A stretch of DNA of 64,000 nucleotides from Lysobacterales bacterium 63-13 (lineage in GTDB: Bacteria; Pseudomonadota; Gammaproteobacteria; Xanthomonadales; Rhodanobacteraceae), in assembly GCA_001899855.1 (NCBI GenBank), contig MKWR01000031.1:124001-188000 (forward strand). The letters are read 5' to 3'. This document shows positions 1 through 64,000 of the stretch, piece after piece (positions within the stretch are counted from its first letter, which is position 1; each line of letters starts with the position of its first letter). The position numbers and the translations under genes are program-made. The notes under the pieces are model-generated. The model ran no database searches. It saw only the letters and a program-made list of their open reading frames with translations, and was not told where the DNA came from.

Positions 1-225
1 GAGCATTGCTGAATGCTCGGTGGAACTGCGTCGCAGTTTCCGGAGTCGATTCATCCTGGCCTGGGAAACTGGGAGAATCATCACGAAAATCAGACATTTG
101 AGAGTCCATTCTGCACTGCAACAAATTCCGCAGTCATGGACGCGCGCACTCCTCAAAGTCGTTGGCCGGCGTGGTCACCCCTGATTGGAACCTGGCCGGG
201 ACGCTCGCAAAATGGTTGGAAAAAG

Positions 226-1632
226 ATGCCCAGAATACTCATTCTCCTGCTCGCGCTGGTGAGCCTGCCCGCCGCGGCCACAGAGTGGTTCGTCGCTCCC
301 GGCGGAAGTGACAGCGCCAGCGGAACATTCGCCGCACCGTTCAAGACAGTTCGTCATGTGCTCGACATGACGAGCGCGGGTGATGTGATCACCCTGCGTG
401 CCGGCACCTACAACGAGTGTGACGTGCGCCTGCGCAAGCCGCTTACCTTGCGCTCCTACGCCAGTGAACGTGCCCACATCCACTGCAACATTACCGTTAA
501 CAACAGCGTAACGATCCAGATCGATACGTCCGCCAGCGGCAGCGTCTTGCGTCAACTCGAGATCAGCGGTGGCATGTACTACGGCATTCAGCTGCAGACG
601 GACTGGTATCCGGATCCCTGCTGCGCCACCAAGTCCGGCCCCTCAAACATCCTGCTTGAGGATCTCAAGATCCACGATACCGGCCGCGATGGCATCAAGA
701 TCACGCCAAAGTCCAACCATGTGACGATCCGCAACAATGAGATCTGGAAAACCGGAGCCGCCGAAGCGCCGGGTACGCCGCTCGACAACCGTAATGCGGA
801 TGGCATCGATAGCGTCAACGTTTCCAACCTGGTGATCGAGGACAACTACATCCACGACATCTCGACCACCGGTCTTTACTTCAAGGGGGGCTCCAGCGAT
901 GTGCTGGTCCAGCGCAACCGCATCGAGAACACCGGCATGTCCGGGATCCTGGTCGGTTTCGATACCAGCGTCGAGTTCTTCGACCTTACCATCAACCCGC
1001 AGTTCTATGAATCGATCCGCGGCACGGTGCGCAACAACATCATCCGCAATACGGTTTACGAGGGTATCGGCCTGTATTCGGCGAAGGACGCCGTGGTCGT
1101 CAACAACACGATCATCGATACCGCCCAGCTGGGTCACGCCGCCATCTATTTCGGAGTGCCGGCGCAGGATTGGGATCCGATCGCTGGCCGCCCGCCCAGC
1201 ATCAACCCGCTGATTCGCAACAATCTGGTCCAGCAGTACGGCGGCAATTGCGTGGAAATACGTCATTGGAACGAGTTTGGTGGTGTCTCCGGCCTGATCG
1301 GAAACCCGAACACTGATTTCAATCTCTTTACAAACAGCAACGGTGCCTGCGTGTTCCGCGATGCGCGTCCCGGCAGCCCGATTTCCGCGGGTGGAACGCT
1401 GGCCCAGTGGCGTGCCTATGAGGCAGCTGATTTGCACAGCATCTACGCCCCTGCGGGCATCGATACGAGTGGCCAACTGCTGGTTGGCAGTGCCGCCATC
1501 GATGCCGGTACCACACTGACCCAGGTCACTGATGATTTCGACAAGCAGCAGCGCTATCCGCCCTACGACATCGGTGCGGATGAATTGAATGCGCCGCCGC
1601 CAAACCAGATTTTCCTCGGAAACTTCGACTGA
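226..1632 (+). CDS. Secreted right-handed parallel beta-helix protein (paralog 1)
   Basis: A 468-residue protein starting at ATG 226, chosen because it begins a clean signal peptide (MPRILILLLALVSLPAAATE); longer in-frame starts upstream give a soluble, low-complexity leader. The mature part has an N-terminal block typical of DUF1565-type beta-helix proteins (WFVAPGGSDSASGT), then many short turns rich in N, I and V such as VRNNIIRN and VVVNNTIID, the signature of a parallel beta-helix. Proteins of this fold in polysaccharide loci are often lyases, epimerases or hydrolases, but I see no residues that decide the activity. It ends in IFLGNFD, a short tail shared with two other secreted proteins here. 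The next gene is a close paralog. Fold confident; enzymatic role unknown. Confidence 0.8.
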   Translation: MPRILILLLALVSLPAAATEWFVAPGGSDSASGTFAAPFKTVRHVLDMTSAGDVITLRAGTYNECDVRLRKPLTLRSYASERAHIHCNITVNNSVTIQIDTSASGSVLRQLEISGGMYYGIQLQTDWYPDPCCATKSGPSNILLEDLKIHDTGRDGIKITPKSNHVTIRNNEIWKTGAAEAPGTPLDNRNADGIDSVNVSNLVIEDNYIHDISTTGLYFKGGSSDVLVQRNRIENTGMSGILVGFDTSVEFFDLTINPQFYESIRGTVRNNIIRNTVYEGIGLYSAKDAVVVNNTIIDTAQLGHAAIYFGVPAQDWDPIAGRPPSINPLIRNNLVQQYGGNCVEIRHWNEFGGVSGLIGNPNTDFNLFTNSNGACVFRDARPGSPISAGGTLAQWRAYEAADLHSIYAPAGIDTSGQLLVGSAAIDAGTTLTQVTDDFDKQQRYPPYDIGADELNAPPPNQIFLGNFD

Positions 1633-1688
1633 AATTCGGTGACGGCATCACGCGCACTGCTGACCCTCATGTTACCCATCACCTTGGT

Positions 1689-1733
1689 CTGACGCAGGGC
1701 GGAATCCGATTCGTGGATACCGCCCTGCGTCAG
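1689..1733. terminator. Perfect 14-bp inverted repeat between the beta-helix paralogs
   Basis: CTGACGCAGGGCGG (1689-1702) is followed after 17 nt by its exact reverse complement (1720-1733). It lies 57 bp after the first beta-helix stop and 78 bp before the second start. There is no long T-run after the stem, so it may be a weak or Rho-assisted terminator, an mRNA-stabilising hairpin or an attenuator. The palindrome is certain; the function is inferred from position. Confidence 0.55.
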
Positions 1734-1810
1734 CTGACGGCGTGTTTGGATTAGACTCGATTGATCCGTCATGTCGCGCCAGTTGTCTGAGCTGGCCAGG
1801 GAAATCCCTC

Positions 1811-3193
1811 TTGTCCCGACTCCTGCTGCTCTTTGTGGCGCTGGTTGCTTTCCCGGCCATGGCCCGCGAATGGTTTGTCTCTCCCGAGGGTGACAACGCT
1901 TTGGGCGACGGAAGTCGGGCGCAGCCGTTTCGCACGGTTGGCCACGTGCTCGACACCTCGATCGACCTGACCAAGGCAGGCGATACCATCATCCTGCGCA
2001 AGGGGGTTTATCACGAATGTGATGTGCGCCTGCGCAAGCGTCTGAGCTTGCGCGCGGAGACAGGCGAGAGCGCCCATATCCAGTGCGACATGAAGGTCAA
2101 GGACAGCGTTGTCGTCCAGATCGATCCGGAAGCCAGTGGCAGCCGCGTTGCCGATCTCGAACTCAGCGGCAGCATGTATTACGGCATCCAGTTGCAGACG
2201 GGTTGGTATCGCGGTGAGGGTCAGCAAAAAACCGGGGCGAGCAATATCGTGCTGGAAAACCTCAGGATCCACGACACCGGCCGCGACGCCATCAAGATCA
2301 CACCGAAGTGTGATCACGTGACCATCCGCAACAGTGAAATCTGGAATACCGGAGCCGCCGACCCGCCGGGTACGCCGCTGGAACGACGCAACGCCGAAGG
2401 TATCGACAACGTCGGTGGCTCGCACATGCTGGTCGAGGACAATCATATCCACGACATCGCCACGACCGGGCTCTATTTCAAAGGCGGTGCCAGCGATGTG
2501 CTGATCCAGCGCAACCGCATCGAGAACACCGGCATGGCCGGCATCCTGGTCGGATTCGATACCAGCGAGGAATTTTTCGACCTGCAAGCCAATCCGGAAT
2601 ACTACGAATCAATCCGCGCCATCGTGCGCAACAATATCGTGCGCTACACCGGCTATGCGGGCATCGGGCTGTATGCGGCGCGCGACGCGCAGGTACTCAA
2701 CAACACGATTACCGATGCTGGCCGACTCGGTCATGCCGCGATTTATTTCGGCATCCCGTTCCAGGATTGGGACGCCAATGCCGACCGGCCGCCCAGCGTC
2801 AATCCAGTGATCCGCAACAACCTGATTGTCCAGGACGGTGGTACCTGCGTGGAGATCCGCTGGTCGCGTGAGCTGGGCGGATTGTCCGGCCTGCGTGGTG
2901 CGCCCGGAACCGACTACAACGGCTATCAGAATCGTCGTGGCGCATGCCGTTTTGTCGACATGCGCGTCGACAGCCCATTGCGCGCTGGCAACCTCGAAGA
3001 GTGGCAGGCACATGAGCACAGTGACGCGCACAGCCTGAGTGCCGATTTCAAACTTGATGCGCAAGTCAGACCTGGGCCGCAAAGTCCGGCCATCGCTGCC
3101 GGAATCCCAATCGAAGAGGTCAAGCTCGATTTCGACAAGCGGCCCCGATCAGGAACCAATGACCTGGGTGCCCTTCAGTCCGCGAAGCCGTGA
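1811..3193 (+). CDS. Secreted right-handed parallel beta-helix protein (paralog 2)
   Basis: A 460-residue paralog of the preceding gene, apparently a tandem duplicate: long stretches match almost residue for residue (MYYGIQLQT, IHDTGRD, GLYFKGG.SDVL.QRNRIENTGM, HAAIYFG.P.QDWD). TTG 1811 is chosen because it follows CAGGGAA (1797-1803) at good spacing and starts a normal signal peptide (SRLLLLFVALVAFPAMARE). A GTG at 1742 is open but has no ribosome site and adds a Cys-rich leader. Unlike paralog 1 it stops at LGALQSAKP and lacks the F-D tail, so the two copies may be sorted or retained differently. Likely exported and acting on, or binding, a polysaccharide; activity unknown. Confidence 0.8.
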   Translation: MSRLLLLFVALVAFPAMAREWFVSPEGDNALGDGSRAQPFRTVGHVLDTSIDLTKAGDTIILRKGVYHECDVRLRKRLSLRAETGESAHIQCDMKVKDSVVVQIDPEASGSRVADLELSGSMYYGIQLQTGWYRGEGQQKTGASNIVLENLRIHDTGRDAIKITPKCDHVTIRNSEIWNTGAADPPGTPLERRNAEGIDNVGGSHMLVEDNHIHDIATTGLYFKGGASDVLIQRNRIENTGMAGILVGFDTSEEFFDLQANPEYYESIRAIVRNNIVRYTGYAGIGLYAARDAQVLNNTITDAGRLGHAAIYFGIPFQDWDANADRPPSVNPVIRNNLIVQDGGTCVEIRWSRELGGLSGLRGAPGTDYNGYQNRRGACRFVDMRVDSPLRAGNLEEWQAHEHSDAHSLSADFKLDAQVRPGPQSPAIAAGIPIEEVKLDFDKRPRSGTNDLGALQSAKP

Positions 3194-3231
3194 CGGTCAC
3201 GTAGTCAGCGCACACATGGATGGCTGATCGT

Positions 3232-4284
3232 CTACTCGTCTTCATCTGCCGAGGTCAGGTACATTTCATCCAGTGGCGCCGTAGCGACGTAGTTGCCTGA
3301 CCAGCACGCCACCAGCGAACGCCGGCTGCGCTCGACAAAGCCCGCCGACTGCCAACCCGCCAAAGCTGCCTTGGCACCAAAGAATTCGAACGAGATTGAA
3401 GCGTAGCCGGCCCGGTAGGCCGCATGCAGCAGTGCGTTGATATGGCTTCGCGAGACGCCAGCAAGGCCTTGTTCCGACCAGCAATCACGCACGTGCAGCA
3501 TCTGCCCCTGACTCTGGCAGGCAAACCAGGCCATGAGGTCTCCGGTTTGCAGATCGTCGAGCCGGAGGAAACGCGTCGATGTGGGTGATTGCTCGAAACG
3601 CCAACGCAGGAACTGCGAGTCGCGCACGGTCAGAATGCCCTCGCTCGGCACCGAGCGCTGCCAGAGTTGTTCGAATCGGTGATCGACTGCATCGCACCAG
3701 TTGGCGCGCAGCCCGCGCGGTTCCGCATGAGCGGGATTCAGCCGCCAGGACAAGTTCATTGCCCATCCAAACGCACTGGCCAAGGCCTTGGGCAAGCTGC
3801 GCGCGGCAAAATCCCGATAGCGCAGCACGCGCGCATAGCGGACGATCTCGCCGGGGATCTCATACACCCCGATGCGCTTGAACAGCGGCGCCGCCTTGGC
3901 ATTCGGGAAGCCATAGAGCAGATCAAAGCGTTGCGCACCCAGCATGGCAAGTTCGCGTTGCAGCAACAGGGCGGGCCCGAGCGAACGATGGTCTGCCATG
4001 ACAGCCAGATCGACCAGCACGCCGGCTGACAACTCCGTGCCACGCACGCGCATCCGACGCGGCCCGGCGGCGGCGACACCCACACTGAGATCGGTGCCGG
4101 CCTGCTTGAGGATCAGCAGCAGCGGCTTGCCCAGCGGACACGATTCGTAGAACCAGGCGAATTTGGCCCGCATGTGCGCATCGTTGCCCAGGTTGTCGCG
4201 CCAGATGGCAATCACGGCATCCCGATCTCGATCGACATCACCGAGGCTGACGTAATACGGTGCGGCATCTGCTGCGGAGTTCAT
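3232..4284 (-). CDS. GNAT-family N-acetyltransferase
   Basis: A 350-residue GCN5-related acetyltransferase. The acetyl-CoA-binding strand and helix appear around residues 88-112 (VLVDLAVMADHRSLGPALLL), followed by the usual F-P-N-x-x-A-x-x-L-F-x-R-x-G-Y/V motif (FPNAKAAPLFKRIGV). The C-terminal half probably forms a second, degenerate GNAT lobe, as in two-lobed sugar or aminoacyl transferases of polysaccharide loci. It is last in the minus-strand operon asnB-like, acp, prmC-like, nadE-like, GNAT, 10 bp after nadE. That position suggests acylation of an amino group made by the operon. The acceptor cannot be told from sequence. Confidence 0.75.
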   Translation of the reverse strand: MNSAADAAPYYVSLGDVDRDRDAVIAIWRDNLGNDAHMRAKFAWFYESCPLGKPLLLILKQAGTDLSVGVAAAGPRRMRVRGTELSAGVLVDLAVMADHRSLGPALLLQRELAMLGAQRFDLLYGFPNAKAAPLFKRIGVYEIPGEIVRYARVLRYRDFAARSLPKALASAFGWAMNLSWRLNPAHAEPRGLRANWCDAVDHRFEQLWQRSVPSEGILTVRDSQFLRWRFEQSPTSTRFLRLDDLQTGDLMAWFACQSQGQMLHVRDCWSEQGLAGVSRSHINALLHAAYRAGYASISFEFFGAKAALAGWQSAGFVERSRRSLVACWSGNYVATAPLDEMYLTSADEDE

Positions 4285-4294
4285 CGACGCGTGC

Positions 4295-5266
4295 TCACGG
4301 CGCGCCGATCAAGGTGATGGGAGGCAGATGCAGATAGCGGGTGGTGCGCCGCTTGCCCTGGATGTCCTTGTACACGGCCTCGACCTCGGCGGCATCCAGC
4401 CCCAGCACGCGGCCGAGATCCTGCGCCGGGACGTCATGGTCGATCGCCCACAGGGCCAGATCCATCGAGCGGTATGGCAGGGCGAAATAAAACTCATCCT
4501 GGCCTTGTTCGAGGCTGTAGGTATCCGTTGTTGGCTGGGCGTTGCACAGGCGCTCGGGCAGGCCGAGATAGCGGGCCATGGCGTAGACCTGACTCTTGTA
4601 CAAATGTGCGATCGGCTTGATGTCGGCAGCGCCGTCGCCGTTCTTGACGAAAAAGCCCTGGTCGAACTCGAGCCGGTTTGGCGTGCCGACCACGGCGTAG
4701 TTGAGCCGATCGGCATGGAAATATTCGAGCATCTTGCGCGTGCGCTGCTTGAAGCTGGTGGCGGCAACGATGGTCAGGTAGTCGTTGAGGCGCAACTCGC
4801 GCTCGTGCAGCACGCCCGCGTCATCCTGTGCGATCAGGCGAAAGCGGTTGATCGTGCCCTGGCGCGCGCCGACTATGGAAAGCTTCATCTTCCATGAGCG
4901 CGTGTATTCGGGCAGCACCCGGCGCACCGCATCATCACGCGCCGAATAGCAGCCGAGCGCCTCAAGCGCCGGGGCTATGTCGAAGCGCTCCACGTTGACG
5001 CCGAGATGGTCGACCAGCAACTGTGCGCGTTCGGCACTGTCCGGGTCGGAATCGCGCTCGGGCAGGATCAGGCAGAGGACCCGCTGCGCACCGACTGCAC
5101 GCACCGCCAGCGCCGCGCAAACGGAGCTGTCGATGCCACCGGATATCGCCACGATCAAGCCACGCCGGTGCAGTTGGCTTGCCAGCCCTTCGCGCAGTTG
5201 CGCGGCGATGCGGTCGGCTTCCGTTGCGTAATCGAGATCGAGCACGTTCCAGTCAAGGGGCGGCAT
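4295..5266 (-). CDS. NAD+ synthase (NadE)-like ATP-dependent amidoligase
   Basis: A 323-residue protein of the NAD synthase/adenine-nucleotide alpha-hydrolase family. The ATP-pyrophosphatase P-loop SGGIDSS lies at residues 42-48, and the family block around NGDGAADIKP...LYKSQVYAMARYLGLPERL is intact. There is no N-terminal nitrilase/glutaminase domain, so it would use ammonia or a partner glutaminase. ATG 5266 gives the natural NadE N-terminus (MPPLDWN); longer starts read into the upstream gene. It overlaps the 3' end of the PrmC-like gene by 14 bp. Here, next to an AsnB-type amidotransferase and a carrier protein, it may be a specialised amidating enzyme rather than the housekeeping NAD synthase. 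That is inference; the fold is certain. Confidence 0.75.
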   Translation of the reverse strand: MPPLDWNVLDLDYATEADRIAAQLREGLASQLHRRGLIVAISGGIDSSVCAALAVRAVGAQRVLCLILPERDSDPDSAERAQLLVDHLGVNVERFDIAPALEALGCYSARDDAVRRVLPEYTRSWKMKLSIVGARQGTINRFRLIAQDDAGVLHERELRLNDYLTIVAATSFKQRTRKMLEYFHADRLNYAVVGTPNRLEFDQGFFVKNGDGAADIKPIAHLYKSQVYAMARYLGLPERLCNAQPTTDTYSLEQGQDEFYFALPYRSMDLALWAIDHDVPAQDLGRVLGLDAAEVEAVYKDIQGKRRTTRYLHLPPITLIGAP

Positions 5267-6173
5267 GGCTTGCCTCGATCCCATTGCGCCGGGCCAGCAG
5301 GACGCGTGTTGCACCATTGGCATCATGGATCTCGCGCACTTCGTCGTATTCGCTGCGGCGCTCCAGGCAACGGGCCATCGAGCGGCCCTGGCCAAGACCC
5401 ACCTCGAACGCAAGCCAGCCACCGTCGCGCAGCCAGAGCGGCGCCTCGTCGATCAGGCGCATCAGGATCGACACGCCGAGCGGCCCGCCGTCAAATGCGG
5501 TGCGCGGCTCATGTGCGGAGATCTCGCTGGGCATCCGTTCAACCTTGGCGCTGCTGATATAGGGTGGGTTGCAGGTGAGCAGATCGATCTGCCGGCGGAA
5601 GTCGGGTCCCGCGAACGGAGCGAGCAGATCGCCGCATCGAAAGCTGACTCGCGCATCCAGGCCGAGGCGCAGCGCATTTTCCTGCGCGAGCCCGATGGCC
5701 GCCGCATCGATGTCGGCGCCGAAAACGCGTGCGGCGGGGCAGTGCGAGGCAATCGCCAATGCGACATTGCCGGAACCGGTGCACACATCGACAACCTGGA
5801 TTCCATCTTGTCCGCCGGCAAGTTGATTACCGAGCTGGATCGCGGATTCGGCCAGCAGTTCCGTCTCACGCCTGGGCACCAGGGCGGATGCCGCGGCCAG
5901 CAGTTCCAGGCCGCAGAAGTCCTGGCGACCAGTCAGGTGCGCAAGCGGGACTCCGTCCAGTCGACGGCTGACAAGCGCATCGACGCGAGCCAGTCCCTCG
6001 GCATTGAGCGTGGGCAACGGCTCGGAACGCGCAGCAGCGAGCGAACGCGGTTCGCCTGCCGCCAGCCACCACAGTGCACGCAGAGTCGCTTCAGCCGTTT
6101 CATCCGGCTTGTCCACAGGCTGGGTGAAGGTCGCACCGAGCGTCGCGCAGCGCGACCGGAACTGGGCATCCAT
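5253..6173 (-). CDS. PrmC/HemK-like glutamine N5-methyltransferase family protein
   Basis: A 306-residue class I SAM methyltransferase of the PrmC/HemK family. It has the N-terminal helical domain with R-x-D-G-x-P-x-x-x-L-T-G (residues 71-82), the VPRRETELL block, SAM motif I (VVDVCTGSGNVALAIA, about 127-142) and the catalytic NPPY at 202-205. Housekeeping PrmC methylates the GGQ glutamine of release factors and normally sits beside prfA. No prfA is present, so this may be a specialised paralog. ATG 6173 is preferred over ATG 6179 because GAGG lies 6-7 nt before it and directly abuts 6179. It overlaps nadE and follows the ACP gene by 29 bp. Confidence 0.75.
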   Translation of the reverse strand: MDAQFRSRCATLGATFTQPVDKPDETAEATLRALWWLAAGEPRSLAAARSEPLPTLNAEGLARVDALVSRRLDGVPLAHLTGRQDFCGLELLAAASALVPRRETELLAESAIQLGNQLAGGQDGIQVVDVCTGSGNVALAIASHCPAARVFGADIDAAAIGLAQENALRLGLDARVSFRCGDLLAPFAGPDFRRQIDLLTCNPPYISSAKVERMPSEISAHEPRTAFDGGPLGVSILMRLIDEAPLWLRDGGWLAFEVGLGQGRSMARCLERRSEYDEVREIHDANGATRVLLARRNGIEASHAAP

Positions 6174-6202
6174 GGTCATTCCTCAACGCCTGCGGAACCG
6201 GA

Positions 6203-6454
6203 TCACGGGGCGGCCTGCAAGCGCTGCACGAAGGCGACCAGGTTGTTCACCGAATCGAAGTTCTCCGGCAGCATTTCGCTGTCCTTGATCTTGATCGCAA
6301 ACTCTTCTTCGAGAAACATCACGATCTCGAGTACGCCGGTTGAATCGATTACGCCGCGGTCGAGCAGCGAGGCATCGTTGGGCAAGCGTGATCCGTCATC
6401 GGTGAACATCAGATTCTCGAGGATGTAATGGCGGATCTTGGCTTCGATTGACAT
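6203..6454 (-). CDS. Acyl carrier protein
   Basis: An 83-residue, acidic, free-standing carrier protein. The phosphopantetheine site is DSTG with Ser38, set in GVIDSTGVLEIVMFLEEEF, which is the acyl/peptidyl carrier signature. It needs a 4'-phosphopantetheinyl transferase encoded elsewhere. It is the second gene of the asnB-like operon (36 bp after asnB). ACPs of this kind also occur with an acyl-CoA ligase and two hydrolases in exosortase-A EPS loci. Here it may present an acyl or aminoacyl group to the neighbouring amidotransferase or GNAT, or serve the nearby NRPS/PKS line. Family certain; cargo unknown. Confidence 0.85.
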   Translation of the reverse strand: MSIEAKIRHYILENLMFTDDGSRLPNDASLLDRGVIDSTGVLEIVMFLEEEFAIKIKDSEMLPENFDSVNNLVAFVQRLQAAP

Positions 6455-6490
6455 GGAAAACGGGATTCCAGGGGTTGATTTTCGGCCGGG

Positions 6491-8428
6491 TCAGAATGTT
6501 TTCCGGCGGACAAACTGATCGTCGAGCAGCATCGTGGAAAGAATACCCACAAAGGCCTGGTTGTCGGCAAATCCACTGACCCGACCGGATCTGCATTTTT
6601 CAAACAGACGCGATACGCGTGCCGCATCAAAGTAGCCGGCGTGGCGGATACGCTCTTCACTGAGCAGGTCGGCGACGTAATCCAGCGGCACACCGTCGTT
6701 GAAGAAACTCGAGCAGTCCGGCGCGCGATAAGGCTGCTTGGTGCGCTGCAGAATGTTTTCCGGAAGCAGGTCGGCCACTGCGCGACGCAGTATGTGCTTC
6801 TCGGTCAGGCCGCGGATTTTCCATTGTGGTGGAAGGCGATTGGCAAATTCGATCAGGCGATGGTCGAGAAATGGAAACCGCCCTTCGATCGAATTGACCA
6901 TGGCCACGCGATCTCCCTGCGAGCTGAGCAGGTATCCACCCATCAGGGTTTTCGCCTCGATGTACTGATCGCGTGCGAGCGGTGACCAGCGCATGATCTG
7001 CGGCGGCAGAGTCTTTTCGTAGAAGGCTGCTGCATCCCAGTCGCCGACGCTGGCGCGCATTTCATCGGAGAGAAACCCGAGCGCGCGTTGCGAAGTGGTC
7101 CAGCGCGGCATGTGTGCAAACACCGGGCGATCGAGGTAGTCCATGCCCTGACCGAAAAAGGCCCTCGCGAAAGCGGGATTGGCAACCGGGGAATGCTCCA
7201 GATAGCCATACAGGCGACCCAGCAACTTCGGCCGCAGCCGAGATCCGGGCTGGCGTGCCCAGAAGCGGCGCACCTTGGCTTCCTTGAACAGGTCGTAGCC
7301 GGCAAAGACCTCGTCGGCGCCCTCGCCGGTGAGAACCACCTTGTAACCGGCTTCGCGCACGCGTGCCGAAAGCAGCATCAGGGGCACCGGCGCGGTGCGC
7401 AGCACGGGCGCCTCCGTGTGCCAGATCAGGCGCGGAAACGCCGCGCCGATGTCTTCGCGGCGGCAGTTCAGCGTGGTGTGTTCGGTGCCGAGATGGCGGA
7501 CCATGGTTTGCTGGTGGGTGCTCTCGTCAAACTCGGCATCCTCGAAGGCGACCGAAAACGTGCGCAGCGGCGTATCTGTGTAGTTGCGAACCAGAGCGAC
7601 GATGACCGAGGAATCCAGGCCTCCGCTCAGGTAGGCACCGACCGGCACGTCGGCACGCAACTGCAGGCGCACAGCATCGACAAGCAGATCGCGCAGCGAT
7701 CCAGCGGCGTCGTCGAACGACGCAAAGGGCACCGGCGTGCCGCACTCGGGAAAGTTCCAGTCCCAGTAGCGGGTGATGGTCTCGCGACCATCTTTCTCAA
7801 TCGCCAGCAGATGCCCCGGCGGCAGGCTGCGTACCACTTCAAAAACGGTATCCGGCTCGACCGCGGCCCAGAACGTCAGTGCCTGCACCAATCCACGCGG
7901 ATCGATGCGGGCTTGCTCAGGCTGCACTGCCTGCAGCGCCTTGATCTCGGAAGAGAACCAGAGGCGCCCGCCACTTCGCCGGTGGAACAACGGGCGAATG
8001 CCGACGCGGTCGCGCACCAGCAACAGGCGGCTGCGCTCGGCATCCCACAGCGCAATGGCAAATTGACCATTGAGGTGTTCGACAAACCGGTCACCATGGC
8101 GGTCGTAGAGGTGGAGGATGACCTCGGTATCGGATTCGGTGCGGAAACGGTGCCCCATGGCCAATAGCGATTTGCGCAATTCGAGGTAGTTGAAGATCTC
8201 GCCGTTGAAGCTCATCCAGACGCTGCCGCGCGGATTGCTCATCGGCTGGGCGCCGTTGACCAGATCGATGATGGCCAGGCGCGAATGAGCCAGGCCCACG
8301 CCTCGGTCGACGTGGAAGCCTTTGGCGTCCGGCCCGCGATGCGCAAGTGTCGCGATCATCCTCTCGAGATCGCTGCGCGCGGCTTCCGCCGACGGCGCCG
8401 AGCCCAGGAAGCCAGCTATGCCACACAT
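6491..8428 (-). CDS. Glutamine-hydrolysing asparagine synthase-like amidotransferase
   Basis: A 645-residue AsnB-family protein. It starts at ATG 8428 because the N-terminal nucleophile glutaminase requires MCGIAGF with Cys2; a TTG 6 nt upstream would block it. The glutaminase domain (about 1-210) carries RGPD, FNGEIFNY and the SDTE block. The synthetase domain carries the ATP-binding SGGLDSS at about 268-274 and EGADEVFAGY. It is longer than E. coli AsnB (about 554 aa) and closer in size to the amidotransferases of exosortase-A/EPS loci. First gene of the minus-strand operon ending with GNAT. It probably turns a carboxylate into an amide; the substrate could be a sugar acid, an acyl chain or the NRPS product. 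Confidence 0.8.
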   Translation of the reverse strand: MCGIAGFLGSAPSAEAARSDLERMIATLAHRGPDAKGFHVDRGVGLAHSRLAIIDLVNGAQPMSNPRGSVWMSFNGEIFNYLELRKSLLAMGHRFRTESDTEVILHLYDRHGDRFVEHLNGQFAIALWDAERSRLLLVRDRVGIRPLFHRRSGGRLWFSSEIKALQAVQPEQARIDPRGLVQALTFWAAVEPDTVFEVVRSLPPGHLLAIEKDGRETITRYWDWNFPECGTPVPFASFDDAAGSLRDLLVDAVRLQLRADVPVGAYLSGGLDSSVIVALVRNYTDTPLRTFSVAFEDAEFDESTHQQTMVRHLGTEHTTLNCRREDIGAAFPRLIWHTEAPVLRTAPVPLMLLSARVREAGYKVVLTGEGADEVFAGYDLFKEAKVRRFWARQPGSRLRPKLLGRLYGYLEHSPVANPAFARAFFGQGMDYLDRPVFAHMPRWTTSQRALGFLSDEMRASVGDWDAAAFYEKTLPPQIMRWSPLARDQYIEAKTLMGGYLLSSQGDRVAMVNSIEGRFPFLDHRLIEFANRLPPQWKIRGLTEKHILRRAVADLLPENILQRTKQPYRAPDCSSFFNDGVPLDYVADLLSEERIRHAGYFDAARVSRLFEKCRSGRVSGFADNQAFVGILSTMLLDDQFVRRKTF

Positions 8429-8520
8429 GGCCAACCAACCGGCAAGTCAGTGAAGCGATATTTCAGCCATTTCAGGTTCGCAGGGTGATCGACCGGATGC
8501 GCGTCAAGCTGACGATCCAT

Positions 8521-9420
8521 TCAGTCGAACCCGCTGCCGAACACGCCGTCACCGCCTGACGGGAAAGCAAGCAACCACAAGGGTGCCCCTTGTTGCGGTG
8601 AATTGGCCCAGCTCACGTTGTAAGTGCCGGCCGCGGTCACCTGGCGTGCGGCAACGACACATTGCACGGCGCTGTTGGGCGGCAGGTCGACGAAGTTCTC
8701 GATGATCTGGAAGCCGTTGTTCGGCACGGCGCTGTGATGCAGCCCGCTTTGATCGCCAAACCAGAACGCCAGCAGCGTGGCAGGCCCGGTCGTCGTCACC
8801 GACGCGCTGGTGAGCATGCTGCCCGAGTCGGGATAGTTGACTGCAACGATCGGCATGTTTGTGCCGAAGTTCGTGATCTCTATGAAAGGAAGGGTCAGCT
8901 CGCCGGTCGGAACGCCGTTCTTGAGGATGCTGACTTGGTGCCCGCTGCCACCATGGGCAGCCTGGACAAAGTACGGCTTGACGTTGAACCTGCCCTCGTA
9001 GCCGCGATAAGCCACCGGTGCACCGAGAGCGCGGAACGTGTTGCCCTTGTTGTCGGTGGGTGTGTTGTTGTTGGAAACAAAGCCCGCATTGAAGGCGACC
9101 AGGAAGCTGCCCTGGGCTTGCGTCGTGATCGGTTGGGTGACTGCGGTGGAAGGACCGTTGCCATCCTCGTGCCAGAGCAGGGTGTGCTGGCCAAGACCGG
9201 ATGTTGCGCTGGCAGTGGACGGGCAGGCGGCGGCAGCATGAGTCGCGCTGGTTTGATCGCAATCTGTCAGCGGCATGAATTCGGAAACGCCGTTGTTGCC
9301 GTTTCCGATGCTCGCCCAGATCATCCGGTGTGCGTCCGGCGAGGACGAGCCCCTGCTCAACAACGCTGCCAGCAGGGCCGGGGCAACAACGATGGCGAGC
9401 AGCTTGCTGGCACCGAACAT
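8521..9420 (-). CDS. Secreted protein of unknown function with VFGSGFD tail
   Basis: A 299-residue protein with an N-terminal hydrophobic signal (SKLLAIVVAPALLAALLS). No known domain was recognised. The body is rich in N, G, S, T and P, with alternating hydrophobic stretches suggesting an all-beta extracellular protein. Cysteines near the N-terminus (CDQ...CPS) and at VQCVV could form disulfides. It ends exactly in VFGSGFD, matching the tail of the first beta-helix protein and a small secreted protein near 39.3 kb. It lies 92 bp downstream of nothing on its own strand and is transcribed divergently from the methyltransferase at 9612. No function is proposed beyond export. Confidence 0.6.
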   Translation of the reverse strand: MFGASKLLAIVVAPALLAALLSRGSSSPDAHRMIWASIGNGNNGVSEFMPLTDCDQTSATHAAAACPSTASATSGLGQHTLLWHEDGNGPSTAVTQPITTQAQGSFLVAFNAGFVSNNNTPTDNKGNTFRALGAPVAYRGYEGRFNVKPYFVQAAHGGSGHQVSILKNGVPTGELTLPFIEITNFGTNMPIVAVNYPDSGSMLTSASVTTTGPATLLAFWFGDQSGLHHSAVPNNGFQIIENFVDLPPNSAVQCVVAARQVTAAGTYNVSWANSPQQGAPLWLLAFPSGGDGVFGSGFD

Positions 9421-9510
9421 CGGAATTTCCTTTCGCAGGACTGCGGAAGTCTACGCGCCGGCACGCAGTGCGCCAACCATGCTGACGGATGTTCGCAGGG
9501 CACGGTTTTT

Positions 9511-9538
9511 TTGCCGAACAGGGGGCGCGGGTTACTAT
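9511..9538 (+). promoter_or_regulatory. Candidate sigma-70 promoter for the NRPS/PKS operon
   Basis: TTGCCG (9511-9516), a 16-bp spacer and TACTAT (9533-9538) lie about 70 bp before the methyltransferase start at 9612, in the divergent gap with the secreted protein. Both boxes are close to consensus TTGACA/TATAAT (4 of 6 and 5 of 6). This is the best promoter-like sequence upstream of the plus-strand operon running to 26.8 kb. Prediction by eye only. Confidence 0.4.
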
Positions 9539-9611
9539 TGGGTTCAGCACTGCGCGTGGCGAAGGCGTGCTTTCAGGTTTCAAGGTTGCATGACACTCAA
9601 GGCCAGAACTC

Positions 9612-10430
9612 ATGGGCAATTTGGCGAGAAGTTTCCGGCGCATTGCCAACGAAATCGCCGAGATGCCGGGTATCCGCCATCTCGCCGAGCCTCTCTATCG
9701 ACGCGAGTTCAGTGCCAAGCGCAGCAGCGGCAACGCTTACTTCGGCGTCTATCCGGGTTTCGAAGAGGCGCGCCAAGCGGTGCCTGCTTCCCTGCCCGGC
9801 GATTTCGACAGCGCCGCTGCCGCCAACCTGTACGAGTACCGGTTTTCGGAAATTGAATCCAGCGACTATCCGGCGCTGTTCTGGCTCGGCCGGCTGCTGG
9901 AGCAGGGGCAGCGCCGTATTTTCGATCTGGGCGGGCATGTCGGCGTGAGCTACTACGCCTATCAACAGCACCTGGAATTTCCGACGGATTTGCGCTGGCA
10001 GGTACACGACACGGCCAGTGTGATGGAAAAGGGCAGGGACATCGCGCGTGAACGGGATCCTGCGCAACGGCTGGAATTCGTCGATCTCGAGATTGCCGAC
10101 GGCTGTGATGTCCTGATGGCAAAGGGATCACTGCAGTATCTCGATTACTCGCTGGCCGAGTTGATCCAGCGCATGCGGGTGCCGCCGCGACATCTGCTGG
10201 TCAACCTGACGCCGATGCATCCAAGTCTTTCGTTCTTCACCCTGCAACACATTGGAATTGCCGTATGCCCCTATCGAGTCACTGCTGTGCCGAAATTCCT
10301 GTTTGACATTCGCGCACTCGGCTATCGGCTCAACGTGCGCTGGGATCATCCGGAGCGCAGCGTGCGGGTGCCTTTCCATCCGGATTATTCGATCGATCGC
10401 TATCACGGCTTCCATTTCTGCCGCGATTGA
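9612..10430 (+). CDS. Putative methyltransferase, TIGR04325 (LIC12133) type
   Basis: A 272-residue protein with a Rossmann SAM-binding core: motif I is RIFDLGGHVGVSYYAY (about residues 101-116), then an acidic strand end and a SLQYLDYSL motif. The C-terminal region FFTLQHIGIAVCPYRV and the end YHGFHFCRD are typical of the TIGR04325 putative methyltransferases often found in polysaccharide loci. AAGG about 8 nt before ATG 9612 supports the start. It opens the plus-strand run that includes the NRPS/PKS genes, but a 240-bp gap follows it, so it may be a separate unit. Possible substrates are a sugar hydroxyl or the peptide product; undecided. Confidence 0.65.
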   Translation: MGNLARSFRRIANEIAEMPGIRHLAEPLYRREFSAKRSSGNAYFGVYPGFEEARQAVPASLPGDFDSAAAANLYEYRFSEIESSDYPALFWLGRLLEQGQRRIFDLGGHVGVSYYAYQQHLEFPTDLRWQVHDTASVMEKGRDIARERDPAQRLEFVDLEIADGCDVLMAKGSLQYLDYSLAELIQRMRVPPRHLLVNLTPMHPSLSFFTLQHIGIAVCPYRVTAVPKFLFDIRALGYRLNVRWDHPERSVRVPFHPDYSIDRYHGFHFCRD

Positions 10431-10458
10431 TGGTGCGGATCGGTTCCGGCCCGGGCTT

Positions 10459-10488
10459 TTGACATCAGCTGAAGCAAAGTTCTTGAAT
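10459..10488 (+). promoter_or_regulatory. Candidate sigma-70 promoter upstream of the cupin-like gene
   Basis: A perfect TTGACA (10459-10464) is followed after 18 bp by TTGAAT (10483-10488), about 180 bp before the cupin-like start. The -10 box matches only 4 of 6, so support is modest. If real, the cupin-like gene and the NRPS/PKS genes form their own transcript. Confidence 0.3.
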
Positions 10489-10671
10489 GCGTCTGCTCCA
10501 ATCTGGTCTACTTTGGCAACTGTCCAGTGATCCTTGAATCGAGCCAGCCGCCATGGAGGCGGATTTGACGGTGACGATCCTCTCAGGTGGGCCTTGTGCC
10601 CGGTATCCTGGCGGGATCATGATGCCTCGGCGTGACCGGTCGGCAGCAGCGGCAGCGAACGGAGCATGACC

Positions 10672-11595
10672 ATGAAGAATGCCTCTTTCAGCAATCTCGA
10701 TTTGGACTGGTCAAGTTTTGATCCCTGGCGTATCCAGCCGGTTCGGCACCGTTTGACAGATCATCCATTGCTGCAGCCCGACCAACTGGTGGCACTCGGA
10801 GCACGTCTGGAGGTGGATGGTCGCGTACGCACGCACAGCGACAACGCCGAAGCCGGCACTCCGTTCAACACAGCGCCGCGCCTGCATCCGAACCGACGCT
10901 CGGCAGCGGACACCCTCGAGCATATCCGTGAAGCCAAAGCCTGGATGTCGCTGCTCAATGTGCAGACCGACGACATCTATCGGACATTGGTTGATGAAGT
11001 GCTGGATGAGGTTCGAATCGGCATCGATCCGGTTGACCCAGGCATGTGCTATCGCGGCGGCTGGATCTTCGTGACGTCGCCAAGGACGATCACGCCATTT
11101 CATTATGACAAGGAGCACAACTTCATCCTGCAGATCCGGGGTCGCAAGACCGTGCACGTCTGGGATCATCGGGATGAAGTCGCCGCCAGCGAGGCTTCGC
11201 GCGACCGCTTTCACGCTTGCCACGAGCGCGATCTGCTGTTCTGGAATGAAGGCTTGCGCGCGCGTGCCCACTCCTTTCATCTGGAGCCGGGAATGGGCGC
11301 ATACATGCCATCGACCAGTCCGCACATGGTCGAGAACGGCGATGAACCTTCGATCACGATGAGCTTCACCTACTACACGGATTCGACCCGGCGCGACAGT
11401 CGCCTGCATCGCGTCCACTATCGGTTGCGTCAGCTCGGACTCAGGCCGCCTGCGGTCGGCAAGCGGACGGCCATCGATGGCCTTCTGCACGGAGCTTCCG
11501 CCGTTGCTTCCAACGCGCGCCAGCACGCGCTGCGCATGATGGGGCGCACGATCCACACGGATCGCGCACCCTACGCCTACGCCGATGTCTACTGA
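10672..11595 (+). CDS. JmjC/cupin-like Fe(II), 2-oxoglutarate-type oxygenase
   Basis: A 307-residue protein. ATG 10672 is preferred over ATG 10666 because GGAG (10661-10664) sits 7 nt before it but only 1 nt before the earlier ATG. A JmjC/cupin-like core is visible: FVTSPRTITPFHYDKEHN supplies the H-x-D pair (about H144, D146), QIRGRKTVHVWD is the strand typical of this family, and SPHMVENG supplies the distal His (about H218). Together these form the 2-His-1-carboxylate iron site. Members hydroxylate amino-acid side chains or small molecules. It lies 74 bp before the NRPS/PKS gene on the same strand, so beta-hydroxylation of an assembly-line substrate is plausible. Substrate not determined. 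Confidence 0.65.
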   Translation: MKNASFSNLDLDWSSFDPWRIQPVRHRLTDHPLLQPDQLVALGARLEVDGRVRTHSDNAEAGTPFNTAPRLHPNRRSAADTLEHIREAKAWMSLLNVQTDDIYRTLVDEVLDEVRIGIDPVDPGMCYRGGWIFVTSPRTITPFHYDKEHNFILQIRGRKTVHVWDHRDEVAASEASRDRFHACHERDLLFWNEGLRARAHSFHLEPGMGAYMPSTSPHMVENGDEPSITMSFTYYTDSTRRDSRLHRVHYRLRQLGLRPPAVGKRTAIDGLLHGASAVASNARQHALRMMGRTIHTDRAPYAYADVY

Positions 11596-11669
11596 AACCA
11601 CCCGGATTACCTGGGTTGGCTCGGGAATCTGCCGGGCGATCGTGATCAAGCCACGCCAGACTTGAGTCG

Positions 11670-14600
11670 ATGTCCGGACCGGATCGCCAAGCCGAAACCG
11701 AATTGATGCTTCGCGACGTGGTGGCGTGCGGGCCAGCGGCACGTTGCGACATCGTTTCGCCGATCGAATGTGCGCTCGGAGTCGAACTTCTGCAGCGCTT
11801 GCAGGCGCGTGCCAGGCGCCTGCGAATGGCCGAGGATGCGTTGTTCCAGGCTGCGTTGGCCGTGCTCGACGCCCGGCTGACCGGCAATCGTGCCGTGTGG
11901 GTCGCACAGCTGGATGGAAGGCTGCACGCGTATCAACTGCCCGATGACGCCATCGTCGATGACTGGCTGACTCAATCAGCCACTTCTTCCGCCAACGCCG
12001 GAGAAGTGGCCGGAGCCAGTGATGTTGGCTGCTGGGCTGGTACCCGGGAGTTGGCGGAATCGCGCATTGACGCCCGTTCGCTGGCCTGGTTCATCGTTTC
12101 GGGAGAGCAACCCTCGCTGGGCATTCTCGCCTGCTCGGCGCCGTTCGATGCGCACGCCGTGCAGTGCTTGCTCAGCGGTATGCAGGAAATCCTTGCGGGG
12201 CTGGTCAATGCCGATCGTCTCGCCGAGGTTTCGCCGCTGTCGCCAGCCGAACGCCAGCGCATGCTGGTGGACTGGAACGACACCGCACGGGTGCGCTCGG
12301 CGGATGACACGGTTCACGGCCTGTTTGCCGCGATGGCAGTCGTCTCTCCGCGAGCGATTGCCGTGGTCCATGGACAGGTACAACTGAGTTATGCGGAACT
12401 CGAGGCGCGGGCGTCCAGAGTTGCCGCGGGATTGAGCTCGCGTGGCGTGGTCGCCGGATCAACAGTTGCCCTGCTGCTCGAACGCGGCATCGATGCGATC
12501 GTCGCGATTATCGGCATCCTCAAGGCGGGCGGTGTCTACCTGCCGCTCGATCGCAGCCATCCGCGCGAGCGCCTGCAATTTGTCGTCAGGGATGCCAGTG
12601 CCGTGCTCGTAGTCGTCGATGACAGCGGTCACGGTGAACAACTGGATCTTGCTGTGCCTGAGATCACCATCGCAGCGCTTGAAAGCGGGTCCGCCGCGGG
12701 CTCTGCTGGCCTGGCTGCGCCGGGTGGCGACGCGTTGGCCTACGTCATGTACACCTCGGGCTCGACCGGCGAGGCCAAGGGTGTCGAGATTGCGCATCGA
12801 TCGATCATTCGCCTCGTTCGCGATGTCGACTACGTCCGCCTCGATGACGCGACGCGCATCCTGCACGCCGCGCCGCTGGGTTTTGACGCCTCGACCCTCG
12901 AAATCTGGGGCGCCTTGCTCAATGGCGGTTGCGTCGTGATACATCCCGAGCGCATACCCAGCGGCCCTGGCCTGGCTCGAACAATAAAACACGAGCGGGT
13001 GCGCATCGCCTGGCTGACCGCCGCCCTTTTCAACATGATCGTCGATGATGATCCGCATCATCTGGATGGATTGGAGCAGTTGCTGATTGGTGGTGAGGCG
13101 CTCTCGGTGGCGCATGTGCGGCGCGCGCTGGCGGCATTGCCGGAAACCAAGATCATCAATGGCTATGGTCCAACCGAGTGCGCGACCTTTGCTGCGACCT
13201 GGCCCATTCCGTCGGACCTACCCGCCGATACCGGGTCGATACCGATTGGCCGGCCCATTTCGGATACAAGTCTGTACGTTCTCAACGCGCGCGGTGAACC
13301 CGTACCGGTGGGCGTCGTCGGCGAACTGCATATCGGCGGAGCCGGCGTTGCACGCGGCTATCTCGGCCGCCCCGAACTGAGCGCCGAGCGCTTTGTCAGC
13401 GATCCGTTCGGCGGGCCCGGCGCACGCATGTACCGCACCGGCGACCTTGTGCGCTGGCTGCCGCAGGGTGTTGTTGAATTCATCGGTCGCGTCGACGGAC
13501 AGGTCAAGATCCGCGGGTTCCGCATCGAAACCGGCGAAATCGAGATGGCGCTGGCCAGGCACCCGGCATTGCGCGCGACCGCCGTGATGGCTCGCGAGGA
13601 TCGTCCCGGCCAGAAGCGTCTGGTTGCCTATCACGTCGATGGCGCACCGGTCACGGCCGCGCAGTTGCGTGATTTCCTGGCTCGCTCGCTGCCAGAGTTC
13701 ATGCTGCCTTCGCTGTTTGTCAGCCTCGCCGCGCTGCCGCTCACCGCCAACGGCAAGCTCGATCGCCGGGCCTTGCCGGTGCCGGATTCCACCCGCCCCG
13801 AACTGGCCGTCTCATTCGCGCCCGCGCATGGTCCGCTGGAGCAGCGGATCTGCGCCTTGTTTGCCGATCTGGTTGGCGTCGACGAGGTGGGGCGTGATGA
13901 CAATTTCTTCGACCTCGGTGGCAACTCCCTGCTCGCGGTCCGTGCGGTCGCGCGGCTCGATGAGGGCGCGGGCGTGCTGTCGATCACCGACTTTTTCCGC
14001 ACGCCGAATGCGCGCGAACTCGCCCGCATCATCGAGTCCGGCCAGGATGCGTCGGTGTCGGCGGCGCGCATGAGTCGGGGGCGTGGCGGCAACGCCGATG
14101 AACCCATCGCGATCGTGGCCATGGCCGGGCGATTCCCGGGCGCCAATGACGTCGAGGCGTTCTGGGAGAACCTCTGCGCGGGCCGCGATTCGATCACGCA
14201 CTTCGAGCCGGATCAGATTGACCCGTGGGTGCCGCCGGCACAGCGCGATGATCCCGCCTATGTGCGTGCCCGCGGGGTGATCGATGGTGTCGAGGATTTC
14301 GATGCCGCATTCTTTGGCATCAGTGCACGCGAAGCCGATTTGACCGATCCACAGCACCGGGTCTTTCTCGAACTGTGCTGGGAGGTCCTGGAACGCGCCG
14401 GCCATGTGCCAGATTCGCACGACGCGCCGGTAGGCATCTTTGCAGGCATGTACAACGCCACCTATTTCCAGCGGCATGTATCGGCTTACCCGGATCTGGT
14501 TGAAATGCTGGGCGCATTCCAGGTGATGCTGGCCAATGAAAAGGACTACATCACCAACCGGGTGGCCCACAAGCTCAACCTGACCGGTCCGTCCGTCAGC

Positions 14601-17600
14601 GTGCACACGGCGTGCTCGACCTCGCTGGTCGCCATCTGCCAGGCGGTCGATGCGTTGCGCGCCGGACGCTGCGCGATGGCTCTGGCCGGCGGCGCCTCGG
14701 TCACTTGCCCACCACGCAGCGGCTATCTTTATCAGGAAGGCGCAATGCTGTCGCCGGACGGGCATACGCGCACGTTCTCAGCTGATGCGCAGGGCACCGT
14801 TTTCAGCGACGGTGCCGCGGTGGTTCTGCTCAAGCGGCTCTCCGACGCCGTGGCCGATGGCAACCACATCCATGCCGTGATCCGAGGTTGCGCGGTCAAC
14901 AACGATGGCGGGGAGAAAGCCAGTTTCACCGCGCCCAGCGCGGCCGGTCAGGCGGCGGTCGTTGCCATGGCGCTGGATGATGCGGGGGTCGACGCACGCT
15001 CGATCAGTTATGTCGAAGCGCATGGCACGGCAACACCGCTGGGCGATCCGATTGAAATCGAAGGTCTGACCTCGGCGTTCCGGCGCAGCACCGATGCGAG
15101 GGGCTACTGTGCAATCGGGTCGGTCAAGAGCAATGTCGGCCACCTGGTCATCGCCGCCGGTGCCACCGGGTTGATCAAGACCGCGCTGGCGCTGGACTCG
15201 CGTCGATTGCCAGCGAGCCTGCACGTCGACGCCCTGAATCCGGTCATCGATTTCGCCAACTCGCCGTTTGTGGTCAACCGCGAACTGTGCGACTGGCAGG
15301 GTGACTGGCCGTTGCGCGCCGGTGTCAGTGCGTTTGGTGTCGGCGGCACCAATGCCCATGTGGTACTCGAAGAAGCCCCGCCCGCGCGTCTTTCAGATCG
15401 TATCGAAGGGCCGCATCTGCTGGTGCTCTCGGCGCGCACCAGCGAGGCGCTGGCAGAATCGGCGCGACGTCTCGTCGGGCATCTGCAGGCAAGCCCGGAT
15501 GAGAATCTGGCCGATGTGGCGTTCACCTTGAGCCAAGGCCGCAAGGCTTTCGCGCAACGCGTCACGGTGGTTGCCGACGCCCCTGCCGATGCCATTGCCA
15601 AGCTCGGCCAATTGAAGATTGCCAAGTCCAACAACCGTGTCGGCGATGCCGGTGTCGTTTTCATGTTCCCCGGTCAGGGCGCACAGTATCCGGGCATGGG
15701 CCGAGGCCTTCACGCACGCGAGCCGGTGTTTCGTGCAGCGCTGGATGAGTGTGTGGAACTGCTGGCCGGCGAGCTGGGCTTCGATTTGCGCGAACGCCTG
15801 TTTTCCGACGCGGCCGATGCCTTGCTTGATACCGGAGTCACCCAGCCGGCGACCTTCGCCATCGAATACGCGCTGGCCAGGTTGTGGATGTCGCTGGGCC
15901 TGGTTCCGCGCCTGTTGATCGGGCACAGCGTGGGTGAGTTCGTGGCGGCGGTGCTGGCCGGCGTGATGAGTCTTGAGTACGGGTTGCGCCTGGTCGCGCG
16001 GCGCGGTCGCCTGATGCAGGCACAACCTGCCGGCGCCATGCTTTCCGTACGCCTCGATAGCGAGTCGCTCAAGGCGCGACTGCCGGCTTCGTTGTCGCTG
16101 GCGGTCGAGAATGGGCCATCCGCTTGCGTGGTTGCTGGCGAAATCGCCGATATCGAAACGATGCGAATCGCATTGGAGGCCGATGGTGTTGCCTGTCGCG
16201 CGTTGCGCACGTCGCATGCCTTCCATTCGGCGATGATGGATCCCGTGCTCGCACCGTTCCGAGCGGAAGTCGGGCGCGTTGCCTTGTCGGCACCGAAGCT
16301 GCCAATCATGTCGACATTGTCGGCGAGCCTGCTTGCCGATGATGAGGCTACCTCAGCGGACTACTGGACTCGCCATTTGCGCGGTACGGTGCGCTTTCAT
16401 TCGGCACTGTCTTGCCTGCTGGAGTCCCATCCCGATGTCGCCCTGATCGAAGTCGGCCCACGCGCGACCCTGACCACGCTGGCTCGCCAGCAGGCGCAGA
16501 AGCCGCGCCTGGTCGTCGCTTCACTGGCCGATTCGGCAGCGCTCGAAGGCTCTGCGTGGCTGGCTGCAGTCGGTCAGCTCTGGGCGACAGCCGTACCACT
16601 CAAGCTTGCTCTTCTCGATCGTCGTATCCACAAACGCCGCGTGCGCCTGCCAACCTATCCGTTCGAGCGTCAGCGTCACTGGCTCGATGCACCGGCGGCG
16701 TCGGCCGATGTCGGCAAGATCACCCCTTGCGCACCCATTCCCCCCAGCCTGGTTCAGCCAGCTTTGCTTCCGGAGAACCCCATGGCGACCCCGTTGCCTG
16801 CCGCAGCCCCCGAGCGGCGCTTGCGCTTGCTGACCCAGTTGAAGTCACTGATCGAAGATGTCGCCGGCATCGACTTGGATGACGCCGACAGTGGCGCCAA
16901 CTTCATTGAGCTTGGCCTGGATTCGCTGGCCCTGACCCAGGTCGCCCTGCAATTGTCCAAGGTGTTCGGCATCAAGGTCAGCTTCCGCCAGTTGATGGAA
17001 AGCCTGTCCAATCTGGACAGCCTGGTCGCTCACATCGACCAGGAGGCACCGCCGGGCTCGCAGCCTGCTGTCGCATCGGTGAATGCACCAATCGCCACAT
17101 CAGGCGCCGTGCCCGCGGCGATGGCGTTGCCAATGCAAGCGATGGCAGCGGATGGCGGTTTGATCCAGCAGGTCATCCAGCAACAGATGCTGATCATGCA
17201 GCAGCAACTGGCCCTGCTTGGACAAGGCCAGGATTCACCTGCTGCCGCAGCGCCTCGCGTGATGCCAGCGAATCCAACGCCGGCGATGACCACCTCGCCG
17301 ACACCGGCAATCGACAGCGAGGAAGCAGCACTCGCCCATACTCAATACGATGTAAAAAAAGCATTTGGCGCCATCGCTCGCATCCACTCCCAACGTGACC
17401 CGTTGAGTCAGCGCCAGCGCCTGAGACTCGATGTCTTCATGCGCCGTTACATCGAGCGTACGCGAAAATCCAAGGCCTACACGACCGAGCATCGACCGCA
17501 TCTGGCCGATCCGCGCGTGGTCAACGGCTTCCGTCCGCTGCTCAAGGAAATCATCTACCAGATTGTTGTCGATCGCTCGAAAGGCGCGCGGGTCTGGGAT

Positions 17601-18890
17601 ATCGATGGCAATGAATACATTGATGCGTTGAACGGCTTCGGCATGAGCTTGTTTGGCTGGCAACCGGAGTTTGTCCTCGCTGCGGTTCGCCGCCAGTTGG
17701 AGCTGGGTTACGAAATCGGGCCCCAGCATCCGCTTGCTGGCGAGGTCGCCAAGCGCATCTGTGAGATGACCGGTTTTGATCGGGCCGGTTTGTGCAACAC
17801 CGGTTCGGAAGCGGTCATGGGCGCGATCCGCATTGCCCGCACGGTGACCGGCCGCGACACGCTCGTGATCTTCAGTGGCTCCTATCACGGCATCTTCGAT
17901 GAGGTGATCGTACGTGGCACCAAGAAGCTGCGCTCGATCCCCGCAGCGCCGGGGATCCTGCGCAACACCGCCGAACATGTCCTCGTGCTCGACTACGGCA
18001 CGCCGGAAACCCTGGCCATCATCCGCGAGCGGGCCAGCGAGATTGCCGCCGTGCTGGTTGAACCGGTGCAAAGCAGGCGCCCCGATTTTCAGCCACGCGA
18101 ATTCCTCCACGAGCTGCGTTCGATCACGCGTGACAGTGGCGCACTGATGATTTTCGACGAGGTCGTCACTGGCTTTCGCGCGCATCCGCGCGGTGCCCAG
18201 CACATCCTCGGTGTCGATGTCGATCTGGCCACCTATGGAAAAGTGCTGGGCGGCGGTTTTCCGATTGGCGTGATTGCCGGAAGGCGCGAATACATGGATG
18301 CGCTGGACGGCGGCCAATGGCAGTTTGGTGACGATTCGGTGCCGACCGTGGGTGTCACGTATTTCGCCGGCACCTTCGTCCGCCATCCGCTCGCCCTGGC
18401 CGCGGCGAATGCCGTGCTCGAACATCTTGCCGAACAAGGCCCGGCGCTGCAGGAAGGCATAAACGCACGCACCACAGCCATGGTGGAGAGCATGAATTCC
18501 GCCTGCGCAGAGCTGGGCGCGCCGATTGCGATCACCCACTTCGCCTCGATCTGGAAGGTCAATTTCAAGGAGGAACACCCAATGCAGGATTTGTTGTTCG
18601 CGATGATGCGCAGCCGCAACATTCATATCCTCGACAACTTCCCGTGCTTCATGACCAGCGCGCACAGCGAGACTGATTTCGTTTCCATCGCAACCGCGTT
18701 CCGCGAATCCGTCGCGGAATTGCAGGAAGCGGATTTCCTGCCGCGCTACAAGGTTGAGACGAAGCGGATGTTCGATGCCAGCAAGCCGCCCGTGCCTGGC
18801 GCACGCCTGGGCAAGGACGCCGAAGGCAATCCAGCCTGGTTTGTGCCCAACCCCGAAGTGCCGGGCAAGTACCTGAAGGTGGAGACATGA
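11670..18890 (+). CDS. Hybrid NRPS-PKS with integrated aminotransferase (C remnant-A-PCP-KS-AT-ACP-AMT)
   Basis: A 2406-residue megasynthase. Residues 1-190 look like the C-terminal half of a condensation domain (no HHxxxDG), joined by the usual [16 protein letters not shown] linker to an adenylation domain (about 210-705; YTSGSTG near 360, NGYGPTE, YRTGDL, NGKLDR). PCP Ser753. Ketosynthase about 811-1240 with Cys982, His1118 and His1158. Acyltransferase about 1330-1620 with GHSVGE (Ser1420) and HAFH at 1516-1519, which indicates malonyl-CoA. ACP Ser1752. A Gln-rich linker leads to a class III PLP aminotransferase (about 1890-2330, Lys2191 in TYGKVLGGG). There is no ketoreductase, so the beta-keto group should become a beta-amine, as in mycosubtilin/iturin synthetases. 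The adenylation pocket reads about D-A-L-W-L-G-G-T-F-K, valine-like. The next gene overlaps by 4 bp. Confidence 0.9.
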
Positions 18891-21800
18891 TGACTTCGGC
18901 AACGCCGGCGGACACCACGGTTGCGCTTGACTACGATCCCTTTGCCGATGCGCCGCTGGCGCGCGCGGTGCCGGCCACCGAATCACAGAAGGAGATCTGG
19001 CTGGCCGCGTCGATCGAGCCGGCAGCGTCGCTCGCCTACAACGAATCAGTGACGCTGGAGCTGCACGGGCCGCTCGATGCGAATGCCTTGCGCCGTGCGC
19101 TGCAGGCAGTTCTCGACCGACACGAGGCCCTGCGCGGAACGCTGAGTGCGGATGGCGAGCAGTTCTGCATCGTTGCCGAGGCCGAGTTGCCATTTGTCGA
19201 GCGCGACTTGTCGAGCTTCGACGAAGCGGGACGTCAGGCGGCGATTGCCGAGACCCTGCGCCGTGTCGTTGAAACGGAATTCGATCTCGCCAAATGTCCG
19301 ATGCTTCGTTGCGAGCTGTTGCGCTTGTCCGCCGAGGATCATCTGCTGATCCTGAGCACGCACCACATCGTCTGTGACGGCTGGTCGTTCGGCGTGATCG
19401 TGCGTGATCTGGCGGCCCTGTACGCGATTGGATGCGAAGCCAGCGGTCACGCGTTGCCGGCGGCGGATTCGTTCGCCGATTTCGCCGAGGAGGAAGCCCG
19501 CCATCCGTTGTCGGCGGAATTCCGCGCCGATGAAAGCTACTGGCTCAGCCGCTTCACCGATTTGCCCGAACCGCTCGAACTGCCCGTGGATCGGTCGCGT
19601 CCGCGTCAGCGCAGCTTCGCCTCGCAGCGCGAGGATCTGACTCTCGACGCCGAACTCGTCAGCGCGATCAAGCGGGTGGGTGCAAGCAAGGGAGCGAGTC
19701 TCTATGCAATCTTGCTGGCCAGTTTCGGTGTCTTGCTGCAACGACTGGCCGGGCAGGATGATCTCGTCATCGGGATTCCGTCCGCAGGGCAATCCGGCAC
19801 CGGTCGACCGGGCATGGTCGGCCATGCGGTCAACGTGTTGCCGGTGCGCATCAACTTCGATCCCGCCGTGTCGTTCGCCGATACCTTGAGCGGTGTGCGC
19901 AGCCATTTGCTGGATGCTTTCGAACACCAGCGCTACACCTTTGGAACCTTGCTCAGGCGCCTGGCCATGGCCCGCGACCCGGGCCGTTTGCCGCTGGTCT
20001 CGGTGTTGTTCAATCTGGATCCCGGACTGGATGACGACAGCCTTGGCTTCAAGGGACTCAAGGCAAGGTTCGCCGGTGTTCCGCGCAGCTACGAAAACTT
20101 CGAGCTGTTCATCAATGCGGTACAGGCAGGCGACGCCTTGCGCCTCGAATGCCAGTACAACAGTGCACTGTTTGATGCGGTGACGATCCGGCGCTGGCTG
20201 GAGCTTTACGCAACGCTGTTGCGTGATATCACCACTCACGCTTTGCAGCCGCTGTCATCGCTGAACATTCTCTCGGCGCAGGCGCGTGACGAGTTGCGCG
20301 CCTTGCAACCCAAGCCAAACCCGTTTACGCGTTGTCGCGTCGAGTCACTCTTCTTTGCCCAGGCAGCGACCACGCCGGATCGAATTGCACTGCGTTCAGG
20401 CGGGCAGGCATGGACCTATGCCGAGCTCGCCGCACGCGCACGGGTGATGGCTGCAGCCCTGCGCGCGCGCGGAATCGGTGCCAACAACCTCGTCGGCGTC
20501 TCGCTCGATCGTGGTGCGGACATGATTGCCGCCATCCTTGGCGTTCTCGCCAGCGGTGCGGGCTATGTTCCGCTGGATCCGGCATTTCCCCGCGAGCGCC
20601 TTGAATTCATGGCCGCCGATGCCGGACTGGCATTGTTGTTGACCGAGTCGAAACACGTTGCGACCATGCAATTCGACCCTGCACGCACCCTTGTCATCGA
20701 TGCGCCAGACGCACTCGATCCGGCGCATGGCGGTTTCACCGCCATCGAGTCCGCTGCCGATATCGAATCGGTTGCGTATGTGATCTACACCTCAGGCTCC
20801 ACGGGCAAACCGAAAGGCGTGCGCGTGCCGCATCGATCGGTGGCGAATTTCCTTGCCAGCATGCGCAATCAACCGGGGCTCGAGGCTTCGGACCGCCTGC
20901 TCGCGGTTACCACGCTGTCCTTCGATATTGCCGTCCTTGAAATCTTCCTTCCGCTCAGTGCAGGCGCGATGCTGGTGCTTGCCTCCGGCGCGCATAGCAA
21001 GGAAGGGCGAGACATTGCCGGCTTGCTCGACGAGCATGACATCAGTGTCATGCAAGCCACACCCTCGACATGGCGCATGTTGCTTGAAGCAGGATGGCGC
21101 GGACGCCCTGGATTCAAGGCCTTGTGCGGCGGCGAACCACTGCCCGCCGATCTCGCTGCCGAACTGCTGAAGCGCTGTGATTCGCTGTGGAACCTCTACG
21201 GCCCGACCGAAACCACGGTGTGGTCGACGCTTGCGCGAATCGAGGATCCCGTGCACGGGATTTCAATTGGCCGGCCAATCGACAACACCACGGTCTGGAT
21301 CCTCGACGCGCATGCTGCGGTGTGTCCCATTGGAGTGCCTGGCGAAATCGCCATCGGTGGCGAAGGTGTCACCCTCGGCTATCTCGATCGGCCCGATTTG
21401 ACTGCCGACCGCTTCATCTCCGATCCGTTTTCAGACACGGCAGGGGCTCTTGTCTACCGTACCGGTGACCGCGGTCGCTGGCGCAACGATGGCCAGCTCG
21501 AACATCTGGGCCGTCTCGATCATCAGGTCAAGTTGCGCGGCTTTCGCATCGAGTTGGGCGAAATTGAAAGCAACCTCGCGCGTCACCCGGATATCGCCCA
21601 GGTTGTCGCCATGGTTCGCGAGGATCGCCCGGGTGACCAGCGCCTTGTGGCCTATCTGACCGCGCAGCCCGCGTGCGTCGCCGGGATTGATGACGCAACC
21701 CTGCGCACACACCTGCGCGCGACCCTGCCGGATTACATGATCCCGCAGCATTTTGTCCGTCTCGACAGCATTCCATTGTTGCCGAATGGCAAGATAAATC

Positions 21801-24800
21801 GTGCGCTGCTGCCGTCGCCGCTGGCTGCAATATCGATTGGAGATGTGCCGCATGCGACTCCCAGAAACGAATTTGAGCAGCGTGTCGGCAAGGCCATGGA
21901 AGAAACCCTGGCGCTGCCGAGCATTGGTATCCACGATGACTTCTTCGCCCTTGGCGGTCATTCACTGCTGGCTGCGCAATTGACCGCGCGACTCAACCGC
22001 GAGTTTGGCGTGGCGCTCTCATTGCGCAGCATCTTCGATACGCCGAATGCGGCGGGACTGGCCGCAGCAGTTGTCGCTCAGATGGAATCTGAAGAGATCT
22101 TCCGGCCAGCCCCCGTGCCGCATCGCGAAAACCAGACGCAGGCGCAGCTATCGCTGATGCAGGAGCGTCTGTGGTTGCTGGAGAAGCTGCATCCGGGCCG
22201 GGTCGCCTACAACACGCCCTCGGCCCATCGGTTGCGCGGCGCCCTTGATGAGTCCGCATTCGATCGTGCGTTCACCGACATGATCGAGCGTCAGCCGATC
22301 CTGCGTACCGCCATCCATGACGAAGGTGGCACGGTGATGCAGGTGGTTGAGGAACGCATCGACTTCCATCTGTTTCCGGCCGAGGACCTCAGCGCAGTAG
22401 CGGCTGATCAGCGCGAAGCGGTGCTGCTGCAACGCCTGCAGGCATTGACCGACACGCCTTTCGATCTGACCCGGGCACCGCTGTTCAGTGCACGCATGTT
22501 CAAGCTCGACCGCAACGATCACGTTCTGTTCTTCATGCCTCACCACATCATCTGGGATGGCTGGTCGTTTGATTTGTTCTATGTCGAGCTGAGCGAGCTC
22601 TATGCCGCAGGTCTGGCCGCACGCAAGCCGAACCTCGCCCCGCTTGCCGTCAGCTATGGGGATTTCGCCGAATGGCATCGCGACTGGCTGGAGGGCCCGC
22701 AGTTGCAGGCCCAGCTTGCGTTCTGGCGGGAGCGCCTCACGCAGACGGGAAAACCCAACAACCTGCCAACTGACCGGCCACGCCGAGCGGGCATGTCGGG
22801 TGAAGGCCGGACCGAGTGGATCCGCATTGACCGTGACCAGACCGACGCTTTGCATTCACTCGCACGCGAGGCGGATGCGACCGTCAACATGACCATGCTG
22901 GCGCTCTACTTCGTGCTCCTGCATGGCGTCACCGGCGAACGTGACCTGGTGATCGGGACGCCGGTGCGCGGACGCAATCAGACCGAACTCGAAGCGGTCA
23001 TGGGTTACTTCACCAACCTGGTTCCGCTGTATCTCACATTGACGCCCGAGCGCACCTTCATCGAGTTCGTGCGTGAGGTCAAACGCGTCGTCATTGACAG
23101 TTTTGGCAACCCCGATGTGCCACTCGAATATCTGCAGAGCGAACTGAAGCGGGTTCATGGCAGCGATGCCTTGCTCTATCAGGCATTGTTTTCGTTCCAG
23201 GATGCGCGCCAACGCAAGACCGACTGGTCGGGTCTGGACCACGAGCAGATCCTGTTGTTCCAGCGCGGAGCAACCGAAGATCTCGGCTTGTGGTTCCTCG
23301 AGAACGCGAAAGGCATGGTTGGCGGTGTCACCTACAACGCCGACATTTTTCGTGCGGATACCGCGTGCATGCTGCGTGAGCGCTATCTCGAACTGATGGC
23401 CAGTGTGCTGGCTGACCCGCGACGCTCGATCTCCGCGCTGACTCGCGTCGGCGCCACTGCACCGGCAAACGAAGTTGCGCCGTCGCCGATGACAGTCGAC
23501 TTGGCGCAATCCTCGGCCTCGCTTCACGCCCTGTTTGAACAACAGGCGGCACATGCGCCTTCCGCCACGGCGCTGCGCCAGGGTAGTTGGGGAACCAGCT
23601 ATGTCGAATTGGACCAACGTGCAAACCGGCTGGCCGTGGCGCTTGCCAGGCGCGGTGCCGGTCCAGGCCGATGCGTTGCCCTGATTGCCGAGCACGGCAT
23701 CAACCGGATCGCCGCATTGATCGGTATCCTCAAGACCGGCGCGAGATGCCTGCCGCTCGATCCCGCCGATCCGCCGTCACGGCTCACGCAATGGCTTGCG
23801 TGCGACCAGGTGGATATCGTCGTTGGCGACAGCGCGCTGGGAGAGGCGCTGGCGTGGCCTCGCACGAAGACGCTCTGCCTTGATGCCGACACCCCCGAGA
23901 TCGTATCGGCTCCCGCTGGCCGTTTTTCCGGTGGGCCCGCTGGCGCATCGGATATTGCGCTCAGCCTGGCGGCTCCGGATTTGCGAGGGCAGCCCCAAAT
24001 CCGGCATTACAGCCATCGTCTCATCAATCAAAAACTTGCCGCCTTGCGCCACGCGCTTGGCTTGGGTGCGGGTGAGTGTCTGCTTGGCACGGCGGCGGCA
24101 GACACGATGATGTCGATCATCGAGTGCATGCTTGCCCTGGTTCATGGCAACGAGTTCGTGCTGACTACGCGCAATGATCTTGGCAAGGCTGGCTCGCTTG
24201 CCAATCTGCTGTCGTCGAGCAAGGCGGGCACGCTGTTCGCAAACGCCGACACACTGCAGTGTCTTTTTTCCGGAAGCGATAATGTTATATTTGATGCGCG
24301 CGTGATCTGTACAGGAGCGAAACCATCAGCGGCGCTGGCCGACGACATCTGCGCGCGCAGCAAGGGGTTGTGGACTGCACTATTGACGGATGCCACGATC
24401 ATCGCCAGTTGTGGCCAGGTTGGAGTTCCGCTCGAAGGGGTGCATGTCGGAAGCGCCCTGGATGGCGTGGAACTGCGCGTGCTCGACGAGAGTGGAGCGG
24501 CCCTGACGGTTGGCGCCATCGGTGAAATCTGCGTCAGCGACGTCAATTTGTGCGACCCGGATGGATCGACACTATTGCAGCGCAGTGGCTGGCGTGGTCG
24601 CTGGTTGGCGCATCGACATATCGAGGAGCTGGGCCGGATTGATCGACGCGTACAGATTCACGGGCGTGATGTGGAACCGGCGGAAATCGAAGGGCTGCTC
24701 TGTGCAATTGCGGGCGTGCAGCGAGCGCTGGTCATTGCGCGTACGGATCGTCATGGCGAATCCCGATTGCTGGCGTATCTGACATCGCACGATGGGGCGA

Positions 24801-25273
24801 TCCTCGATATGGGGCAATTGCGTAATACCCTGGCCGGTCACCTGCCCGGATACGCCCTGCCGCAAGCTATCGTCGTGCTTCAAACGTTTCCGTTGCTTGC
24901 CAACGGCAAGATCGACCTGGCGGCGTTGCCAACGCCGGCATCGGCCAGCGAGACTGGCCTCGTCGATGATGAGCCGACTACTTCCGCTGAGCGCTTGCTG
25001 GCCGATATCTGGAAATCCATGTTGCATGTGCCGCAGATCCTTGCGAATGACAATTTCTTCGATCTGGGCGGTGACTCGCTGCTTGCGCTGTCGATGGTCG
25101 TCGAGGTCGAGAAGGCAACCCGGGTACGTTTGAACCTGCTCAAGCTGGCCAACAGCAGCTTGCGGGCAATCGCTGCCGAATTGCCCGAGGCGGCCGTTGC
25201 GGAAGCCGAACAGCCGCGCCGCGGCCTGCAGCGTGCATTGAGCTTGTTCGGCCTGGGTAAGAAGAGACCATGA
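18887..25273 (+). CDS. Non-ribosomal peptide synthetase, C-A-PCP-C-A(degenerate)-PCP
   Basis: A 2128-residue NRPS overlapping its partner by ATGA. C1 (about 30-450) has HHIVCDG at 159-165. A1 (about 480-970) has [24 protein letters not shown] and NGKINR; its pocket reads about D-I-L-Q-L-G-L-V-W-K, the glycine-type code. PCP1 Ser1026. C2 (about 1080-1510) has HHIIWDG at 1219-1225. The second adenylation domain (about 1540-2020) keeps its C-terminal subdomain ([16 protein letters not shown]) but has lost the A3 P-loop, the YGPTE motif and the YRTGD motif, so it should not adenylate. PCP2 Ser2064 is intact. About 40 residues follow with no thioesterase or reductase. Release must be by other proteins, with the two downstream hydrolases the obvious candidates. 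Confidence 0.9.
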
Positions 25274-26040
25274 GTTCACGCCTGCAGCCGTGCTGGATCG
25301 AGCGTGGGGATGCGCGTCTGTTTGCTGCCTATGACTGCGCCGATGAGGTGCCGCATAGCGGCGTTCTGATGTGTGCACCACTGTTGCATGAGTATGTGCG
25401 CAGCTATCGCATGTTCGCGGTTCTTGGACGGGCGCTGACCAAGCTCGGCTATGGGGTTTTACGCTTCGACTATCAGGGCTGTGGCGATTCGTCAGGCGAT
25501 GACGATGCCTTCTCGATGACATCAGCCAAGCTCGATGCCGCAGCTGCATTGGCAGCCTTGCGCGAACGCGTGGGTGCGGCACCGTTGATCGTTCTCGGGA
25601 TTCGCGCAGGGAGTTTCGTGGCGTGGCCGCTGGCTGCAGCCGTGGATGCCACCCTCTGGCTGTGGCAACCCGTTCTTGATGGCGCCACCTATGTGGCTGA
25701 TCTCGAACGTCACGATCGCGTCGAGCGCAATTCCCGCCTGCGCTATCAATTGGGTGCGCCGGCAGACTGCGCGCCTGACCGCCAAACCTTGATGGGCTTT
25801 CCGCTATCGAGCAACCTGATCCGCGAGCTGAAGGCCGAGCAGATCCAGTCCATGTCGCAGTCGTCGCCGCGCATCCTGGTTGCGGACACCGCCAACAAGC
25901 GGGGTGCGATCAGTGGTGCCCGTGACATCGTCCTGCCGACGGAGCTTGCCAGTTGGGCCGATGAAGTCGAAATGGGGCATTTCCCGCCGCCTGCGATTGA
26001 ACGGGTTGCCGCCGCCCTTTCGATGGAGCATGGACGATGA
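25270..26040 (+). CDS. Alpha/beta hydrolase-fold protein, exosortase-A hydrolase 2-like
   Basis: A 256-residue alpha/beta-hydrolase-fold protein whose ATG overlaps the NRPS stop. GVLMCAPLLHEYVRSYRM, LRFDYQGCGDSSGD and LWLWQPVLDGATYV match the pattern I recall for the exosortase-A-system hydrolase 2 family (TIGR03101). The nucleophile elbow reads G-I-R-A-G with Arg112 where Ser is expected. A C-terminal His is present in GHFPPP. It may be catalytically silent or use another mechanism. In exosortase-A loci this family sits beside an acyl-CoA ligase and ACP; here it is coupled to an NRPS lacking a thioesterase. A role in releasing or handling the carrier-bound product is inferred. Confidence 0.7.
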   Translation: MSSRLQPCWIERGDARLFAAYDCADEVPHSGVLMCAPLLHEYVRSYRMFAVLGRALTKLGYGVLRFDYQGCGDSSGDDDAFSMTSAKLDAAAALAALRERVGAAPLIVLGIRAGSFVAWPLAAAVDATLWLWQPVLDGATYVADLERHDRVERNSRLRYQLGAPADCAPDRQTLMGFPLSSNLIRELKAEQIQSMSQSSPRILVADTANKRGAISGARDIVLPTELASWADEVEMGHFPPPAIERVAAALSMEHGR

Positions 26041-26840
26041 GCCCCGGCGAGGAAATCGTCGCTCTCCAGGAGGATGTTTTCGGCATTCTCAGTCGTCCTG
26101 CGCAAGATTCCGACAGCCGTGTTTGCATCATCCTGCTCAATGCCGGGTTCATCCACCGCAGTGGCCCATTCCGCTTGCATGCGCGGCTCGCGCGTGCGCT
26201 CGCAGCGCAGGGCGTGGCCGCGTTTCGATACGACGCGCCGGGTGTGGGTGATTCCCTGGTGCGCAGCAGTCAGACCCAGGTGCAGGCAACCCGCGACAGT
26301 CTCGATGTGCTTGAGGCGCGCTTTGGCTATCGGCGCTTCGTGGTCGGTGGCATTTGCAGTGCGGCCGATCTTGGCTGGTTGATGGCACTGGCCGAACCGC
26401 GCGTGGTCGGCTTGATCTCGATCGATGGGCTGGCGCGCCAGGGCCGCTGGTACCTTTTCGGCCGGTTGCGCCGTGCATTGCAGAAGTCGCCCGGTGAATG
26501 GATTTCCGCGATACGCCTTCGCCTGGCCCGATCAGGTTCTGCGCTGACCGCCGCGGTGAGCGCTGCGGATCTGCGCGAGTGGCCGGTCGTTGGCACTGAA
26601 CGTGAACAACTGCAGAGCCTCATCGAACGCAAGCTCGAATTGTTTGCCTTGTTCACCGGCGGAACCTCGTATTTTCTGCATGCGCGCCAATGGCGTGCCA
26701 CGTTTGGAAGCGCGACACGCTCACCGTTGATTGAATTCCGCTTCTGGCCACGCAGCGACCATACGTTTTTCGCCGAGTCCGACCGGCGCCGCTTGATCGA
26801 CACGGTCGTGACATGGGCTGCGGCCCGCTTCAGGCAATAG
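26037..26840 (+). CDS. Alpha/beta hydrolase, exosortase-A hydrolase 1-like
   Basis: A 267-residue alpha/beta hydrolase overlapping the previous gene by ATGA. It has the N-terminal strand (CIILLNAGFIHRSGP), the oxyanion/turn motif FRYDAPGVGDS and an elbow G105-I-C107-S-A109 that puts a cysteine at the nucleophile position. A conserved His appears near the end in WPRSDHTFF. The layout resembles the exosortase-A-associated hydrolase 1 family (TIGR03100). Cys-nucleophile alpha/beta hydrolases can act as acyltransferases or thioesterases, so it is the better candidate of the pair for off-loading the NRPS. Its last 11 bp overlap the convergent deacetylase gene. Confidence 0.7.
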   Translation: MSPGEEIVALQEDVFGILSRPAQDSDSRVCIILLNAGFIHRSGPFRLHARLARALAAQGVAAFRYDAPGVGDSLVRSSQTQVQATRDSLDVLEARFGYRRFVVGGICSAADLGWLMALAEPRVVGLISIDGLARQGRWYLFGRLRRALQKSPGEWISAIRLRLARSGSALTAAVSAADLREWPVVGTEREQLQSLIERKLELFALFTGGTSYFLHARQWRATFGSATRSPLIEFRFWPRSDHTFFAESDRRRLIDTVVTWAAARFRQ

Positions 26841-27840
26841 CGTCCTGCGGGCGGCCGAACAGGCGCGGCAGTTCGACGATGGCGCGAAACCAGCCTCGAT
26901 CGATGTACGGTTCGATGGCGACTCGTGGCATGTCGTAGCGATTGGCATTGATGCCGGCGAAACCGCCATAGTAGGAAAACGCGTAGGCGACGCCGAGTTT
27001 TCGCAGGCACTCGATGGAATCCTGATTGAACGAATTCCTGTTGCCGACCGGGTAGGAGAAATAGTCCATGCGCTTGCCGATCTCGGTCTCGATGCGCGCG
27101 GCGCAGGTCGATATCTCTGTCCATTGTTCCGCGGCCGAGGATCCGGATAGGACAATATGGTTGACGGTGTGTCCGCCAATCGTCATGCCGGCCGCATCCA
27201 TTTCACGAAGCATGTCCCAGCTCATCCACAGATCTTCATGATGCAGGGAGGGAGGCGAAGCCTGGGTTGCATCGCGCAAATCTGCCAGGAAGCGCTTGGC
27301 TTGGTCGCCAGGCAAGGATTTGAACTTTCGCAACATTGTCCGGATGACGGCCTCGCGTTGGCCGACAACCAGCCGCTGTGGTTGGGGCAACCATTGCGGC
27401 AGGTCGATCTCGTCGCGATCGGTACGTCGGATCTGGCTGGCGATTTCGTCCCACCATGCCAGGCGCGGATCATCGATGAAGCCCGTGGCAATGAAAAACG
27501 TTGCCGTCAGGCCGTGCCGGCGCAAGGTCGGAACAGCGCAGTCGTAGTTGTCCTTGTAGCCATCGTCAAACGTGATCAGGACGTGGCGGCCGCTGGAGTC
27601 CCTGCGCGCCAGGTCGATCTCGGCAGGGGAGATGACATCGCTGTTGAGCTTCAGCCAGGCCAGTTGCTGATCGAAGCCTTCCTCGCTTGCGCTCCACAAG
27701 CCCCGATCCAGCTCGGAGCGGCTGCCGTCACCAATACGATGGTAGTTGAGGCCAACGATTCCCCGCGCCGGCATGCACGCGGCCAGCAATGGCCGCAAAT
27801 GACTTTTGTCAAGGAAGCTCGCGAGTTTGCGAAGTTTCAT
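26830..27840 (-). CDS. Polysaccharide deacetylase family protein (CE4)
   Basis: A 336-residue NodB/CE4-type deacetylase. ATG 27840 is chosen because AAGGAG sits about 5 nt upstream; a longer frame upstream adds only Cys/Arg-rich sequence. Motif 1 is VLITFDDGYKDNY (catalytic and metal Asp), motif 2 is GGHTVNH (H-x-x-x-H), and motif 3 appears as FSYPVGN, where FSYPxG is usual. No signal peptide is obvious. It probably removes N- or O-acetyl groups from a polysaccharide or lipid-linked sugar. It begins the minus-strand group with the flippase (127 bp apart) and converges on the hydrolase gene with an 11-bp overlap. Confidence 0.8.
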   Translation of the reverse strand: MKLRKLASFLDKSHLRPLLAACMPARGIVGLNYHRIGDGSRSELDRGLWSASEEGFDQQLAWLKLNSDVISPAEIDLARRDSSGRHVLITFDDGYKDNYDCAVPTLRRHGLTATFFIATGFIDDPRLAWWDEIASQIRRTDRDEIDLPQWLPQPQRLVVGQREAVIRTMLRKFKSLPGDQAKRFLADLRDATQASPPSLHHEDLWMSWDMLREMDAAGMTIGGHTVNHIVLSGSSAAEQWTEISTCAARIETEIGKRMDYFSYPVGNRNSFNQDSIECLRKLGVAYAFSYYGGFAGINANRYDMPRVAIEPYIDRGWFRAIVELPRLFGRPQDAIA

Positions 27841-27969
27841 GCCACTCCTTGGGCGCGGATTTCCGGCGCGGATACGACAGACTGCACCGTGTGCTGCAGA
27901 AAAGAAGCGGAAGTCCCCCGACGTGTCCAAGGTCGATTATCGACGCGTCGCCAAGCATTGCAAGTGCTT

Positions 27970-29523
27970 TCAGCGCCGTTCCAGATCATCACGCCAGCGC
28001 TTGATGTGCGGGGCAATCCAGCCGAGCAGCACCGGGTAGCGTTCAGCCAGCATGAGGACTTCGTGCGCATCGCGATGGTGCCAGGCGTGCAGGCGCAGGG
28101 TCATGCCGACATAGACCAGCGCGTAGAGGACACCGGCAGCCAGCTCGGTCCATGGGCCTGGCAATGCCCAGACGAGGACACCCGCCGCGACGGCGGCGAC
28201 CAGCGCCGATGCAAACAGCAAGCCGATTTCCCGCCACGGCAAGCGCAGCGAAAAGATGCGAACGATTCCGGTCAGGGTCAGGATGAAGACCAGGCTGCGC
28301 GAGATCGCGTGCGCGGCGACGGCACCGTAGAGTCCGTAAGTCGGAATCAACGCAATGGCGGCGATCGCGGTGAACACGATTGACAGCGAGGCAAAGATTG
28401 CCCGCACACGCTGGTTGTCGGTCGTTGAAAGCAGAGCTCCGAAGGCGCCCTCCGACAAGGTCAGGCCACCGACAACGACCATGATCCTCAACAATTCGAC
28501 GACGGTTGCATAGCGCGGGCCATACATCAGGGCGACGGCAGGTTCCGACCACAGCACGCCGACGCCCGCCAGCATCAGGCCAAGGAAATGGAAGTAGCGC
28601 AGCGAATTGGAAAGGATCTCGTTGACGCGCTGCTGGCCGCTGGCGCCGAACGCATGCGCCATTGACGGCATCAGCACGGTGTTGAGTCCCGATGAGAGCA
28701 GATCAAGGCCGCCGCGGGTCAGGGATGCGGCAATGGTGAAATACGCCACCTCGGCCGCACCAATCCGATCGTTGAGCATCCAGGTCTCGATCGACTTGTT
28801 GCTGAACACCGCGGCCAAGGTCAACACCACCGTCCACAACAGATGATGGCGGAGCCGCTTGAGCAAGGCGGCATCAAGCGGTTTGAAGTGCGCCCGCATT
28901 CCGCCACGACGCAGCTTCATGGTGGCATAGCTGGCATAGGCGACGCAGGTGATGGCGAACAGGATCAGGTAAGCCAGCAGCGCCGCATGCATCCACCAAA
29001 GGATGACCACCGCGATCGCGTTGAGCAGGCTGATCACGATCGCCGAGTAGGCTTCGACGTCGAAACGTCCATGCCCCTTGGCAATGGATATGTTGAACAG
29101 ATACATCGTCTTGGCTGTGCTGCTGACGAGGACGATGGCGGCGAACAGCCACAGACTCCCCGAATCCCAACCCGCCGGTCGGAAGTAAGGCATGGCGAAG
29201 AGATAGAGGAGTGAAACCAGGGCAATGCAGGCAAGCTGATGCTTGAGCAGCCAGCCGTGCACATTGGCAGCGTCCTCGGGTGAATCACGCCCCAGACACT
29301 CGGAGACAAAACGGATGCCGGAGGTGGTCAGGCCGTTGTTGCTGATCAGGATCAGCACGCCAGCCAGCCACACCAGGTAGGAATAGTGGCCGAATTGCTC
29401 GGGGCCGATGCTGCGCGCGATCAGCGCACTGACGACCAGTCCGGCCGCATAGATCACATAGGTTGAGCCCGTCATCTGCAAAGCCGCGCGCAAGGCTGTG
29501 CCGGGGCCAAACGCTTGCTTCAT
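27970..29523 (-). CDS. Wzx-type polysaccharide flippase (MOP superfamily)
   Basis: A 517-residue polytopic membrane protein with about 12-14 hydrophobic segments and the usual MOP start: a short amphipathic N-terminus, then a first helix followed by ARSIGPEQFGHYSYLVWLAG, the conserved loop of O-antigen and EPS flippases. It would move an undecaprenyl-linked repeat unit across the inner membrane. This is the first of two flippases here; the other lies at 52.4-53.9 kb. It neighbours a deacetylase and, beyond a divergent 188-bp gap, a GT4 glycosyltransferase. A MurJ-like or small-molecule exporter role is less likely. Confidence 0.8.
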   Translation of the reverse strand: MKQAFGPGTALRAALQMTGSTYVIYAAGLVVSALIARSIGPEQFGHYSYLVWLAGVLILISNNGLTTSGIRFVSECLGRDSPEDAANVHGWLLKHQLACIALVSLLYLFAMPYFRPAGWDSGSLWLFAAIVLVSSTAKTMYLFNISIAKGHGRFDVEAYSAIVISLLNAIAVVILWWMHAALLAYLILFAITCVAYASYATMKLRRGGMRAHFKPLDAALLKRLRHHLLWTVVLTLAAVFSNKSIETWMLNDRIGAAEVAYFTIAASLTRGGLDLLSSGLNTVLMPSMAHAFGASGQQRVNEILSNSLRYFHFLGLMLAGVGVLWSEPAVALMYGPRYATVVELLRIMVVVGGLTLSEGAFGALLSTTDNQRVRAIFASLSIVFTAIAAIALIPTYGLYGAVAAHAISRSLVFILTLTGIVRIFSLRLPWREIGLLFASALVAAVAAGVLVWALPGPWTELAAGVLYALVYVGMTLRLHAWHHRDAHEVLMLAERYPVLLGWIAPHIKRWRDDLERR

Positions 29524-29711
29524 GGTCGCTGGGGTTCCGGTTTGGCGGCTGATGTCGGGTCGAATCGAATCATGGACACGGCGGACGCATTGTGCGCGCC
29601 GGATGATACGGCGATTTGCTCCCAGCGGCGAACCAGGCGCAGATTTAATACATGCAGTTCGCGCTTGCCGCCTGATAGAGTCCGGTTTGCTCCAGACGTT
29701 CGCGGCAAACC

Positions 29712-30866
29712 ATGCAAAACTTCCCGTCCTCCGCAGCAGAACACTTGCCGGCCATCCTGCATGTGGTCGATACGCTGGAAACGGGAGGCCTTGAGCGCGT
29801 GGTCAGCGACCTCGCCATTGCCCAGCATGCGCGTGGCCACGATACCGCGGTGTTCAGCCTGTTGGCGACCGACGGATTCCGGCGTGAACTCGAGGCGGCC
29901 GGTGTGCCGGTCATCATCGGCAACAAGCAGGGTACCCTCGACCGCAAGCTGCTCGGCCATCTGCGCCAAACCCTCGCCGATCGCTCGGTCGACATTCTGC
30001 ACACGCATAATTTTGTGCCCAACTATTATGCGGCGATCGCCTCGCTTGCCCTGCGCCGCGCGCCCTTGCTGGTCAACACCTGCCACAACATGGGCTCGCG
30101 CCTGGCCCAGCGTCGGCTGCGCTGGTTGTATCGCGCCTCGTTGTTGCGCACCGCAAGGGTTGCCCTGGTCGGTGATCAGGTCCGCGATCACCTGGTCAGG
30201 ACAGGGATCGTGTCGGCGACGCGCGCGGCAACCGTCATCAATGGCATTCCGGTCGAGCGCTTCGGCTCGTCGCCATTGCGCCGACAGGCCGCGCGCGCAC
30301 GGCTCGGACTCGTCGACGCGGATCTGGTGATTGGATGTGTCGGGCGGCTGGTTGCGCTGAAGAACCATGCCCAGTTGATTGGATTGATGCCCGCATTGCT
30401 GCAACGGCATCCACGTCTGAAACTGATCCTGATCGGTGACGGCCCGCTGGCTGCTGAGCTGACAACACAGGTAGTGACGCTGGGCGTGGGCGATCGGGTT
30501 TCACTGGCTGGCGCACAGTCCGACATCGCCAGTTTGCTGCCGGCTCTCGATGTTTTTGCCCAGCCTTCACTCACCGAAGGCATCTCGATCGCCTTGCTGG
30601 AGGCCAGTGCCAGCGGCTTGGCGATGGTTGCCAGCGATGTTGGCGGCAATGCTGAAATCATCCGCAACAACGAAACCGGATTGCTGGTGCCAGTCGCCAA
30701 TGACGCTGCGCTGCTCACCGCGCTTGATCGATTGCTCGCTGACGCCGATCTACGTCAGCGACTCGGTAGTGCGGCTTCAGACTGGGTGCGTGCGCATGCC
30801 TCGATCGAGGTCATGAGTGATGCCTACGAAGCCTTCTATTGCGACGCGCGCAATTCGCGAAAGTAA
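29712..30866 (+). CDS. Glycosyltransferase family 4
   Basis: A 384-residue GT-B enzyme of family GT4. The N-terminal acceptor domain begins LHVVDTLETGGLERVVSDLA, with the Gly-rich loop used in GT4 recognition. The donor domain has CVGRLVALKNH, LILIGDGP and the E-x(7)-E element PSLTEGISIALLEASASG. It is cytoplasmic and likely adds one hexose to the lipid-linked repeat. It stands alone on the plus strand between minus-strand groups, and its last 31 bp overlap the convergent epimerase gene. Donor and linkage cannot be told from sequence. Confidence 0.8.
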   Translation: MQNFPSSAAEHLPAILHVVDTLETGGLERVVSDLAIAQHARGHDTAVFSLLATDGFRRELEAAGVPVIIGNKQGTLDRKLLGHLRQTLADRSVDILHTHNFVPNYYAAIASLALRRAPLLVNTCHNMGSRLAQRRLRWLYRASLLRTARVALVGDQVRDHLVRTGIVSATRAATVINGIPVERFGSSPLRRQAARARLGLVDADLVIGCVGRLVALKNHAQLIGLMPALLQRHPRLKLILIGDGPLAAELTTQVVTLGVGDRVSLAGAQSDIASLLPALDVFAQPSLTEGISIALLEASASGLAMVASDVGGNAEIIRNNETGLLVPVANDAALLTALDRLLADADLRQRLGSAASDWVRAHASIEVMSDAYEAFYCDARNSRK

Positions 30867-31849
30867 CGAAACGTCCGCTGCATTGCTTCCTCCGTTGCGA
30901 CGCCTTGTTTCCAGCCGATCGCCTTGAGCGCGGCATTGCTGTAGTTCAACGGACGGTACATCGAGCGCACCACGTAAGGCGTGAACACGGCAGGAAGCTG
31001 GCCTTTCGACCTGCGGTGATAGCGTTTCAGGAAACGTGCGCCAAGCACGAACGCCCAGTACGGAACCGGCAGCACGCGCAAGCGGGCGACATTGCGCTGG
31101 TACTCACGCAAGTAGCGACGGCACGTCGGCAAATCGTCATCGACGACATTGAAGGCACTACCGGGTTCGGCGTGCAGGGCGGCACTGGCAACCGCATCGG
31201 CACAGTTCTCGACATAGGTCAGCGGCAATCGTGCGCCACGCCCCAGCGAAAAGAAAAACCCCATTGCCTGGATGCCAACGCGCGAGGAAAACGCACCACC
31301 ACCCGGGCCGTAGATCACGCCGGGACGCAGCACCACGGATTCAAAGCCGAATTGATCACGGTATTCCATGAACAATTGTTCCTGGCGCGTCTTGGCATGC
31401 GCATACGGACCCTTGTCGACGCCATCGGCTTCCAGTGCGACGGATTCGTCGAGCATGCCGCCCCGCGCCAGCGGTTCCGTGCAATACACCGAGAACGAAC
31501 TGATCAGGACGATTCTGCGCACTTGCGCCGCACCGGCGGCTTCAAGCAGGTTGCGCGTACCGATCACGGTGTTGGCAAACATGTCGGCGGCGGAGCCACG
31601 CATGGCGGCGGCAGCGTGGATCATGCAATCGACATTGGCGACCATCTCGCCGAGGTTGCCGCGATTCAGCAGGTTTGCAGCCACGGCTTCAATGCGTGCC
31701 TGCGGAAAGCGCTCGCGCAATTCGGACATCAATGCATCTGGCGCCTCTCCGCGAAAATGCAGGCGCAAATCATCGACGCCGGCGGCGAGCAGGCTGGCGC
31801 AGATGCGACGACCAAGAAAACCGCCCGCGCCGGTTACCAGAACCTTCAT
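30836..31849 (-). CDS. NAD-dependent epimerase/dehydratase (extended SDR)
   Basis: A 337-residue extended short-chain dehydrogenase. The Rossmann motif GAGGFLG is at residues 7-13, the active-site serines are in ISSFSVY (about 116-122), and Y149-x3-K153 is present (YAHAK). It resembles nucleotide-sugar epimerases/reductases. FFSLGRGARLPLTYVENCADAV is the usual substrate-binding block. Its start overlaps the Gfo/Idh/MocA stop by ATGA, so the two are translationally coupled and may act on the same sugar nucleotide. Exact reaction not assigned. Confidence 0.75.
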   Translation of the reverse strand: MKVLVTGAGGFLGRRICASLLAAGVDDLRLHFRGEAPDALMSELRERFPQARIEAVAANLLNRGNLGEMVANVDCMIHAAAAMRGSAADMFANTVIGTRNLLEAAGAAQVRRIVLISSFSVYCTEPLARGGMLDESVALEADGVDKGPYAHAKTRQEQLFMEYRDQFGFESVVLRPGVIYGPGGGAFSSRVGIQAMGFFFSLGRGARLPLTYVENCADAVASAALHAEPGSAFNVVDDDLPTCRRYLREYQRNVARLRVLPVPYWAFVLGARFLKRYHRRSKGQLPAVFTPYVVRSMYRPLNYSNAALKAIGWKQGVATEEAMQRTFRYFRELRASQ

Positions 31850-33000
31850 CGCGCCACCTTCGAAGCGGCCACGATGCTTTCGATGAGGCGGCTGGTGCGC
31901 AGGATATCCGCGGCGGGAACCGGATCCGGCCCGCGCCCCTCGATGGCGTCGTAGTAGCGGTTGAGCAAAACCCGCATGCCCTCGAAATAGTGGAACTCAT
32001 GGCGGCGGAAACGGCCGAGATTGCGCCAGCCATTGCCGGCATAGCGGCGTGCCTGGGTCCACGCTGGGAACAAACGGCCGATCGCGCTGGGCTGGGTCTG
32101 CTGGGCGCTGCGGACGAGAGTCCGCGTTGCGTAATCGAGTTCGACGCTGTCTTTGGTGCCGAACACCTTCAAGGCATGCGTGACGGGCCTCGCGTGCGCG
32201 CTGACCATTCCGGAGACGGTGACCTTTCCGCTGCGGATCAGGAAGCGCAGCTCATCCGGCATCGCATCGACGATGTCATTGCCGCTGGCTGCGCGGCGGC
32301 GAAAGGATTCAACCTGGACCGAACTTTCGTCGCCAAGATGGGTGACGACCTTGGCGAGCACGTGATCGAGCACATTGTGGAACAGTTTTCCCGGCAAGCC
32401 ATGCACCCAGTGGCGAGGGTCAGCCATCACGGCGAGACCATAGTCACCGCCGAGGTTGTACCCGTAGCTGGTATCCAGATGCACGATTTCGCCCAGTGAG
32501 CCCTCGGCCAGCAGCTTTTCCAGTTCGAGGCCAGGGCTTTCGAAATTGTACAGATAGTTGACGCCGACGCGCCGACCGTTCTCGCGGGCACAATCGAAGA
32601 TCGCTAGCGCCTCCAGCGTGGTCGGCGCGAATGGTTTTTCCACGAACACATGGCAGCCGGCGGCGAGCGCTTCACAGGCGATGGAAGCATGCGCGGCCGG
32701 CGGCGTGGCGATATGCACGACATCGAGTTTCTGCTCGGCGAGCATGCGCGAAAGTTCCGTGTAGCGCGCCGGGATGCGCATGCGCGCGGCGAGCTGCTCG
32801 GCCATCAATGCCTCGCGGTCGCAAACCGCGACGACTTCGCCGCGACCGATGGCGCGGATCTGCTCGACATGGCCGTCGGCAATTTTGCCGCAGCCGACAA
32901 TCCCGATTCTCAAGGTCTGGTTTTCCAGGATCTGTTGGAAATCGCGGAAGCACAATCCGCCGATGGCGCGCACGATGGTATCGCCAGCGCTTCCCGGCAT
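31846..33000 (-). CDS. Gfo/Idh/MocA-family oxidoreductase
   Basis: A 384-residue NAD(P)-dependent oxidoreductase. The Rossmann motif is RIGIVGCGKIADGHV (about 31-45), and HVFVEKPFAPT holds the conserved E-K-P lysine. The C-terminal alpha/beta domain follows. In polysaccharide loci this family makes 3-keto, deoxy or amino sugars with an aminotransferase or SDR partner. Here the partner is probably the overlapping SDR gene. The first 30 residues before the Rossmann strand look atypical, and a TTG at the strand (about 32,910) would give a more usual N-terminus. Substrate unknown. Confidence 0.75.
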   Translation of the reverse strand: MPGSAGDTIVRAIGGLCFRDFQQILENQTLRIGIVGCGKIADGHVEQIRAIGRGEVVAVCDREALMAEQLAARMRIPARYTELSRMLAEQKLDVVHIATPPAAHASIACEALAAGCHVFVEKPFAPTTLEALAIFDCARENGRRVGVNYLYNFESPGLELEKLLAEGSLGEIVHLDTSYGYNLGGDYGLAVMADPRHWVHGLPGKLFHNVLDHVLAKVVTHLGDESSVQVESFRRRAASGNDIVDAMPDELRFLIRSGKVTVSGMVSAHARPVTHALKVFGTKDSVELDYATRTLVRSAQQTQPSAIGRLFPAWTQARRYAGNGWRNLGRFRRHEFHYFEGMRVLLNRYYDAIEGRGPDPVPAADILRTSRLIESIVAASKVAR

Positions 33001-33031
33001 ATTCTAGTCGAACCCGACATCGGCGCCTGCT

Positions 33032-34165
33032 TCATTTCGAGCGCCACCGATGTGCATCGCGGTTGCTCAAAAATTCAATCAGGCCGAGCACGACGAAGCC
33101 ATTCAACTGGAAAAATGCGGCGAGCAAGCGCAGCAGGCGATTTTGGCGCAAGGTCGCCGAGTGGATCGCGACGATGGCAAGGCCATAGACGGTGATCTGA
33201 ACAAGCAGGGTTACCCGCCAGAATCCACCCTGTCGTGCCAGTGCGGCATTGCTGAGCAGGGCCACCAGCATCATCAACGGTACGAGCAGGCGCAATAGCT
33301 TGTGGCAAATCATTTGCAGGAACAGGGGGTTGCGCCCTGGCAGCAGGAACCTCGGCTGCTGCACGAACAACTGGAAATTTCCCGCCAGAGTGCGCACCTT
33401 GCGCCGCTTCTCGTCGGCAGCAGCGTTCGACGGGCGATCCCAGGCGATTGCGCGCTCGTCGAAAACGACGCGTCGGCCCTGAGTGACCACGTTCATTGGA
33501 ATCAACACATCATCGAGGATGGTCGAATCGGGAATCGGCTGCCAGAGCCCGCGCCGCATGGCGTACAAGGCACCACTGACACCGACCACGGAGGCGAACG
33601 TGGCTTCCTGCTGGCGGATGAATTTCTCATAGCGCCAGTAGGCATCGACGCCTTCGCCAAAGTCGCTGATTTCGTCGCTGCGAAAGGCGAGCTCGCCGCT
33701 GACTGCGCCAACTTCATCATCGGCAAAATTCTCCAGCAGGTGGGCGACGGCATCGTCATCAAGGGTCTGGCGCACATCGCAAAAGACGAGGAAGTCATCG
33801 CTGGCCGCCGCGACCGCATCATTCAGGCAGGCGGCCTTGCCACGCCGCTCGGCGAAGGCGAGCAGGCGCACTCCATCCGCCGCGAACTCCTCCACAATCG
33901 CATTCGTGCGATCGTCACTGCCATCGGACACCACGAGCAGGCGCAGCAAGCTGCGCGGGTGACTCTGGGTGAGACAGTTGCGGATCTTCTCGGCGATCCG
34001 CACCTCCTCGTTGAACGCAACCATGATGATCGTGACGCCAACCTCGAGCGTCGATCGCAAAACCTTGTGCGGACGCAAGCGGGCGAGCACGGCCATAATC
34101 AGCGGATAGCCGGCGTAGGTGAATACGATCCCCAGCGCGGAGGCGAAGAACAAGCTGGCCAGCAT
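33032..34165 (-). CDS. Membrane-anchored glycosyltransferase family 2
   Basis: A 377-residue GT2 enzyme with an N-terminal membrane segment (LFFASALGIVFTYAGYPLIM). The GT-A domain has VTIIMVAFNEE, VVSDGSDDRT, a degenerate metal-site region FLVFCDVRQTLD (D-V-R in place of D-x-D) and FDERAIAWD. Two or three C-terminal transmembrane segments follow, as in processive-type and polysaccharide GT2 proteins. ATG 34165 starts at the membrane segment; a longer frame overlaps the upstream gene. Neighbours on both sides are polysaccharide genes on the same strand. Confidence 0.78.
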   Translation of the reverse strand: MLASLFFASALGIVFTYAGYPLIMAVLARLRPHKVLRSTLEVGVTIIMVAFNEEVRIAEKIRNCLTQSHPRSLLRLLVVSDGSDDRTNAIVEEFAADGVRLLAFAERRGKAACLNDAVAAASDDFLVFCDVRQTLDDDAVAHLLENFADDEVGAVSGELAFRSDEISDFGEGVDAYWRYEKFIRQQEATFASVVGVSGALYAMRRGLWQPIPDSTILDDVLIPMNVVTQGRRVVFDERAIAWDRPSNAAADEKRRKVRTLAGNFQLFVQQPRFLLPGRNPLFLQMICHKLLRLLVPLMMLVALLSNAALARQGGFWRVTLLVQITVYGLAIVAIHSATLRQNRLLRLLAAFFQLNGFVVLGLIEFLSNRDAHRWRSK

Positions 34166-34187
34166 GGTCGTGAGTCTTCCGGTCGGG

Positions 34188-35372
34188 TCAGTTTGCTGCC
34201 GCGCGCGGCGCATAGGCCGGGCGCGGGATCAGGTGGTCGCGATACTGTCCTGGATCTTCGGCCAGGCCCGCTTCGGCGGCCTTGATGATGTTGTACATCT
34301 CGCGCGCACTGACGTAGTGCAGCTTCCATGCCTTGCCATCGTTGTAATGCTTTTCCAGATGAGTGAATGCGGTGTCCATCGACGCACCCAGCAAGGTGTC
34401 CAGATCGCACTCCTGGGTGCCGTGGGTGTGGATCTTGACGAAGATCCATTCCGGGCGCCCTTCGACATGGATGCCGGTGTCGACCCAGGCATCGATACGA
34501 TCCGGGCAGGGTGGACTGACCGCACGGATGTCCGAATTCTCGATGCGCGGAATCAAGCCGAATTTCCGGCTGCGCCAGCGAAAACCCAACGGGCCCTGGA
34601 TGATCATCAGGTCTCCGGTCGGCGTGCCATTGACGCGGACGCGCACACCCTTGTCGTGTGACTTGGGTTGGGCCGGATCGTCGGTTGCGTAATAGATGCG
34701 GTTGACCGTGCTTGGCTGGCAGGGATCCGGCGCGGCAGGGAAGGTGAAATCGGCGTAGCAGCCTTCCTCGCGCAGGATGGTCAACTCGTTGTTGATGCCG
34801 CAGCCGAATCCGGTGGGATGGCTGTTGTCCAGCGCCCAGTTGCCATGGATGAAGGCCCAGAGCGGCTGGCCGCTCTGCGCATCGCGCGGCAATGCATCGT
34901 GATGGTCAGCCAGCAATTCAGTGAAGCGTTTGAGCGTGGCGCGCAGGTTCTGCTCGGTGTCCTTGTCGTGATGCAGATGGATCTCGATCTCGCCAAGCTG
35001 CATGCGGCACATCTCGACCAGGGCATCGAGATGTTCGGGGCGATACTCCTCCTCGGGATAGAAGAAGGTGTGCACCGGCGGGCGGCCATCGGCATCGCGA
35101 TGGTTTGCGCAGAGCTTCGGATAATCCTGCCGCCAGCGCGCCACGCGTGCGCATTCGATAGCGTAGGGCGGCTTGCCCCAGCCTGGCTCGTAGTGATCGA
35201 CAAAGCAGAACATCAGATGCCGGGTTACGCCCTCAGGCGGCCGACTGCCGCGCCAATCCTGGCGCATCCATCCAAGCAACCAGCCACTGACATTGCGTTT
35301 GCGCATCTGCTGGAGGACCGCAGCCGCCGCAGCAAGCAGGATGATGGCAAACAAGATCAGGAATACGCTCAT
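34188..35372 (-). CDS. Membrane-anchored protein of unrecognised family, possible carbohydrate esterase/hydrolase
   Basis: A 394-residue protein with one N-terminal transmembrane helix (FLILFAIILLAAAAAVL), so probably a periplasmic anchored domain. I do not recognise the family. Conserved-looking motifs are FCFVDHYEPGWG, HTFFYPEEEY, EIEIHLHHDKDTE, FIHGNWALDN and FVKIHTHGTQE: a set of Asp and His residues on predicted strands, which would fit a metal-dependent TIM-barrel-like fold such as polysaccharide deacetylases or hydrolases. It lies between the GT2 gene (22 bp) and the O-antigen ligase-like gene (44 bp) on the same strand, so a role in trimming or modifying the polymer in the periplasm is inferred. 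Confidence 0.55.
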   Translation of the reverse strand: MSVFLILFAIILLAAAAAVLQQMRKRNVSGWLLGWMRQDWRGSRPPEGVTRHLMFCFVDHYEPGWGKPPYAIECARVARWRQDYPKLCANHRDADGRPPVHTFFYPEEEYRPEHLDALVEMCRMQLGEIEIHLHHDKDTEQNLRATLKRFTELLADHHDALPRDAQSGQPLWAFIHGNWALDNSHPTGFGCGINNELTILREEGCYADFTFPAAPDPCQPSTVNRIYYATDDPAQPKSHDKGVRVRVNGTPTGDLMIIQGPLGFRWRSRKFGLIPRIENSDIRAVSPPCPDRIDAWVDTGIHVEGRPEWIFVKIHTHGTQECDLDTLLGASMDTAFTHLEKHYNDGKAWKLHYVSAREMYNIIKAAEAGLAEDPGQYRDHLIPRPAYAPRAAAN

Positions 35373-35416
35373 GGACTGAACCGGCTACGGAAAGTTGGAG
35401 GGACGAACGAGGCCGC

Positions 35417-36757
35417 TCAGGCGACAAAGGCATTCTGATAGCGGACGATCAGGTAGATGACAACGATGCTGATGAACATCACGCGGAGGGTCGAGCCGAT
35501 CCAGGGCACATCGGGCGCCTGTGTCTCGACATTGTCATTCCATGTCTTCTGGGCGCAATGCCAGCTGGCGATGCACAGGCCGAGCAGGACGTACAAGGTG
35601 GGCTGAAAAGTCCGCGATAGAAACAGGGCGCAGGTCAGAAATCCGAGCAGGGACAGGCGCAGGAGGACCGCCCAGCGCCTTTCGGGACTGTCCACCGGCG
35701 ACAGTTCCGCCGCCTGACCCATCTCCTTGAGGGAAAGCACGATCATGCCGACCCAGAAGAAATAGCCGAACAGACCCAGCTCGGCAAAGCAGAGCACGAA
35801 TGAGTTGTGCGCCGTGTAGTAGAAGTGTTCGGTGAAGTTGCCAAAGCCGACGCCGAAAATCGGGTGCGCACCGAGCATGACCAGACCTTCGCTCCACGCG
35901 GCGATACGTCCACCAGCCGAGGCCTCGCCGGACGAAAAACTGCGGCCTCCGGTGAATCCGAGCACCGCAACCGCCACACCAAACAGCGCGAGCAGGATGC
36001 CGGCACGCACTCCCCCGAGCTTGCGCATCAGCCCGAACAGCATGATGACGCCAAGGCCGAGGATGGCGCCCCGTGAGTGGGTCAGGTAACTGGCATAAAC
36101 AAGCAGGGCGCACGGCACCCAGATCCGCACCAGGTTGCGCACGGAGCGGCGACGCAACCAGGCACCCATGAGCATTGGGAGGACCATCACGATCGCTTGC
36201 GAGAAGTCGTTGGGATCACTCAGGAAGCCCCAACTGTGGATGCGCCACAGAGTCGTGCCTGAATCATCGTCGGCGGGTATGACATCGCTGGGGACAACGG
36301 CGAGTTCGTCAGTAACCTGGCCGTGCTCGGCCACCACGAGATCGTCGCGCATGAATCCATCGTGATAGGCGGCAATGCCGGCAACCGAGAGTAGAACCAT
36401 GCATAGCACCAGTAGGCCGCAGGCCATGCGCAGGCGCTCGATGCTGGTCACGACGAGAATCGTGACCACGAACAACAGGGTGGGAGCACTGAACTCGACC
36501 AGGGCCGGCAATGCCCCACCGGCCCAGCCGGTGGCGACACGCGAAAGCACGATCGCGGTCATGAGCGCGCCGAGCAGGAGCAGATGGCGTGCGCGCGCAG
36601 CCATGACGCCCGTGCGCACGGCATCGAAGATTGAAAAGGCGAGGACGATCAGGGAAAAAACCAGCACCGGCCGATACTCGGCAAGTTGCGGCGCAAAAGC
36701 TTCAATAGGATGAAGAAAAGTCAGCGCGAGCAAAATCAGGTACGACGTGAAAATCAT
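35417..36757 (-). CDS. O-antigen polymerase/ligase family membrane protein (Wzy/WaaL-like)
   Basis: A 446-residue polytopic protein with about 11-12 transmembrane segments and a large periplasmic loop. The O-antigen ligase signature appears near GRIAAWSEGLVMLGAHPIFG, followed by the conserved GFGNFTEHFYYTAHNSFV with the H-N-S/T motif. WSFGFLSDPNDFSQ-like sequence earlier (WGFLSDPNDFSQAI) is also typical of these proteins. It likely polymerises the repeat unit at the periplasmic face. The start overlaps the acyltransferase stop by ATGA. A ligase role cannot be excluded. Confidence 0.8.
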   Translation of the reverse strand: MIFTSYLILLALTFLHPIEAFAPQLAEYRPVLVFSLIVLAFSIFDAVRTGVMAARARHLLLLGALMTAIVLSRVATGWAGGALPALVEFSAPTLLFVVTILVVTSIERLRMACGLLVLCMVLLSVAGIAAYHDGFMRDDLVVAEHGQVTDELAVVPSDVIPADDDSGTTLWRIHSWGFLSDPNDFSQAIVMVLPMLMGAWLRRRSVRNLVRIWVPCALLVYASYLTHSRGAILGLGVIMLFGLMRKLGGVRAGILLALFGVAVAVLGFTGGRSFSSGEASAGGRIAAWSEGLVMLGAHPIFGVGFGNFTEHFYYTAHNSFVLCFAELGLFGYFFWVGMIVLSLKEMGQAAELSPVDSPERRWAVLLRLSLLGFLTCALFLSRTFQPTLYVLLGLCIASWHCAQKTWNDNVETQAPDVPWIGSTLRVMFISIVVIYLIVRYQNAFVA

Positions 36758-37896
36758 GGTGGCGGCAGGACATCGGCGGATTGGGGCGGCGCCTTCGCGC
36801 CAGCCGGTGGCTTGCCGAATTTTTCCTTGAGCGCCAGAAACGGACGCTCGACAAGAAAATATGAGGCGCTGGCTGCGGCAAGCGCGAGCACGATATTTTG
36901 CGGGAACGCAGTAAACCAGCTGGTTCCGCGAAAGTACAGGAATGGTTCCTGCCAGAGGTAAAGCGAATAACTGAGCACACCGAGTGCAATCAGCGGCCGC
37001 GTATTAAGCACGCGGCCCGCCAGCGACCGGGGATGGCTGATCACATGCAACAGGAGCAGGACGATGCCGAAATTGGCCAGTGTCTGGCCGGCGATATAAG
37101 CCAATGGCCGCGAGATGAAGGCGGCGCCGTAGCCGATCGCGATGCACAAGCCGCCCAGCGGAATCGCCGGCCAACGCGTCAACTTCTGCACGAGCGGGTG
37201 GTCCATCAGGCGGTTGTAGGTGATCGCGGCCAGACAGCCCATGGCCAGTGAGTCGCAGACCGCCTGGAACTCGCGACTCAAGGCCAGCTCCGGACGATCG
37301 ATCAGGTACATGCCCAGGCGAATGAACGGCACGACGAGAATCGTCACCATGACGCCGCGCATGCCGTAGCGCAGGCCGCAGAAATACAAGGCGAAGGGCC
37401 ACAGGAAATAAAACTGCTCCTCAACCGAAAGCGACCACTGGTGGTTGAAGTACCAGTTGTAGTCGAGCTGGTAATTGGCCGTGAACGTGAGCACGTGGAT
37501 CAGGTCCGGAATCGCGGTTGCCACATGGGTTTCGGACAGGTGATGGTAGGTGAGGTCGATGACCCCGCCCAGGTAAAGCATCCACATGACCCCGATATAG
37601 AACAAGGCTGCCGGCAGGATGCGCAGTGCCCTGCGGATATAGAAAAGCTTGATCCTTATGCCGCCATGTCGATCAATGTCGCGAAGCAGCAAGGTGGTGA
37701 TCAGGAAGCCCGAGATGATGAAGAAGAAGCGCACTCCGACATTGCCCAGCGATGTAAACGCGGGTCGGTCGAGAAATGCAGGTGCGAGACGCGTCGATGC
37801 GGCGTGTGCGAAAATCACCAGCGCGATCGACAACGCGCGCATGCCGTCCAGTGAGGGGATGTGCAGAGGAAGTCGTGGCGCGGTCTGATTGGCCAT
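36754..37896 (-). CDS. OafA/YrhL-type membrane O-acyltransferase (acyltransferase 3)
   Basis: A 380-residue membrane acyltransferase with about 10 transmembrane helices. The family marks are SLDGMRALSIALVIFAHA (catalytic His), the R-R-A-L-R-I-L-P motif after helix 3 and SVEEQFYFLWPF. Such proteins O-acetylate or otherwise acylate polysaccharides. ATG 37896 is preferred because AGGAAA and GAAG precede it; an ATG 33 nt earlier has no ribosome site. It leads the minus-strand run ending near 33.0 kb and is divergent from the GT4 gene at 38059. Confidence 0.82.
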   Translation of the reverse strand: MANQTAPRLPLHIPSLDGMRALSIALVIFAHAASTRLAPAFLDRPAFTSLGNVGVRFFFIISGFLITTLLLRDIDRHGGIRIKLFYIRRALRILPAALFYIGVMWMLYLGGVIDLTYHHLSETHVATAIPDLIHVLTFTANYQLDYNWYFNHQWSLSVEEQFYFLWPFALYFCGLRYGMRGVMVTILVVPFIRLGMYLIDRPELALSREFQAVCDSLAMGCLAAITYNRLMDHPLVQKLTRWPAIPLGGLCIAIGYGAAFISRPLAYIAGQTLANFGIVLLLLHVISHPRSLAGRVLNTRPLIALGVLSYSLYLWQEPFLYFRGTSWFTAFPQNIVLALAAASASYFLVERPFLALKEKFGKPPAGAKAPPQSADVLPPP

Positions 37897-38058
37897 GGTC
37901 TTCAAATTTCCTGTCCAGGGCAGCGCCATAAATGGATATTGAACCCAGCCGCGGACGTTAGCAGATTGCCCCGGCGTTGTATCCTTCCCGCATCCAATCG
38001 AACTTCACCATCCGCATCGGCCATGACTCCGGTGTTGCCTGAAATGGACTAATAGACG

Positions 38059-39261
38059 ATGTCGGATTCACCTGCCGCTGGCGACCCCCGACATGTTCTC
38101 TACCATCACCGCACCCAGGGCAAGGCGGTTGAAGGCGTGCACATCCGTGGCATCACCGATGCCCTGCGTGCGGACGGCCATACGGTTGACATCCTGTCCC
38201 TGCCCGGTGCGGATCCGTATGCCAGTCCCAAGGCGATGTCACCGACGCGCCAGGCCACCTGGTGGATGCGCCTGGTCTCGAAGCTGCCAGAGCCGTTTTT
38301 CGAGCTGGCCGAAGTTGCCTACAACGCGGTGGTCGCCTGGCGCATCCTGAACTGGCTACGGCGTAATCCGGATGTGGATTTCATCTACGAGCGCTACTCG
38401 CTGTTCCTGTTTGCCACGGTCTGGATCGCCCGCCGGCGCAAGCTGCCGATCATCCTTGAAGTCAACGACTCGGCGATCGTCACCCGCGTGCGCCCCTTGT
38501 TCTTCCAGCGCCTGGCCATGACCATCGAGCACTGGCTCTTCCGCAAGGCCAGTGGCCTGGTTTTCGTATCCACGGTGTTTCGGGATCGAGCACTGGCGGC
38601 CCATGGTGAATTGGCGCCGACCATCATCACGCCCAATGCGGCCAACATCGACAAGTTCAGCTTTACGGCCGAGCAACGCGATCGCGCCCGCGCACAATGG
38701 GATCTTGATGGTCACGTGGTGTGTGGATACCTCGGCGCCTTCGTGCCATGGCATGCGATCGATGCATTCGTGCACAAGATTGCGCCGCGGCTGGCCGAAG
38801 CACCCCATTTGAAACTACTGCTGGTCGGGGATGGCGCCACCTATCCGGCGCTGAAGGAATTTGTCGCCGAGCACGGCATCGGCGATCAGGTCGTGCTTTC
38901 CGGTCGTGTCTCCCATGACGAAGTGCCAGGCCTGCTCGCGGCCATGGACATGGCCATCCTGCCGAATGCCGGCGACTACACGTCACCGGTCAAACTGTTC
39001 GAGTTCATGGCCTGTTCGATCGCACCGATCGCCCCGGATTTCGATCCGATCCAGGAAGTTCTGGTTGAAGGCGAGACTGGCTGGATGTTCAAGGCCGGCG
39101 ATCTCGAAGCCGCTGTCGAGAAGGTCCTTGCCCACAGCAGCAAGCCGGAGGAACTGGCGCGCGTTGGTCGTGCAGCGCGCACCTATGTCACCAACGAAAG
39201 GCAGTGGAAGCACAATATTCGCCAGTTGATCGACTTTCGCGATTCGCTGAAATCCGGATGA
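38059..39261 (+). CDS. Glycosyltransferase family 4
   Basis: A 400-residue GT4 enzyme. The N-terminus VLYHHRTQGKAVEGVHIRGITDAL is a standard acceptor-domain start with the conserved Gly. YERYSLFL, the central TPNAANIDKF and the donor domain (GYLGAFVPWHAID, LLLVGDGATYP, YTSPVKLFEFMACSIAPIA) follow. The donor-site acidic residue is in PVKLFEFMA rather than the classical E-x(7)-E spacing. It stands alone on the plus strand. Its 3' end overlaps by 74 bp a convergent small secreted-protein frame. Sugar specificity unknown. Confidence 0.8.
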   Translation: MSDSPAAGDPRHVLYHHRTQGKAVEGVHIRGITDALRADGHTVDILSLPGADPYASPKAMSPTRQATWWMRLVSKLPEPFFELAEVAYNAVVAWRILNWLRRNPDVDFIYERYSLFLFATVWIARRRKLPIILEVNDSAIVTRVRPLFFQRLAMTIEHWLFRKASGLVFVSTVFRDRALAAHGELAPTIITPNAANIDKFSFTAEQRDRARAQWDLDGHVVCGYLGAFVPWHAIDAFVHKIAPRLAEAPHLKLLLVGDGATYPALKEFVAEHGIGDQVVLSGRVSHDEVPGLLAAMDMAILPNAGDYTSPVKLFEFMACSIAPIAPDFDPIQEVLVEGETGWMFKAGDLEAAVEKVLAHSSKPEELARVGRAARTYVTNERQWKHNIRQLIDFRDSLKSG

Positions 39262-39574
39262 TCGGCCAAGTGTTGTCTGTCAAGTCGCTGATCGGCGCCG
39301 TCTGATCGAAGCCATTCTCGAAAATCAAATTCCCGGCGGGCGCACAACTGGCCATCATGCTTTCTGGCGCGGAGAGGTTTGCCGAGAGACTGAATCCTCC
39401 AGCTTCCTGTTTGGCGGCGGGTGCCGCGCGAAGCGTGCTTTCCATGCGGAAATGACCCTCCTCCGAGGTCATTTCAGCGTGCTCGACAGGCCGGAGGATG
39501 GCACTGCCCGTGATGCACGTGTGGTCGGACGCGCAAGCCGCACCTGCGAACAACAGCAGGTGAGTCCGATACAC
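39188..39574 (-). CDS. Small putative secreted protein with IFENGFD motif, possibly damaged
   Basis: A frame of 128 residues from GTG 39574. It has a short positive N-terminus and a hydrophobic stretch ending in Cys (THLLLFAGAAC), which may be a signal or lipoprotein leader, then a low-complexity body and NLIFENGFD at about residues 83-91. That motif is normally terminal in its relatives, but here 37 more residues follow and run 74 bp into the opposite GT4 gene. An ATG at 39588, overlapping the stop of the preceding coiled-coil frame, is out of frame by one base. A lost stop and an indel at the start would explain both features. Coding status uncertain. Confidence 0.35.
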   Translation of the reverse strand: MYRTHLLLFAGAACASDHTCITGSAILRPVEHAEMTSEEGHFRMESTLRAAPAAKQEAGGFSLSANLSAPESMMASCAPAGNLIFENGFDQTAPISDLTDNTWPIIRISANRESRSTGEYCASTAFRW

Positions 39575-39584
39575 AGTTGAAGGT

Positions 39585-39867
39585 TCATGGCTTCACCATT
39601 GCTTCAAGGGCTTCCAACCGGGCGCGCAACGAGGCGTTTTCTTTTTCGGCTCTTCCGGAACTCGTGTGGGTGGCCCATCGCCACCCAACAGTCGACAGGC
39701 CAGTGCCGCGAATCCATGAACGTCGGTCGCCGCCGTGCTGCGTTCGCCGCGCACCTGCTCCGGCGCGCATAGGCCAGCGTGTAGCCGACGTTGGTGGCGG
39801 TTGCGTTGGCGTGCAGCAACGCCAGCAAGTCACTGTCGCCAGGCGACTGCGCGGGCTCACTCGTCAT
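39585..39867 (-). pseudogene. Small sigma-linked gene split by an apparent frameshift
   Basis: The start MTSEPAQSPGDSDLLALL at 39867 overlaps the sigma-factor stop by 11 bp and reads well for about 70 residues, to HEFRKS, then degenerates into basic sequence and stops at 39604. In the -1 alternative frame the same DNA continues as a convincing coiled coil, KENASLRARLEALEAMVKP, ending at 39585. One extra base near 39640, in a run of A residues, would explain the break. The joined product would be about 94 residues. It has no recognised domain; its position just after an ECF sigma gene suggests a partner or regulator. A sequencing error is the main alternative. Confidence 0.4.
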
Positions 39868-40339
39868 CGAGTACCCCGGAAAGCAGCGCGCGAGCCTGCA
39901 ACCAGTCGCGGCGAACTGCTTTTTCGGTCAGGCCGAGCAGTTCGGCAATTTCCTGATGTTCAGACCCGGCAAGGAATCGCATCTCGACGACTTGCACCAG
40001 CCGAGTGTGCTGGACGCGCATGGTCGTCAATGCCGCATCGATGGCCAGCAAGCGATCCATGTCCCGCTCTTCGAATGCGATGGGGGCATCGTCTGTCAGA
40101 CTGACCAGCGGAGCATCGCGATTCCGTGCACGGCGCGAACGAATGTGATCGATCAAGGTGTTGCGCACGGCCCGCGCAAACAGCGCGAAGTGGCGTTCGC
40201 GCTCCGCACCTTCATGTCCGGAGGCAATTCGCAGAAATGTTTCGTTGACCAGCGCGGTTGTATTCAGCGGGGCGACCGGCATCCATCTGCGCTGGCCAGC
40301 GGCAATGGCACGCAAACGGGCATAGGCCGCAGGCAGCAA
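39857..40339 (-). CDS. ECF-type RNA polymerase sigma factor (TIGR02999-like), N-terminus uncertain
   Basis: A 160-residue sigma-70-family protein. Region 2 is seen in LNTTALVNETFLRIASG...RHFALFARAVRNTLIDHIRSRRA, and region 4 helix-turn-helix in RLVQVVEMRFLAGSEHQEIAELLGLTEKAVRRDWLQARALL. These match the ECF subgroup usually annotated TIGR02999, often paired with a Ser/Thr kinase gene; none is present here. The only clean start is TTG 40339. Reading continues upstream in frame (LTPESEPAGDLEQ) but lacks ATG/GTG, and an ATG at 40386 is one base out of frame, so the start may be frameshifted. It may regulate the locus or be decaying. Confidence 0.65.
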   Translation of the reverse strand: MLPAAYARLRAIAAGQRRWMPVAPLNTTALVNETFLRIASGHEGAERERHFALFARAVRNTLIDHIRSRRARNRDAPLVSLTDDAPIAFEERDMDRLLAIDAALTTMRVQHTRLVQVVEMRFLAGSEHQEIAELLGLTEKAVRRDWLQARALLSGVLDDE

Positions 40340-40442
40340 GGTCTGCTCCAGATCCCCGGCCGGTTCGGACTCAGGGGTCAGGACATGGTGGGCGCCGGCG
40401 CAGGAACACTTGAACCCGGCCCGACTGGCAGGAAATTGTCAT

Positions 40443-41690
40443 TCATGATTGCGGACGAGATTGCCCGCCTGAACGTCGGCTTGGGTCGGTGGAACTTGCT
40501 GAGTCATGCCGCTCAACCTGGCGGCGCTCACTGACCACCTGCTCGCAAACAGCCAGGGTTTCGCGCCCGACATCGTCCCAGGTGCGACGCATGGCGGCGG
40601 CAATGGCGTCGCGATCCCAACTGCGTTCCAGTGCCTCATCGATTGCTTGCTCCAGCGCATCGACATTGCGTGCGGGAATCAGTATTCCGTTTGTGGCATC
40701 GATGATTTCGCGCGTGCCGCCGACATCCGTGGCGACCACGGGTCGGCCACAGGCGATTGCTTCGACAACCACGTTGGGATAGCCCTCGGACCAGCTTGGC
40801 AAGGTCAGCAAATCAGCGGCACCGATCCATTCGGCGACCTGTGCGGGCTCGCATCCTCCTGGCAGGATGACGCTTGCGTCCAGTCCGCTGGCGGAAATCA
40901 AGGTGCCAAGTTGTTCGCGCATGACGCCATCGCCAATCAGGGCCAGACGCAGATTCGGCTTGCGCCGGACCAGGCGACCGTGCGCTTCGATCAGCTCACG
41001 CATGCCCTTGCTTTCAACCAGGCGACCGACATAGATCACCAGTTCCGTTTCGGGCTTGATGCCGAGCTTCTCGCGCATCGCGGCACGATCAAGCGGGCGG
41101 AAGATGTCGGTATTGAAACCATTGCTGATGGTGTGCGTGCGGTCGGCGCTTGCATTGAACTGATCGATGGCGGCGACGCGCATGGCCTTGCTCACCGTCA
41201 GCAGGGCATCGACGCCGGCAATGGTCCGGCGCGTCATCACGGCATTGATTCCCGAGCGCACATGGATGTCCGAGCCGCGTGCACCGACGATGCAGGGCAC
41301 GCCGAGGTTTCTTGCAGTACGCAGAGCAGCATGGCCATCGGGATAGACCCAATAGGCGAGCACCAGGTCCGGCGCGAAGCGGCGTACCCGTGGGGTCAGC
41401 AGGCGGCTGGCAACGACGCCGTTGAGCAAGCGGGAAAGCCCCGGAATGGCCGGATAGCTGAAGGCCTCCACATCGAGGCCCTCGATGCGATAGTCCGGCC
41501 CGATGTCATCGTGCAGAAAGCTGCGCGGTGCGAGGCCGGGCAAGCGCGGATAGCGCGGCTGGATAAACCAGGTTCGCACCTCGGTGAGACGCGACAAGGC
41601 GCGCGCGGTCTCGTAGATGTAGCGCCCGCGTGTCTGGTCATGCGCAACCGGCAGCATCGGGGTGACCAGGGCAATGCGGGGCGAACTCAT
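40443..41690 (-). CDS. Glycosyltransferase family 4
   Basis: A 415-residue GT4 enzyme. The N-terminal domain is RIALVTPMLPVAHDQTRGRYIYETARAL, with GARGSDIHV in the acceptor cleft and ISNGFNTDIFRP at the hinge. The donor domain has VIYVGRLVESKGM, LALIGDGVMREQL and PSWSEGYPNVVVEAIACGRPVVA (E-x(7)-E). The last 25 residues are Ser/Arg-rich and disordered. It is the last intact gene of the minus-strand export-core run, 66 bp after galE. It probably adds a sugar to the EPS repeat. Confidence 0.82.
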   Translation of the reverse strand: MSSPRIALVTPMLPVAHDQTRGRYIYETARALSRLTEVRTWFIQPRYPRLPGLAPRSFLHDDIGPDYRIEGLDVEAFSYPAIPGLSRLLNGVVASRLLTPRVRRFAPDLVLAYWVYPDGHAALRTARNLGVPCIVGARGSDIHVRSGINAVMTRRTIAGVDALLTVSKAMRVAAIDQFNASADRTHTISNGFNTDIFRPLDRAAMREKLGIKPETELVIYVGRLVESKGMRELIEAHGRLVRRKPNLRLALIGDGVMREQLGTLISASGLDASVILPGGCEPAQVAEWIGAADLLTLPSWSEGYPNVVVEAIACGRPVVATDVGGTREIIDATNGILIPARNVDALEQAIDEALERSWDRDAIAAAMRRTWDDVGRETLAVCEQVVSERRQVERHDSASSTDPSRRSGGQSRPQS

Positions 41691-41756
41691 GATCTCGCCC
41701 CGATGGTCCGGAGCGATGGGTTCAACCCCCGCGATTCCGCCGACATGATCCGGCGC

Positions 41757-42737
41757 TCAGGCATTGAGCAGTTTCCGTTCCCACGCCAGTGCCGTGGCGA
41801 CGATGAAATCGAGGTCGTCGTGACGCGGTTGCCAGTCGAGGGTCGATTTCAGCTTGTCGCAACGCGCAATGAGCATCGGTGGATCGCCAGCACGACGCGG
41901 CTGTTCGGAAACATTGAGGGGCTTGCCATTGACGCGCGCGACGGCATCGATGACCTCGCGCACGCTGTAGCCGTGGCCATAGCCACAGTTGAGCAGGGTC
42001 GATTCACCGCCTGCGCGCAGATAGTCGAGCGATTTCAGGTGGGCAGCGGCGAGATCATCGACGTGGATGTAGTCGCGGATGCAGGTTCCATCCGGCGTGT
42101 CGTAGTCGGTACCGAATACCGACAGTTGTGCGCGCTTGCCGACGGCTTGCTCACAGGCGACCTTGATCAACAGGGTCGCATTCGGGGTCGACTGCCCGAT
42201 GCGGCCACCCGGATCGCAACCAGCAACATTGAAGTAACGCAGGATGGCGTGCCGCATCGGCGTGGCGGCCGCGAGGTCGCGCAACATCCACTCACTCATC
42301 AGTTTCGAGCTGCCGTAGGGATTGATCGGCTGGGTCGGCGTGTTTTCATCCGCGATACCGCTGGCCGGCATGCCGTAGACCGCCGCCGTCGAAGAAAACA
42401 CGAATTGGCCGATGCCGGCAGTGGAGCAGGCAGCAAGCAGGTTGCGCGTGGCACAGGTGTTGTTGGAATAGTACTTGAGCGGATTGCTGACGGATTCCGG
42501 CACGATCGTATGCGCGGCGAAATGCATGACCGTATCAATGCCGTGACGTTTCAGCAGTCGGTCAACCAGGTCGCGATCCGCCGTATCGCCAACCACCAGT
42601 TCCGCGCCAATCACGGATTCGCGGAAACCGGTGCTGAGGTTGTCGAGCACAACCACGCGTTCGCCACGCTCAGCGAGTTGGCGCACGACATGGCTGCCGA
42701 TGTAGCCGGCACCGCCGGTGACCAGGATGGTATTCAA
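41757..42737 (-). CDS. galE: UDP-glucose 4-epimerase
   Basis: A 326-residue GalE of standard length. NAD-binding GGAGYIG is at residues 8-14, the catalytic serines are in FSSTAAVYG (about 114-122), and Y141-x3-K145 is in NPYGSSK. The substrate block LLNCGYGHGYSVREVI and the C-terminal RRAGDPPMLIARCDK are typical of GalE. It interconverts UDP-Glc and UDP-Gal (or the GlcNAc/GalNAc pair), supplying the EPS glycosyltransferases. It lies 46 bp after the beta-barrel gene in the same direction. Confidence 0.9.
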   Translation of the reverse strand: MNTILVTGGAGYIGSHVVRQLAERGERVVVLDNLSTGFRESVIGAELVVGDTADRDLVDRLLKRHGIDTVMHFAAHTIVPESVSNPLKYYSNNTCATRNLLAACSTAGIGQFVFSSTAAVYGMPASGIADENTPTQPINPYGSSKLMSEWMLRDLAAATPMRHAILRYFNVAGCDPGGRIGQSTPNATLLIKVACEQAVGKRAQLSVFGTDYDTPDGTCIRDYIHVDDLAAAHLKSLDYLRAGGESTLLNCGYGHGYSVREVIDAVARVNGKPLNVSEQPRRAGDPPMLIARCDKLKSTLDWQPRHDDLDFIVATALAWERKLLNA

Positions 42738-42783
42738 CTTGGTTCCCTTTGCATGCCGGGCAGGGATGGCATCAGGTTCTTCA

Positions 42784-44079
42784 TCATCGGGAGTAGATCA
42801 GCCGCACGTAGGCGCTACTTTCATGGTAGGAAAGAGCGTCAGTCTGATCCTTGCGTTCGTTGCGGGCGATATCCACGCGCCAACCCCAGTGCCGGCTCAT
42901 CTGCTGCCGCAGATAGGCGCCAAACAGGGTATCCCGCGTGTCGACGTTGCCGACCTGGTAATCGCGTCGGATGATGCCGGCGAGGACGCCCAGGGTCAGG
43001 TTTGGTCGCAGCTTGTAGGCCAGATCGACCCGACCCTCAAGCTCGTTGCGATCGGAATCGATGGCGCTGTCGCTGATGTAGCGGATGGTGCCGAAAGAAA
43101 CCGCGGAAATCAGGCTGATGCGCACCGTTTCCAGCGCGTAACGGCCTTCAATACGATGATTCTTGTAGACATCCGGGCTGATCGCGGCACCGCCGATGCT
43201 GATTCCGCCGAATCCGTTCCCGATGTCGGCGTTGCTGATGGCGAGGCTGGTTGCAGCGTCGGAAATATCCCGGTAGACGCCGAGCCCGAATGTGTTTTGT
43301 GCACTCGCGCGCCAGTTCAAGTTGGCCCGGATCAACGCAGCGTTGATATGCTCGCCACGGTCGAAATCGAAATGCGAGTAGCCCAGCGCGACATCCAGAT
43401 CCAGCTGCGACAGCTTCTGGGTGTAGCCCGCGTAGCCGGCGTAACGCGTGTAGTCCGATTGCTGGCTGTTGTTGTCATAGTTGATCTTCGAAGCCTCCAG
43501 ATTCGCGCTCAGGCGCCTTGTCGAATCGAGGTCCTTGAGTGCCCGCAGGGCGGCACTGAGACGACCGGAATTGAATTCATCCGTGGTCTGCGCGTAGCTG
43601 TCGGTGTAACGCAGCTCAGCCTGGCCCATGGTGGATTGGCCAAGGCGGAATTGCAGGGTTGGCCCGGTCGAAAACACATTGGTCTGTTGCAGGTTGTCCG
43701 GCGAGTCGGGCAGGCGAAGATTGATCGGATTGAGACCAAGGCTGTCGGCAAAGCTCCATTTCAGGCGTTCCGGAATCAGGGTCCAGTCGACCACTCCATC
43801 GAGGGTGCCGCGAAACTCGTTGCCAAACGCGCCGCCCAGATAGTCCCGGTATTCGACCAGTCCGTTCACCTGTGCCCGCACAATCGAACCGTCTTCGCTG
43901 AAGCGGAATGCGAGTTGCGGAATCAGCAGGTTCTCGGCAACCGGATCGACCGCGCTCAGGTTGATGTTGTCACTGTGCAGGTAGCCGATTTCCGCCGTGT
44001 AATCCAGGCGCGCGGCAAGTGCTGCGGATGAGGCCGTGAGTATCAGAAACGCGGGTGCCAGAACGCGGTCGATGCGCAT
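42784..44079 (-). CDS. Outer-membrane beta-barrel protein of the EPS locus (EpsL-like)
   Basis: A 431-residue protein with a signal peptide (MRIDRVLAPAFLILTASSAALAA), then repeated amphipathic strands (LDYTAEIGYLHSDNINLS, VRAQVNGLVEYRDY, AELRYTDSYAQ), as expected of a 16-18-strand outer-membrane barrel. ATG 44079 is chosen because GGGAGG precedes it; an upstream ATG lacks a site. It resembles barrel proteins annotated EpsL in exosortase/EPS operons. It follows the degenerate BY-kinase by 24 bp and is in the operon with a short Wza that lacks its own outer-membrane segment, so it may form the export port. Confidence 0.75.
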   Translation of the reverse strand: MRIDRVLAPAFLILTASSAALAARLDYTAEIGYLHSDNINLSAVDPVAENLLIPQLAFRFSEDGSIVRAQVNGLVEYRDYLGGAFGNEFRGTLDGVVDWTLIPERLKWSFADSLGLNPINLRLPDSPDNLQQTNVFSTGPTLQFRLGQSTMGQAELRYTDSYAQTTDEFNSGRLSAALRALKDLDSTRRLSANLEASKINYDNNSQQSDYTRYAGYAGYTQKLSQLDLDVALGYSHFDFDRGEHINAALIRANLNWRASAQNTFGLGVYRDISDAATSLAISNADIGNGFGGISIGGAAISPDVYKNHRIEGRYALETVRISLISAVSFGTIRYISDSAIDSDRNELEGRVDLAYKLRPNLTLGVLAGIIRRDYQVGNVDTRDTLFGAYLRQQMSRHWGWRVDIARNERKDQTDALSYHESSAYVRLIYSR

Positions 44080-44103
44080 GTCAGAACCTCCCATTCCTGC
44101 CAC

Positions 44104-44883
44104 TCAGGGCAGTTGATTGACAACGATGCCGGCCAGCTTGCGCGGGTCGAAATCCGCCGCGTGCTTGCGGATCAGGCTTGGCGAATCCCTGCCACTGCCA
44201 GTCACGAGGACAACGAAATCCGCGAGTTCGGAAAGGATGCGTGCATCCGGCGAACCCTTTACCGCAGGACCATCAAGGAAGATATATCGATCGGCATAGC
44301 GTGTGCGCAGCGAATCCATCAGGGTCCGCATGCCGAACGAGGAGAAGTATTCGCCGCTCATTTCGCGTTTGCGCCCATTGGGAATCAGGCGAAGTCGGGG
44401 AATCCCGGTGTGATGGAGTATCTTCTCTATGCCCAGTTGTGGGTGCTCGAGGTAGTCGATGAGACCGCTACTTGCGGCATCAACGCCCAGCGCCGCGTGT
44501 TGCGAGGGGTTGCGCAGGTTGCAGTCGATCAGCAAGGCCGTCTTCGCCTCGTCGAAGGCGAATGCAGCGGCCAGGTTGCGCGCAACGAAACTGCCGCCCG
44601 ACATGGGGCTGATCGGCGCCACCATGGTCACGAAATTTCCTTCGCCACCCAGGGCCAGCAGGCGTGTGCGGATTTCGCGGAATGCATCCACCTGGGCGCG
44701 ATCCGTTTGCTCGGGGTGGATGATCCGGCGGTCTTCGAGCGCGCGACCTGACAGTGGGTGGGGCTCGACCATCCTGGCGATCGAGCGTGATCCGCTGGCG
44801 CGTCGGGTGATCCCGCTGCCCCCCGCGTCGAGCGCGGCGCCGATCGGGTTGGCTGGGCCCAGTTCCTCGTGCGAACCAATCAT
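44104..44883 (-). CDS. BY-kinase/CpsD-like P-loop protein with degenerate Walker A (pseudokinase)
   Basis: A 259-residue MinD/CpsD-fold protein. The core aligns with bacterial tyrosine autokinases: Walker A region SPMSGGSFVARNLA at 92-105, Walker A' LLIDCNLRNP at about 117-126, and Walker B-like YIFLDGPAV. The Walker A lysine is Gly97 and the following Thr is Phe99; the A' motif has Asn where Asp is usual. There is no C-terminal tyrosine cluster (it ends VVNQLP). It is therefore unlikely to bind ATP normally or autophosphorylate. It overlaps the co-polymerase gene by ATGA, the usual BY-kinase position, so a structural role in chain-length control is likely. Confidence 0.75.
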   Translation of the reverse strand: MIGSHEELGPANPIGAALDAGGSGITRRASGSRSIARMVEPHPLSGRALEDRRIIHPEQTDRAQVDAFREIRTRLLALGGEGNFVTMVAPISPMSGGSFVARNLAAAFAFDEAKTALLIDCNLRNPSQHAALGVDAASSGLIDYLEHPQLGIEKILHHTGIPRLRLIPNGRKREMSGEYFSSFGMRTLMDSLRTRYADRYIFLDGPAVKGSPDARILSELADFVVLVTGSGRDSPSLIRKHAADFDPRKLAGIVVNQLP

Positions 44884-46427
44884 GAGAACTTCATCACTCT
44901 GGACCAGTAGACAAGGACATAGGCTGCGATGACCACAACGACCATTGACGCGGAAAACAGGAGGCGCGCGCGACTTCTCATCTTTTCGCGTGCCGTGGAA
45001 AATGCAGGAATACTGGCCAAGACAACCAGTCCTGTCGTGCGTTCGAGCTGGCGTGCACTGCGGATGCGCGGGTCAAACTGGACCAATGCGTAAAGCAGGC
45101 CGAACGGGATGACGATCGCAAGGACAAGGCCGCCCATGGCGAAATGCACTAGGCGCAAGCCTGAGGGGCGCAGGGGCAGGATGGCCGGATCCTGGATTCG
45201 AAACTGCAGGCCGCGTTGTTCCTCGTCGAGCACCATCGACACGCGTGCATTCTCGCGCCGCTTGAGCAGATCCTGATAGATGTCGCGATTGACCTCGTAA
45301 TCGCGGGTCAGTTCGGCCAGCGCGCTTTCCGATGCGGCGATGCGGCGGCTTCGATCGAGTTCCTCATTGAGCATGCTCTGGTTGGAGCTGAACCGGGTCC
45401 GGGTTGCGGCCATTTCCTGGCGAAGATCGGCCAGGCGCCCCTTGAGAGTCTGGTAGAGCGGGTTGAACTGGGCTTCGTCGGAGAGCGTCTGCTTTCCGGC
45501 CTTGGCCAGGTTGTGACGCTCCTGCTCACTCTGGATCTGTTTCTTGATGTCTTCCATCTGCATGCGCGTGCGCACCACATCCGGATACTGGTCGGTGTAG
45601 GTCAGCAGCAAACGGTCCAGCTGGTTCTGCAAATCGATCAATTGGGCCCGGTACAGGCCCTCGCGGGTTTGTACCGCGGTCACTTCCGACTCTCCCGAAA
45701 GCTGCGAGAGCAGGGCGCCTTCGCGTGATTGCTGCTCCATCATGTCGGTGCGCGCCTGCTCGACCTGGGCACGCAGGGCGCTGATCCGTGAGTTGGCATC
45801 GGTCGCGCTGCCCGGTTGGGCATCCGCATTTGCAGAACGATATTTGAGCAAACCCTCTTCAGCGGAGGTCAGTTTCTTGTGGTAATCGGTGACCTGGTTG
45901 TCGATGAACTCGAACGCATCGCGGCTCTCGCGCTCCTTGGCCGCCCGACTTTCCTCGATGAGCAATTCGGCGAAACGCTGGGTCACCTTGAAAGTGCGCT
46001 CGGGATCCGAATCGCGGTAGGTGATCTGGACCAGTTCCGGCCTCGGACTGTTGACCTGGGTGCGGTCCTTGATCTGCTCCATGAGCCGATCCTGCTCGAT
46101 TGGCGTCGGATGGGATTCCATCCAGCCACCGGTGACCAGTATGTCAGCCAGGACCTTGCGCCCGAAAATGACCTGGCGGGCCATTCCGGCACGATCTGAA
46201 ACGCCGGTGGGTACGGCGCGCCCCTCAAGCAGCGGCGTGATGATGTCGCTGCTTTGGGCGAGGATCGAGGTGGTCGCCACATAGGATTTCGGCCAGAGCA
46301 AGCCAGCGACGAGCGCGATCAACGCGATTCCAGCAAAGATCAGGCTCAGGGACGTGCTGAATCGCCGACCCTCCCTGATGAAGAGCGGCAGCATTTCTGC
46401 GATCGGTATTGGCGCAGTATTCAACAT
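44880..46427 (-). CDS. Polysaccharide co-polymerase/chain-length determinant (Wzz/GumC-like)
   Basis: A 515-residue inner-membrane protein. Transmembrane 1 is near residues 27-46 (SLIFAGIALIALVAGLLW), with the Wzz domain start YVATTSILAQS. A long periplasmic coiled coil spans about 160-400 (HKKLTSAEEGLLKYRS, RISALRAQVEQARTDMMEQQS). The Pro-rich PAILPLRPSGLR precedes transmembrane 2 (about 425-445), and a third segment lies at about 485-505. There is no fused kinase domain; the partner P-loop protein is encoded next. It would control chain length and link Wzy polymerisation to export through Wza. It lies 39 bp after wza. Confidence 0.85.
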   Translation of the reverse strand: MLNTAPIPIAEMLPLFIREGRRFSTSLSLIFAGIALIALVAGLLWPKSYVATTSILAQSSDIITPLLEGRAVPTGVSDRAGMARQVIFGRKVLADILVTGGWMESHPTPIEQDRLMEQIKDRTQVNSPRPELVQITYRDSDPERTFKVTQRFAELLIEESRAAKERESRDAFEFIDNQVTDYHKKLTSAEEGLLKYRSANADAQPGSATDANSRISALRAQVEQARTDMMEQQSREGALLSQLSGESEVTAVQTREGLYRAQLIDLQNQLDRLLLTYTDQYPDVVRTRMQMEDIKKQIQSEQERHNLAKAGKQTLSDEAQFNPLYQTLKGRLADLRQEMAATRTRFSSNQSMLNEELDRSRRIAASESALAELTRDYEVNRDIYQDLLKRRENARVSMVLDEEQRGLQFRIQDPAILPLRPSGLRLVHFAMGGLVLAIVIPFGLLYALVQFDPRIRSARQLERTTGLVVLASIPAFSTAREKMRSRARLLFSASMVVVVIAAYVLVYWSRVMKFS

Positions 46428-46466
46428 GGTTTAGTCGGCAGTCCGCAGCGGTTTCGACAATCCGGG

Positions 46467-47087
46467 TCAGAATGCTCGTTCGGGAACGGTGATGACATCG
46501 CCTGGCTGAACTTTGTAGTTCGACTCGAGATCACCCTTCTCCAGGATTCGATCCAGGCGCACCGGAAAGGCGCGCGTGGTCTCGCCGTCCTTGCGGTACA
46601 ACTCGGTGCGCCCTGCGGCGGCAAACTCGTTGGTTCCGCCGGCGGCAAGCACCGCATCCAGAATCGTCATGCCCTGGCGATACGGCACCGAAATGGGTGT
46701 CCTCACAGCGCCGGTCACGCGAACTCGCGACAAGTATTCATGGCTGCGCAGCTGGTCGATGATCACGGTGACTTGTGGATTGCGCACAAACTTCTCGAGC
46801 GCGGTCTTGATCTCGATAGAAACCTCTTCAGGGGTGCGGCCACCTGCTTCGACATCGCCGACCAGAGGTACTGAAATGCGTCCATCCGGCCGCACAGGTA
46901 CGGTCACGTTGAGATCCGGGTTCTGCCAGACCGCTACGCGAATGACATCATCCACGCCGATCCGATAGGCGTCGACAGCCTGCGCTTCCGGATTTATCCT
47001 GGGCGTACTCCCTGGCTGCGGCCCGCTCGCACACGCAGCCAGCAACAACACCAGCGCACCGACAGAAAGCCTGCTCAAGATCTTCAT
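46467..47087 (-). CDS. Polysaccharide export lipoprotein, short Wza/OPX type
   Basis: A 206-residue lipoprotein: signal peptide with lipobox LAAC (Cys19), then a poly-export (Wza) domain YRIGVDDVIRVAVWQNPDL...VRPDGRISVPLVGDV and one SLBB-like domain (VTGAVRTPISVPYRQGMTILDAV). ATG 47087 follows GGAGAT at good spacing. It is much shorter than E. coli Wza (about 380 aa) and lacks the C-terminal amphipathic helix that spans the outer membrane. Short OPX proteins of this kind are thought to work with a separate beta-barrel. The EpsL-like barrel in the same operon is the likely partner. Confidence 0.88.
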   Translation of the reverse strand: MKILSRLSVGALVLLLAACASGPQPGSTPRINPEAQAVDAYRIGVDDVIRVAVWQNPDLNVTVPVRPDGRISVPLVGDVEAGGRTPEEVSIEIKTALEKFVRNPQVTVIIDQLRSHEYLSRVRVTGAVRTPISVPYRQGMTILDAVLAAGGTNEFAAAGRTELYRKDGETTRAFPVRLDRILEKGDLESNYKVQPGDVITVPERAF

Positions 47088-47155
47088 GGGATCTCCAAAA
47101 TGCTCATGCTGCTGGAAACCGTGAAACGTATCACAATTTGTGTCCGGCTCCTGTT

Positions 47156-48163
47156 TTAGGTGCCAAAGTAGCCGCGGTACCAGTCGACAAATCGTGCAAT
47201 CCCGTCCTCGACGCTGGTCGCCGGCGTGTAACCGGTATCCCGGGTCAGTTCGGTGACATCGGCGAAGGTATCCGGCACGTCGCCCGGCTGCAGCGGCAGG
47301 AGTATCTTCTCCGCCTTTCGCCCGATGCAATCCTCGATCACTTCGATATAGCGTGACAACGCGACCGGCTGGTTGTTGCCGATGTTGTAGACGCGATACG
47401 GGGCCGAGGAGGAAGCCGGCGTCGGATGCAGGGGATCGTAGGCCGGATCGCCTGCGGGGACGCGATCGAGCGTGCGCATGACGCCTTCGACGATGTCATC
47501 GATGTAAGTGAAATCGCGCGTGTGCTTGCCATGATTGAAGACCTCGATCGGCTCACCGGCAAGGATCTTGCGCGTGAACAGGAACAAGGCCATGTCCGGC
47601 CGGCCCCATGGCCCGTAGACGGTGAAGAAGCGCAGTCCGGTCGTCGGCAATGCAAACAGGTGGCTGTAGGTATGCGCCATCAGCTCGTTGGCTTTCTTGG
47701 TCGCCGCATACAGGCTGACCGGATGATCGACCGGATCCTGCACCGAGAACGGCAGCTTGCGATTGGCCCCGTACACCGAACTCGACGAGGCATAAACCAG
47801 ATGCTCGACGCCGCCGTGTCGGCAGGCTTCGAGGATGTTGGTGAAGCCGACGATATTGCTGTCGATGTAGGCGTGCGGATTTTCCAGCGAATACCGCACG
47901 CCGGCCTGGGCAGCCAGGTTGACCACGCGCTGCGGCCGGAACTCCGCAAACGCCGCCTCCAGCGCAGCACGATCCTCCAGTGAGGCCCGAACAAAGCTGA
48001 AGTTCGGTTGCGGCAGCAGCCGCGCCAGGCGGGCTTCCTTCAAGGCCGGATCGTAGTAGGCATTGAGATTGTCGTAGCCAAGCACCTCATCGCCGCGCTC
48101 AAGCAGGCGCGCGCTCAATGCCGAGCCGATGAATCCTGCAGCGCCGGTGACAAGTACACGCAT
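47156..48163 (-). CDS. UDP-glucuronate 4-epimerase-like NAD-dependent epimerase
   Basis: A 335-residue extended SDR. It has TGAAGFIG at about 6-13, the [16 protein letters not shown] block specific to UDP-glucuronate epimerases, [10 protein letters not shown]-x3-K in [13 protein letters not shown] and the [13 protein letters not shown] motif. It should convert UDP-GlcA to UDP-GalA (or the N-acetyl uronate equivalents if the neighbouring dehydrogenase uses UDP-GlcNAc). ATG 48163 follows AGGAGAA. It lies 68 bp upstream of wza on the same strand and 122 bp after the dehydrogenase, with a palindrome between them. Confidence 0.85.
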
Positions 48164-48210
48164 TACCTGATTCTCCTGCTGAAACAAGCTGACACGTGCT
48201 CAGTGAATTC

Positions 48211-48236
48211 GTCATCCCAGCCTGCGCCGGGATGAC
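48211..48236. repeat. Intergenic palindrome (8-bp stem, dispersed-repeat type)
   Basis: GTCATCCC (48211-48218) is matched by GGGATGAC (48229-48236) with a 10-nt loop. It lies between the dehydrogenase stop and the epimerase start. It has the look of the short GTCAT...ATGAC palindromes scattered through many proteobacterial genomes. It could act as a processing or weak termination hairpin. Only one copy is visible in the window. Confidence 0.5.
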
Positions 48237-48285
48237 GATAGTGGGGTTTTGTGCTCACTTCGCGCTCAATTCAATGCCATTCGAG

Positions 48286-49578
48286 TCAGAGTCGATCGTC
48301 GACCGCTTCGCGCGGCAGCACTTGCTTGACGTCGAAGACGACGCAGCCGGGTTTGCCGAGCGCACGAATGCGTGCCGCACCCATCTCGATGAACTGCCGG
48401 TGGGCGACGGCAAGGATGATGGCATCGTATTGCCCGCTGGCCGGCGCATCGATCAGTTCGATTCCGTATTCGTGGCGCGCTTCCGCGGCATCGGCCCAGG
48501 GATCGTGCACGTCGACCTCGGCATGGCAACTGCGCAATTCGGCGATGACATCGACCACGCGCGTATTGCGCAGGTCGGGGCAGTTTTCCTTGAAGGCCAG
48601 GCCGAGCACGAGCACCTTGGACTGGGCAACGTGGATACGCCGCTGGATCATCAGCTTGATCACGCGCTGGGCGACATGGCTGCCCATGCCGTCATTGATG
48701 CGCCGCCCCGACAGGATCACTTCCGGGTGATAGCCGATCTGCTGCGCCTTGTGCGTCAGGTAGTACGGGTCGACGCCGATGCAGTGGCCGCCCACCAGAC
48801 CGGGCCGGAAGGGCATGAAATTCCATTTGGTGCCGGCGGCGGCGAGCACTTCGCTGGTGTCGATGCCAAGCCGATGGAAGATCAAGGCCAGCTCGTTGAC
48901 CAGGGCAATGTTGAGATCGCGCTGGGTGTTCTCGATGACCTTGGCCGCCTCGGCGACGCGGATGCTTGATGCCTTGTGCGTGCCGGCGCTGATCACGCGC
49001 CGATACAGCGCATCGACGAAATCGGCCGCTGCCGGTGTCGAGCCCGAGGTGACTTTCATGATTGATTCGAGGCGATGCGCCTTGTCGCCCGGATTGATCC
49101 GCTCCGGGCTGTAGCCGGCGAAGAAATCCTCGTTCAGGCGCAACCCCGATTCGCGCTCGATGATCGGCACGCAGACCTCTTCGGTCGCGCCCGGATAGAC
49201 GGTCGATTCGAAAATCGCCACGCCACCGCGCCGGATCGCGCGACCGACCGTGCGGCTGGCGGCTTCGAGCGGGCCGAGATCGGGGCGGCGTGCATCGTCG
49301 ATCGGGGTTGGCACGGTGACGATGAACACGTTGCGATCGGCAAGATCGGCCGGGTCGCTGGAAAAGCGCAGGTTCCGCGTGGCCTTCAGCTCGTCGGCAC
49401 TGACTTCTAGGGTGTGGTCCTGGTGTGCCTGCAGATCGGCAATGCGCTGTGCATTGATGTCGAAACCCAGCGTATCGAGCTGGCGACCAAAGGCCACCGC
49501 CAAAGGCAGGCCGACATAACCGAGTCCGATGATCGCCGGATGCAGATCATCGGGATGGGGCAGAGTCGCGGATCCCAT
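48286..49578 (-). CDS. Nucleotide-sugar 6-dehydrogenase (TviB/WbpO-like)
   Basis: A 430-residue UDP-sugar dehydrogenase. The NAD-binding motif is [16 protein letters not shown] (about 16-31), the central helix and catalytic lysine regions are in [15 protein letters not shown] and [11 protein letters not shown], and the active-site Cys is in [23 protein letters not shown] and the DPYYLTHKA wording place it nearer the TviB/WbpO group (UDP-GlcNAc or UDP-GalNAc to the uronate) than to UDP-Glc dehydrogenase. ATG 49578 follows GGAG at about 8 nt; a longer frame gives a Cys-rich leader. It feeds the next gene, a uronate 4-epimerase. Confidence 0.85.
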
Positions 49579-49887
49579 GGAACGCTCCGGTGGATTCAAG
49601 TGACAAGTGTAGCAATCGCGCCGCTGCTTGCGCATGCCGCAGCAGCGAATCCGTAGCGCGGACAAGCGCAGCGCATCCACCATTCCCCAGGAAGCCGTTG
49701 CCCCTCTGGGCCGCTTCGTCGCCACATCAAGCGGGGTCGCTGTCTTCGCACGCGCACGGATTGCGCGGTGGTTGCGCTGCGCTTATCCACCCAACGAAAA
49801 ATCGATAGACGGTGCGGGCCTGGATGGATTTTCCTGCTTTGCTGCTTTGCTGTTGGAGGGATTTCGTTGCAATGGGCTGGCAATCGC
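49579..49887. repeat. Gene-free stretch holding an inverted pair of REP-like elements
   Basis: This 309-bp gap between the dehydrogenase start and the YdcF stop holds no convincing gene. It contains two divergent copies of a REP-type element: GTAGCGCGGACAAGCGCAGC at 49653 onward (ending ATCCACCA at 49682), and an inverted copy at 49767-49796 (ending TTATCCACCCAACG). The two share the core AAGCGCAGCGCA...CCACC in opposite orientation about 85 bp apart, as in bacterial interspersed mosaic elements. Such pairs are usually mobilised by RAYT transposases; none is in the window. Confidence 0.6.
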
Positions 49888-50646
49888 TCATGCCCAACCC
49901 GACATGCGGTAGACCCAGATGCCGATGTATTCCTTCAACGCCCGCGAACTCCGCTCCAGCGCTGCCGCGCTGGGCATCCAGCGCAGCAGCCAGTATCCGG
50001 TCGGTCGGCTGGCCTCGAAATCCGTCGGTGCCGCAATCGCATCGATGCCAAGCTTGCGAAACGTCGCCAGCGCGCGCGGCATGTGTTGCGCCGAAGTCAC
50101 CAGCAGGATCCGGTTGATCCCGCGCGCCTGCAGCAAGGGTCGGGTATTGATGGCGTTCTCCCGCGTCGTGCGACTGCCGGATTCCAGCACCAGCGCCGCC
50201 TCGGGTACGCCAAGGTCCTTGACGAACGCGGCCATCGCCGGCGCCTCCGGCCAGATCATGCCGAGTTCTTCCACGCTGCCCCCGGAAAGGATCACCAGTG
50301 GTGCCCGGCCTGCATGAAAAAGCGTCGCGCCAAACCAGACGCGATCTGCCCCGGCTTGCAGGTTGATGCCATGCTCGTCCTCGTCGACACCGCCGCCCAG
50401 GACGACGATGGCATCGACCAGGGGCAGCTCGGCTGCCGCTACCTGCGGGTATTGCTGCTCCAGGCTCTCGCCAAGCAGGAACGTCGGCACCGGCAGAGAC
50501 CACAGCAGCAACCAGCCCAGTCCAGACACGCAACAGGCCATGCCCAGCCGAGGCCAGCGCCTGCGCAGCAACAAGCCGAGCGGGACCAGCAGCAGGCACA
50601 GGGTCAGCGGATAGATCAGCTGGGTCAGGAGTTTTCCAATCAGCAT
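49888..50646 (-). CDS. YdcF/ElyC-family (DUF218) membrane protein
   Basis: A 252-residue protein with two N-terminal transmembrane segments (LIYPLTLCLLLVPLGLLL and GMACCVSGLGWLLLWSL), then the DUF218 domain: VDAIVVLGGG, ADRVWFGATLFHAG, VILSGG and TRENAINT...LLVTSAQHMPRAL. Family members (ElyC, SanA, YdcF) are linked to envelope polysaccharide and lipid-carrier metabolism. ATG 50646 is preferred to 50652 because of the AGG spacing. It is divergent from the WecA-like gene, so the two may share a control region. Confidence 0.8.
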   Translation of the reverse strand: MLIGKLLTQLIYPLTLCLLLVPLGLLLRRRWPRLGMACCVSGLGWLLLWSLPVPTFLLGESLEQQYPQVAAAELPLVDAIVVLGGGVDEDEHGINLQAGADRVWFGATLFHAGRAPLVILSGGSVEELGMIWPEAPAMAAFVKDLGVPEAALVLESGSRTTRENAINTRPLLQARGINRILLVTSAQHMPRALATFRKLGIDAIAAPTDFEASRPTGYWLLRWMPSAAALERSSRALKEYIGIWVYRMSGWA

Positions 50647-50990
50647 GGGCATACCTGCTTCAAGATGGCCGTGGGCACTGTGCAGCGCACACGTCGATCA
50701 CTCGGCAACCAGTCGTGGATGAGCGCAGCAGGCGCGATAGTCGCATGGATTCGCGACGTGCCCCGGCATTGCCGCGCGGCGCTCACGTTGTCGCCAGGTG
50801 TCCGCGCAACATTCAGCAGAATGCGATCTGCGTCACATGGCCGCCGGATCCGCCATTGAAAGTCCAGCAGCCCCGCAAAGAGTTTCCGCCAACGCCGTCG
50901 CAACGACAGTGGATTACAACATGAACATGCGCACATTTCCCAGCGTATCGGATACCATCTGGCTACCGGAAAGGTCGGGAGCCGGAACTC
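50647..50990. other. Divergent 344-bp intergenic region, likely control region
   Basis: This gap separates the divergent YdcF and WecA-like genes. I find no convincing gene in it: open frames are short, basic and lack ribosome sites. No strong sigma-70 boxes, long palindrome or transcription-factor site is evident by eye. The promoters of both genes should lie here. Confidence 0.4.
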
Positions 50991-52112
50991 GTGGATCTTC
51001 AATTGATGGGATTGTGGGGGGCAATCGCTGCGTTTCTGATTACGCTGATCGTGCAGAAACTGCTGATTCCCGTCTCGTCCCGTTTCAATCTGCTGGATCA
51101 TCCAGCAGGGCGCAAGGATCACGCCGAGCCAACGCCCGTGACTGGCGGCTTGGCGATGCTGGCCGGCCTTGCGCTGGCATCGCTGCTGACCTTGCCGACA
51201 ATCGATTCAACGCTTGGCGGATTCCTCGGTGCCGCCACCCTGCTGGTGGTCGTCGGCCTGCTCGATGACAAGTACGATCTGGACTGGCGCCTGCGCATCC
51301 TTGCGCAGATTTTGGCCGCCTTGATCATGATCTACTTCGGCGGCGTCCGCGTGCACTACCTTGGCCACCTGTTCGGCAACGAAAACCTGGTGCTCGGAAA
51401 ACTCTCGGTGCCCTTCACCATCTTTGCCACGGTCGGCATCATCAATGCGGTGAACATGATCGATGGCGCCGACGGCCTTGCCGGGCTCCTCGTCCTCGCC
51501 GCCCTCGCCATGCTGTCGGCGGCAACCGTGTATTCCGGAAACCAGGCCTTGCTCAAGGACTTGCTGCTTGCCATCGGAGCCGTCTGCGGATTCCTGCTGT
51601 TCAATCTGCGGCATCGCTGGCAGCGGTCCGCCAAATCGTTCATGGGCAATGCCGGCAGCGCCCTGCTCGGATTGATGATGGCGTGGATGACATTCCGCCT
51701 GACCCAGACCCCCAGTCATCCGGTAACGCCGCTGCTCGCACTGTGGTTGCTGCCGATCCCGATCATGGACTGCCTGGTCCTGATGGCCCGTCGCTTGAAG
51801 CTGGGGCAATCGCCATTTCGCGCCGATCACAACCATATCCACCACCTGATGATGGAAGCCGGCTTCACCCCGACCCAGGTTGCATTCACCCTGGCCGCTT
51901 TCAGTTGCGCCAGTGGATTGCTGATTGCACTGGCGCTGCGTGCCCATTGGTCGCACAACCTGTTGCTTGGGGCGTTTTTCCTGATGACGGCAATCTGGTA
52001 CTGGCTGACCGGGCGGCGTGCCCGCGTGATGAAATTCTTTGGTGGCGGAAAGAAAGCCACTCGGGTGACCGCGTTGATCGGAACTGAAGCACCGCAGGAA
52101 TCCCGGCGTTAG
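50991..52112 (+). CDS. WecA/MraY-family undecaprenyl-phosphate sugar-1-phosphate transferase
   Basis: A 373-residue polytopic enzyme that starts a lipid-linked glycan by moving GlcNAc-1-P or a related sugar phosphate to undecaprenyl phosphate. GTG 50991 is the only good start. Key motifs: HAEPTPVTGG near 44-53, GLLDDKYDLDW with D92-D93, NAVNMIDGADGLAG with D158 and D161, and the His cluster DHNHIHHLMM. About 10-11 transmembrane helices. The C-terminal region after helix 11 is basic and cytoplasmic. It probably starts the EPS repeat built by the downstream glycosyltransferases. Confidence 0.88.
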   Translation: MDLQLMGLWGAIAAFLITLIVQKLLIPVSSRFNLLDHPAGRKDHAEPTPVTGGLAMLAGLALASLLTLPTIDSTLGGFLGAATLLVVVGLLDDKYDLDWRLRILAQILAALIMIYFGGVRVHYLGHLFGNENLVLGKLSVPFTIFATVGIINAVNMIDGADGLAGLLVLAALAMLSAATVYSGNQALLKDLLLAIGAVCGFLLFNLRHRWQRSAKSFMGNAGSALLGLMMAWMTFRLTQTPSHPVTPLLALWLLPIPIMDCLVLMARRLKLGQSPFRADHNHIHHLMMEAGFTPTQVAFTLAAFSCASGLLIALALRAHWSHNLLLGAFFLMTAIWYWLTGRRARVMKFFGGGKKATRVTALIGTEAPQESRR

Positions 52113-52232
52113 AAACCTCCGCACCTGACCGTGATGGGCAATTTCATCGCACTGGCACCCTCCAAATGGAAGCAGGGCCGGCAACATCTCCGGGTGTTTC
52201 CGGCATTGCTTCCCGGGGCATACTCCAGCTTT

Positions 52233-52294
52233 CCGATTGACAAGCCTCCCGGCTGGCGGGGAGGGGAATCCCGTGGGTTGTTATCGTCAATCGG
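52233..52294. promoter_or_regulatory. Nested inverted repeats in the leader of the second flippase gene
   Basis: CCGATTGAC (52233-52241) is repeated in exact reverse complement at 52286-52294. Inside it, CCTCCC (52245-52250) pairs with GGGAGG (52259-52264). The structure sits 72 bp before the flippase ATG in a 253-bp gap. It could be a structured RNA leader, an operator or the terminator of the WecA-like gene. The pairing is certain; the role is not. Confidence 0.35.
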
Positions 52295-52365
52295 GTTCAG
52301 TTAATTGAGCCCCAACGCGTTTGTCGACCCTGGCTTCCCATTCTCAAGATCAGGTACTTGCAGCA

Positions 52366-53883
52366 ATGTCTGAACGTGATGCCGGAAGCGGTAGCGTTGC
52401 ATCCAACGTGATCTATACGGCCGGTGGTGGAATTGCCATTGCCTTGGTGACGGTTCTTACAATCCCCTTCTACCTGTTGGCAATCGGTCGCGAGCGCTAT
52501 GGCGTGCTCGTGGTTTTCTGGACGGTTGTTGCAACGTTGACCTTGCTGGAACTTGGCGTTTCAGGTGCGACCACTCAACGAATTGCCAGTGTTTCCAAAG
52601 ACAATCCAATCGAGCGCGATCGATTGTTCTCTTCGGCCATGATGATGAACGCCATCATGGGACTGGTTGGTTCATTGGTGGCAATCTTTGCCATCCAGTT
52701 CATCGCGACGAAGCTGTCGTTCTCCACCGAGGCTGCTCGTGTGGAATTTGTCGCATGTTGGCCTGCAATGGCTGCCATATTTCCAATCATGACGATCCGC
52801 AACATCGCGCAGGCGGCGATGGTGGCGACACACAAGTTCAAGCCGTTGGCGGTGATCTGCGTTGCCGAAGCTATTGCTGTGGCCGTCGTTCCTCTCGCCG
52901 TGGCGTGGTGTCTGACGATTGAGGTTCCTGCCTTGCTGGCTTCGATAGTCGTGATCAAGGGCCTAACCCTGGTATTCATGACCGGCTACTACACCCGAGT
53001 CACGCCGCAATTCACGTTCCAGATGCCACGAATGGCCATTGTCAAATCATTGCTTGGGTTTGGCCTATGGGCAACAGTGTCGAGTGTCATCACACTGATA
53101 TTTGTCAGTCTGGATCGATTCCTTATCGCAGGCAAGGTTGGAGTTGCGGCGATTCCTCTTTATTCCGTGCCACAGAGCATCACGCAGCACTTGTCGATAG
53201 TTCCGCGAGCTTTTACCAACGTGCTTTACCCGCGCTTTTCGGCGGCTTCAACCACGGTCGATGCGATGGCCATGAGCGTCCGAGCCATTGATGCAACCAA
53301 CTACCTCCTGGTGCCGGTCTGCGTATTCGCGATCATCGTCATCGAGCCATTCCTGTCGCTTTGGGTCGGCGCGGATTTTGCGGCAGGCGCTAGAGTCGTC
53401 GCTTTTGCATTCATCATCGGTGCCTGGGCCAGTGGGCTTGGGCGAATCCCGGGCATGATGCTTTACGGGCGCGGACTACCTGGCAAGGTAGCGAAGATTC
53501 ACGCCATCGAGTTGTTGCCATTTGTCGTGCTCTTGTTCTTCGCCGTCAAGTTTTTCGGCATCGTGGGCGCTGCAATAGTGGTAGTCGGCCGGATGGTGGT
53601 CGATACACTGTTGCTTGCGCGAAGCGCAGGACTAGCACGGTTGTTGCTGCGTCTCTCGCGCGTGCCGACGATTTTCCTCCTTGCGGGAACGCTGCTCGGG
53701 CTGTCGTTGGCGCTTGATTCTCCCTTGCGCTGGATGCTGGCTGGAGGTCTGAGCGTCGCAACGCTCGCATGGTTTGTATTGAGCATGCCAAGCGAGATGG
53801 CGCGACTTGTGACCCAGTACGCTCCGATTCTCCGTTCAGTGCCGTTCGGAAAGCTTTCACGCCCAGTCCCTGCGCTCGACTGA
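52366..53883 (+). CDS. Second Wzx-type polysaccharide flippase
   Basis: A 505-residue polytopic MOP-family protein with about 12-14 transmembrane helices. The N-terminal helix NVIYTAGGGIAIALVTVLTI is followed by AIGRERYGVLVVFWTVVATL, the usual flippase loop. ATG 52366 is chosen; TTG 52321 is in frame and adds 15 residues but has no ribosome site. It is the first gene of a plus-strand run with visibly lower G+C. With the Wzx at 28 kb, this makes two flippases in one locus, possibly for two polymers. Family is secure. Confidence 0.82.
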   Translation: MSERDAGSGSVASNVIYTAGGGIAIALVTVLTIPFYLLAIGRERYGVLVVFWTVVATLTLLELGVSGATTQRIASVSKDNPIERDRLFSSAMMMNAIMGLVGSLVAIFAIQFIATKLSFSTEAARVEFVACWPAMAAIFPIMTIRNIAQAAMVATHKFKPLAVICVAEAIAVAVVPLAVAWCLTIEVPALLASIVVIKGLTLVFMTGYYTRVTPQFTFQMPRMAIVKSLLGFGLWATVSSVITLIFVSLDRFLIAGKVGVAAIPLYSVPQSITQHLSIVPRAFTNVLYPRFSAASTTVDAMAMSVRAIDATNYLLVPVCVFAIIVIEPFLSLWVGADFAAGARVVAFAFIIGAWASGLGRIPGMMLYGRGLPGKVAKIHAIELLPFVVLLFFAVKFFGIVGAAIVVVGRMVVDTLLLARSAGLARLLLRLSRVPTIFLLAGTLLGLSLALDSPLRWMLAGGLSVATLAWFVLSMPSEMARLVTQYAPILRSVPFGKLSRPVPALD

Positions 53884-53915
53884 ATCAAGTCAGGCATGTG
53901 CGGAACGGACAAATA

Positions 53916-54731
53916 ATGCACCAGCAATACATCTCGATCGCCAAACAGGAATCTGGAGTGAAGAAGTCAATCAAGAAACTGCTCGGGAAATTGGGCTACC
54001 AAGTACTCAGGCGCCATGCCTCGCAGGTTGGCTTGGTCTCGATTCATGCCGTTACTGGCAAATCGCGCACGTACAGGTTCGCCTCGGACATGCCTTGCGA
54101 TGGGGTCCAGAAATATCATGTGAATGGCGAGTTCTACGAAGCAAAAGAGTTGGAGATGATCCGATCGATCTTTCGCCCAGGGGTCTTTGTCGATGTGGGA
54201 GCGAATGTTGGCAATCATTCAATCTACATGGCGGGAGTGCCCGCATGTGAGCGTGTGGTAGCGGTTGAGCCAAATCCACGCGCCCTGCGCCTGTTGCGGC
54301 TGAACCTGGGTTTGAACGATCTTGAAAGTCGCGTCACTGTCATCGCTGCTGCGTTCTCGGATAGCGAGGCCGAGTTCACGATGCGCACGCCGACAAACAA
54401 CCTTGGTGGCACGACAATCATGCCGGCAGCAAGAGGCAATCAGCCAGCGGAAGAGGTCGGCAAATGCCATTCGGTGATTGGCTCGGAAGCATTGCGCGGG
54501 ATCAATGTGTCTTTTATCAAGATCGACGTCGAAGCTCACGAAATGGAAGTGCTGCGCGGACTGCGGGAGGTGATCGCAACGCAGAGACCGGACGTGTTCA
54601 TCGAAGTCAGCAGGGAGGATCGAAGAAACGTCGAATGCTTTTTCATCGACTTGGGATATTCGATCGGTGAACCGGTGCCGCCGGACGAGCCTCTGGTGAC
54701 GCTCATGTTTATTGCCAATGCCAGTGGCTAG
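53916..54731 (+). CDS. FkbM-family methyltransferase
   Basis: A 271-residue SAM-dependent methyltransferase. ATG 53916 gives the natural start; a longer frame runs through the flippase 3' end. SAM motif I is GVFVDVGANVGNHSIYMA, followed by VVAVEPNPRALRLLRLNL, and the FkbM hallmark is FIKIDVEAHEMEVLRGL. Members O-methylate sugars or polyketides. Its place between a flippase and a GT25 points to methylation of the polysaccharide. The G+C is lower than in the flanking core, suggesting later acquisition. Confidence 0.82.
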   Translation: MHQQYISIAKQESGVKKSIKKLLGKLGYQVLRRHASQVGLVSIHAVTGKSRTYRFASDMPCDGVQKYHVNGEFYEAKELEMIRSIFRPGVFVDVGANVGNHSIYMAGVPACERVVAVEPNPRALRLLRLNLGLNDLESRVTVIAAAFSDSEAEFTMRTPTNNLGGTTIMPAARGNQPAEEVGKCHSVIGSEALRGINVSFIKIDVEAHEMEVLRGLREVIATQRPDVFIEVSREDRRNVECFFIDLGYSIGEPVPPDEPLVTLMFIANASG

Positions 54732-54735
54732 TGCG

Positions 54736-55680
54736 ATGTGCCGCCAATACAACGCAGATGCGAGTACATTCAGCGGCGGCACGCGCTTGCGTTTCGAGCC
54801 ATTGACCCTGACGCGCAAGGTGACCCATCCTTCGAAAGATTTGGGTTCGGATGTGGTTGTTCCGGTTGCCGTGATTTCCCTTGCGGATATGACAGGACGC
54901 AGGGACAACCTCCTCTTGGGCAATGTTCCTGCGGCTTGGGTGGAATGCTATTTTCCTGCCGTGGACATGCGCCGTGCAGAAAGGCGCGAGTGTGATGGCG
55001 TTACCGATTGCACCAGAATCCTGGCTGACTACGGGCGCGAGTTTTCCCCAGGGGAAATTGGTTGTGCACTGTCTCATCACCTGGTCTACAGGCAGTTTCT
55101 TGATTCGCCCCACGATCTGGCCTTGGTTCTTGAAGACGATTCATTGCCCTGCAATAACGGCATTGAGCAAGTTGCGCAATTGGGAGCAAGCCTGCTCGCT
55201 GCTGCCCGGGACGGAAAGTCATTTGTCTGCAACATTGGACTTCCCGAGTTGTACACGCAGGACCACATTGTGCGAGCGGTCGACCTGCAGAGTTTTGCCG
55301 CAGAACAAGTCAGGTTATTCGAACATGTTGATCCGAGATTCAGTCTCTGGCGCGCGAATGCGTACCTGATCTCGCGGCGGGCCGCAAGAAACATCGTGAA
55401 TCGCGAAAAGAGGGTCAGTGTTTTGGCAGATGACTGGTCAAGAAGACGAGCGGTTGGCTCAGTTAAGCATTTGCTTTTTCCCGCCAAGCCGTTTTTCTTT
55501 CAGGACCAAACGCTCGGCAGCACGATCGAGGAAGGGCGTTCCGAAAGTCACCAGACACTGGCGATACCTGCGAATTCCAATCCTTCTATTGGAGAGCGGA
55601 TTTCACATGCCTTGCTCCACCGCTCCCGGATTGCTGTTGCCAGGCTAAAAAGATTGGCCTCACTGCGTCTGCTCCTCTGA
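54736..55680 (+). CDS. Glycosyltransferase family 25 (LPS/EPS type)
   Basis: A 314-residue GT25 protein. The domain starts at VPVAVISLADMTGRRDNL and continues FSPGEIGCALSHHLVYRQFL and LVLEDDSLPC (the E-D-D metal motif), then RANAYLISRRAARNIV. About 45 residues of unknown sequence precede the domain. Starts at 54712 (TTG) and 54718 (ATG) overlap the FkbM gene; ATG 54736, 4 bp after that stop, is used here, though none has a strong ribosome site. It probably adds galactose or a related hexose. Low G+C like its neighbours. Confidence 0.75.
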   Translation: MCRQYNADASTFSGGTRLRFEPLTLTRKVTHPSKDLGSDVVVPVAVISLADMTGRRDNLLLGNVPAAWVECYFPAVDMRRAERRECDGVTDCTRILADYGREFSPGEIGCALSHHLVYRQFLDSPHDLALVLEDDSLPCNNGIEQVAQLGASLLAAARDGKSFVCNIGLPELYTQDHIVRAVDLQSFAAEQVRLFEHVDPRFSLWRANAYLISRRAARNIVNREKRVSVLADDWSRRRAVGSVKHLLFPAKPFFFQDQTLGSTIEEGRSESHQTLAIPANSNPSIGERISHALLHRSRIAVARLKRLASLRLLL

Positions 55681-55817
55681 TTTCTGCATGCGTGATCGTG
55701 CAAAGCGCGCGACCGAATGTGAGGCATCTTGTGGTCAATTCCTGGGTTTGGAAATGCGGAGGGTGGATTGAATTTCGAGAACTCCGGGATCCAAATCGCC
55801 TTGGTCAAGGGGGGGCA

Positions 55818-56930
55818 GTGGAGAAGCTACCGAAAATCGGCATCGTGATGCCGCCCGAGTATGACATCGCGGTCAGTGGCTCCATAACCACATGGAATCG
55901 CGAAGTATATTCGGATGCGAGTCTGGTGAAGCTCGGAAGTGCCGTTGTATTTGGAAAGGCGAGAAGCAACAAGAGGCGATATCGTGCCTGGAAAAGGGCT
56001 TCATACGCATTTGCCTGGATCAACGACAAGTTGAACAAGATCGCGCCTCAGAAATTCCTGGACATGTTGTGGTGTGGCAAAGCTTATCTACATTTTCGCA
56101 AGTTTGATCTGATTCATGTGCACAACCGCCCCCACTATTGCTTGACGCTCAGGAAGCTTGGATTCAAGGGCAAGCTCATTCTGCATCTGCATAATGACAA
56201 CTTCGGCAATGCGGAATTCGCCAGAAATTTCATCAAGGCAAGCAGCTTGGTGGTCTGCTGCAGCAATTACCTGTTGGCCAGGCTGCAAGCGTTGTGCGGG
56301 ATGGATATGCGAGGCGTTGCCGCAGTACTCCATAACGGCGTTGATACAGCAACCTTCCGGCCCGGCCCAAAACTTCAAAGGCAGATACTCTTTGTCGGCA
56401 GGTTCACCCGAACGAAGGGGATTGCGAACCTATTGGATGCCCTCCAGTTGACGGCCGCGCACGATTCGGAGCTCAGCGTGGTACTCGTTGGACCATCCGC
56501 GCCAGATTACGATTGGGAAGGGCATGCGAGGCAAGTTGCGAAGCTGGAAGCTCTCGGAGTCGTTGTCTCACTGCACGGGCATCTTGAAGCGGGTCAACTT
56601 GCACAGCTCTACTCCTCGAGCACTACGTTTGTCATGCCCTCATTGTTGGAGGAGGCATTTGGGATGGTTGCAGTAGAGGCAATGGCATCGGGTACGGCTG
56701 TCGTCGCATCCAATTGCGGAGGTATTCCCGAGGCTACCGGTGGGTATGCAATTCTCGTGAACCGAACACCGGAAGCCCTGTCACAAGGCATCCTCGAACT
56801 TCTCAATGACGAACAGCGTAGAAAGCAATTGGAGGAGGACGGGCGACGATTCGTCTGCGAGAACTATGCTTGGAGCAATATCGCATCCCAGTTTGCGGGC
56901 ATGGTTGCCGAACAGCTATCAACCGAGTGA
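55818..56930 (+). CDS. Glycosyltransferase family 4
   Basis: A 370-residue GT4 enzyme. GTG 55818 is chosen because AAGGGGGG lies directly upstream and it starts at the first strand (VEKLPKIGIVMPPEY); an ATG 126 nt earlier adds a tail that fits no GT4. Motifs: FDLIHVHNRPHY, LHNGVDTATFRP, ILFVGRFTRTKGI, VVLVGPSAPDYDW and PSLLEEAFGMVAVEAMASGTAVVA (E-x(7)-E). It is part of the lower-G+C group, 137 bp after the GT25 gene. Confidence 0.78.
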   Translation: MEKLPKIGIVMPPEYDIAVSGSITTWNREVYSDASLVKLGSAVVFGKARSNKRRYRAWKRASYAFAWINDKLNKIAPQKFLDMLWCGKAYLHFRKFDLIHVHNRPHYCLTLRKLGFKGKLILHLHNDNFGNAEFARNFIKASSLVVCCSNYLLARLQALCGMDMRGVAAVLHNGVDTATFRPGPKLQRQILFVGRFTRTKGIANLLDALQLTAAHDSELSVVLVGPSAPDYDWEGHARQVAKLEALGVVVSLHGHLEAGQLAQLYSSSTTFVMPSLLEEAFGMVAVEAMASGTAVVASNCGGIPEATGGYAILVNRTPEALSQGILELLNDEQRRKQLEEDGRRFVCENYAWSNIASQFAGMVAEQLSTE

Positions 56931-57068
56931 AAGAGTCTGAGAGCGCCTGCGAAATCCGTGCCTCGCTATGGACGCCAAGAAGCTCAGTAAAGTTGGTCAA
57001 TTCGAGCAGCAAGAGTGTGGAGCGATGAGCGAAGACCAAGCCGACCGATCCGGAAATGAGTTCGTTAA

Positions 57069-58259
57069 ATGACCTTGCCTTCAAGCGCTGTACCAGAGCG
57101 TGTTCTGCACATTGCCGGATGGTATCCGAGCCCATGGGGCGAGATCGAAGGAAACTTCATCCGGGAACAGATTCGTTTGTTCCTGCAGGAAGCTCCCGGG
57201 CGTGCAATCGTCGTGCAGGTGCGGAGCGCTCCCGAGGAGTCGTTGAAACTGCGCCTGCTCGAACTGGACGATGGGATTCGTGGACACTACCTGCTGACCA
57301 GGCTGCAACCTGGCCGGGTTACGGAAGCCCTTGGTACCTTGCTGCTGTTGTTTGCCTTGCTGCGCGCCCGCGCCTGGCGATTCGATGCGCTGCATTTCCA
57401 TATTGCCTATCCACTGCTGATCCATGTCCGCCGCTGGCGTTGGCTTTTTCGCAAGCCGATCATCATCAGCGAGCACTGGTCGGCTTATCACTACAACTTC
57501 AACTTGCCAGGCAGTTCCAGGGCACTGGCGGCGTTGCGTCGACCATTCCAGCGTGGGTTTCCCGTGCTCGCCGTATCCAAAGCGTTGCTGGAAGACATCC
57601 GTCGTTTCGCGCAGCGCAGCGATTTCCCCGGATATGTCCTGCCCAATCTCGTGCCCCTGCATGGAGCAAGCGAACCTGGCAACAGCGTGCCCGTGCTCTT
57701 CTGCGTCAGTCGCTGGGTCGAGATAAAGGACCCCATGCCAATGCTGGCCGGCTTTGCCGAGGCGGTGGCAAATGGTGCGCGGTTTGAACTGGTCATTGGC
57801 GGATTTGGAGATCTGCTCGATCCCATGAAGGCGTTTGTCGCAAGCTCCAATCTTGCGGACCGCACACGTTTCTTGGGCGTGATGACAAAGGCAGAGATTG
57901 CGGCGCAACTTCGGACAACCGATGGGTATGTCTTCTCCTCTCGCTATGAGACATTTTCAGTTGCCTGCGCAGAAGCGCTTGGGGCGGGGGTGCCCTTGAT
58001 CGGTCCGCATATTCCCGCTATTGCCGAGTACGCTGGTGAAAGCGACTGGCAGATGGTCGAGTCGCGAAGCGCTGGCGATTGGGCTTCTGCTCTGGTGGAG
58101 TTCCTGGGGAGGATCGCTGCCGGTGAATACAATCGAGCGGCCATTGCCGGCAGGGCGGCAACGCGGTTCTCGGTGGAGTCCATCCGAAGCGAGTACCGCA
58201 AGGTTCTGCGCGAATTGTCACCGGCTGGTGCCCAGCGAAATGGTGGGAGGGACTCATGA
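57069..58259 (+). CDS. Glycosyltransferase family 4
   Basis: A 396-residue GT-B enzyme. The start VLHIAGWYPSPWGEIEGNFIREQIRLF is typical of one GT4 branch. ISEHWSAYHYNFN is in the acceptor cleft; FCVSRWVEIKDPMPML and SSRYETFSVACAEALGAGVPLIG (E-x(7)-E) form the donor site. It leads a tightly coupled set: the next two starts overlap preceding stops by ATGA. The G+C returns to the high level of the locus. Sugar specificity unknown. Confidence 0.8.
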   Translation: MTLPSSAVPERVLHIAGWYPSPWGEIEGNFIREQIRLFLQEAPGRAIVVQVRSAPEESLKLRLLELDDGIRGHYLLTRLQPGRVTEALGTLLLLFALLRARAWRFDALHFHIAYPLLIHVRRWRWLFRKPIIISEHWSAYHYNFNLPGSSRALAALRRPFQRGFPVLAVSKALLEDIRRFAQRSDFPGYVLPNLVPLHGASEPGNSVPVLFCVSRWVEIKDPMPMLAGFAEAVANGARFELVIGGFGDLLDPMKAFVASSNLADRTRFLGVMTKAEIAAQLRTTDGYVFSSRYETFSVACAEALGAGVPLIGPHIPAIAEYAGESDWQMVESRSAGDWASALVEFLGRIAAGEYNRAAIAGRAATRFSVESIRSEYRKVLRELSPAGAQRNGGRDS

Positions 58260-58921
58260 ATTACCTGCATGCCATCTTGCGCGGACTTCGCGCCAGGCTG
58301 GATCGGATCAACAGCATTTCCGCCGATGCGCTGTGCGATCCTGAAAGCTGGATTTCCGGCTCCCGCATCAGTGGCCGGGTGCGAGTGGCAAAAGGCTGCA
58401 AGGTATTCCGCGCCGATATATCGGGAAATGTCTCGATTGGACGATTCACTTCACTTTGGGGGCCGGAGATAGTCGTTTCCGGACCCAAGCATGGCGTGAC
58501 CATTGGCGCGTTCTGTTCGATTGCACGCCACGGATCCATGTATGAGACCTTCCACAATACGCAACGCACGACGACCTACTTCGTGGAGAAGAATCTGCTG
58601 CAGATCCCTCCGCGTCCCGATGCCGAGGTCAGCAAGGGCCAGATCCGGATCGGCAATGATGTGTGGATCGGGGCATCGGCCCAGGTGATGTCCGGAGTCT
58701 CCATCGGGAACGGTGCGGTCGTTGGGGCTGGCGCCATTGTCACCCGCGACATCCCCCCGTTCGCCGTCGTCGGCGGCAATCCCGCCCGCCTCATTCGCTA
58801 TCGATTTGACGCTGATGTGATCGACCGATTGATGGACATGGAGTGGTGGAACTGGTCGGAGGAGCGCCTGCATGCCGAGCGGGATTTCCTGATGGAGGTT
58901 CACGAGGTTCCTCGACGATGA
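58256..58921 (+). CDS. Left-handed beta-helix acyltransferase (CatB/maa-like)
   Basis: A 221-residue hexapeptide-repeat transferase. Isoleucine-rich turns run from about residue 38 (VRVAKGCKVFRADISGNVSIGRF) to about 180, with a catalytic-type His in SIARHGSMYETFHN and the C-terminal block IGNDVWIGASAQVMSGVSIGNGAVVGAGAIVTRDIPPFAVVGGNPA. It probably O- or N-acetylates a sugar. The ATG overlaps the upstream GT4 stop, and its own stop overlaps the next start, so the three genes are translationally coupled. Confidence 0.85.
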   Translation: MNYLHAILRGLRARLDRINSISADALCDPESWISGSRISGRVRVAKGCKVFRADISGNVSIGRFTSLWGPEIVVSGPKHGVTIGAFCSIARHGSMYETFHNTQRTTTYFVEKNLLQIPPRPDAEVSKGQIRIGNDVWIGASAQVMSGVSIGNGAVVGAGAIVTRDIPPFAVVGGNPARLIRYRFDADVIDRLMDMEWWNWSEERLHAERDFLMEVHEVPRR

Positions 58922-60033
58922 GCGTTGTGCTCATCATCTCGCCGGAGCCATGGGAGACCAACCAGGTATCCAAGCATCACTATGCGAGGACTCTTGCCGG
59001 GCGCGGGCACACGGTACTGTTTCTTGATCCGCCCGGGCCTGCGGGTTCGGCAATGTCAATTGAAAAAGCCAATGGGGAAGCTGGCGAGATCCTGCTTGTT
59101 CGCGGGCCTCGCGTCGCACCGGGATTGCGTTTCATGTCGCGCTTCCTGCGTCGCGCACTCGAAAGGCGCTGGCTTGAACGCCTGGAAAGAACGGCCGGCG
59201 TGCATGTCGACATCGTCTGGTTGTTCGAGAACAGCCGGTTCTATGACATGTCCTTTGCCGGCGATCGCCTGAAAATCTACCATCAGGTCGACCTCAACCA
59301 GGACCGGCACCTGGCCGAGGCTGCGGCATCGGCGGATATCAGTTTCGCGGTCAGCGATATCATCCTCGATCAAATTGCCCGATATGCCGCCAATGTCCGG
59401 AAGATCCCGCATGGCGTTCTTGCGGTTGCATCGGAGGCGAATGGCGATTGGCCGTGGATTCGGCCAGGCAGGAAGGCGGCCGCCTGCGTTGGCAACCTCG
59501 ATATCGCGTATCTGGATGCACGAACCTGTCGCGAGGTTGTCTGCGGATCACCCGAAATGGACTTCCATTTCATCGGCAGCTACAGCGAAGCTGCCGAACT
59601 CCATCAAGCACTGCACACGATGCCGAATGCGTTCTTCTGGGGCCGTCTGCCGAGCACGGATCTGCCAAAGGCGCTGAAGAAGATGGATGTCATGATGATT
59701 GTCTACGACACAACCCATCATCGGAATCAGGTCGCCAATCCGCACAAGCTGATGGAATACCTGGCGAGCGGAAACGTCACCGTTGCGACTTTCATGGATG
59801 AGTACAAGTCGCTTGCGGATGACTTGATTGTCATGGTCGATCAACCGGCGGACTACCCCGCGGCGTTTCGTGCCGTTGTCGCCGACCTTGATCGTTGGAA
59901 CTCTCCTGAACTTCGCGCAGCACGGATTGCATTCGCGCTCGACAACACCTATGACCGTCAGCTTGATCGCATCTCGTCAGCGCTTGCCCGCTGCGACGGG
60001 GTTCGTGACAGACTTGGCAACATTCACCTTTAG
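58918..60033 (+). CDS. GT-B fold glycosyltransferase
   Basis: A 371-residue protein starting at ATG 58918, which overlaps the acyltransferase stop by ATGA; an upstream frame is only shadow. The first strand is SVVLIISPEPWETNQVSKHHYA with a GT-B N-terminus (LAGRGHTVLFLDPP). The donor domain has AACVGNLDIAYLDA, FHFIGSYSE, NAFFWGRLPSTDLPKAL and HKLMEYLASGNVTVAT, where the acidic residue of the donor site is in KLMEYLA. It resembles GT4-type capsular transferases. Donor unknown. Confidence 0.72.
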   Translation: MSVVLIISPEPWETNQVSKHHYARTLAGRGHTVLFLDPPGPAGSAMSIEKANGEAGEILLVRGPRVAPGLRFMSRFLRRALERRWLERLERTAGVHVDIVWLFENSRFYDMSFAGDRLKIYHQVDLNQDRHLAEAAASADISFAVSDIILDQIARYAANVRKIPHGVLAVASEANGDWPWIRPGRKAAACVGNLDIAYLDARTCREVVCGSPEMDFHFIGSYSEAAELHQALHTMPNAFFWGRLPSTDLPKALKKMDVMMIVYDTTHHRNQVANPHKLMEYLASGNVTVATFMDEYKSLADDLIVMVDQPADYPAAFRAVVADLDRWNSPELRAARIAFALDNTYDRQLDRISSALARCDGVRDRLGNIHL

Positions 60034-60066
60034 CAATCGGAACACCAGAATGAGTGCGTTTGCCCC

Positions 60067-61305
60067 ATGACCGAAAAGTCGAAGGTCGTCATCTATCTCT
60101 ACAACCGCCTTTTCGATCCGCTGATCCAGGGAAATTTCTGGCTTTACATCCGCGACCTGCTGGATCGACCGCTGCCGGGGATAAGTTTCCATGTGATTAC
60201 CTACGAGGATCCGCGCCATCCCTTGAGTGAGCAGCAGCGTGCGGCGTTGGCGGGCTGGCAGGCACAGGGGCTTGAATGGACGGCCCTTGAGTGGCATCCG
60301 GGTACGGCGTTGCGGCGCAAGTTTGCCGATATGAGAGCCGGCATGCGGGCGGTGTTCTCGCTGTGGCGACAGGGTGCGCGCCACATCGTCACCCTGGGTT
60401 CGGTGGCCGGCACCTTTGCGTATGTGTATGCACGGCTCATGGGCATGCGGTTGTTCCTCTATCAATTCGAGCCGCACAGCGAGTACGCGCGCGACAACGG
60501 CATGTGGCCGGGGAAGAGCCTTCAGTTTCGCATCTCGCAAGTCCTGGAACGTCGTGCTGCGCGATTTGCCACGGTGATCGCATCGGGAACACGGTTCATG
60601 GAGGAGCGCGTGAAATCGATCTGGCACGCGCGTGCCCGCTTTGTCCACATTCCCACGGTCGCGAACGATCGCAAATTCCTCTTCGATGCAGATCTGCGCG
60701 CCGCCACCCGGCAGGATCTCGGGCTTGGCGAGGAGGTTCCGGTCATCTTCTATCCGGGCAAGTTCGGTGGCCTCTACTACGGTGACGAAACGGCATTCAT
60801 GTTCCGATGGTTGCTGGAACTGGAGCCGCGCCTGCATTTCCTGGTGGTTACTCCGCATGACGATGAAGAAGTGATTGCCATGTTTGAGCGCGCGGGCGTG
60901 CCGACGCATGCCTACACCATCAGGCACAGCGACTATGCCGAGATCCATCGGTACTTTTTCGCGGCGGATTTTGCGGTGATCGCGGTGCCTCCAGGTCCCT
61001 CGAAGAAATTCATTTCGAACATCAAGGTCGGGGAATACCTGTGTGCCGGACTTCCGTACCTGATCACCCGCGGAGTGTCCGAGGACTATCTCTTTGCCGA
61101 AGAGCGCGGGGTCGGTGTCGTTGTGGATGACTTCAACCGTGCGGATATCCAGTCTGCATGGCCCACGATCAAGGCCTTCCTCGATATGCCGCCTGCAATT
61201 CGTCGCGCAAATTGCCGGGAGGCAGGATTGGAGTATCGCGGCTTTGATACTCTTAACCCGCGCTTCCGTTCCGCGATCGCGACTCTGCTAGGGGATGCCC
61301 AATGA
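60067..61305 (+). CDS. GT-B fold glycosyltransferase
   Basis: A 412-residue protein. The N-terminus VVIYLYNRLFDPLIQGNFW suggests a GT-B acceptor domain; ITLGSVAGTFAYVYA-like sequence and LYQFEPHSEYA follow. The donor half has PVIFYPGKFGGLYYG, HFLVVTPHDDEE and SNIKVGEYLCAGLPYLITRG, where KVGEYLCAGLP aligns with the donor-binding motif of GT4 enzymes. It lies 33 bp after the previous gene and overlaps the next by ATGA. It is a more distant GT4-like family member than the others. Confidence 0.68.
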   Translation: MTEKSKVVIYLYNRLFDPLIQGNFWLYIRDLLDRPLPGISFHVITYEDPRHPLSEQQRAALAGWQAQGLEWTALEWHPGTALRRKFADMRAGMRAVFSLWRQGARHIVTLGSVAGTFAYVYARLMGMRLFLYQFEPHSEYARDNGMWPGKSLQFRISQVLERRAARFATVIASGTRFMEERVKSIWHARARFVHIPTVANDRKFLFDADLRAATRQDLGLGEEVPVIFYPGKFGGLYYGDETAFMFRWLLELEPRLHFLVVTPHDDEEVIAMFERAGVPTHAYTIRHSDYAEIHRYFFAADFAVIAVPPGPSKKFISNIKVGEYLCAGLPYLITRGVSEDYLFAEERGVGVVVDDFNRADIQSAWPTIKAFLDMPPAIRRANCREAGLEYRGFDTLNPRFRSAIATLLGDAQ

Positions 61306-62297
61306 CGGCCATGGCTGGACTTCATGTAGTGATTACCGGCGGCACAGGCTCGTTTGGTCGCGCTTTTGTCAGTCACCTGCTAGGCAGCGGGGCACCACCC
61401 CGGCAGGTGACCGTGGTGTCGCGTGATGAGCAGAAGCAACATGAAATGGCGATGGAGATTTCGCCATCGAAATTTCCCGTCCGCTATCAGTTGGGCGATG
61501 TCCGCGATGCCGCGCGCATGCTCGAACTGACCCAGGGCGCAGACGTCATTGTCCATGCCGCTTCAATGAAGCATGTTCCGGCGGCTGAGAACAATCCGAT
61601 GGAATGCGTCAAGACGAATATCCTCGGTTCGCACAACGTGGCGAGTGCCGCGCTCATGAACCGGGTGCCTCGGGTCGTGGCGCTGTCAACCGACAAGGCG
61701 GCGATGCCGAGCGCATTTTACGGGGCATCCAAGCTGATGCTGGAACGCCTGTTCCTGCATGCCGATCTTTCCGGTGAGACGCGATTTTCCGTTGTCCGTT
61801 ATGCCAATGTTTTCGGCACGCGCGGATCGGTCGTGCCGCTTTTCCTCAAACTGCGGGAATCCGGTGAACTGCCGATTACCGATCCGCATGCGACCCGATT
61901 TTCAATCACCCTGAAAGAGTCCGTCGCATTGGTCATGTATGCATATGAGCATGGCTGGGGAGGCGAGATTGTCGTACCCGTGGCGCCCTCGTATCGCATC
62001 ACCGATGTTGCGCGCGCCATTGCACCCGGGGCCCGGCACAGGATCATCGGCCTTCGTCCGGGCGAGAAGACGCATGAACTTCTCGTCAGCCAGTGGGAAG
62101 CCCCCCAGACCGTGCGACGGGATGGACATCTGGTCATCTGCCCGGTTGCCGGGCGATACGATCTCCAGCAATACGTCGCGGGCACCGGCGCGCAACGCAT
62201 TCCGGACGCAGGCGAATACAGTTCCGAAAGCAACGAGCGTTGGCTCGGCGTGGAGGACATCAGGGCGCTGCTGCACGAGTCGGGTTTGCCGCAATAA
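61302..62297 (+). CDS. UDP-N-acetylglucosamine 4,6-dehydratase-like SDR (PseB/FnlA type)
   Basis: A 331-residue cytoplasmic extended SDR. It has ITGGTGSFG at about 10-18, VVSRDEQKQHEM, the KHVPAAENNPMECVKTNILGS block, and LSTDKAAMPSAFYGASKL with the D-K pair and Y-x3-K of inverting 4,6-dehydratases. RFSITLKESVALV and LRPGEKTHELL complete the match to the PseB/CapE/FnlA family. It makes 6-deoxy-4-keto-HexNAc nucleotides for deoxy-amino sugars. The start overlaps the previous stop by ATGA. Confidence 0.85.
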   Translation: MTAMAGLHVVITGGTGSFGRAFVSHLLGSGAPPRQVTVVSRDEQKQHEMAMEISPSKFPVRYQLGDVRDAARMLELTQGADVIVHAASMKHVPAAENNPMECVKTNILGSHNVASAALMNRVPRVVALSTDKAAMPSAFYGASKLMLERLFLHADLSGETRFSVVRYANVFGTRGSVVPLFLKLRESGELPITDPHATRFSITLKESVALVMYAYEHGWGGEIVVPVAPSYRITDVARAIAPGARHRIIGLRPGEKTHELLVSQWEAPQTVRRDGHLVICPVAGRYDLQQYVAGTGAQRIPDAGEYSSESNERWLGVEDIRALLHESGLPQ

Positions 62298-62343
62298 ACG
62301 ATTGGGCGACTGCCCTATCGAACTTCTGCCACGAGTAGGAACC

Positions 62344-62559
62344 ATGCTGGATTCAATCCGAAGCGGGGCAAAGCGAGTGCCGGGTGCAGTCTGGTTGGTG
62401 CGAATGAACGCGGTCATTGCGAATTCAACGCTTCATGGTACGCGCCACGCGGATGCTTCATCCCTGATTGACATGACGGTGGATGGCCAGGATCGGCAAA
62501 TGCTCAACCTCTCTGCCGCAGAGTATTGCCGCGATCGATTTCAGATCTGGATGAGCTGA
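62344..62559 (+). CDS. Short hypothetical protein, possibly a gene fragment
   Basis: A 71-residue frame from ATG 62344, preceded by AGTAGGAA, in the 283-bp gap between the dehydratase and the GT2 gene. The sequence (SIRSGAKRVPGAVWLVRMNAV...CRDRFQIWMS) shows no domain, membrane segment or signal. It may be a small gene or the start of a decayed transferase. Support is only the ribosome site and the open frame. Confidence 0.25.
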   Translation: MLDSIRSGAKRVPGAVWLVRMNAVIANSTLHGTRHADASSLIDMTVDGQDRQMLNLSAAEYCRDRFQIWMS

Positions 62560-62580
62560 CATGGGATCGAGCACGGGGCA

Positions 62581-63438
62581 ATGCTCGCAAGGACAGGGTC
62601 GGGCGCTGTCGTGAACCCGCCCGCCGTTTCGATCATCATGCCGGCCTTCAATGCCGCGCCATTTATCGAGGAGGCGATCGACTCCGTTCTTGCGCAGACA
62701 TGCAAGGACTGGGAGCTGATTGTCGTCGACGACGGCAGCACCGATGAAACGGCAGCAATCCTCGCGCGGCAGCATGACCCGCGGATCTCGGTAATACGCC
62801 AGGCAAATGCGGGAGTGAGCGCGGCGCGCAATGCCGCGCTCGATGCTGCAACCGGGGAATTTGTCACGTTCATGGATTCAGATGACCGCCTGCCGGCCGA
62901 GGCGCTGATGCATCGGGTCGGTTATCTGCAAGCCAACCCCGAGGTCGACATCGTCAATGGCGGCATTCGTGTCACGGAAGGTGGCGAGACGCTGCGTGCC
63001 TATGCGCCATCGACAGCGGTTACCGCCCTGCTGCCGCGCCTGGCAGCACTGGATGAGGGGTGTTTCTTCGGTCCTTTCTACATGCTGCGGCGTGCGCGAA
63101 TCGGCACCCATCGTTTCCCGCGTGGAATCACGCATTGCGAGGATCTGTGCTTTTTCCTCGAGTTGGCGGACAGCAAGGATCTGATCTACGGTGCGGTCGA
63201 GTCCGAGGTGTACGAGTACCGCAAGCATGGCGATTCAGCGATGACGAATCTGCAGGGAATCGAATCGGGCTACTTGGCGCTGATCCGGCTTGCCGCGCGC
63301 TTGCAGCAGATGACGCCTGGGCGGACGCGCGCATTGAAATTCCGCATTACCTCGATCATGGTGAAATCGTGGCTGCGCAATGCACGACCGCTGCGCGCGC
63401 TGCAAGCGGTTTTCAGGATCTGGACGGCGGCACGCTGA
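62581..63438 (+). CDS. Glycosyltransferase family 2
   Basis: A 285-residue GT-A enzyme. SIIMPAFNAAPFIEEAIDSVLAQT opens the domain, with IVVDDGSTDET and the FMDSDDRLPAEA metal-binding motif (D-S-D-D), then the acceptor block CFFGPFYMLRR and THCEDLCFFLELA. ATG 62581 is used; GTG 62611 is a possible shorter start nearer the domain. No transmembrane segments. It probably adds a side sugar to the repeat unit. Confidence 0.82.
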   Translation: MLARTGSGAVVNPPAVSIIMPAFNAAPFIEEAIDSVLAQTCKDWELIVVDDGSTDETAAILARQHDPRISVIRQANAGVSAARNAALDAATGEFVTFMDSDDRLPAEALMHRVGYLQANPEVDIVNGGIRVTEGGETLRAYAPSTAVTALLPRLAALDEGCFFGPFYMLRRARIGTHRFPRGITHCEDLCFFLELADSKDLIYGAVESEVYEYRKHGDSAMTNLQGIESGYLALIRLAARLQQMTPGRTRALKFRITSIMVKSWLRNARPLRALQAVFRIWTAAR

Positions 63439-63552
63439 TGCACGGGGATCGACCATGAATTCCGGAACTTGCCGCAGTCCGCGTTGCCAGGCCGGGGATG
63501 CTGGTGCATCCGCTCGTGCCGCATTGCGGAACATGCAGGAAGCAGCCCGGTA

Positions 63553-64000
63553 ATGCGTGTGCTGATGCTTCCGCGCTACGACTCTCTGGGTGCGAGCAGT
63601 CGCCTGCGAATGCTGCAATACATTCCTGCGCTCGAAGCGGCGGGTATCCATGTCGACGCGGCACCCTTGCTGGACGATGGCTATGTCAGCGATCTCTATT
63701 CCGGCAGGGTTTCACCCGCAAAGGTCTTGCGCGCCTACGTTCGTCGCCTCCGGCTTCTTTGGACGGGCAGAAGCCATGACCTCATCTGGTTGGAGAAGGA
63801 GCTCTTTCCGTGGCTGCCTGCGTGGCTTGAACGGTTTCTCCTGCCGGGACGGACGCCGCTGGTCGTGGATTATGACGATGCCGTATTCCATCGCTACGAT
63901 CAGCATCGGCTCGCGCTGGTTCGCTGGTTGCTGGGGCGGAAAATCGACCGTGTCATGCGCCGTGCCGACATGGTGATCGTCGGCAATGATTATCTTGCCG
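63553..64000 (+). CDS. Glycosyltransferase (GT-B), 3' end beyond the window
   Basis: An open frame from ATG 63553 continues to the last base (149 codons seen). AGGAAG lies about 11 nt upstream. The sequence begins MRVLMLPRYDSLGASSRLRM and continues ADAAPLLDDGY-like sequence, HDLIWLEKELFPWLP and LVVDYDDAVFHRYD, the last being typical of the acceptor domain of GT4 enzymes with a D-Y-D-D-A motif. The donor domain is not visible. It begins at TAATG overlapping the stop of a 32-codon frame of doubtful value. Confidence 0.7.
   Translation, partial: MRVLMLPRYDSLGASSRLRMLQYIPALEAAGIHVDAAPLLDDGYVSDLYSGRVSPAKVLRAYVRRLRLLWTGRSHDLIWLEKELFPWLPAWLERFLLPGRTPLVVDYDDAVFHRYDQHRLALVRWLLGRKIDRVMRRADMVIVGNDYLA

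Follow-up and report, generated by a model that had tools for sequence, protein, structure and literature searches.

An assembly line and two hydrolase genes

The window, i.e. the whole stretch of 64,000 nucleotides of Lysobacterales bacterium 63-13 analysed here, carries four open reading frames in tandem on the forward strand, with a 4-bp overlap at each of the three junctions. The first two encode proteins A and B of an NRPS-PKS line, and the other two encode alpha/beta hydrolases, referred to below as h2 and h1:

11670-18890, +, protein A, NRPS-PKS-aminotransferase, 2406 aa
~11670-12269, +, protein A, N-terminal C-domain-like remnant (called by eye)
12336-13775, +, protein A, A1, pocket code D A L W L G G T F, Val-like
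~13833-14030, +, protein A, PCP (by eye)
14100-15390, +, protein A, KS
15657-16499, +, protein A, AT (HAFHS)
16836-17036, +, protein A, ACP
17559-18692, +, protein A, class III aminotransferase
18887-25273, +, protein B, NRPS, 2128 aa
18965-20296, +, protein B, C1
20351-21793, +, protein B, A2, code D I L Q L G L V W, Gly-like
21890-22072, +, protein B, first PCP
~22130-23476, +, protein B, C2, HHxxxDG kept
~23519-24916, +, protein B, A3, degenerate
24995-25180, +, protein B, last PCP
25270-26040, +, h2, TIGR03101-like alpha/beta hydrolase, 256 aa; Arg112 (25603-25605) at the nucleophile elbow
26037-26840, +, h1, TIGR03100-like alpha/beta hydrolase, 267 aa; Cys107 (26355-26357) at the elbow, Asp241-His242 (26757-26762)

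A preliminary description of this locus had read a hybrid A-PCP-KS-AT-ACP-aminotransferase protein and a C-A-PCP-C-A-PCP NRPS, followed with 4-bp overlaps by two hydrolases. The first protein is borne out by Pfam and NCBIfam, and its N-terminus additionally resembles, by eye, the C-terminal lobe of a condensation domain; the overlaps are confirmed by the ORF coordinates. In the case of protein B the domain order stood by the same profiles, whereas the last A domain turned out to be degenerate, as it contains neither the TSGSTG nor the YGPT motif. Catalytic motifs are present in the other A domains and in the PCP, KS, AT, ACP, class III aminotransferase and C domains. No PF00975 thioesterase was found at the C-terminus of the window's protein B. 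An acyl-peptide had been put forward as a possible product, which our data do not support: we saw no domain for loading a fatty acyl group, and A1 looks Val-specific. The A1 code DALWLGGTF is one letter off the code DAFWLGGTFK, given for Val in PMC9113097, and the first nine letters of the latter occur in orthologues.

Lines with a PKS-linked, HemL-like aminotransferase include those of the microcystin (McyE) and iturin/mycosubtilin type. The present line is similar to them in that KS, AT and ACP are followed by a class III aminotransferase and then by NRPS modules; it differs in its Val-like A-PCP starter, where theirs is fatty or aryl, in having no cis thioesterase, and in its EPS-locus setting. 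The A2 code of the window would specify Gly; among B proteins the commonest A2 code is DIM.VGGVY (20/78), which is unassigned. The line does not end with B in every case, as three loci (L095, L098 and L100) have a further NRPS gene after it.

The exopolysaccharide setting and the spread of the line

The line is surrounded by the following genes, most of which are on the opposite strand:

4295-5422, -, NAD-synthase-like protein (PRK00876 over cut-off)
6203-6454, -, free-standing acyl carrier protein, 83 aa
6491-8434, -, AsnB-type amidotransferase (asn_synth_AEB over cut-off; TIGR03108 432.7 of 816.9, below)
9612-10430, +, TIGR04325-family methyltransferase (over cut-off)
10666-11595, +, JmjC/cupin-8 oxygenase, probable tailoring enzyme
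26830-27930, -, polysaccharide deacetylase
27970-29523, -, Wzx-type flippase
35417-36757, -, Wzy/O-antigen-ligase-type polymerase (PF04932)
44104-44883, -, XrtA-type tyrosine kinase-like protein (TIGR03018 165.4 of 230.65, below cut-off)
44880-46427, -, XrtA-system chain-length determinant (TIGR03007 349.9, over cut-off 278.85)
46467-47330, -, XrtA-system EPS export protein, Wza-type (TIGR03027 202.3, over cut-off 180)
48286-49725, -, TviB-like UDP-HexNAc 6-dehydrogenase (580.9 of 592, just below cut-off)
50991-52112, +, WecA-like initiating glycosyl-1-phosphate transferase

The EPS export genes of the window are of the exosortase-A type, and the TviB-like dehydrogenase hints at an amino-uronic acid as a constituent of the EPS. 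The ACP and AsnB genes lie near the line as had been proposed, and so do Wzx and Wzy genes, both on its downstream side. The reported lack of an exosortase in the window holds for the whole source genome, in which neither PF09721 nor TIGR03109 gave a match at E 0.001. Many orthologous loci, though not all, have the JmjC/cupin-8 gene upstream of A; the NAD-synthase-like gene, whose true start is probably near 5250, adjoins AsnB in relatives. We also considered 5253-6179 as a decayed ligase, but it is prmC (TIGR03534 over cut-off), and tblastn with a relative's ligase revealed no remnant at this place. Among the window proteins scanned, only the NRPS A domains match the TIGR03098 acyl-CoA ligase model (191.5 and 288.1 of 592.35).

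When presence of the line was scored by the aminotransferase region of A only (E<=1e-150), it was found in 86 of 398 genomes of the order, 74 of them at E<=1e-240 and 12 divergent. The h2 gene is present in 96 of the 398 at E<=1e-30, a limit set after a gap had been seen, by which 25 genomes at 1e-30 to 1e-12 count as lacking it. Both occur together in 85 genomes, the line only in 1, h2 only in 11 and neither in 301 (Fisher p 3e-73 for the 398 genomes, kinship ignored). They share a contig in 77 of the 85 genomes, and in 73 of these 77 they are no more than 50 kb apart. The A, B, h2 and h1 genes recur across several genera, and orthologous loci thus rule out a gene order unique to one strain, a point which the preliminary description had singled out for checking. 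A plasmid-borne cluster was rejected as well, as 8 plasmid records gave only short partial NRPS/PKS matches.

Searches for wza and XrtA covered the first 80 of the 86 line-bearing genomes on our list. In 61 of these 80 the nearest wza of any kind lies within 50 kb of the line, against about 3 expected. Within the family, an XrtA-type Wza over the cut-off occurs in 17/17 genomes with the line (G022, with a divergent line, counted among them) and in 5/19 without it. In G002, G003 and G005 the line, h2-h1, AsnB, Wzy, Wzx and the XrtA-type export genes make up one locus of ~60 kb; for G002 and G003 the first 40 kb had appeared to hold no EPS genes by the line, a reading overturned by the next 40 kb, which carry Wzx, Wzy and export genes. 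The coupling of the line with h2/h1 and EPS genes, already put forward for the window, is recurrent and far above chance.

Among the h2-only genomes, the h2-h1 pair comes right after another NRPS(-PKS) in G206, G313, G367, G158, G271, G346, G351 and G022, and in G067 it stands beside NRPS genes at two places; in the DNA examined of G085 (contig end) and G362 no NRPS was found near h2. Both h2 and h1 fall within the examined DNA of 29 of the 80 named loci. In many other genera they are 20-45 kb from the NRPS and 4-5 kb from wza, and in G240 and G250 the distance to the line exceeds 400 kb; such positions fit an EPS role and weaken a docking role.

The hydrolase pair at the end of the line

The two hydrolases had been assigned to exosortase-A types 2 and 1, and this assignment survives in part. 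The best NCBIfam models are indeed TIGR03101 for h2 and TIGR03100 for h1, but both scores (81.6 and 62 bits) are below the cut-offs (202.75 and 168.45, respectively). At the nucleophile elbow, Arg is found in 21/21 aligned h2 rows and Cys, together with Asp-His near the end, in 22/22 aligned h1 rows, and the identical Arg and Cys occur in the 10 true XrtA pairs compared; the true h1 members compared have the motifs GLCD(A/G)AS and (D/N)HT. As these elbows and the pair order, with h1 directly after h2, are common to true members, the window proteins are better seen as a sister group of the TIGR members than as unrelated. Ordinary serine hydrolases are ruled out, because Ser is missing from the elbow position in the aligned rows, and the Arg that takes the place of the nucleophile in h2 could mean that this protein has no catalytic activity. 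PDB fold searches with h1 and h2 returned mostly esterases, lipases and other hydrolases. Both TIGR models are typed only as hypothetical equivalogs, phrase searches of the literature for the function of exosortase-A hydrolases yielded no paper, and the word "hydrolase" is absent from PMC1569441, the PEP-CTERM/EpsH paper.

In comparison to the known XrtA/PEP-CTERM EPS locus (TIGR03100, TIGR03101, ACP and TIGR03098 ligase), the window is alike in its Wza and chain-length proteins over XrtA cut-offs, the h2-then-h1 order, the Arg/Cys elbows, a carrier upstream of h2 and AsnB nearby. It differs in that there is no exosortase, an NRPS-PKS replaces the ligase and free ACP next to h2, the hydrolases score below curated cut-offs, and h1 has Asp before its last His, where several true TIGR03100 members have Asn. 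In the 10 true XrtA loci h2 is preceded by an ORF resembling an ACP (E<=1e-5 in 8 of them, 1e-4 and 1e-3 in the other two), while in the present loci h2 often comes after a PCP or is fused to one, which fits the earlier proposal that a megasynthase occupies the place of ligase and ACP. Literature searches on NRPS lines in EPS loci gave nothing on this cluster among the papers listed. PMC9012009, a paper on floc formation in which the word "hydrolase" is absent, describes for Zoogloea and Aquincola an EPS cluster that carries two asparagine synthetase genes.

In the loci studied here, h2 stands after a peptidyl carrier domain or in one ORF with it, or else sits near wza. PCP and h2 form one ORF in L102, L103, L120 and L122, and in L158 and L159 of other families; in L154 and L161 h2 and h1 are fused to each other. 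The sole line-bearing genome without h2 (G032) has a B protein ending in a PF00975 thioesterase (112 bits), and L099 has such a thioesterase at the line end with no h2/h1 seen. This type I NRPS thioesterase shares the line-end position with h2/h1; it is a single Ser hydrolase, in contrast to the pair with Arg and Cys elbows. It ends 6 of 76 B proteins (set A5, i.e. the window plus 75 of 77 B proteins, leaving out L078 and L084, which are cut by contig ends). In five of the 80 named loci the thioesterase and h2/h1 are found together: L112, L114, L119 and L121 have PCP-TE-PCP and then h2-h1, and L117 has the thioesterase near the B end and h2-h1 upstream. The idea that h2 replaces the thioesterase everywhere is thereby ruled out, and h2/h1 are not in all loci a plain substitute for it. 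Still, judging from these sequence features, h2/h1 quite probably have a release role for the product of the line.

A possible route to peptide-modified EPS

Starting from the observed gene content and order, co-occurrence, fusions, residue signatures and thioesterase swap, we infer the substrates, the chemistry of h1/h2 and the transfer to EPS as follows. Protein A would load an amino acid by its Val-like pocket, extend it with malonate and turn the beta-keto group into an amine, so that a 3,4-diamino acid is the expected starter. Gly would be added by protein B, followed in many relatives by another Gly, and the peptide chain would be left on the last PCP. Release would then be due to the h2/h1 pair and not to a thioesterase: h2, with its invariant Arg and in the position of a thioesterase domain, would probably dock on or shape the carrier-bound chain, and h1 would supply the nucleophile through its invariant Cys, with a His near the end. 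The likeliest acceptor would be an amine or hydroxyl group on the lipid-linked EPS repeat or on its nucleotide sugar, which would give a peptide-decorated EPS. The XrtA hydrolases would work by the same carrier-h2-h1 logic, with an ACP as the carrier that feeds them. We regard it as an evenly balanced proposition that an EPS with XrtA-type export is combined here with a short nonribosomal peptide off-loaded by h2/h1, probably onto the EPS; that the peptide becomes attached to the EPS is plausible, and we hold this step with some doubt.

One might argue instead that the product of the line is a small molecule secreted in free form (a signal, protease inhibitor or antibiotic), that the line is simply co-regulated and co-inherited with the EPS locus, and that h2/h1 hydrolyse the product off the last carrier. 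NRPS/PKS lines mostly yield free metabolites, and a statine-like diamino acid with Gly would suit a product of the protease-inhibitor type. No dedicated exporter was seen, however, among the part of the window genes scanned, the transport genes named in the window being those for Wzx, Wza and a porin-like barrel. A canonical thioesterase, whose product in most systems is a free acid or a ring, can end the same line (G032 and L099), but G032 nevertheless retains its XrtA-type Wza. Likewise, over 400 kb separate the line from h2 and the wza beside it in G240 and G250, whereas h2/h1 keep their short distance from wza even where the NRPS is remote, and within the family the line occurs only alongside XrtA-type export genes. 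A free product thus seems possible, though rather unlikely.

It is a good deal less probable that h2/h1 are editing (type II-like) or EPS-modifying hydrolases, and that a terminal C domain releases the chain onto an amine, the last PCP being accessory. The C2 motif HHxxxDG is conserved in 78/78 B proteins despite a variable A3: 27 of the proteins have it intact and 23 in degenerate form, while in the other 28 it is missing or was not recognised (a class that takes in loci with a thioesterase or unrecognised stretches after C2), and A3 changed state at least 16 times by a fewest-change count on one tree. Such a release would also agree with the lack of a Ser nucleophile in h2, with the XrtA loci, where h1/h2 come after an ACP-like ORF without NRPS, and with the five loci that combine thioesterase and h2/h1. 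On the other hand, the PCP downstream of C2 is retained in 74/78 B proteins and readable A3 codes are Gly-like in 27/27; together with the six PCP-h2 fusions and the thioesterase of the h2-less G032, this points to a loaded last carrier and to release after it. Finally, a lipid- or protein-linked anchor or primer tying EPS to the cell, in place of PEP-CTERM proteins and exosortase, would suit the finding of exosortase A over the cut-off in 0/80 line-bearing genomes examined (two weak matches) against 10/10 genomes with a true TIGR03101 protein, but it is very improbable, given that we saw no gene for lipid loading or lipidation in the line, that G449 has NRPS-type genes by h1-h2 plus an exosortase match (176.3 bits, below cut-off), and that XrtA loci employ h2/h1 together with exosortase, so that the pair does not by itself replace it.

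Returning to peptide transfer by h2/h1, we tentatively suggest that carrier, h2 and h1 might constitute a general transfer module putting assembly-line products on EPS, fed by ACP and ligase in XrtA loci and by NRPS/PKS in exosortase-free ones. The pair would then be a two-subunit Cys-type transferase, usually replacing the thioesterase, and nonribosomal peptide-modified EPS would be found across Rhodanobacteraceae, Lysobacteraceae and some Burkholderiales. Through their tie to NRPS lines, seen in the PCP-h2 fusions and in the thioesterase of the h2-less genome, the XrtA hydrolases become testable as carrier-linked release enzymes. If the peptide does end up on EPS, common soil and water bacteria would have a nonribosomal way of decorating their exopolysaccharides, and this would explain a type of cluster that genome mining would file as an orphan metabolite.

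The assembly line and its spread

The line belongs to a source genome of 3.75 Mb, and its nearest relatives are those of Dokdonella species. Domain scans agree with the preliminary description, which had claimed an A-PCP-KS-AT-ACP-aminotransferase protein (protein A) followed by a C-A-PCP-C-A-PCP protein (protein B), and the 4-bp overlaps it described were found at each junction between these two genes and those of two alpha/beta hydrolases, h2 and h1, relatives of exosortase-A (XrtA) hydrolases 2 (TIGR03101) and 1 (TIGR03100).

11670-18890: protein A, A-PCP-KS-AT-ACP-class III aminotransferase (domain scans)
18887-25273: protein B, C-A-PCP-C-A-PCP (domain scans)
25270-26040: h2, hydrolase gene after protein B
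26037-26840: h1, hydrolase gene after h2

Domain scans revealed no thioesterase in the window's line, and the TSGSTG and YGPT motifs are missing from the last A domain of protein B. Genes for a JmjC/cupin oxygenase and a TIGR04325 methyltransferase lie upstream.

Among 60 relatives compared, orthologues spanning most of protein A were 68-71% identical within the genus and 61-66% in other genera of the family. The aminotransferase region, by which we counted presence of the line (E<=1e-150), occurs in 86 of 398 genomes of the order, 12 of which carry a divergent form only. In a scan of named genomes, hosts among the best 80 of 404 relatives included Dokdonella, Dyella, Luteibacter, Frateuria and Rhodanobacter, as well as Lysobacter, Luteimonas, Pseudoxanthomonas and others of these families, together with some Rhodocyclaceae, Rubrivivax and Burkholderiales MAGs.

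The surrounding EPS locus

The surroundings of the line are an exosortase-A-type EPS locus without an exosortase. The window's Wza and chain-length protein pass curated cut-offs (TIGR03027 and TIGR03007, respectively), downstream of the line come genes for Wzx, a Wzy-type polymerase, a deacetylase and glycosyltransferases, and no exosortase match was obtained in the window's genome with PF09721 or TIGR03109. When 36 genomes of the family were compared, XrtA-type Wza over cut-off was found in 17/17 with the line versus 5/19 without it (p 3e-6, kinship uncorrected); the line thus seems to be an optional extra in EPS loci of this type. For 80 of the 86 line-bearing genomes we located the wza nearest to the line: it was within 50 kb in 61 (about 3 expected), at 50-100 kb in eight, far away in one and on another contig in 10.

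A Wzy-type gene was present in 8 of 17 regions around protein A orthologues, several of which end at contig ends, and in three further regions (G002, G003, G005) once these were read farther out. In the latter three, the line, h2-h1, AsnB, Wzy, Wzx and XrtA-type export genes follow one another in a single locus of about 60 kb. The idea that G002 and G003 carry the line without EPS genes nearby was rejected, as the farther reading showed such genes in the same locus.

Several other features were observed around the line.

3232-8434, minus strand: second carrier-based sub-cluster (AsnB, ACP or AMP ligase, NAD-synthase-like protein, x3232)
8521-9420, minus strand: secreted-looking protein ending in FGSGFD, with relatives adjoining the line in several genera
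34188-35372, minus strand: 394-aa protein, 56-65% identical in ten EPS regions read
52321-63999: second polysaccharide gene set (flippase, GT4 enzymes, Polysacc_synt_2 dehydratase), GC3 mostly below that of the line
G000:C31:194413, beyond the window: second wza

The sub-cluster recurs by the line in the L149, G002, G003, G005 and G050 regions; in the window, prmC separates the NAD-synthase-like gene from the ACP, and L149 has the ligase at that place. The 394-aa protein gave no Pfam or NCBIfam match and is a putative EPS enzyme.

The hydrolase pair as a proposed release or transfer device

With a profile built from 21 rows (E<=1e-30), h2 was detected in 96/398 genomes; these comprise all but one of the 86 line-bearing genomes (85) plus 11 without the line. 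In eight of these 11 (G206, G313, G367, G158, G271, G346, G351, G022), h2-h1 directly follow a different NRPS or NRPS-PKS, and in G067 they lie beside NRPS genes twice; G085 and G362 showed no NRPS in the DNA stretch examined. Line and h2 share a contig in 77/85 genomes, at distances below 10 kb in 30, 10-50 kb in 43, 50-100 kb in two and above 400 kb in two (G240, G250). Both hydrolases fall inside the locus DNA examined in 29/80 named loci, including Dokdonella, Lysobacter, Luteimonas and Pseudoxanthomonas, and there they directly follow protein B or are fused to it, except in L117. Many other genera have h2 at the opposite end of the locus, 4-5 kb from wza.

A single ORF encodes both PCP and h2 in Luteimonas kalidii (L102), in Pseudoxanthomonas helianthi (L103), in a pair of close Luteimonas relatives (L120, L122) and also in other families (L158, L159); h2 and h1 are joined as one protein in L154 and L161. 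The L161 locus (G475) has two such fusions, of 616 and 590 aa. Matches to acyltransferases and glycosyltransferases lie nearby, and the 20 kb read there gave no match to an NRPS.

In G032, the sole genome of the 86 without h2, protein B ends in a canonical thioesterase (112 bits), as it does in L099, where no h2/h1 was seen in the locus DNA examined. However, a simple swap is doubtful, because four Lysobacter loci (L112, L114, L119, L121) have PCP-TE-PCP at the end of protein B and then h2-h1, L117 has both thioesterase and h2/h1, and a further NRPS gene follows protein B in L095, L098 and L100.

Both hydrolases have predicted alpha/beta-hydrolase folds (mean pLDDT 88.1 for h1, 88.8 for h2), with the h1 Cys and h2 Arg at the strand-helix turn. 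This elbow residue is Arg in 21/21 h2 rows and Cys in 22/22 h1 rows, the latter all having Asp-His near the end. Arg is also kept in the 10 genomes whose hydrolase 2 exceeds the TIGR03101 cut-off, and the neighbouring h1 there shows GLCD(A/G)AS and (D/N)HT. All 10 of these genomes have exosortase A over cut-off, versus 0/80 with the line (two weak matches). In the XrtA loci of these 10, h2 comes after an ACP-like ORF (eight at E<=1e-5, two weaker). In one genome, G449, h1-h2 adjoin NRPS-type genes, and an exosortase match below cut-off was also obtained. Our preferred reading is that the carrier, h2 and h1 form a unit for release or transfer, in which h1 would be the Cys enzyme and h2 a carrier-bound partner, either noncatalytic or acting differently; it would be fed by an ACP in XrtA loci and by an NRPS in window-type loci.

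Predicted product and its destination

The pocket code of A1, the A domain of protein A, was DA(L/F)...TF in 55/68 cases, DIL.IGGIM in four and unreadable in nine; in the window it is DALWLGGTF. In PMC9113097, DAFWLGGTFK appears as a Val code. Codes of A2, the first A domain of protein B, were mostly of the DIL or DIM type (commonest DIM.VGGVY, 20/78). We take the window's A2 code to be Gly-like and those of a few relatives to be Ser-like. Of 78 protein B sequences, 27 have an intact last A domain (A3) and 23 a degenerate one, and in the other 28 it is missing or was not recognised; the tree requires a minimum of 16 state changes. Readable A3 codes form one Gly-like family (27/27). As the second C domain keeps HHxxxDG in 78/78, and a PCP follows it in 74/78, the last carrier seems to be used even when its own A domain is gone; the simplest idea is that A2 would load it. 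The AT motif of protein A, HAFHS, is presumably malonyl-type and no KR was seen in the line, so that the aminotransferase should make a beta-amine. The product might then be a 3,4-diamino acid followed by Gly or Gly-Gly.

Searches of open-licence PMC papers yielded neither a description of the cluster nor a function for hydrolases of the h2/h1 type. The domain types are known and so is the EPS system; what we describe is their widespread combination, for which the open-licence PMC literature searched gave no description. It is possible that the line makes a free metabolite. On purely genetic grounds we infer that the product would be transferred to the EPS: the line lies together with EPS genes, in the family it occurs only alongside XrtA-type export, and the window genes scanned include no further exporter.
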